A stretch of 26,083 bases of DNA. It comes from a virus. The notes below the pieces were generated by a model. It was not told where the DNA came from. It saw only the letters and a list, made by a program, of their open reading frames with translations, and did no database searches. The stretch lies in IMG/VR virus record IMGVR_UViG_3300032805_000104, positions 1-26,083 of that record; one strand, written 5' to 3'. A program made the position numbers and the translations under genes. Each line of letters begins with the position of its first letter. The first letter of the stretch is position 1. This document shows positions 1-26,083 of this stretch, piece by piece.

Positions 1-90
1 AGGAAGTCGCCGCCCCGGAAGTTGCCGCCGAGAAAATTGCCGCCGTGGAAGTCGCCGCCGAGAAAATTGCCGCCGAGGAAGTTGCCGCTA
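1..90. repeat. 15-bp tandem repeat encoding pentapeptides
   Basis: Six copies of a degenerate 15-bp unit, with a GCCGCC core each time, run from the left edge to about base 90. The period equals five codons and the unit is translated in the leftward pentapeptide gene, so it is a coding repeat rather than a CRISPR or an iteron. Confidence 0.8.
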
Positions 91-191
91 TTCCAAGTTA
101 CCCAACCATAAACGGATACTTGTACATCGGCATTGCTGGTAATGGCGTCTTTTAACCATTGAGGGGCATTTTTACATTCACTGATCTTCAT
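1..191 (-). CDS. Pentapeptide-repeat protein, 3' part cut by window edge
   Basis: The leftward reading frame starts at the ATG whose complement is 189-191 and stays open to the edge, giving 63 codons. After a 35-residue non-repeat head the protein becomes a string of five-residue units of the form G-[ND]-F-x-G (for example GNFLG, GDFHG), the A(D/N)LxX-type pentapeptide pattern that folds as a right-handed quadrilateral beta-helix. An AAAGGAA Shine-Dalgarno lies about 6 bases before the ATG. Pentapeptide proteins include DNA-gyrase-protecting DNA mimics and many proteins of unknown role; the function here cannot be told, because the size and C-terminus are missing. It follows the RHH gene and a 24-codon ORF on the same strand, probably in one transcript. 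Confidence 0.8.
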   Translation of the reverse strand, partial: MKISECKNAPQWLKDAITSNADVQVSVYGWVTWNSGNFLGGNFLGGDFHGGNFLGGNFRGGDF

Positions 192-252
192 TTTCTATTC
201 CTTTCTGCGGATTGGTGCTGCGCTCAATCGGCACAACTGGAGATGGATTCAT
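178..252 (-). CDS. 24-residue leader ORF overlapping the pentapeptide gene start
   Basis: The leftward frame starts at ATG (252-250) and stops at TGA (180-178), giving 24 residues beginning MNPSPVVPIE. A strong Shine-Dalgarno, AGGAG, sits at 265-261, 8 bases before the start, stronger than the one of the next gene. The ORF ends 14 bases inside the pentapeptide gene in another frame, an arrangement typical of translational coupling or a leader peptide. No homology is recognised. It could instead be a chance ORF, but the good ribosome site and the overlap argue for translation. Confidence 0.45.
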   Translation of the reverse strand: MNPSPVVPIERSTNPQKGIENEDQ

Positions 253-278
253 TGCTTAATCTCCTGAAAATGTTTATG

Positions 279-431
279 TTACTTCTTCTCTACAGCTTCC
301 CGTAGAGCGTTGATGATAAATTCCCGAAGCTGAATGTCTTGCGCTCCGGCAGCGGATTTGATCTGCTTACGCAAATCCAACGGGAAGTTCCTGATGAACA
401 ATGGCCTTTCAGATTTGGCTTGTTTCTTCAT
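279..431 (-). CDS. Small ribbon-helix-helix (Arc-type) DNA-binding protein
   Basis: Fifty residues, from ATG (431-429) to TAA (281-279). The sequence has the Arc/ribbon-helix-helix plan: a short basic head, a beta-strand (PLFIRNFP, residues 10-17), helix A (residues 18-30) and helix B (QLREFIINALREA, residues 34-46). Such proteins dimerise and place the strand pair in the major groove; many are autorepressors or antitoxins. There is no Shine-Dalgarno, but a promoter lies so close that the message would begin at or next to the ATG (leaderless). A 16-bp near-palindrome overlaps that promoter and is the likely operator. It is probably co-transcribed with the 24-codon ORF and the pentapeptide gene. 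The family call is by pattern recognition. Confidence 0.75.
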   Translation of the reverse strand: MKKQAKSERPLFIRNFPLDLRKQIKSAAGAQDIQLREFIINALREAVEKK

Positions 432-434
432 GCT

Positions 435-450
435 GATAATCTAGCTTATC
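435..450. promoter_or_regulatory. Near-palindromic operator candidate (GATAA...TTATC)
   Basis: GATAATCTAGCTTATC matches its own reverse complement at 14 of 16 positions. It covers the -10 box of the leftward promoter. A third GATAATCT copy lies at 453-460 within the same promoter spacer. GATAA half-sites 11 bp apart fit the one-turn spacing at which RHH dimers usually bind. Inference: autorepression site for the RHH protein at 279-431. Confidence 0.5.
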
Positions 451-466
451 TGGATAATCTTGTCAA
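438..466 (-). promoter_or_regulatory. Sigma70-like promoter for leftward operon, leaderless
   Basis: On the minus strand a perfect -35 (TTGACA, complement of 461-466) is followed by a 17-base spacer and a -10 TAGATT (complement of 438-443). Only six bases separate the -10 from the ATG at 431, so transcription would start at about the start codon, giving a leaderless message. Confidence 0.6.
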
Positions 467-488
467 GAGAAAAGTTGCGTGGTGGGGT

Positions 489-494
489 TATAAT
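489..494 (+). promoter_or_regulatory. Possible rightward -10 box (TATAAT)
   Basis: An exact TATAAT precedes and overlaps the ATG at 493. No good -35 lies 16-18 bases upstream. If it works as a promoter, RNA would begin near 500-502 and the true terminase start would be the ATG at 505 rather than 493. Weak call. Confidence 0.3.
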
Positions 495-948
495 GAGCAG
501 CATTATGGCGCGACCGAGCGAGTATGACGTTGAAATCGCGGCGGATATTTGTTTGGCGATGTCCACAAAATCTCTCGGGCTCGCGGCGATCTGTGATTCC
601 GATTCGCGCTTTCCAGACCCTAAGACGTTCTATCGATGGATGTTGGATCACGAAGAATTACGCCAATTGTACGCGCGCGCGAAAGATGCTCAGTTGCAGG
701 TTTTGGCCGATGAGATCCAGCAGATCGCAGACGAGCCTCAGCCGGGCGAAGTCATTACAATCAAAGGTGATGAGCGCGAAGTGAAGATCGCGGATATGCT
801 TGAGCACCGCAAGCTGCGCATTGAGTCGCGCAAGTGGTTGTTGGCAAAACTGGCTCCGAAGAAGTACGGTGACAAGCTACAGCACACGGGCGCGGACGGC
901 GAAGGCCCGGTCTCATTTGTGGTAAAGTCCATCCTAGATAAGGAGTAA
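493..948 (+). CDS. terS: Terminase small subunit
   Basis: About 151 residues. TerS recognises the phage packaging site and feeds DNA to the large subunit. The N-terminus has a helix-turn-helix style segment with the MARPSEY opening common in this family, then SLGLAAICDSDSRFPDPKTF and a W-x-x-x-H tract. The C-terminal half ends in the family signature RKWLLAKLAPKKYGDK (about residues 116-131). Length is normal. Start choice is uncertain: ATG 493 has GGTGGGG five bases upstream, while ATG 505 gives the family-typical MARPS start and suits the TATAAT at 489; a TTG at 460 is unlikely. It is the first gene of the rightward block, with TerL 0.8 kb downstream after two small genes. Confidence 0.85.
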   Translation: MSSIMARPSEYDVEIAADICLAMSTKSLGLAAICDSDSRFPDPKTFYRWMLDHEELRQLYARAKDAQLQVLADEIQQIADEPQPGEVITIKGDEREVKIADMLEHRKLRIESRKWLLAKLAPKKYGDKLQHTGADGEGPVSFVVKSILDKE

Positions 949-951
949 GCG

Positions 952-1311
952 ATGCCTTCGTATATCACTTCACCGGCTACGCAACAGGTCAATGCGCTCT
1001 ACCCCGGCAACTCGCTCGCGCTGGTCAACGATGCTAGTAAAGACACGGGCGTGACCAAAACCATTCAGTTTGCGGTTGGTCCCGATCCTCTGGGAAACTA
1101 TAGGCTTACGCTCAACAACACCACGAACCAGACGGCTACAGTCAACCAGGCAGCCAGCGACGCCGATGCGAACTACCAGCCTTATAGCGATGAGGGCACG
1201 GCGATTACGCTGGCTACCAATACCAGCAAGACATTCTATTGCGCCGGCCCATGGATACGCTGCAGCTTCAGCTCGGCGCCTACGTCGGGCAACCTTGTCG
1301 TAAGCCGCTAG
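952..1311 (+). CDS. Small beta-rich virion-type protein, function unknown
   Basis: 119 residues, rich in Thr, Asn, Ala and Ser, with alternating hydrophobic positions that suggest a beta-sandwich, and a closing segment GNLVVSR. It has no signal peptide, membrane segment or catalytic motif. It starts three bases after the small terminase stop behind AAGGAG (940-945, six-base spacing), the same strong ribosome site seen before the capsid gene and two other virion-type genes. Composition resembles small decoration or tail-associated phage proteins, but I do not recognise a family, and its place between the terminase genes does not settle the role. Confidence 0.65.
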   Translation: MPSYITSPATQQVNALYPGNSLALVNDASKDTGVTKTIQFAVGPDPLGNYRLTLNNTTNQTATVNQAASDADANYQPYSDEGTAITLATNTSKTFYCAGPWIRCSFSSAPTSGNLVVSR

Positions 1312-1318
1312 CTGTAAC

Positions 1319-1382
1319 GTTATACAATCAGATGGGCATTGTTATACGTTTCTGGTAGTATTGTTATACAGGAGCGTTATAC
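1319..1382 (+). repeat. Four GTTATAC boxes upstream of RHH gene (iteron-like operator)
   Basis: GTTATAC occurs at 1319-1325, 1341-1347, 1363-1369 and 1376-1382. The first three are exactly 22 bp apart, two helical turns, so they lie on the same DNA face; the fourth is 13 bp further and touches the start codon. Copies 2 and 3 share a longer ATTGTTATAC core. They fill the whole 71-base gap before the RHH gene and include its ribosome site, as expected of an autoregulatory operator. Confidence 0.7.
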
Positions 1383-1733
1383 ATGAGCAGACTGATTGCG
1401 CTGAGATTGCCTGACGATCTGGCGGCAAGGTTAGATACTCGCTGCTCGATTCGGGGGCAGTCCAAGACGGATGTGCTGATTGAGGCTATCCAGCGCGGAT
1501 GGGAAGAGGCGGCAATCAAGCCGATCCAAGCGCGGCCCGCAATCAAGCCGATCGACATCCCAGGCGTATTCATGGGCTCGCAGCTTGGAATCCCATTAGT
1601 CGGCGAGGCTGAGTTGGTAGAACGCCCGATGTGCTCCTATACTGAATACGATGGTCAGACAGGCGAGACTTACCGATGCGCGCTCACGGCGCATGGACCC
1701 AAAGTGAAGCATGTGCGCGGGACAAAGGTGTGA
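1383..1733 (+). CDS. RHH (CopG-like) regulator with C-terminal Cys/His module
   Basis: 116 residues. Residues 1-44 are a clear CopG/Arc-type ribbon-helix-helix: strand RLIALRLP, helix A DDLAARLDTR, helix B SKTDVLIEAIQRGWEEA. A linker holds a duplicated nine-residue unit (AIKPIQARP, AIKPIDIPG). The C-terminal 35 residues carry C-x14-C-x4-H-x5-H, which could bind zinc, though no standard finger is recognised. AGGAG (1370-1374) lies eight bases before the ATG. Four GTTATAC boxes fill the upstream gap, so the protein probably binds its own promoter. It sits between the terminase subunits, where it could tune packaging or late gene expression. The DNA-binding call is fairly secure; target and purpose are inferred. 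Confidence 0.75.
   Translation: MSRLIALRLPDDLAARLDTRCSIRGQSKTDVLIEAIQRGWEEAAIKPIQARPAIKPIDIPGVFMGSQLGIPLVGEAELVERPMCSYTEYDGQTGETYRCALTAHGPKVKHVRGTKV
1512..1553 (+). repeat. 27-bp spaced direct repeat inside the RHH gene linker
   Basis: GCAATCAAGCCGATC occurs at 1512-1526 and 1539-1553, a 27-bp (nine-codon) period, producing the AIKPI duplication in the linker. In frame; likely a recent slippage duplication. Confidence 0.75.
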
Positions 1734-1757
1734 TCAGCATTTAATCTGCAGGCCGAA

Positions 1758-3512
1758 ATGAAGCAAATCGAGGTTTACCTGCAGCCCAAGCAGCAGGAAA
1801 TTGGCGAGCTGATATACCGCACCGGTCCACAGGCTGCAACTTGGATTGCTGGCGGTGGAGCAAGATCAGGCGGTAAGTCAGGTGGGCTCAGACGTATCAT
1901 GCTCGATCGTCGTCTGCAAAGACCCGGTACGCCAGGGGTCATCCTTCGCCGCATCTACAAAGACGTCAACGAAAATCACATCCAGAAATACTTCGCTGAA
2001 TTCCCCGAACTGATCCCATATTGGCGCGCCACCGATCAGGAATTCCGTCTCCCAAACAAAAGCAGACTCTGCTTTCGCTACGCCGAGAACCAGCAGGCAG
2101 TCGATCAATCATTCTGGGGTCCGGAGTGGTACGACATCTTTGTCGACCAGGCTGAACAATTCACGGAACGAGAGTTGACGATCATCAAGAGCGCTAACCG
2201 CTGGCCCGGTGCTCCGGTTAATGATTGCAAGACAGGCCTGTTCTTTAACCCCGGGGGGATCGGAACTGAGTTTCTCCGCAGGGTATTTCACCAGAAGAAG
2301 TTTAATGGCAACGAAAAGCCGGGGGATTATGCTTTCGTTCACTTGTTCGGGTGGGATAACTACGGCTGGTTTGAATCGCTTGGTCTAAGCCCTAAGCAGT
2401 TCTACGCGATTCCCGACGGTTTGAAGAGCGGTGAGGAATGCCCTTATGGAGATGGTGGCGACGCGCCCGACTACATGTGCTGCCGCTTTCATTTGTTTAT
2501 TCACCGGACATCGGAAGGCCGGAAGCTCAATTCCATGCCGCCCAGTCTCAGAGCCGGTCATTTGCTCGGCTCGTTTGATTCCTTCGCAGGTCAGTATTTC
2601 GCGGGAGTATGGGATGAGTCGAAACTGATCCTTTCTGCGGCGCAGGAAGCGCAGCTCATTCAGCCGTGGTGGAATCGCTGGATGGCACATGACGATGGGT
2701 TTGTGCATCATGCTTCGATCGGCTGGGCCACAAGCGGCAAGGTCAATCCAAAGTTGTTTCAGGAAGTATTCGGAGTATCGATCAAAGAGGCCGTACCGGT
2801 GGTGGTTATTTATCGGGATCTGACAGAAGCCGAGGTTGAGCCGGGAGAATTAATCCGGCGCGCGCGCAAACTGACGACTCTTGAGGAAGCGAAAACCATC
2901 GGCCGGTATTTCCTAAGCGTGGATGCGTGGGAGAAAGATTCCAAGGGTCATTCGGTTGCCGAAGAAATCGCGCGGGAACTGCTGCGTGTGGAAAAAGTGC
3001 CTTACAAGGATCGCGAATTGCACGTGTCGTTTCCCTACCCAGAGCAGGCCGACAATGCGCGGATCGGTGGCTGGCGATATATGTATGCGATGATGAAAAA
3101 GACCGCGGATGTGCTGAACGGCTGTATGGACCCCACGCGGCAGGATGATGATTTCGACAAAGAAGGCGGGGGTTACTCGGTGAATACGCCGCTTTTGTTT
3201 ATCTCTGGGTCCTGTCAAGACACGATTGACGCGATTCCGATGGCGGTCAGGGACGATCTGCATATTGGCCGACACGAGGATATTATCAAGACGGCTACGA
3301 AGTCAGACGATGTGCTGGATCGAACGCGCTACCTGTTGAAATCGATGCTCAACCCCAAAGCGTCGGCTCCTTACCCAGTGCAAGTCGCAGAAAAAAGGCT
3401 TGAAATGGAGCAGAGCGGTGCTACGATGACGACAGTCGCCATTCAGTTGCGCAAGATGGAAGCTGAGAACAAGCGCCGCACGAAAGGCAGGAGAAGCGTA
3501 TGGGCGAGGTAA
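1758..3512 (+). CDS. terL: Terminase large subunit (packaging ATPase and nuclease)
   Basis: 584 residues, normal size. It powers DNA translocation through the portal and cuts concatemers. Walker A is GARSGGKS (residues 34-41). The Walker B strand WYDIFVD ends at D130 and continues QAEQF, so the usual DE pair reads DQ, with E133 two places later. A coupling-type NPGG lies at 164-167. The RNase H-like nuclease domain shows HDDGFVHHASIGW (D312), SVDAW (D389) and the closing SDDVLDRTRY (D517/D518), so three acidic clusters are present. The ribosome site is weak. The next gene overlaps by 13 bases. The ATPase-nuclease assignment is secure; the packaging type (headful, cos or direct repeats) cannot be told from this sequence. 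Confidence 0.95.
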   Translation: MKQIEVYLQPKQQEIGELIYRTGPQAATWIAGGGARSGGKSGGLRRIMLDRRLQRPGTPGVILRRIYKDVNENHIQKYFAEFPELIPYWRATDQEFRLPNKSRLCFRYAENQQAVDQSFWGPEWYDIFVDQAEQFTERELTIIKSANRWPGAPVNDCKTGLFFNPGGIGTEFLRRVFHQKKFNGNEKPGDYAFVHLFGWDNYGWFESLGLSPKQFYAIPDGLKSGEECPYGDGGDAPDYMCCRFHLFIHRTSEGRKLNSMPPSLRAGHLLGSFDSFAGQYFAGVWDESKLILSAAQEAQLIQPWWNRWMAHDDGFVHHASIGWATSGKVNPKLFQEVFGVSIKEAVPVVVIYRDLTEAEVEPGELIRRARKLTTLEEAKTIGRYFLSVDAWEKDSKGHSVAEEIARELLRVEKVPYKDRELHVSFPYPEQADNARIGGWRYMYAMMKKTADVLNGCMDPTRQDDDFDKEGGGYSVNTPLLFISGSCQDTIDAIPMAVRDDLHIGRHEDIIKTATKSDDVLDRTRYLLKSMLNPKASAPYPVQVAEKRLEMEQSGATMTTVAIQLRKMEAENKRRTKGRRSVWAR

Positions 3513-3829
3513 CGATTCTGGCTCTTTCATTAGCGGTTCTTGCTTTATTGATCGATGCATGGCAGCACAGAAAAAGCGCTCGAATCTCTCTCGAATCTCT
3601 ACAAGCGGAAAGAGCGCTTCGCGTCCGCACCGAAAATCTCTACAACGTGGCTATTTCCGAGCGCGACGAACTTCTCCGACAGAAGCAATTGTTGACGCAA
3701 ACCTCTCCTCGGGCGCAAGATACTCCGGGACGCACCTTCAGGGGTTCTGAGCTTCGCCGCTTGAATGAGCGGTACAATTCCGAGATGTTGGAGGCCGAGA
3801 GACCGGCCGGAATGGAGAATCATGGCTGA
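3500..3829 (+). CDS. Small membrane-anchored coiled-coil protein, unknown
   Basis: 109 residues. Residues 4-19 (VTILALSLAVLALLID) form one hydrophobic helix with no cleavage site, followed by a charged, heptad-like stretch to about residue 68 and a polar tail. The plan is N-in anchor plus coiled coil, also seen in i-spanins and various small phage membrane proteins, but there is no holin or endolysin nearby to support a lysis role. AGGAG (3489-3493) is seven bases before the ATG. It overlaps the large terminase by 13 bases and the next gene by 8, so translation is probably coupled. Confidence 0.7.
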   Translation: MGEVTILALSLAVLALLIDAWQHRKSARISLESLQAERALRVRTENLYNVAISERDELLRQKQLLTQTSPRAQDTPGRTFRGSELRRLNERYNSEMLEAERPAGMENHG

Positions 3830-4292
3830 CAAGATGAAAGGCATGGGCGGCTTGAGTAAGCTGGGAGGCAGCGAGATGGAGCGCAAGCCGAAGCCTGAGA
3901 GCATGAGCAAGGGAAAAGACGATGTGAGCGGCGAGCCGGACGAAACCGGAACCAAGACGCACACCATCGAAGAACACCCTGACGGGCATCTGGAAACGCA
4001 CATGCACGACGGCACAGCTGAGACGCATCCCGACCATCTGCACATGCTGGCGCATATCGGGCATCACCTGACCGGCGGTGACAAGCATCACGTCGCACAT
4101 CATGACGGCATGGCGATCCATACGCATGGGATCCACGAGTCGGGCGAGCATGACGGGCCGCACGAGCACAACACGGCGGAAGAGGCCAAGGAATCTCTCG
4201 GCAAGTTCTTCGACGAGGAAGCGCAGGAACCTGCGCATCAGGGCGGCGAAGGGGCTGAAGCTATGCCTGCGTATGGGGGAATGGGAGCGTAG
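3822..4292 (+). CDS. Histidine-rich phage protein, function unknown
   Basis: 156 residues from ATG 3822, which is preceded by GGAG at six-base spacing; an upstream ATG at 3765 lies inside the previous gene and would add an arginine- and proline-rich head unlike the rest. Twenty-two histidines, 21 of them between residues 47 and 116, occur mostly as H-x-H, HH or H-x-x-x-H, mixed with Asp/Glu and Gly. The head is Met/Lys/Gly-rich and the tail acidic. Comparable His-rich small proteins occur near terminase and portal genes of other podoviruses, with no settled role. Metal binding is plausible from composition. It is low in hydrophobic residues and probably largely disordered. Confidence 0.75.
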   Translation: MADKMKGMGGLSKLGGSEMERKPKPESMSKGKDDVSGEPDETGTKTHTIEEHPDGHLETHMHDGTAETHPDHLHMLAHIGHHLTGGDKHHVAHHDGMAIHTHGIHESGEHDGPHEHNTAEEAKESLGKFFDEEAQEPAHQGGEGAEAMPAYGGMGA

Positions 4293-4467
4293 GGGTTACC
4301 GCGAAAACCCGCGAGGGTTCGGGCGGAGTCCAGCCAGAGGATACTAGGAGCCGTGACCGCGAGGAACAATTAATCTGGCAAGCGGTGGCAGTCGGGAGAG
4401 ACCGGCAAACCTTAGTAAGCAGTAAGGATGTAGCCATTCACTCAAACATTGGTAAAGGAGCAGTATC
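4293..4467 (+). promoter_or_regulatory. 175-base structured leader before virion gene 4468
   Basis: No gene fits here. RNA from this gap can form a hairpin at 4299-4326 (CCGC/GCGG outer stem, AACCC/GGGTT inner stem, GCGA tetraloop of the GNRA type) and a second stem pairing 4350-4352 plus 4356-4360 with 4382-4389 around a 21-base loop. Neither is followed by a U tract, so they are not ordinary terminators. The leader ends with AAGGAG (4455-4460), seven bases before the ATG. No known riboswitch is recognised and no convincing promoter is visible. Stem formation is by hand pairing only. Confidence 0.4.
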
Positions 4468-5364
4468 ATGGCAATCTCACGTTTTGCAGGAATTTACAGC
4501 GCCTCCGACTTCGCCTACGGCATCAACACGCAGGTTCCACCCCTGCAAGTCATCGCAGGTCCGAACGCCGCGGGTTCCGGCACTCTCACGCTCGCATTCG
4601 CCAGTGTTGCATTGGCCGATGGGACGGTCATCAGTCCCCTGGCAACAACAACGCCTGTGCTGGTCGGCGCGGACTCCAACATGGAGACGCAGACACCGAG
4701 CGCAGTATCGGTGTCAACGCCGCTGGTTTACGGCTCACCAACCATCACCTACACCAACTGGACCTACCAGCATGGTAACGGCGATCAGGTCCGCTCTGGA
4801 ACCGTAGGTCTTCAGGAAGCAATCAACTATGCAGCGTTGAAGGGTGGCGGGTCGGTAGTTGTCGATGCCGTCTGGACAGCTCTCGGCGGCACGACCGCGA
4901 TGCTTCAGGCTGCTACGTGGTCCGGTGGAGTCTCGCTGATCGATAACCGTTACGGTTCGAGTCCACAGCGCACTCAAGTTGTTCTGACCAATGCGCAGAT
5001 TCTGACACTGAGCTCGACGCCTGTGCAGTTGCTCCCCGCGCCTGGAGCCGGTTACTTCTACAACATCCTCAAGGCCACGCTAGTCAACGAATGCACCGGA
5101 ACAGCTTATACCGCCGGCGGTGCGATCACGATCGGCTATGGCGCCGCGGTTACCACCCAAGCTCTGAGCGGAACCATTGCCAGCACGTTCCTTGACAGCC
5201 AGACTACGGTCCAGGTGATTCAACTCGCCGGCGCCAATCTGGGCTCAACAACCGAAGCTCTTTATGATAATCAGCCGATTGCCATCAACTGCGCCTCGGC
5301 TAACTTCGCAACCGGAACCGGAACGCTCCGCGTGAGCCTGACCTATACACTAGAGGCGAAGTAA
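4468..5364 (+). CDS. Virion structural protein candidate, function unknown
   Basis: 298 residues, dominated by Thr, Ala, Gly, Ser and Val, with alternating beta pattern throughout. No signal peptide or membrane helix. The N-terminal third is a low-complexity beta region; the middle holds a turn-rich segment ending SLIDNRYG; the C-terminal third (from about residue 170) has a VVLTNAQILTLSSTPVQLLP opening followed by APGAGYFYNI, a style I associate with phage head or fibre beta-sandwich proteins. Its own leader and strong AAGGAG site suggest high output, consistent with a decoration or head-fibre subunit. The next gene begins at the base after its stop. The specific role is not established. Confidence 0.6.
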   Translation: MAISRFAGIYSASDFAYGINTQVPPLQVIAGPNAAGSGTLTLAFASVALADGTVISPLATTTPVLVGADSNMETQTPSAVSVSTPLVYGSPTITYTNWTYQHGNGDQVRSGTVGLQEAINYAALKGGGSVVVDAVWTALGGTTAMLQAATWSGGVSLIDNRYGSSPQRTQVVLTNAQILTLSSTPVQLLPAPGAGYFYNILKATLVNECTGTAYTAGGAITIGYGAAVTTQALSGTIASTFLDSQTTVQVIQLAGANLGSTTEALYDNQPIAINCASANFATGTGTLRVSLTYTLEAK

Positions 5365-6057
5365 ATGATCCCCGGATTGGTGGTCGGAATTCCTTCCAGC
5401 GGACGCCCAGTAGACATACGCTGGGCATTCTCCTTGCAATCGATGGGAATCAATACCCCCGTAGGGTCTTTCACGACATGGATCATCGAAATAGGTCCGG
5501 ATCGGGCCGGAAACCGGGAAACGCTGGCAGAGAAAGCGCTCGAAGCGAATGCCCGGTATCTCTTCATGGTGGATGACGATACGGTTTGCCCAAACTATAC
5601 GCTGCGCCATTTGACCTACGAGATTGAAAAAGATCCCAAGATCATGGTGGCGGGCGGGATTTACTGCACGAAAGAGGCGCAACCCAGGCCTTTGGTATTT
5701 AAGCGAATCGGAGACGGTTCATTCTGGAATTGGAAGGTAGGAGACGTCTTCGACTGTGAAGGAATGGGAACAGGCTGCATGTTACTCAAGACGGAAGTAT
5801 TCAAATCACTTCCTAAGCCGTGGTTCTTTGAGCCGGACGAAGCGCCGGTAGGAGAATCGGTGACTCTCGGCAACGAGATTGTTCCGATTCAGCGCCGGAG
5901 CGGCACCGATGATCTCTATTTTTGTAAGAAGGTCATCGACGCAGGATTCAGAATCGTCGCGCACGGCGGCGTGCTGTGTGCTCACATAGGCCAAAACGGC
6001 ATCGTGTATGGAATGCCGGAAGACAGTTATCCATTCAAAAAGGATGAGGCAGCATAG
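5365..6057 (+). CDS. GT-A-like family 2-type glycosyltransferase
   Basis: 230 residues, a single compact GT-A-like domain. It opens with a first strand (GLVVGIPSSGRP) and carries the metal/nucleotide-sugar motif VDDDT (D70-D72), the acceptor-side segment GMGTGCMLLK (133-142), a late acidic pair TDDLYF (D182, D183) and H207 near the end, all expected positions for an inverting family 2-type enzyme. There is no membrane helix, so it would act in the cytoplasm, on a virion protein, a host glycan precursor or DNA bases. The ATG directly follows the previous stop, suggesting coupled production with that virion-type protein, which could therefore be its substrate (inference). Family call firm; donor and acceptor unknown. 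Confidence 0.8.
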   Translation: MIPGLVVGIPSSGRPVDIRWAFSLQSMGINTPVGSFTTWIIEIGPDRAGNRETLAEKALEANARYLFMVDDDTVCPNYTLRHLTYEIEKDPKIMVAGGIYCTKEAQPRPLVFKRIGDGSFWNWKVGDVFDCEGMGTGCMLLKTEVFKSLPKPWFFEPDEAPVGESVTLGNEIVPIQRRSGTDDLYFCKKVIDAGFRIVAHGGVLCAHIGQNGIVYGMPEDSYPFKKDEAA

Positions 6058-6248
6058 TGCCGAGCGTAAGCAAAGCTGAGCAAAAGGCCATGCAGATCGC
6101 TGAACATGCCCCCGGGAAGCTCTACAAGCGCAATCGGGGACTGCTCAAGATGTCGCATGAGCAACTGCACGACTTTGCTTCAGGCCCGGAAGAAGGCAAA
6201 CCGGAACACGTCAGGCAATCGGGCAAGCTGTACAGGAGACGATCATGA
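6057..6248 (+). CDS. DUF3008-like small phage protein
   Basis: 63 residues starting at GTG 6057, whose first base is the last base of the preceding stop (TAGTG). The pattern MPSVSKAEQKAMQIAEHAPG, later LKMSHEQLHDFA, resembles the small DUF3008-type proteins (MP-x-x-S-K-x-Q-x-x-x-M, then a Ser-x-x-x-x-x-DFA motif). The function of that family is unknown. It is basic, helical and lacks cysteines. It is the first of five tiny overlapping genes leading to the portal gene. Confidence 0.65.
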   Translation: MPSVSKAEQKAMQIAEHAPGKLYKRNRGLLKMSHEQLHDFASGPEEGKPEHVRQSGKLYRRRS

Positions 6249-6580
6249 TCTTTGATGGAAGTCCTCGACCCACGGCAGCCATGCGGCGCGAATATCCACT
6301 TTGCCGGGTGCATCGCTACATCTCGCGCTCTGCGGCGGGAAAAGCCTATTACGACGTGCGCACCGGCCGCGATGCGTTCTTTCCTGACCCCAATGGCTCG
6401 CCCGATGAGTGCTACTTTGCGGGGGAGGAAATACGGCCGCAGTTGCCGGTGGTCGAAGCGGTCGAACCGCCTGCGGTTGCAGAGCCCAAACCTGAACAGC
6501 CAGCAGAAATGGAGGCCAGCGATGGCGGGGAAGTTGTACAAGCCGAAGACCAAAACGGTGAATCTGGGGAACAAAGGTAG
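6245..6580 (+). CDS. Small protein with acidic Pro/Glu-rich tail, unknown
   Basis: 111 residues. ATG 6245 overlaps the upstream stop as ATGA. The first 65 residues look folded (RRE, YPLCRVHRYISR, AYYDVRTGR, DECYFAGEE), while residues 66-111 are Pro/Glu/Ala-rich and acidic, probably disordered. The next gene starts within its last 59 bases in another frame. No family is recognised. Smooth overlaps at both ends support it as real. Confidence 0.6.
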   Translation: MIFDGSPRPTAAMRREYPLCRVHRYISRSAAGKAYYDVRTGRDAFFPDPNGSPDECYFAGEEIRPQLPVVEAVEPPAVAEPKPEQPAEMEASDGGEVVQAEDQNGESGEQR

Positions 6581-6728
6581 CTTTACCGAGCATCCTGGCG
6601 CCTTACATCGCGCTCTGGGCGTTCCCGAGGGTGAGAAGATTCCCGAATCGAAGCTGGCCGGCCATCACAGCGGACGGTTGGGCAGAATGATAGCCTCAGC
6701 CAAAGGCTTCAAGGCGATGCACCATTGA
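6522..6728 (+). CDS. Small conserved-type phage protein (ALHRALGVPEGEKIP)
   Basis: 68 residues from ATG 6522, with GGAGG (6511-6515) six bases upstream. This frame is open further upstream, from 6252, but that part reads as an arginine-rich shadow of the overlapping gene. The core GALHRALGVPEGEKIPESKL and the ending MIASAKGFKAMHH match a small, basic protein type found widely in phages next to structural genes, usually of unknown function. The stop overlaps the next start as TTGA. Confidence 0.75.
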   Translation: MAGKLYKPKTKTVNLGNKGSFTEHPGALHRALGVPEGEKIPESKLAGHHSGRLGRMIASAKGFKAMHH

Positions 6729-7018
6729 GCGATACTGTGATTGACGAAAAGAAAGCCGCGCAGGAGAAGCTCGAGTTCATGCAGCGCGAATATTGGCGCG
6801 TGAACAACGGCAAGCAGCGCTATTTGCGCTGCCCCTACTGCGTCACGTCGATCGGCAATACCAAGCTCATGCACCGCAATTTCGTCAACTGTCCGCAATT
6901 CTGCTGCCCCACGTTCGCGCGTGCGCTGAAAGCGATTCTCGACAGGCAGGATGAGGTAGACAAAGCCGCACAGGCGGCGCGCAATATCGTCAGGATTATG
7001 AAAGCTGTGGAGAACTGA
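6725..7018 (+). CDS. Small zinc-ribbon-like protein
   Basis: 97 residues starting at TTG 6725, which overlaps the previous stop (TTGA); the next in-frame ATG is 18 codons on. A cysteine set C36-P-Y-C39 and C56-P-Q-F-C60-C61 around H50 suggests one structural zinc site. The flanks are charged helices. Two further Cys-rich proteins (7018-7293 and 13261-14094) are nearby, but no sequence relation is evident. Function unknown. Confidence 0.65.
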   Translation: MSDTVIDEKKAAQEKLEFMQREYWRVNNGKQRYLRCPYCVTSIGNTKLMHRNFVNCPQFCCPTFARALKAILDRQDEVDKAAQAARNIVRIMKAVEN

Positions 7019-7293
7019 TGACTAAACTTCCATCCAATCTATCTCTCTATGATTTTGGAGGCCCAACCGCTTTCCCGCAATACGGAGCCGTTGAGTTACC
7101 CGCTTTCGGAGGACGATTTGAGTATCTTCCCGGTGAAATAAATGCGTGGAGTGCTTTCCTGCGAAGCGGTGCCGATCATGCCGCGCTTTTTACATGTAGA
7201 CGTGGACACGTCCTCGAATCGCCTATAGACCTTACTCAAGAGCAGATTGATGCACGGTGCATACGTTGCGCTGAAAGGCATAATGGCAACTAG
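7018..7293 (+). CDS. Small Cys/His protein, possible zinc ribbon
   Basis: 91 residues. The ATG overlaps the upstream stop as TGATG. The N-terminal half is Gly/Pro/aromatic-rich; the C-terminal half has C60-R-R-G-H64 and C81-I-R-C84, a CxxxH-CxxC set that could hold zinc. It overlaps the portal start by 11 bases, so it probably couples portal translation. No family is recognised. Confidence 0.6.
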   Translation: MTKLPSNLSLYDFGGPTAFPQYGAVELPAFGGRFEYLPGEINAWSAFLRSGADHAALFTCRRGHVLESPIDLTQEQIDARCIRCAERHNGN

Positions 7294-9721
7294 CACGCTA
7301 CCACCTCTCGTTAACCAGGACCAGCCGGAAACCGGCGGCGCACCTGTCATTCAGCAGCCAAATCCTGCAGAACCGCCCTCATTCGGCAAGAACAATCGCC
7401 ATCTTCCGGAACTGCTTCAGGATGTATTGAAACAGTTGATTGAGGAGTTTCAAAAGCTCGAACTCTACGACCGCAATGTGGAGGGGTTGATCGATCGCGG
7501 CTTGCGCTTCTACGACGATGGAGTGCAGCATTTCTATCCCAATTATGGGACGGGGGTTTACCAGATCGGGTCGGCTGGCGCGACGATCAACCTGGGTGAC
7601 GGGCAAAGCCTTGAATGCAGCGAGTTCATGGGCGCGTACAACATCTTCCGCGCCCGCCGCCGTACTATCGACGCCGTACTGACACAGAATCCTCCGGGCA
7701 TCGATTTCCAGCCCGATCATCCCGACCGAAGCGAGGACATCGAAGCCGCTGAAACTGCGGAAGGCTACCGGCATCTGTTCGATCAGAAGAACGATATTCC
7801 CGACCTGCAGCAGGCGATTACGCGCTATTTCGAGTTGTCGGGCCGTGTTGTGGCTTGGACCCACACTGCTACCAATCGACAAAAGTGGGGCATGAACGAT
7901 GCGGGCGAGCCGCGCCAGATGGAGACGACAGAGATATTCGGCACACTGGAATCGAAGGTGCCTATTCTTTGCCGCAGCCAGGACGACGCGATTTACTGTT
8001 TCCTGTTCAAAGACCCCAATATCCTCATGGCGCGCGCCAATAACCCATGGCTGCAGGAAGAGAATGGCACTTGGAAGATCGCGGGCGGCGAAGGCGCGCC
8101 GGGCGAATCGGACTGGACGCGCTACATGCGTCTTGGCGTGCGTCAGGCGGCCAAAGGTGCATATGTCATCAGCGCCGCGACCGCGCATCTGGTGACGGAG
8201 ATGCATGGTTTTTTGCGGCCCCAGGCGTTTACGCACCAGACCTGCGAAGAGGCTTATACCGGGCCATCGGGCTGGGATGATGAAGCGGAAGAGTTCGTTA
8301 TGGGCTCATGGCCGACTAACGAAGACAGCTCACCTGCAACTATCCGCGACGTTCTGAATGCGCTTTATCCCGAAGGCGTGCATATTGTTTACATCGGCAA
8401 AACTTACTCGGAATCGATGCCGGAATCGATGGACGATGCGATTGACATCGTGATGAGCGAGAAACGAGATTCGCTGACCGGCGGCGCATTGATGGAGCCG
8501 ATGAAGGTGATTCAGGACGGCTTCAACGATTTCAAGAATGCCGAGCGGGAGTTCTACGAAAAAGGCTGGCCGATGACGTATTTCCGCGGCGACAAGGAAG
8601 ATTACGACGCCATCGTGGACCAACAAGCGCGGCCGGCGCAATTTCTTCTGGTCAAGAATCCCACTGTGCCACCCGATGAGCCTTTAGAGAATGCGTTCTA
8701 CCGCGATCCCGACATGCAGGCGCCTGAATCCTTCGTCGATTGCATGGAAGAATACCGCACTGCACTTTCTCAGGACATCACGGGTGCTTCGCCGGCACTA
8801 CAGGGAGTAGCGGGTCCACACGACCAGACCGCAACTGAACGCGCGATGGACAAAGCGCAATCGATGGGCATTCTTGGGCCAACTTGGTCGCGTCTGCAAC
8901 TGGTTTTCGCGGGAATCTATAAGAAAGCGGCGCTCGCCGCTTCGAAGAATCCCGACCACGCCAGGGAAATTGTAGTCACGACAGGCGATAAGCAGACGGT
9001 CACAATTCGCCTCGAAAAGCTTACACGCGGCTCGTTTCATTGCAAACCCGATGCTGATTCGACTTTCCCCGAGTCAACCGCCTCCAAACGGGCGACGATG
9101 GAAAAGCTGTTGCCCGGATTGGCAACGTCGCCTATCGGTGCCGAGTTCTTCAATTCGCCCGACAACTGGGAAGAGGTTCTATCGCTCAACGGATTTCCCG
9201 AACTCACGCTCACGCCGGCGCTGGCCTATAAGAAGCAGACGCGCGAGCTTGAGATTCTGCTCCGCGAAGCTCCCATTCCGAACCAGCAGGCAGTGGATGC
9301 TTATAACGTCCAGCACGCGCAACAGACGCTTGAGGCGGCCGGTGCCGGATTGCCTGCACCGCCTTATGCGCCCCCGCCTCCAGAATTGCCTTCCGTGATG
9401 CCGCGCAAGCGTGATTATCACAAATGGGAACTGGCGAAGTGCCAGGAATATCTCTCAAGTGAAGATTGCTGGCGGCAAGAAGTCGAAGGCAATGCAGCCG
9501 GGATTCGCAATGTCGAGCTGCACGCCGATGCGCATGAGATGTTTTTGCAGCAGCAGATGGCGGCACAGGCCGCTCAACAGGCGAAACCGCCTAGTGAATC
9601 GATCAACTTTAAGGATGAAAGCCCTGCCGGTCAGGCCGCGATGAATAAACAGGCAGGCATCGCAGCCCTCGGCAATCAACAATCCAGCGCCCAACCTCCC
9701 GGCGCCAAACCCACGCAATAG
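7283..9721 (+). CDS. Portal protein (podovirus type)
   Basis: About 812 residues, forming the dodecameric DNA channel at the head vertex. ATG 7283 (MATSTLPPLV) has GAAAGG four bases upstream and lies within the end of the previous gene; an ATG 36 bases further upstream lacks such support. Typical portal traits: a helical N-terminal region after a Pro-rich head, a central mixed domain, and the helical signature SQDITGASPALQGVAG (about residues 496-511) followed by QTATERAMDKAQSMG, which matches portal stem/clip regions where TG-x-S and TAT recur. The C-terminus is long, Gln/Ala/Pro-rich and suited to a barrel or disordered tail. It sits directly before the scaffold-like gene. Confidence 0.85.
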   Translation: MATSTLPPLVNQDQPETGGAPVIQQPNPAEPPSFGKNNRHLPELLQDVLKQLIEEFQKLELYDRNVEGLIDRGLRFYDDGVQHFYPNYGTGVYQIGSAGATINLGDGQSLECSEFMGAYNIFRARRRTIDAVLTQNPPGIDFQPDHPDRSEDIEAAETAEGYRHLFDQKNDIPDLQQAITRYFELSGRVVAWTHTATNRQKWGMNDAGEPRQMETTEIFGTLESKVPILCRSQDDAIYCFLFKDPNILMARANNPWLQEENGTWKIAGGEGAPGESDWTRYMRLGVRQAAKGAYVISAATAHLVTEMHGFLRPQAFTHQTCEEAYTGPSGWDDEAEEFVMGSWPTNEDSSPATIRDVLNALYPEGVHIVYIGKTYSESMPESMDDAIDIVMSEKRDSLTGGALMEPMKVIQDGFNDFKNAEREFYEKGWPMTYFRGDKEDYDAIVDQQARPAQFLLVKNPTVPPDEPLENAFYRDPDMQAPESFVDCMEEYRTALSQDITGASPALQGVAGPHDQTATERAMDKAQSMGILGPTWSRLQLVFAGIYKKAALAASKNPDHAREIVVTTGDKQTVTIRLEKLTRGSFHCKPDADSTFPESTASKRATMEKLLPGLATSPIGAEFFNSPDNWEEVLSLNGFPELTLTPALAYKKQTRELEILLREAPIPNQQAVDAYNVQHAQQTLEAAGAGLPAPPYAPPPPELPSVMPRKRDYHKWELAKCQEYLSSEDCWRQEVEGNAAGIRNVELHADAHEMFLQQQMAAQAAQQAKPPSESINFKDESPAGQAAMNKQAGIAALGNQQSSAQPPGAKPTQ

Positions 9722-9730
9722 GAGCGGTAC

Positions 9731-11104
9731 ATGGCCGATGAAGGCGCAGTAGCCACACTGGAAGCACCAGTTGAATCCCCCGTAGAAACTACCATCACCA
9801 GCGACAGCGGCGCAGATACCGGTGCATCATCTGGAGTATCGGGAACCGACGGTTCGCAGCAGATTGACAATGGCGACACGCCGCAAGCCGGCGAAACCGG
9901 ACATCTGCGCGGCGCTGAATTATATCGCGCGGTCAAAGAAAAACTCAAGAACGGCGAAAAGCTGGATGCGCGCGAGATCCGATCGATTCGCAATGCCATC
10001 CACATTGCCGACAAAGCCGACCGCGCCACAGGTGGTAATCTCGATGCCTTCGAGAGCGAACGGCAAATCTATTCACGTCTGACCGATGATGCCGAAGCAG
10101 GATATACAGCAGAGCAGATTGTCGAGCAAACGCTGGATGAGCGCAACTTCTGGCGGGATTTCGATGAGAAATTCGAAAAGGGTGACCCTGCGCTGATTCC
10201 GCAGATGCTCGAAGCCAACCCCGAAGCCTTTCAGCAGTTGATTCCGAGGGCGATGGATGAATTTGCGCGCGTTAATCCTGAAGGTTTCTCGGCCTATGTG
10301 GCAAAGAGCGCAAAAGGATATCTGGATGGTAAACAAATTCCTCTTCAGTTCGCTATTTTGCAGACTTTCGTTCCCAACATGCCGGATTTTCCTGGTAAAG
10401 ACCGCGTGATTGCTGCGATCAACGAGATTTACGGCGCTGTCTCAGGTCTGGATGAGATGGCGGCCAAGCCGATCGCACCCAAACTGGCCGAAGGGACTCA
10501 GAAACAGACTGGCGGCATCGATCAGCGCGAAGAACGGCTCACGCAGAAAGAAATGGACATCACGCGCCGCGAGTGGAATGGCGAAACCCACCAGGTGGGA
10601 ACCGGATTGCGCGATTCCGAGATGCAACGGCTAGCCACGGCCCAAAAAGTCACGCTCGATGACTCCGACAAGGCCAAAATCCGCGCCGCGGTGCTGGAGG
10701 AGTACAATGCGCGCTGTGCCGCGAACACAAAGTATGGTCAGGCTATGCGTGGCTACATCCAAGCTGGGAATAAGCGCGCCTACATCGATCGCGCGACTTC
10801 GGAATACCGCAAACTTATTCCCAGCATCACTGCTCGCCATACCCAGGCTGTGATCGACGCGAAAAAGGCGGCAGGAACACAAAAACAGACGCAGAATGCG
10901 AATGGAAACGGGCAGCAGCGCCAGACAACGACGCAGCGGACAACCGATCACTCGGGAAATCTTGCACAGTGGATTTCCGGTCATCCGAAGACTATCGGCA
11001 AGCGCGTGGATCTATTGCGCACCACAAATGCCATGCTGAACCGCAATGAGGCGTATATTGTGGGCGAAAAGGGGCTGTTTAAGTGGAAGCCCAAGACCGC
11101 GTGA
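9731..11104 (+). CDS. Scaffolding-like protein
   Basis: 457 residues. An acidic Ser/Thr/Gly-rich head (1-55) is followed by a long, highly charged helical body with a NPEAFQQLIP tract and coiled-coil-like stretches, then a Gln/Asn/Thr-rich linker (about 385-410) and a basic end (KWKPK). Lying between portal and major capsid with this composition is what scaffolds look like; a basic helical C-terminus is the usual capsid-binding part. No protease motif is seen. AGGAG lies seven bases before the ATG. Assignment rests on position and composition rather than on a sequence signature. Confidence 0.65.
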   Translation: MADEGAVATLEAPVESPVETTITSDSGADTGASSGVSGTDGSQQIDNGDTPQAGETGHLRGAELYRAVKEKLKNGEKLDAREIRSIRNAIHIADKADRATGGNLDAFESERQIYSRLTDDAEAGYTAEQIVEQTLDERNFWRDFDEKFEKGDPALIPQMLEANPEAFQQLIPRAMDEFARVNPEGFSAYVAKSAKGYLDGKQIPLQFAILQTFVPNMPDFPGKDRVIAAINEIYGAVSGLDEMAAKPIAPKLAEGTQKQTGGIDQREERLTQKEMDITRREWNGETHQVGTGLRDSEMQRLATAQKVTLDDSDKAKIRAAVLEEYNARCAANTKYGQAMRGYIQAGNKRAYIDRATSEYRKLIPSITARHTQAVIDAKKAAGTQKQTQNANGNGQQRQTTTQRTTDHSGNLAQWISGHPKTIGKRVDLLRTTNAMLNRNEAYIVGEKGLFKWKPKTA

Positions 11105-11311
11105 CGGAAAAGATTGACTTTACGGCCTACAGGTGCGTAAATAGTAAGTGAATCACCGGATGATGGAGAGAACGCCGCCGGAAAAGGCTTAAACCGACTC
11201 GCATTCGGACAATCTGAATAATATCGCCACTCCGCACAAGGAACGGCGAGCCCAATGGCCGGCAAAAGCGGGCGCGACGAGTGACGCATTTCTGCACCAA
11301 GGAGATGCTTC
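11105..11311 (+). promoter_or_regulatory. 207-base leader before major capsid gene, weak promoter
   Basis: No gene fits; the longest ORFs are about ten codons and lack ribosome sites. A -35-like TTGACT (11114-11119) is followed, 18 bases on, by a weak -10-like TAAATA (11138-11143). No clear terminator (stem plus U tract) is seen. AAGGAG (11299-11304) is seven bases before the capsid ATG. Likely an extra promoter or RNA leader that boosts capsid output. Confidence 0.4.
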
Positions 11312-12583
11312 ATGGGCGTTGCGTCTGTTGACCAAACACTAGCCCTGCAACAGGAATGGGTGAGGCCGGAACTCGAAGACCTTTCCCTGAGTGCTTCCGT
11401 TCTCTGGAAGCGGTTCAAGAACGTTCAAACCAAACCAGTTTCCAATCGTCTCGCCCGCGTTCCCACCATGCCATCGCGCGGCGGCAAGCCCCGTGTAGGT
11501 AATCTGGACGGCGGCGATCTGGGCCTCGGTTCCGGCCCGACCACCATTCCCGGGCAAGTCACAACGACTACCCTGGTGATGGCGTGGAGCTATACCAAGG
11601 AAACCGAGTACGCAACCGACTCCGACGAAAAGGCGATCGAGGATTTCGCTACCCTGACGCGCTCCATCGCGCCCAAGGCGTTCGCGGATTTCATGGACAC
11701 GGTGATTCAGGGCAACGGTTCCAACACCCTGGATACGGTTGTATCGACCGTCACATCGGGTTCGAATATCGTCGGCTTGGTGGTCAACAACGCCAATTTC
11801 TTCCTTGATGATCAGGATTTGGACATCTGGACGGCGCTGGCAGGCACGAAAGTGGCCTCGATCACCATCGAATCGACCGACATCCTCAACAACACCATCT
11901 GGCTTGCCAATCCCATTCCTACCTCATCGGGCGTCACGGCAGGCTATCTTCTGCTGGTCTCCGGCTCGCCCGGCCAGTCCAATACCGGTGTCTTCGGTCT
12001 GCGCTATTACCAGGTGGGAACCAACACTGGCAATTGGCTCGGCATTCAGCGCTCGGCATGGCCAGGCAAATACCTGGTTCCTACGCTGGCTGTGAACGGC
12101 GCTCTGACCCCGCAGGTAGTGCGCGCCATCTTTTCCCTGATCGAGCTTTCCAAGGGCGAAGAGGCAGCCGAGGGCGAAGGCATGTTCGGGCATTGCAACG
12201 TCGATGTGCGTGACGCCTGGGAGCAGAACGCGCTTCTGGTGCAGCGCATCGACTACACCAATGCCAAGGGTGATACCAGCGAAGACATGCTCAAGCGTAA
12301 GGCTGCGACAACCATCGCAGGACGCGAGATGCTGGTCAACCCGCGCGCGCTGCCCGGTTACCTGGATGTGCTGCGCGAGAAGAACCTGTTCCGCATTGAG
12401 ACCGTGCCCACTGATTTTTACGATGTGGCCGGCCAGACGCTCTTTCCGCTGTATGGGCAGAGTGGCGGCATCGCGGCATCGCTGGTCTTCTACATGATCT
12501 GGCAAGGGCAGATGGCTATTGTCCAGTCGAGAGAAGGAGCTTTTCTCTCCGGCATCACGATTCCGAACGGGCTGTTCGCGTAA
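11312..12583 (+). CDS. Major capsid protein (HK97-fold candidate)
   Basis: 423 residues, typical for a major capsid protein. It follows the scaffold-like gene and has the strongest ribosome site (AAGGAG, seven-base spacing) after a dedicated leader. The N-terminal helix-rich arm (to about 45) is followed by a Gly-rich loop, a mixed alpha/beta central part with a Thr/Ser/Asn-rich insert (about 145-225), and a C-terminal region with NPRALPGYLDVLREKNLFRI and a beta-rich end, a layout compatible with HK97-type P and A domains. No protease or cleavage site is evident. The fold is inferred from length, layout and position rather than a recognised motif. Confidence 0.8.
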   Translation: MGVASVDQTLALQQEWVRPELEDLSLSASVLWKRFKNVQTKPVSNRLARVPTMPSRGGKPRVGNLDGGDLGLGSGPTTIPGQVTTTTLVMAWSYTKETEYATDSDEKAIEDFATLTRSIAPKAFADFMDTVIQGNGSNTLDTVVSTVTSGSNIVGLVVNNANFFLDDQDLDIWTALAGTKVASITIESTDILNNTIWLANPIPTSSGVTAGYLLLVSGSPGQSNTGVFGLRYYQVGTNTGNWLGIQRSAWPGKYLVPTLAVNGALTPQVVRAIFSLIELSKGEEAAEGEGMFGHCNVDVRDAWEQNALLVQRIDYTNAKGDTSEDMLKRKAATTIAGREMLVNPRALPGYLDVLREKNLFRIETVPTDFYDVAGQTLFPLYGQSGGIAASLVFYMIWQGQMAIVQSREGAFLSGITIPNGLFA

Positions 12584-12587
12584 AACG

Positions 12588-13274
12588 ATGGTACTGACCG
12601 CAGAATCGTTGGAACTTCCCAAGCCGAGTCAATGGCCTATGCCGATGGCCCGGTTTGGGATGGTTCCAGCAGGCCGGATGAAAGGCGAGCCAATTTACCG
12701 GATCGTCTTTGCGCCGACTTCAAAGAAGCTGGTTTTCGGTAAGTACCAAGATGGTTATGTGGGTTGCCGGCAGCGGCCGAGACATCCGGAAGTAGGGAAC
12801 AAGTGGGTCTTGGAAAAGTGGACGTCGGGATTTGAAGATACGAAGATGACGCCTGCCGAATATGAACGCTGGGGCCCAAGGGACCCGCAATCGGGAATGC
12901 TCATCAATGGACCTTACCCTTATGACGGCGTGTATAACCATTGCTGGACTTTTGACGCCATCGAAGATATTTCAGGTGCCGACAAGATTATCGATCTGAT
13001 CAATCGCGGCTCCATGCGTTCGGCGTCTGAAATCAAGACGAAAAATGCGGAAATCGATAAGCGCCTGGAGCGCGAAGCCAATGAGGAACGGTTTCTGCGC
13101 TGCCGGGAGGTAGAACCGCTCTACGGAGTGCGTCCGGCGAACTTTTCCGGAACGCCCAAAGCAGTCAACCACAAAACCGCGAAGACACCGATAACGGCGA
13201 ACGAATTGGGATTGCCTACACGCCGGGGCTCGGTGGTTTCACTGAGAGGACCAAAAGTCAATGCCAGTCTATGA
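12588..13274 (+). CDS. Head-associated protein of unknown function
   Basis: 228 residues from ATG 12588, four bases after the capsid stop and without a Shine-Dalgarno, so probably coupled to capsid translation; the frame is open further upstream only as a capsid shadow. It opens with a Pro-rich segment, then GEPIYRIVFAPTSKKLVFG, an aromatic/Gly core (GPYPYDGVYNHCW), a charged helix at about 145-175 and a basic tail. There is no enzyme motif. Conserved position after the capsid suggests a head-completion or internal head role (inference). Confidence 0.6.
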   Translation: MVLTAESLELPKPSQWPMPMARFGMVPAGRMKGEPIYRIVFAPTSKKLVFGKYQDGYVGCRQRPRHPEVGNKWVLEKWTSGFEDTKMTPAEYERWGPRDPQSGMLINGPYPYDGVYNHCWTFDAIEDISGADKIIDLINRGSMRSASEIKTKNAEIDKRLEREANEERFLRCREVEPLYGVRPANFSGTPKAVNHKTAKTPITANELGLPTRRGSVVSLRGPKVNASL

Positions 13275-14094
13275 TCCGACTCTGACCGCACAGAAAGCCG
13301 CAGAGACATTGCCGGGCGATGCACTGAATGCTTCCGGCCACGCCAGCGATGCGCCCACGTTCGTTCAAACCAAGGGCTATATCGACGCCACACGTCGCAC
13401 CAAAGCCGGACCCGTCGCGCCGCCTGAACTCGACATCATGAAAGAGTTCAAAAAGCAGCTCGTGCACATCTTCAATGTCGGACCCTGGGCGCATATCATT
13501 CCCTGCGGTTCGGCAGGCACGTTCTACATTCCTCCGTGCCCTGAAGACAAGCCGTACATCGAAATGCTTACCCCGCTGCATGTGCTGGAGGAAGAACTCT
13601 ATCCTTCGCGCGACAAGAAGGAATACAAGCGCCTGCAGGATGAGGGCCGGAAGATGGCTGTCGAAATCCTTGGGGAGGGTCGCAATCAGGACCGCAAGCA
13701 GTCCAAACGCCATGCCGGGGTATTTATTGCCGCCGGCGAAAAGCCGACCGAAGCCGAACTACACGAGGCAAAAGGCTATCTCCATGTTTCCTGTTCACAG
13801 ATGTGCGATTACATGGACCGGCTCTGGGATCGTGACCGCAAACTGGCTTACGACGTGTTCTCACCTAAGACCTACGGAGCCGCGGCACGAGTACTCAATC
13901 TGAGCGGTAAGCCGTGGCAAGCGCAGGGCGAGGTATCGACCAACATCAAGTGTCCTGCGTGCCGCAGCTCAGTTGAACCCGATGCGCCGAAGTGCCACAA
14001 CTGTGGCGGCATTGTGAACGCCGACGCTTACGTAGCCTGGAAGATCAAGCAGGACGAAATTGAAGCCGCAACATCTCCAAAGAAAGGCAAATAA
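13261..14094 (+). CDS. Protein with C-terminal zinc ribbon, unknown function
   Basis: 277 residues, overlapping the previous gene by 14 bases; GAGAGGA precedes the ATG. The N-terminal 220 residues are mixed, with a GPWAHIIPCGSAGTFYIPPC segment and a long charged helical part. Residues 231-248 hold a classical treble-clef/zinc-ribbon set C231-P-A-C234 and C245-H-N-C248. A Cys4 ribbon in a head-region gene is unusual; it may help assembly or bind nucleic acid. It lies between the capsid-linked gene and the connector-like gene. No family is recognised for the N-terminal part. Confidence 0.65.
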   Translation: MPVYDPTLTAQKAAETLPGDALNASGHASDAPTFVQTKGYIDATRRTKAGPVAPPELDIMKEFKKQLVHIFNVGPWAHIIPCGSAGTFYIPPCPEDKPYIEMLTPLHVLEEELYPSRDKKEYKRLQDEGRKMAVEILGEGRNQDRKQSKRHAGVFIAAGEKPTEAELHEAKGYLHVSCSQMCDYMDRLWDRDRKLAYDVFSPKTYGAAARVLNLSGKPWQAQGEVSTNIKCPACRSSVEPDAPKCHNCGGIVNADAYVAWKIKQDEIEAATSPKKGK

Positions 14095-14113
14095 TGGAAA
14101 GGGAGGCTGATCG

Positions 14114-14953
14114 ATGAGTCCGCTCCCGCCTCCTACCGCGGTTGCGCCCTATGACTCGCTTGAGAGCGTGCTGAACCTTGCGCGCACGCGCTTGAATGAT
14201 GCCATCCAGGCCATCGGCGGCGATATTCTGACCGATATCCAGCCATTCACGGCCACGATGACCAATAGTGCGTGGCGCAAACTCCAAACCTACCTCGCCA
14301 ATCTTGGTTACTCCAAATATAAGCGCAAATTCTTTGGCTATGCACTGCCAATCACGGCTACGTTCGATCCGGCGCTGCCGAATAGCTGGAGTTGGACCTA
14401 TTACTTCGACGGCGTGAGTTACTGGGGACCGCCTGCCAGTATACTGCCTTCAGATCTGATTTGCCCGCTGCGGCTGAGCGAGCGTCAGACAGGCAGCAAC
14501 TCACGTTTTGTACCGATGCGGATGTGTCCCGACGGATTGCCGGAATACTCGAAAAAGCCATGGAACGGTTATTTCGAATGGAAGAACGATATGATTTTCA
14601 TTCCCGGCTCAACGAACAGCATGGATTTCGAAGTCGAGTATGCGGCGTTCGATGCTGATTTTGTGACCACAAACAATGTGCTGGGCGATCCCACAACGAA
14701 CCCGGCCACGACGCCCTCGAATATGCCGGTGCCGATCATGCGTTCGCAATCAGCCTTGGCGAATTATCTGTGCATTGAAGTAGTTCTGGGGCGAGATGAT
14801 ATCGATGTGAATTCGTTCATGACTGCTGCGGAAAGCGATGCGCGGCAGATTATGAACAACAGCGATGTAAAACTGAAACAGCGCACGCCCGTGCAGCGGG
14901 GTTCCTATTCCAATCGCGGACGCTCAAGGATTTGGGGAGCAGGCGGATACTAA
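14114..14953 (+). CDS. Head-tail connector (adaptor)-like protein
   Basis: 279 residues, with GGGAGG eight bases before the ATG. The N-terminal 70 residues have the connector-type helical pattern LNLARTRLNDAIQAIGGDI, then SAWRKLQTYLANLG, which recalls podovirus neck/adaptor proteins that ring the portal. The middle is aromatic and beta-rich (SWTYYFDGVSYWG, WNGYFEWKNDMIF) and the tail is basic, Ser/Arg-rich. Placement just before the tail genes supports this role. Sequence support is by recognition of the N-terminal pattern only. Confidence 0.6.
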   Translation: MSPLPPPTAVAPYDSLESVLNLARTRLNDAIQAIGGDILTDIQPFTATMTNSAWRKLQTYLANLGYSKYKRKFFGYALPITATFDPALPNSWSWTYYFDGVSYWGPPASILPSDLICPLRLSERQTGSNSRFVPMRMCPDGLPEYSKKPWNGYFEWKNDMIFIPGSTNSMDFEVEYAAFDADFVTTNNVLGDPTTNPATTPSNMPVPIMRSQSALANYLCIEVVLGRDDIDVNSFMTAAESDARQIMNNSDVKLKQRTPVQRGSYSNRGRSRIWGAGGY

Positions 14954-14963
14954 GGAGATTTTC

Positions 14964-15338
14964 ATGGCAGCGACAGCGACAGTTGATTCAAGTTACGCGC
15001 AGAACGACACCACGCAGGCCACGCAGATTGTGCGCGGCACTATTACTCTTTCCGGGAATTACGGAACTGTTTCGAGCCACGGCGACACGCTGAGCTTCGC
15101 CGGGATTTACGGTATTCAGAGTGGATCAATTCCCCTGGCTGTGTTCATCTATGAGCAACCGCCGGCGGGCACAGCGGCTTCGATGTATTCGGCCGTCTAC
15201 CAGAAGGGAACCAGCATCGCCAACGGCGCAGTCAATTTCTCGCTGGCAGGAACCGAGTACACGGAAGGCAGCGCCTATTCCGGCGCCATCTCGACGGCGG
15301 TGTGGAAGTTCGAGGCTGTATTCCCCACATTTGTCTAA
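14964..15338 (+). CDS. Small beta-rich virion protein, unknown
   Basis: 124 residues, Ser/Thr/Ala/Gly/Tyr-rich with regular beta alternation and no helices, signal or membrane segment. AAGGAG (14952-14957) is six bases before the ATG, so expression is probably high. Located between the connector-like and nozzle-like genes, it could be a minor tail or decoration subunit. It shares composition and ribosome-site style with genes 952 and 4468 but no clear sequence repeat. Confidence 0.6.
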   Translation: MAATATVDSSYAQNDTTQATQIVRGTITLSGNYGTVSSHGDTLSFAGIYGIQSGSIPLAVFIYEQPPAGTAASMYSAVYQKGTSIANGAVNFSLAGTEYTEGSAYSGAISTAVWKFEAVFPTFV

Positions 15339-15349
15339 CGAGGTGAACT

Positions 15350-18300
15350 GTGGCGTTCAATCCTTCCGGCGCGGTTGGCGTGCCTCTTACTGTGCTGGGC
15401 GGGTGGGTCACCGAGATGGCTCCAACCGCCCTGCCGGAAGGAGTGTCCCCTGATAACCAGGAATTGATGTACCTGCCGGGAAGCGCCTATTCCCGGGGTG
15501 GGTTCGAGAAAGTCTTTGAAAATCCGTTTCCAAGCGGAGGGCCTAACAATCTTAGTCCTACGGTTGTTTATGGCAAAAGCTTCGTTACTTCAAGCGGCGT
15601 CATCAAAAACCTTTATTTTGACTCGAACGGCGTGATGTGGGTTGAGGATTGGTCGAACTCTCCTGGAACTTATACCAAGCTATTTCAATCTACACCGGGA
15701 AGTTTCTGCAAATCAGTTACCGCGTTTGGGCGTGAATGGATCGCTATCTCTGATGGTCTTCATGGCTCCGATATTTCCTATCAATGGGACGGAACCAATC
15801 TCCAGAGAGTCACGCAGGACGGTCCTGGGGTTTGTGCACAGGTTTCAAGTCTCGCTCCAGCCCCTCAAGACCTTATTGGAACCGCAGTTGGCTTGAGCGC
15901 AACAATCGCAACTGCGACTTATGCAGACCCTCAGTTTTTGAACGGTCACTTGATCGGCTATCTGAGTATTGAGTACACTGTGACGACTCCAGAAGCATTC
16001 ACTGAAGGCATGATCGTCAGCGTTTCTGGAAATAGCTATGCTCCATTTAATGTAGTGTCAGTTCGAATCACGCAGATTATCTCAAGCACGCAATTCAAAA
16101 TTGCAAATATCGCTTTTAGTTTGACTCCGGCTACAGGTACCGGCGGAACAGCAACACAAAATATCTATTCCCTTACAAGGGCTGGAAATCTAGTCACCGG
16201 AAACACCGTCGCATCCACCGGAGTTCAGGTTGGAAACCAGATTCAGATTTCAGGGGTTTCTGCTACTCCCATTGGTGGAGGAATCGTTTCGATTGTCATT
16301 GAAAATGACAGCCTTCCTGGATTGGCCACAGTGACGACAACCGATCCTCACGGCCTCGGGCCTAATCAGGATGTCACGATCACTGGTGTGACCCCTGAGA
16401 CTATTGGAAGTGCCGCTGGATGGACGGGAATTAGGCAGGGAGATGTGGTCACGCTGGTTAATGGCGGTGGGGCGCATGGGCTAGTTCCTGGAGCAGTAGT
16501 GCAAGTATCTGGCGCTACTCCAGCTTCGTTTAATACTTCGGTGACGGTTGCTCTGGTCCCGGCTCCGGATCAGATTGTTTATGAGCAAGTCGATGCCGAC
16601 GCAACTGCGACCGGGGTGACTGTTTCTCTTGCGTGGCCTGTTCCGGACAATACGCCGACTCCGACCTATTTTGAAGTTGTCACTGCCCCAACGCCTACGA
16701 CTTTCACGGTTCAAGTTACTTACAGCGATGGAACATGGACAAGCGGTGCTGTCAGTTTCGCATGGAACGGAACATTTTACGTGAATTCGATCAACGCTCA
16801 AACTTTTACATATACACAATATGGACCCGACGCGACCTCAACTGACGTCGGATCGGCAATCGTATATGGTCAATGCTCTCCTGGACTTCACTTGATGCAG
16901 ACTCTTTTTTTGCTTCAAGATGGAACGATCACCGCGCCGAGCCCTCCGGTTAGTTTTATTGCCAACGGAGGGCAGCTCGTCAACGTGAGCAATATCCCTA
17001 CAGGACCATCCGACGTGAAAGCCCGTATTTTGGCATTCACGGGTGCGCAACCAAACGTTCCCGGTCTTCTTCCGCCTTTCTTCTATCTTCCGGTTCCAGC
17101 GCAGCTCGAGGGCCAGATTGTCTCGACAGCTACGCAGATCAACGACAACACAACGATGGGCGCGATTCTTGACTTTTCAGACAATTCCCTTTTCGCTGCG
17201 ATCGGCATCAGCATTACCGGCAACAATCTTGCAGACCAAATCAAGATCGATGGGGCCTTGGGATTCGGATATTGGGAATCAAGATTGACAACATGGGGCC
17301 AGAGGAACGCGATTCAAAACTTCATCAACATGGGGTTTGGTGGAGGAACGACTATCGGAGCTGTGGCGCCGGCCGGCTGGACGCTTCCCGCAAGCTCAGT
17401 TCACGGTTCGTTGAGCCTGAATGTCTGGGATGGAACGTGGACAATTGCCGCTCAGTCAACAGATATAGTGGGAACCTCAGGACTCATCCAGCAAAGTGCC
17501 TATCTGGACCCTTATGGTGATCCGATTCTTGATCCCCTTACGACATACAAAGTCCGGTTCAAAGTAGCTTCCGTGACCGGAATAGCCGCGAATATTTCAA
17601 TCATCTTTTTCCTCACCGATGGAACGTTTACCACGACGGCAACAGTTCCGGGCTCAAACATCACAACATGGCAAGCTACTAATGGGGGATATTTCGAGGC
17701 GACGTTCTTGGCAGCGACTCCCATTACGATTCAACCTACGCTGGAGTTTGGTTTATATGCCATAGCTTCAGCAGGAACGGTGACGGTGGCGCTTAAAGAG
17801 ATTTCGGTCATCGATGCCGAAGAGCCTTACCTCGATACCCAATCCTTTACCAGCTACACAAACAATCCCTCTGGCTTCGATGGCGTGAGCGGCAATATGC
17901 AGCCAACGGAGGATACACGTAAGATCATGGACTATTCCGTGATTCGCGGCTCGCTTTATTGCCACACTCAGGACCCTTCCGGACGCCTACATGAAATCAC
18001 TGTCGACCCGACTTCAGAGCCCGTGGGCTGGATCTGGCGCGAGGTTGCAGCCAACTGCGGTACGCTTTCAGCTTTCGGCGTGACGCACTCGCAAGCGGAT
18101 GACGAGTCTGTTTCAGGAGCGCAGGACTGGTGCGCGTGGCCGGCGGAATCGGGAGCCATGATCTTTGATGGGGGTGTTCCTGAAAAGATTTCACAGGAGA
18201 TTCAACCGAACTGGAACGCGCCGTATAGTTCCTTCCCTTGGGTCGCGGCGGGGAGCAGCATCAACATGGCTGCGGCGACTAATATTTCCGCGCTCAACGA

Positions 18301-19009
18301 TCCAGTTGAACGGATTCTCTATTTCTTTTTGCCTGTCGGCTCGGCTACTACGCCCAACCGCATCTATCCATTGAGCTATCGGGAACTCAATAGCGCTTAC
18401 GCGATCGCAGGTTCCCCACCCTTCCATCCTTCACTTGGCGGCAAACTGATTGCGACCGACAACACACGCAAGTGGACGCGCTGCATGCGAGCCATGAACG
18501 GGGCGGCGCGCATGTACCGCGACAACCTGGGGCAACTGACAACGGTGTTCTTTGGTGGCAATGGTCAAGCGCTCGGCGTCAGTGCCGGATATGGGAATAT
18601 CTACATCCTGAATCCGGCCAAACTGACCGACGACGATTACGGGCAAATTTCGCCCTACTACATCACAGCGCCATTTCTTGATCCCGAGAAAGCACAGGCC
18701 ATTGGACTCGCATTCGTGCGTCTACTCTGTGCCTATGCCAACATCTTCATCGCCGGGGTGGGAACGGTCACCTATACCTGTCTCTGTGATGCACTCACCA
18801 ACACATGGAATCTGACGACGACGCGCAATCTGTCCACGACGCCAACTTTTGACCAGGAATTTGCCGGCAACCAGGCGCAGGGCAACCGGATTTTCTTGAA
18901 GATCGCCAGCGCGCCTTTGACTGGACAAACCGACAATTCGTTCAATCTGCAGCGCGTACAACTATGGTTCAAGAAAGCTAAGTTGCAGATTCGTGGAGCA
19001 GCGGCATGA
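15350..19009 (+). CDS. Giant nozzle-like tail protein with inserted adhesive domains
   Basis: 1219 residues, starting at GTG 15350 behind GAGGTG. The N-terminus (GVSPDNQELMYLPGSAYSRG, residues 31-50) fits the opening of podovirus tail-nozzle (T7 gp12-type) proteins, in which a Pro/Gly loop precedes an S-R-G/R-P-G turn and beta-propeller-like repeats. Residues about 205-495 are three or more beta modules with a recurring HGL-x-x-G-x-x-V-x-x-(S/T)G core. Residues about 655-825 resemble a carbohydrate-binding jelly roll (PAGWTLP start, TYKVRFKVAS, LEFGLYAIASAGT, final EISVID). Residues 850-1219 return to propeller-like sequence (tail tube or nozzle). T7 gp12 is near 800 residues, so this one carries roughly 400 extra. 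Role: DNA exit and probably glycan contact. Confidence 0.7.
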   Translation: MAFNPSGAVGVPLTVLGGWVTEMAPTALPEGVSPDNQELMYLPGSAYSRGGFEKVFENPFPSGGPNNLSPTVVYGKSFVTSSGVIKNLYFDSNGVMWVEDWSNSPGTYTKLFQSTPGSFCKSVTAFGREWIAISDGLHGSDISYQWDGTNLQRVTQDGPGVCAQVSSLAPAPQDLIGTAVGLSATIATATYADPQFLNGHLIGYLSIEYTVTTPEAFTEGMIVSVSGNSYAPFNVVSVRITQIISSTQFKIANIAFSLTPATGTGGTATQNIYSLTRAGNLVTGNTVASTGVQVGNQIQISGVSATPIGGGIVSIVIENDSLPGLATVTTTDPHGLGPNQDVTITGVTPETIGSAAGWTGIRQGDVVTLVNGGGAHGLVPGAVVQVSGATPASFNTSVTVALVPAPDQIVYEQVDADATATGVTVSLAWPVPDNTPTPTYFEVVTAPTPTTFTVQVTYSDGTWTSGAVSFAWNGTFYVNSINAQTFTYTQYGPDATSTDVGSAIVYGQCSPGLHLMQTLFLLQDGTITAPSPPVSFIANGGQLVNVSNIPTGPSDVKARILAFTGAQPNVPGLLPPFFYLPVPAQLEGQIVSTATQINDNTTMGAILDFSDNSLFAAIGISITGNNLADQIKIDGALGFGYWESRLTTWGQRNAIQNFINMGFGGGTTIGAVAPAGWTLPASSVHGSLSLNVWDGTWTIAAQSTDIVGTSGLIQQSAYLDPYGDPILDPLTTYKVRFKVASVTGIAANISIIFFLTDGTFTTTATVPGSNITTWQATNGGYFEATFLAATPITIQPTLEFGLYAIASAGTVTVALKEISVIDAEEPYLDTQSFTSYTNNPSGFDGVSGNMQPTEDTRKIMDYSVIRGSLYCHTQDPSGRLHEITVDPTSEPVGWIWREVAANCGTLSAFGVTHSQADDESVSGAQDWCAWPAESGAMIFDGGVPEKISQEIQPNWNAPYSSFPWVAAGSSINMAAATNISALNDPVERILYFFLPVGSATTPNRIYPLSYRELNSAYAIAGSPPFHPSLGGKLIATDNTRKWTRCMRAMNGAARMYRDNLGQLTTVFFGGNGQALGVSAGYGNIYILNPAKLTDDDYGQISPYYITAPFLDPEKAQAIGLAFVRLLCAYANIFIAGVGTVTYTCLCDALTNTWNLTTTRNLSTTPTFDQEFAGNQAQGNRIFLKIASAPLTGQTDNSFNLQRVQLWFKKAKLQIRGAAA
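15950..16850 (+). repeat. Low-GC block coding divergent beta modules in tail protein
   Basis: The segment encodes recurring modules (G-x-x-V-x-[VI]-[ST]G core, preceded in two of them by HGL). By hand count GC is 42-48% in 16081-16200 versus 67% in 18001-18060 of the same gene, with more A/T-ending codons. Edges are approximate. It suggests domain acquisition into a nozzle gene. Confidence 0.5.
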
Positions 19010-19578
19010 GTTTACAGGTGCGTAATCTCGACTGGTTACGGAGGCTTAAGGTGGACGGCGCGCCCGAAATCGGCGCGCGGTTGCATGAGATGGTGAACGA
19101 CCTGGTGCGCGGCGTCAACACGCTCGAATCGCAGACCAACGCCAATCTAGATGGCCAGCCGGCACCGCCACCCGCTATCCAGGGCGTGAATGTAGTCCCA
19201 CATCCACAGGGCGTCGATATATCGATTCAGCATGATGGCAATTTCTATGAAGGCCTCGGCTACTATGTCGATTACGCCGACAATCCCCATTTTCAGAACG
19301 CGCGCACACAGTTTATCGGGGATTCGCGCAACCACATTCTTCCAGTGGGTAACTGGGGCGGCTACTATCAGGTCCGCGCCAAGTATCCCACCGGAGTATC
19401 GACTGCGCCGGTAATCTTCGGCGGTCCTGTACCGCGTCTGGTGAAGGGAGGCTCTGTCTCGACGGTTTCCCTGTTGCCCACGCAGGGCGCAGGCACGACG
19501 CGCCGTGGCCAGCCTCCCGGTTTCGGCAGTTCCTTCCGTTCGGCCAATGGTGCTCCTCCTGTGCGAGGTACGCAATGA
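19006..19578 (+). CDS. Tail-associated protein with fibronectin-like domain
   Basis: 190 residues; ATG overlaps the upstream stop (ATGA). The N-terminal 50 residues are charged and helical (RLHEMVNDLVRGVNTLESQT), likely coiled coil. Residues about 52-143 follow a fibronectin type III-like beta pattern with VPHPQGVDISIQHDG and YYQVRAKYPTG; the tail is Gly/Ser/Pro/Arg-rich. A helical stalk plus an FN3-like head is typical of small tail adaptors. No enzyme motif. Confidence 0.6.
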   Translation: MSLQVRNLDWLRRLKVDGAPEIGARLHEMVNDLVRGVNTLESQTNANLDGQPAPPPAIQGVNVVPHPQGVDISIQHDGNFYEGLGYYVDYADNPHFQNARTQFIGDSRNHILPVGNWGGYYQVRAKYPTGVSTAPVIFGGPVPRLVKGGSVSTVSLLPTQGAGTTRRGQPPGFGSSFRSANGAPPVRGTQ

Positions 19579-19967
19579 AAGTTCGCGCCTTCGAGTCCAT
19601 AGATGAGACGGTTCTGCGAGAGTTGCACGAGCGTGGCGGCTACGGTTTTCCTTTCCCAGACAATATAGCAGATTATTTGATCGTAACGGATGATGCGAAC
19701 TGTCCGATTATGGCAGCAGGGGAGAAAATGGTTCCGGAAATCACGATGCTTTGTGCTTCAGGCGGCATGACACATCCGCTGGTGAAACTAGAGGCTTTGT
19801 CCTTGCTCCACGAGGCACTTAGAGATAGACTTGTGCGCAAGGGCTTCAAACAAGCATTTGTATTCCTTGCCCCTGGAGTGGAAAAAGCATTTGGGCGGCA
19901 CCTCCAGCGCCACTTTCGATGGAAACCTACTTGGAAAGGTTATGCCATTGAGGATTGGAGGCCCTGA
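19575..19967 (+). CDS. GNAT-fold small internal virion-type protein (T7 gp13-like)
   Basis: 130 residues, starting at ATGA overlapping the previous stop. It begins MKVRAFESID and ends with a FRWKPTWKGYAIEDW strand-turn-strand, with a long helix (EALSLLHEALRDRLVRKG, 73-90) and the strand QAFVFLAP between, the order of a GNAT acetyltransferase domain. The usual acetyl-CoA P-loop (R/Q-x-x-G-x-G/A) is not clear, so it may lack activity. T7-like phages have a small GNAT-like internal protein, gp13, next to the ejection proteins, and the position here matches. Identification by fold pattern and place only. Confidence 0.6.
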   Translation: MKVRAFESIDETVLRELHERGGYGFPFPDNIADYLIVTDDANCPIMAAGEKMVPEITMLCASGGMTHPLVKLEALSLLHEALRDRLVRKGFKQAFVFLAPGVEKAFGRHLQRHFRWKPTWKGYAIEDWRP

Positions 19968-20527
19968 TGCCCAAAGGGGTAGAAAAAGACGCACTTTCAA
20001 ACTCCGGCACGGCGAATAATCTAAGCAACAGTCTGACTGCGAACGCTGCCAATATTTATGGAGGGCTGGAGCCGACACTCCAGGCCGAAGCCACGCATCC
20101 CCAGGGGTTGTTACCCACGCAGAAGGCCATGATGAACACGGCCGCACAGCAGTCTGCCGGCGGTTCGACATCGGGTGCGATCGGTTCCGGAAGACTTTAT
20201 GCCGCGCGCACGCGCAATGCAGGCGGGGCGAAAGCAGCGATCGGCCAAGGCGTGCGGCAGGCCGGCCAGAATCTATCCAATGCCGCAGTGGGTACGGAAC
20301 TGGCAAGCGCTAAATTAGCTAACGAGCAGCAGCAATCGGGCTTGCATGGACTACAGAGCCTCTACGGAACAGAATTGGGCGAGGGCGAAAACGCGCTCGG
20401 CATTTCTAATCAGGCGCTTGGCATCAGCAATCAGGCAGCCCAGCAGAATCCGTGGGATAAGTATGTTCTTCCGGCTAGTTTGGACGTTGTAAAAGCAGCG
20501 GCAGCAGCGGCAGGAGGAATGGTGTAA
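19967..20527 (+). CDS. Ala/Gly/Asn-rich internal virion-type protein
   Basis: 186 residues from ATG 19967, overlapping the upstream stop (TGATG); a start 12 bases earlier lacks support. It is rich in Ala, Gly, Gln, Asn and Ser, likely helical, with an ALGISNQ-ALGISNQ duplication (21-bp units 20393-20413 and 20414-20434) and a C-terminal Ala-run (VKAAAAAAGGMV). Such composition between a GNAT-like gene and larger ejection-type genes resembles T7 gp14-class ejection proteins, but no direct similarity can be claimed. Stop and next ATG are adjacent. Confidence 0.55.
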   Translation: MPKGVEKDALSNSGTANNLSNSLTANAANIYGGLEPTLQAEATHPQGLLPTQKAMMNTAAQQSAGGSTSGAIGSGRLYAARTRNAGGAKAAIGQGVRQAGQNLSNAAVGTELASAKLANEQQQSGLHGLQSLYGTELGEGENALGISNQALGISNQAAQQNPWDKYVLPASLDVVKAAAAAAGGMV

Positions 20528-21994
20528 ATGGCCCCCGCGACAAACCCGCTCCTCGATGAAATCAACGGCCTGAGTCCAGGCGCCAAGGCTGCACTGATGC
20601 AGGCGCACGCCTCTGTTCCCGCGCAAATGGCGCAACCCGCTAATCCTGTCCTCGCAGCCGCGCGTCAAGCCTCACCTACGGCGCCTGCGCCTCTGCTGAT
20701 GCCGTCGCCTTCGCAGCTGAGTTCGGTTCCGGCGATGGGATCGCAGCCGCCAGCGGTTTCAGGCCCGCGCGGACAGAAAGTCAACTTTATGCCCCAGGGC
20801 ACGACCGGCGGCGATGAGCAGGAACGTCAACGCCTGATGGCTACGGGTTCTGGCGTCGATCAGATCAAGCAGCCATTCTTGCATGGACTCGCAAAAACAG
20901 GGGATGTGCTTGGAAATGTTCTGTTACCGGGATTGGCTGCGCGCATTCCAGGGACGACGGCGCATCATAACGTGCTCATTGCGCAGAACGAGAAGCAGCT
21001 TGGCACCGATATTGGCAACCAGCAGAAGGAAGCGCAGACAGCTGAAATACAAGCCCGCGTTCCACTCGAACAGGCACAAACCAATGAACTCGAAGAGCGC
21101 TTACGCGAGATGCCGGGTGAAGCTGAGCAAAAGAGCCAATTGACGGATGCGCAGATCGTCGCACTCCTGCACCCGCAGGCAAAGACTGATTTTGAAGCCT
21201 GGAGGCAACAGAACCCCAATGCGCCGATTACCGATTGGCTGAAGGCACAGGCGGAAGCCAAACCTAAGAATATTCAGGCAAAAACGTTGCAGTTGCCGAA
21301 TGGCGAACAGATTCCGGGCAAGGTTGATTCACAGGGCAATCTCCTGCTCGCGGATGGCACGCCCGCACCACAAGGCACAAAGCTCTATCAGCAGCCGAAT
21401 TATGGACAGATGGTGTTGCCGACCAAGACTGCGACCTTTATCGGGGAAGATGGCATTCCGCGCGAATACCAATGGAATGAAGCAACGCAGACTTATGACA
21501 AGCCGTTAGGACTTAGTGCGTCGAATGCTTACGGGCATGAGGCCGCTCAAGCTGGCGCGGTTGATCGCGCGGCTTCGGGATTGATACAAGATATTGAGGC
21601 GCATAAAGACAAGCTCGGGAATCCTAAGGCCATTATCGAATCGGCAATTTTGAATACGCCGTGGGCCGATCCCGAAACAGCGCAACTTCGTGCCGAGATT
21701 GCAACTTTTGCGGCCTTACAACCCTCTATGCACGGGTTCCGCGGTCAGCAGGCGATGCAACAATTCGAGAAAATCCTTGGCGGTATTCCTAACAACCCAG
21801 AAGCATTGGTTGCCTCGATCAACGGAATTCGCAAAACGGCCGGTGCAATCAATCCTGGATTAGGCCAAGGTTCTACACCTACCGGTTTCCGCGTTCGTCT
21901 GAGCGATGCAATGGCGCTTCCGCAGAATAAGGGCAAATCGGAGGCCGACGTCCGGAAGGATGTTAAAGCGCACGGCGGAACGGTGGTGCAGTGA
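20528..21994 (+). CDS. Internal virion/ejection-type protein
   Basis: 488 residues, starting at the base after the previous stop (TAAATG) with AGGAGG about 10 bases upstream. It is Pro/Ala/Gln-rich to about 90, then holds a hydrophobic glycine-rich patch (GNVLLPGLAARIPG, 129-142), a charged coiled-coil stretch (about 148-205), beta-hairpin repeats (280-330) and a helical end. No lysozyme or transglycosylase motif is seen. The stop overlaps the next ATG (TGATG). Ejection role inferred from position and composition. Confidence 0.55.
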   Translation: MAPATNPLLDEINGLSPGAKAALMQAHASVPAQMAQPANPVLAAARQASPTAPAPLLMPSPSQLSSVPAMGSQPPAVSGPRGQKVNFMPQGTTGGDEQERQRLMATGSGVDQIKQPFLHGLAKTGDVLGNVLLPGLAARIPGTTAHHNVLIAQNEKQLGTDIGNQQKEAQTAEIQARVPLEQAQTNELEERLREMPGEAEQKSQLTDAQIVALLHPQAKTDFEAWRQQNPNAPITDWLKAQAEAKPKNIQAKTLQLPNGEQIPGKVDSQGNLLLADGTPAPQGTKLYQQPNYGQMVLPTKTATFIGEDGIPREYQWNEATQTYDKPLGLSASNAYGHEAAQAGAVDRAASGLIQDIEAHKDKLGNPKAIIESAILNTPWADPETAQLRAEIATFAALQPSMHGFRGQQAMQQFEKILGGIPNNPEALVASINGIRKTAGAINPGLGQGSTPTGFRVRLSDAMALPQNKGKSEADVRKDVKAHGGTVVQ

Positions 21995-23643
21995 TGGCGA
22001 CGAATCCCTATGCTGCAATCGCGCTGAAAGATGAAAACAATCCTTATAAAGCGATTGCGATTCCTTCTGCGCAACAGGGCGAAGCCATTCCCGGAACTTC
22101 AGATCCCGGAATGGGGAATGCTGTGGCGACGACGGCTAAAGCCGCTGGGAAATTGGGCAGCGATGTCCTTCAAGGCGTCGGTGAGGGCACGATTGGTTTG
22201 ATGTCCACCGGAGACCAATGGGCCCGGCAACATCTTCCCGCTTTTTTCACAAATCGCTGGTTAGGTTTCGGCGCTCCGGCAAATGAAAAGCATATAGAGC
22301 AGCTTGCCACTCCTGAAAACACAACACAGGCCGTTGCTAAGGGGGGGGAAAAGGCAGCCGAATTCATGATTCCTGGAGGAGCGGAAGAAAGGGCCATTTC
22401 TCTCGCTCCTAAAGCGATCCGTCCGATTGCTCGTATGGCTACATCTGTACTTTCTTCCGGTTTGGTGAACAAAGCGCAGGGAGGCGGATTTGGCACAGGC
22501 GCGCTGGCGGGAGGTACGGGTGCGGCGATTGGTGAAGGATTACGGGCAGCGGCTCCGCGACTCGCAGAAGCAGCTCTGCACATCGGGCATGCACAGCGTG
22601 CTTTTAACAAGACACCAGGTGCGGCTGCCCTGGAACTCACGCGCGGCGTGCGCCCTGAAAGCGTGCTATCGAGTGGGCGGGAAAGCATGGGTGGATTGAT
22701 GAATGCGCTCGAAGGGCAGGTAAACGCAGCTAGTGTGCGGCCGACTCCGCGCATCGCAGGATTTCTGCAACCGCCGCGCGAGACAGTTGAGCTTGCGCCG
22801 ATTCCGGGCCGCGAACCTGCATCTTCTCCAATGGCCTTCCCAGCGGCATCGGATCGAGGAACACCGCGCATCTACAATCAAACGCAGTACCACAGCGGCG
22901 GCGCGCATCCCGAGCTAAGCGGACGTATAGAGCAACCGCAAGGAAACATGACGCGCACTCCGCAAATGAGCGCATCGATACCGCCGACAAGCGAACCTAA
23001 TCCTGTAGCTTCTCTCCGCCCTGCGCGCGAGCTGATCGCCAATGCACAAGGCAAAGCGGCACGCGAGGAAGCGGGAACGCTGCATGGGCAACTTGGAGAA
23101 ATGGGAAATTTCCTCCATCGCGGACGTGTATCCGGCGAAGAGATTCCTGAGAACGTGACACCGCGCCGTCTCCTTGATCTAAAACGGGGATTTAGCGACG
23201 AACACTTGCGCTGGAACCCGAACGTTCACCAAGAGGCGATGCATACAGGTCGGGGCGCTTATGGCGCATTGGATCGCGAACTGGATCGGCTTGTGCCAGG
23301 CGCCGCACCAATAAACCAGAAGATTTCGAGTCTTATAGAGGTTCTGCATAATGCCGAACGGGAATCGCGCATGGCTGGACCCGGACAAAGGATGCTCGGA
23401 AGGTTCGGAGCCCACACAGGCGCTTTGACAGGTGCAGGAATCGGCGGCGCGCTTGGGTATCGAGAGGGCGGAACTCCGGGAGCAATCGGCGGCATGGCGC
23501 TTGGCGTGGCTGCTCCTGAATTGTTGGCATCACCCGAAGGCCAAATGGCGCTTGCCCGCACTTTTAACCGCGCCGGCACGTTGCGCCCTGCTGTCGGCGG
23601 ATTGCTTGCCGCATCTCGTGTGAGGAAAGAGGGACAACAGTGA
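21994..23643 (+). CDS. Large Gly/Ala-rich internal virion or ejection-type protein
   Basis: 549 residues from ATG 21994 (TGATG overlap; a GTG one codon earlier is possible). Two Gly/Ala-rich stretches, residues about 164-205 and 465-510 (for example GALTGAGIGGALGYREGG), look like glycine-zipper membrane-insertion segments, with polar helical domains between. An opening duplicated pattern NPYAAIAL / NPYKAIAI is present. Ejection proteins that form a trans-envelope channel often carry such segments. The coding strand has an unbroken run of eight G at 22341-22348. The stop overlaps the next start (GTGA). Confidence 0.55.
   Translation: MATNPYAAIALKDENNPYKAIAIPSAQQGEAIPGTSDPGMGNAVATTAKAAGKLGSDVLQGVGEGTIGLMSTGDQWARQHLPAFFTNRWLGFGAPANEKHIEQLATPENTTQAVAKGGEKAAEFMIPGGAEERAISLAPKAIRPIARMATSVLSSGLVNKAQGGGFGTGALAGGTGAAIGEGLRAAAPRLAEAALHIGHAQRAFNKTPGAAALELTRGVRPESVLSSGRESMGGLMNALEGQVNAASVRPTPRIAGFLQPPRETVELAPIPGREPASSPMAFPAASDRGTPRIYNQTQYHSGGAHPELSGRIEQPQGNMTRTPQMSASIPPTSEPNPVASLRPARELIANAQGKAAREEAGTLHGQLGEMGNFLHRGRVSGEEIPENVTPRRLLDLKRGFSDEHLRWNPNVHQEAMHTGRGAYGALDRELDRLVPGAAPINQKISSLIEVLHNAERESRMAGPGQRMLGRFGAHTGALTGAGIGGALGYREGGTPGAIGGMALGVAAPELLASPEGQMALARTFNRAGTLRPAVGGLLAASRVRKEGQQ
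22341..22348 (+). other. Run of eight G in coding sequence
   Basis: GGGGGGGG within codons AAG-GGG-GGG-GAA of the preceding ejection-type gene. The frame stays open across it, so the run is in frame as given. It is a mutation-prone tract; a one-base change would truncate the C-terminal three quarters of the product. Confidence 0.9.
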
Positions 23644-26083
23644 TTTTACTTATAGCGGCTCTACTGATGTTGTTGCGTGTTTTCTATTCTGCCGCCGAGA
23701 TGTATTTCGAGCGCGACTTGCCGCGATGCACATGGCGAGGATTGCTGCTCTCGATGGCGATCTTCGGACTGTGCTGCTCAGTGTTCGGCCAAGAGGTTCG
23801 CGTGGATATTCCAGTGCAGACCAGCGGGCCGATTGTACCGGTAACGGGCGGTCCATTGCCGCAGGCTCTCTGGGTTGCAAATGCGAAGGTAGCGCTCTGC
23901 ACGCACCCGCAAGCGAGCCTGAGTGCATGCCAGGCGAATCCGCTGCCTACATTCACCGATTCAACAGGTGCTATTTCCTGCAATGCGTCAACGCCGCTGG
24001 TGCAGTTGCCCGGCACGACCTGCACGGCCTCTCCGGGTACAACTGCGAATATCGGCTTCTGGTACGCGGGAGGCTTGTTCGATTACTACGTGACCAGCAG
24101 TTATGGAACTTATGGACCATTCACCGGCAATCTTGGCGTAACTGGAACTCCCATCGCGCCCAGCAGCGTGAATGTCAACGTACCAGGCATTTGGACCAAC
24201 ACACAGGCTAATGAATATCTCTACTCGACGCTGAACGGATGCAATCCCGGCACCGAGTTCCAGGCTACACAGAATAGCAACTTCATGACTGAAGGCATTT
24301 CGGGCTGCGTAGCTGTTCCCTCGGCGGCTACTTCATGGCAGCAGAACGGAATCGCGGGATATGCCGTGACATCTGCCGGCCCATCTAATCCGAGCTTGGG
24401 ACCTAACGCGGTGAGCGTCTATGGGCAGGCGCGGGGGCTTGTCACAAATGCCCACATTTGGGGCTTGAACATTGTCACGCAGGATCTAGTTGGAACCTCG
24501 CAGCGTATGGTGGGATTCGAGGATGACATCAATGTGGCTGGCACCCCTACTTACGTGAGTGGATTCCAGATCACCGGAAACGGAACTGGTACCCTTCCGC
24601 CTGGCGCGTCTGCGATCGAGGTTGAAAAGATTGCATCGAATTCGTGGGGAGAGGCTATCGCGACAGACGACGGAGCGGCGGGTACCGGATTAGTACTGGG
24701 CGCACAAGGTCTCACCGCCAATTCAAATTCTCAACTGATTGTTTTCACCAATAGGGATAGTGGCAACACGCCACATCAAGCATCTTTTTTTGTCGATCCT
24801 GCGGGGGTTCTCCATTACAACCCAGCGGCAGCGCAGAGTACCGCCGGTTTCGACACGAACAATATCTTGCTGACCGGCGCTCCTACCGGCAGCGTTGCCA
24901 TGGCGGATGGCACAGGGGCTAAATTCACATCGACGTCTGTACTATTCAAGCAACTTAATCCCTCTACGCCGGTTCTCGGTAAGGGAGGAAGCTACGGAGG
25001 ATGGACAGCAAATGCATTTGCTGCGCCTGGATTCACGAGCGACGGTACTCAGTTTGTGTTGACTGTGAGCCTTTGGAGTGTTGCCAACAGCAAATGGGCC
25101 ACTGCATTTTTTACTTCTCCGCTGACTGGATCGAATGCTCTCACTCAATGGACTTACGTTACCAACTCTTTGCAGACTCCGCAGGGAAGCGACTACATCA
25201 TCGGCAATGGTGACGTGAAGCATTGGGGGAGCCAATACTACTGGACCTATGATCACTATCCATCTGGTAGTTTAGGGAGCACACCTCTTTCAATCGCGAC
25301 GAGCAGCAATCTCACTTCCTGGTCAGTACTTTCAGGTGGCACGACTCCATCCGGTGCTTATGTTGATCCTGCTTTAGCGATCAACCCGAACGGCAATTTA
25401 GAGCTTTATGCGATGGATTCTAGCCGCGCGGGAGTGTGGCTCTGGACGACGACTAACGGAACGTCATGGAGCGGACCTACTGAGATTTTTACATTTCCAA
25501 GCTACTGTTCATTTTGCGGCGAACCATCGGTTTTCTATATTGGGACCGCAAGGTACCTTACTTTCGATAACTCTCCCAGCCCGCTCGCTACGAATGCCCG
25601 TTTTACGCAGATGGTTGTGAGCCCCGCTCAAAACACTACCTGGTATAATCTTGGGGACGTGAACCTTCCGCAGTCTGCATACTCGTGGCAAAGTGTTGAG
25701 GTATTCGATGCCGCTGAGATCGTCGCCGATACCGGAGACGGGTTGGGAAATATCCCCCGGATGCTGTTTGCGGGCGGAGATAATAACAGTACAACCGACA
25801 ACACGGATAGTTCGATCGGATATGCAATTAAACAGTCTTTGAGTGATGCCACTTTCTCGGGTCTCGGCTGCTATCCGGTGACATTCAGCGTTGGATCGAA
25901 TATCTACGGTGCCGACACATCGTTCTGCTGGAATCCAGCCACGCAAACGCTGACACCTAGCGCTGGATCAATCGCCCCATATTTCACGGTGGCTATCGGT
26001 GGAACAAACGAGGGAACATTATCTAGCGGAGGCGCTCAGACAGCGACGCTGGCGGGCAATGCGTATTACAGTAGTCCAAATTG
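23640..26083 (+). CDS. Tailspike-like protein, signal-like start, GH43-like propeller; 3' cut
   Basis: Open from GTG 23640 to the right edge, 814 codons, no stop. Start: GTG overlaps the previous stop (GTGA), with AGAGGG about six bases upstream. Residues 2-16 and 34-50 are hydrophobic; the second ends LCCSVFG before QEVRVDIP, like a signal-peptidase cut. Residues 73-162 form a Cys-rich, transthyretin-like beta domain with the DYYVTSSYGTYGPF end. Residues 445-740 look like a five-bladed propeller, each blade rich in aromatic strands; the acidic points NGD (D525), VDPAL (D576) and GEPSVFY (E628) match GH43/GH32-type placing. Likely a host-glycan-binding or glycan-cutting spike. An exported, membrane-linked tail part is odd. 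Domain calls are by pattern. Confidence 0.75.
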   Translation, partial: MILLIAALLMLLRVFYSAAEMYFERDLPRCTWRGLLLSMAIFGLCCSVFGQEVRVDIPVQTSGPIVPVTGGPLPQALWVANAKVALCTHPQASLSACQANPLPTFTDSTGAISCNASTPLVQLPGTTCTASPGTTANIGFWYAGGLFDYYVTSSYGTYGPFTGNLGVTGTPIAPSSVNVNVPGIWTNTQANEYLYSTLNGCNPGTEFQATQNSNFMTEGISGCVAVPSAATSWQQNGIAGYAVTSAGPSNPSLGPNAVSVYGQARGLVTNAHIWGLNIVTQDLVGTSQRMVGFEDDINVAGTPTYVSGFQITGNGTGTLPPGASAIEVEKIASNSWGEAIATDDGAAGTGLVLGAQGLTANSNSQLIVFTNRDSGNTPHQASFFVDPAGVLHYNPAAAQSTAGFDTNNILLTGAPTGSVAMADGTGAKFTSTSVLFKQLNPSTPVLGKGGSYGGWTANAFAAPGFTSDGTQFVLTVSLWSVANSKWATAFFTSPLTGSNALTQWTYVTNSLQTPQGSDYIIGNGDVKHWGSQYYWTYDHYPSGSLGSTPLSIATSSNLTSWSVLSGGTTPSGAYVDPALAINPNGNLELYAMDSSRAGVWLWTTTNGTSWSGPTEIFTFPSYCSFCGEPSVFYIGTARYLTFDNSPSPLATNARFTQMVVSPAQNTTWYNLGDVNLPQSAYSWQSVEVFDAAEIVADTGDGLGNIPRMLFAGGDNNSTTDNTDSSIGYAIKQSLSDATFSGLGCYPVTFSVGSNIYGADTSFCWNPATQTLTPSAGSIAPYFTVAIGGTNEGTLSSGGAQTATLAGNAYYSSPN

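Follow-up and report, generated by a model that had tools for sequence, protein, structure and literature searches.

Gene Organization of the Window and the Focal ORF

The window analyzed here is the entire IMG/VR record (26,083 bases), a contig that is itself a fragment. Its gene order is podovirus-like: small and large terminase subunits, portal, and major head protein (PHROG matches) are followed by tail and ejection-type genes (assigned by position), with the focal ORF last. A large tail gene (g15350; 15350..19009, + strand) is nozzle-like by position, is conserved at 37–63% in relatives, and has no signal peptide, and the gene immediately upstream of the focal ORF (g21991; 21991..23643, + strand) is an ejection-type gene that is the positional counterpart of Sf6 gp13. 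A tblastn search of 50,697 phage records found no match to the portal or head protein, and the window phage is therefore placed in an uncultured group. It is probably a lytic, podovirus-like soil phage.

The focal ORF (23640..26083, + strand) directly follows the last ejection-type gene and thus occupies the tail-spike slot. Its GTG start overlaps the stop codon of the upstream gene (GTGA) and is preceded at a distance of 6 nt by a Shine-Dalgarno-like AGAGGG (23628..23633, + strand), which was picked by reading the sequence, an automatic scorer having chosen another run. As described in the first-pass annotation, the frame is open to the contig edge, running for 814 codons from GTG 23640 without a stop; the C-terminus is incomplete because the contig is cut, and a homologous N-terminus is present at the matching place in related phages.

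The predicted product is a tailspike-like secretory preprotein. Residues 1–31 (23640..23732, + strand) comprise a first hydrophobic helix and a basic loop (ERDLPR) that are found in a subset of homologs, and residues 32–50 (23733..23789, + strand) correspond to the n-, h-, and c-regions of a signal peptide with a predicted signal peptidase I (SPase I) cut between G50 and Q51. A conserved four-Cys β domain (C87, C97, C114, and C128) spans residues 51–165 (23790..24134, + strand). It is followed by a low-confidence, fibre-like region without relatives (residues 166–429; 24135..24926, + strand) and by a repetitive β region that is possibly a propeller (residues 430–760; 24927..25919, + strand).

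Predicted Signal Peptides in the Tail-Spike Slot

Signal peptides were assigned using a home-made rule (basic n-region, hydrophobic core, and small residues at −3 and −1), which was positive for three of four well-known E. coli signal peptides and for none of 10 Sf6 structural proteins. By this rule the focal ORF has the features of a Sec/SPase I substrate, with the cleavage region ending in CCSVFG before Q51. The two hydrophobic N-terminal segments reported earlier are borne out by AlphaFold helices at residues 2–23 and 32–48, the second of which is the rule-based signal peptide. The lipobox L-x-[AGS]-C is absent from the cleavage site, where L and C, not A, G, or S, precede the Cys residues.

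The export signal extends beyond the window to a whole group of related phages, a wider distribution than the first-pass annotation had seen. The first large ORF after the g21991-type gene has a signal peptide in 17 of 17 phages (window included), compared with about 1 of 204 core virion ORFs under the same rule; a Fisher test gives p of about 2e-24, a value that is indicative only, since it counts related genomes as if they were independent. The 17 phages include two that are near-identical in the fibre-slot region (G398 and G404), and in G400 (locus L011) a 130-aa ORF without a signal peptide precedes the first large ORF. This test is fairer than one based on the 35 fibre-slot proteins, since these were hand-listed. 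Tandem fibre genes downstream of the first spike also bear signal peptides, and many of the phages have two to four such spike or fibre genes in a row.

Relatives were found via tail and head genes and then via the N-terminal domain itself; the whole-domain alignment was too diverse for a scan of the collection, and two sub-alignments were used instead. An HMM of residues 52–164 identified about 20 distinct proteins of uncultured phages, all of which, where assessable, have a hydrophobic stretch and an SPase I-like site just before the motif (A)xRxD (a 146-aa fragment, the N-terminus of which could not be judged, was exempt from this tally). In most homologs the N-terminus is simply a short, ordinary signal peptide, for example MKRIAILTLLILSAITVFG ahead of a mature start at QAVRVD. 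Six distinct sequences, the window's included, have a two-helix form in which an extra first helix and an ERDWPR-like loop precede the signal peptide. Although the part ahead of it varies in length, the cleavage site lies at a near-constant distance from the mature domain. In the two-helix form, cleavage would leave a hairpin peptide of roughly 50 aa in the membrane (23640–23789).

Across the six two-helix sequences, pN/pS was 0.44 for residues 2–31, 0.49 for residues 32–50, and 0.58 for residues 51–164. Purifying selection on residues 1–50 (0.44–0.49) implies that the long start is used and that these residues are translated; translation beginning only after residue 50, which the first-pass annotation had named as the finding that would overturn a secretory start, is at odds with this constraint. 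Taken together, the conserved signal peptides, the selection on residues 1–50, and the near-constant spacing between cleavage site and domain make export of the spikes a well-supported prediction, and export would be the economical reading of the N-terminus. High Cys content was considered as proof of export and rejected, as fibre-slot proteins have 2.26 Cys/100 aa vs. 2.09 in the cytoplasm-made Sf6 gp14.

A signal peptide also appears in the family of g4468 (4468..5364, + strand), a gene between the large terminase and the portal: it is absent in nine phages (window included) and present in two (G402 and G403). In G402 it lies directly before the position where the signal-less relatives begin, and in G403 the protein carries, besides the signal peptide, a long additional insertion at the N-terminus. 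In this family, the signal peptide has been gained or lost between close relatives.

N-Terminal Domain and Exchangeable C-Termini

The Cys-rich character of the N-terminal domain is well founded: the four Cys residues lie within residues 51–165, with C97, C114, and C128 invariant and C87 nearly so across 20 sequences. The transthyretin-like label given to it earlier found no counterpart, either as a Pfam match at E ≤ 10 or among the VIA rows shown. In the AlphaFold model of the focal protein, residues 75–165 form a confident β domain and nearly all else is unmodelled. VIA comparison of this domain returned tail and spike entries of Pan3, Pam1, Sf6, and P22 at Z 4.0–5.5, values that fall inside the range of unrelated folds (flavivirus Ig-like domains score similarly). 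At the level of fold, the modelled domain may weakly resemble podophage spike head-binding domains, which is suggestive only; sequence homology to P22-type head-binding domains was rejected (hhalign probability below 1%).

The five-bladed GH43-like propeller proposed previously for the C-terminal part could not be substantiated, there being no Pfam or usable PDB match, no relatives, and a pLDDT of 37 when the possible propeller was folded alone in AlphaFold. The sole blade-like stretch modelled with confidence comprises residues 574–619 (25359–25496, + strand; AlphaFold model and VIA), which resemble blades of lectins and sialidases. PDB and Pfam sequence searches with the focal protein were empty or gave chance matches, and Foldseek found nothing below E 0.001 in the PDB; against viral models it gave a weak match to an S74-chaperone phage protein (4.9e-4), followed by a phage pectate lyase (2.6e-3). 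The C-terminus has no relatives in IMG/VR, INPHARED, or 396 genomes of the host phylum, in searches that reach close relatives only.

Among the related phages the C-termini are swapped: they include a pectate-lyase β-helix (with PHROG matches to tail-spike and EPS-depolymerase families), a BNR_2 propeller, and others without matches. A conserved N-terminal domain joined to an exchangeable C-terminus is the arrangement expected of a tailspike. At four loci (L005, L008, L034, and L044), two spikes with this N-terminal domain adjoin one another and have different C-termini, which suggests tandem receptor-binding arrays.

Comparison With Tunturi Phages and Other Known Systems

Consecutive fibre or spike genes with signal peptides, as in the window phage, were also identified in the cultured Tunturiibacter phages Tunturi 1 and 2 (PP887698 and PP885685), podophages of Acidobacteriaceae, although neither their core genes nor the N-terminal domain have detectable homology to those of the window phage. 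In Tunturi 2 the rule predicts signal peptides on gp12, gp13, gp14, gp16, and gp17, with gp12 expected to mature at QTAAYP; gp12 is identical and gp14 99% identical between the two phages. The paper describing the isolates makes no mention of signal peptides (PMC11924767). In a Tunturi-like IMG/VR contig, whose head protein shares 74% identity with its Tunturi 2 counterpart, the tail gene is followed by three consecutive signal-peptide genes, one of which has two hydrophobic N-terminal segments. Tunturi 3, which shares the host strain Tunturiibacter psychrotolerans X5P2 with Tunturi 1 and 2, has tail-fibre genes without signal peptides; thus, the trait tracks phage lineage and not host alone. 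A generalization to all Acidobacteriota phages was rejected, as the tail genes of Tunturi 3 and 4 are without signal peptides. Judged by predicted signal peptides, the trait occurs in lineages without detectable core-gene homology, and cultured phages are available for testing it, with (Tunturi 1 and 2) and without (Tunturi 3) the trait on the same host strain. An Acidobacteriaceae host is likely for the window phage (moderate confidence), based on one MAG contig, one chromosomal homolog, and the Tunturi parallel.

Tailspikes of the P22/Sf6 type occupy the same slot as the focal ORF (Sf6 gp14 follows the injection gene gp13) and likewise combine a small N-terminal β domain with an exchangeable, enzyme-like C-terminus. 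Unlike the window family, the P22-type spikes that were tested lack a signal peptide, contain zero or one Cys in the N-terminal domain, and gave no profile match. Other systems share single features. Bdellovibrio MAT fibre proteins are encoded and used by the predatory bacterium rather than by a phage. Pantoea WceF is an exported enzyme with a tailspike β-helix fold and a Tat signal (PMC7949094), but its gene belongs to a bacterial EPS locus rather than to a phage. Among late phage proteins, endolysins with Sec or SAR signals are exported by host Sec (PMC6116005); these are lysis enzymes and not receptor-binding proteins. Searches of the open-access literature turned up no account of Sec signal peptides on tail fibres, and two depolymerase papers state that no signal peptide was predicted in theirs (PMC13097943; PMC12004950).

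Proposed Export and Late Attachment of the Spikes

To our knowledge, tailed-phage assembly is taught as entirely cytoplasmic, with spikes thought to assemble inside the cell. If receptor-binding proteins are consistently secretory preproteins, then either the cytoplasm is not where virions are completed, or the phages run a depolymerase secretome.

The explanation that we favor, with a probability of about 0.55, is that the receptor-binding spikes leave the cytoplasm by the Sec route, mature in the periplasm, and become attached to virions at or after lysis. The focal ORF would encode the first receptor-binding tailspike of the phage as a Sec preprotein, which residues 1–50 would direct to the inner membrane; SPase I would cut after G50, so that the mature spike starts with QEVRVD. 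The mature four-Cys β domain probably docks to the tail, the exchangeable C-terminal part probably binds or cleaves glycan, and the periplasm would be the site of disulfide formation. Until lysis, spikes and virions would occupy separate compartments, and because of this separation the spikes would attach during or after it. Finished P22 particles can acquire their spikes in vitro, which makes late attachment plausible. We infer the actual export and cleavage, the disulfides, docking, and late assembly, and also the host. That these are receptor-binding proteins of the virion we likewise infer, because their slot, modularity, and N-terminal domain are tailspike-like and the closed genomes offer no other large fibre-like gene (none was noticed in the end-repeat contigs G398, G403, and G408).

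Exported, late-attached spikes are favored by the contrast between 17/17 first spikes and 1/204 core ORFs, the selection on the N-terminus, the position of the four-Cys domain after the cleavage site, the Tunturi arrays, and the presence or absence of the signal in g4468. Against them stand the tandem downstream fibres, which mostly lack the N-terminal domain, and Tunturi 3, which infects the same host strain as Tunturi 1 and 2 although its tail-fibre genes lack signal peptides. The broader proposition, that at least two Acidobacteriaceae-infecting lineages finish their virions with Sec-secreted, disulfide-matured spikes, such that the last step of tail assembly takes place outside the cytoplasm at lysis, we consider an even bet.

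The main rival, which we regard as rather unlikely, is that the proteins are secreted glycan depolymerases that act outside the virion, loosening the capsule or matrix that surrounds infected cells, which would help progeny to spread. Signal peptides combined with enzyme-like C-termini would suit this role, and WceF is a known exported enzyme of tailspike fold with a Tat signal (PMC7949094). However, the genes fill the tail-spike slot, the closed genomes would be left with no obvious receptor-binding protein, and the N-terminal domain loosely resembles virion-docking domains.

It is less probable that the hydrophobic N-terminus stays uncleaved and serves to anchor the virion spike, perhaps by inserting into a membrane. 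In favor of an anchor, a subset of homologs that includes the window conserves the extra first helix, and a gene of the Tunturi-like contig (L106) has two hydrophobic N-terminal segments; but in most homologs the signal peptide is plain and short, and its SPase I-type site keeps a fixed spacing from the mature domain, the window form has such a site after its second helix, and the G402 g4468 signal is placed just where signal-less relatives start. The membrane-anchored spike put forward in the first-pass annotation is accordingly disfavored.

The same annotation had raised a lysogenic surface enzyme and a decoy against superinfection. The former fits poorly with the distribution of integration genes: a tyrosine integrase (PF00589) was found in 1 of 13 relatives, the distant G406, and a serine recombinase (PF00239) in none of the 13. 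T5 blocks its own receptor with an exported lipoprotein, and export would likewise set a receptor-binding module beside the receptor in the cell's own envelope, barring later phages or progeny, but a decoy is very improbable here, because the scarcity of integrases leaves no lysogen to protect and because these large, modular, enzyme-like proteins, several per genome and encoded among virion genes in the tail-fibre slot, are unlike small blocking proteins and fit the phage's own spikes better.

G406 (L081–L083), the most divergent relative and the sole one with a tyrosine integrase (two matches), may mark a temperate branch.

Chromosomal Homolog and Accessory Genes

A chromosomal contig of the phylum Acidobacteriota (L052; genome G282, contig C28) encodes a signal-peptide protein with the same N-terminal domain (766–4179, + strand) and a 1115-aa signal-peptide protein with a PHROG tail fibre match of 3e-42 (5411–8755, − strand), with Rhs-like and transposase-like genes among the upstream neighbors. 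The pair may represent a prophage remnant or a domesticated fibre.

In the window, a glycosyltransferase-like gene between terminase and portal (5365–6057; phrog_1574, 6.7e-8; phrog_34859, glycosyltransferase, 0.0026) is possibly involved in surface modification. The window phage and most of its relatives also have a small acetyltransferase-like gene (19575–19967; GNAT, recognized by eye) within the tail module, and Tunturi 2 and 3 too have an annotated acetyltransferase among their structural genes.
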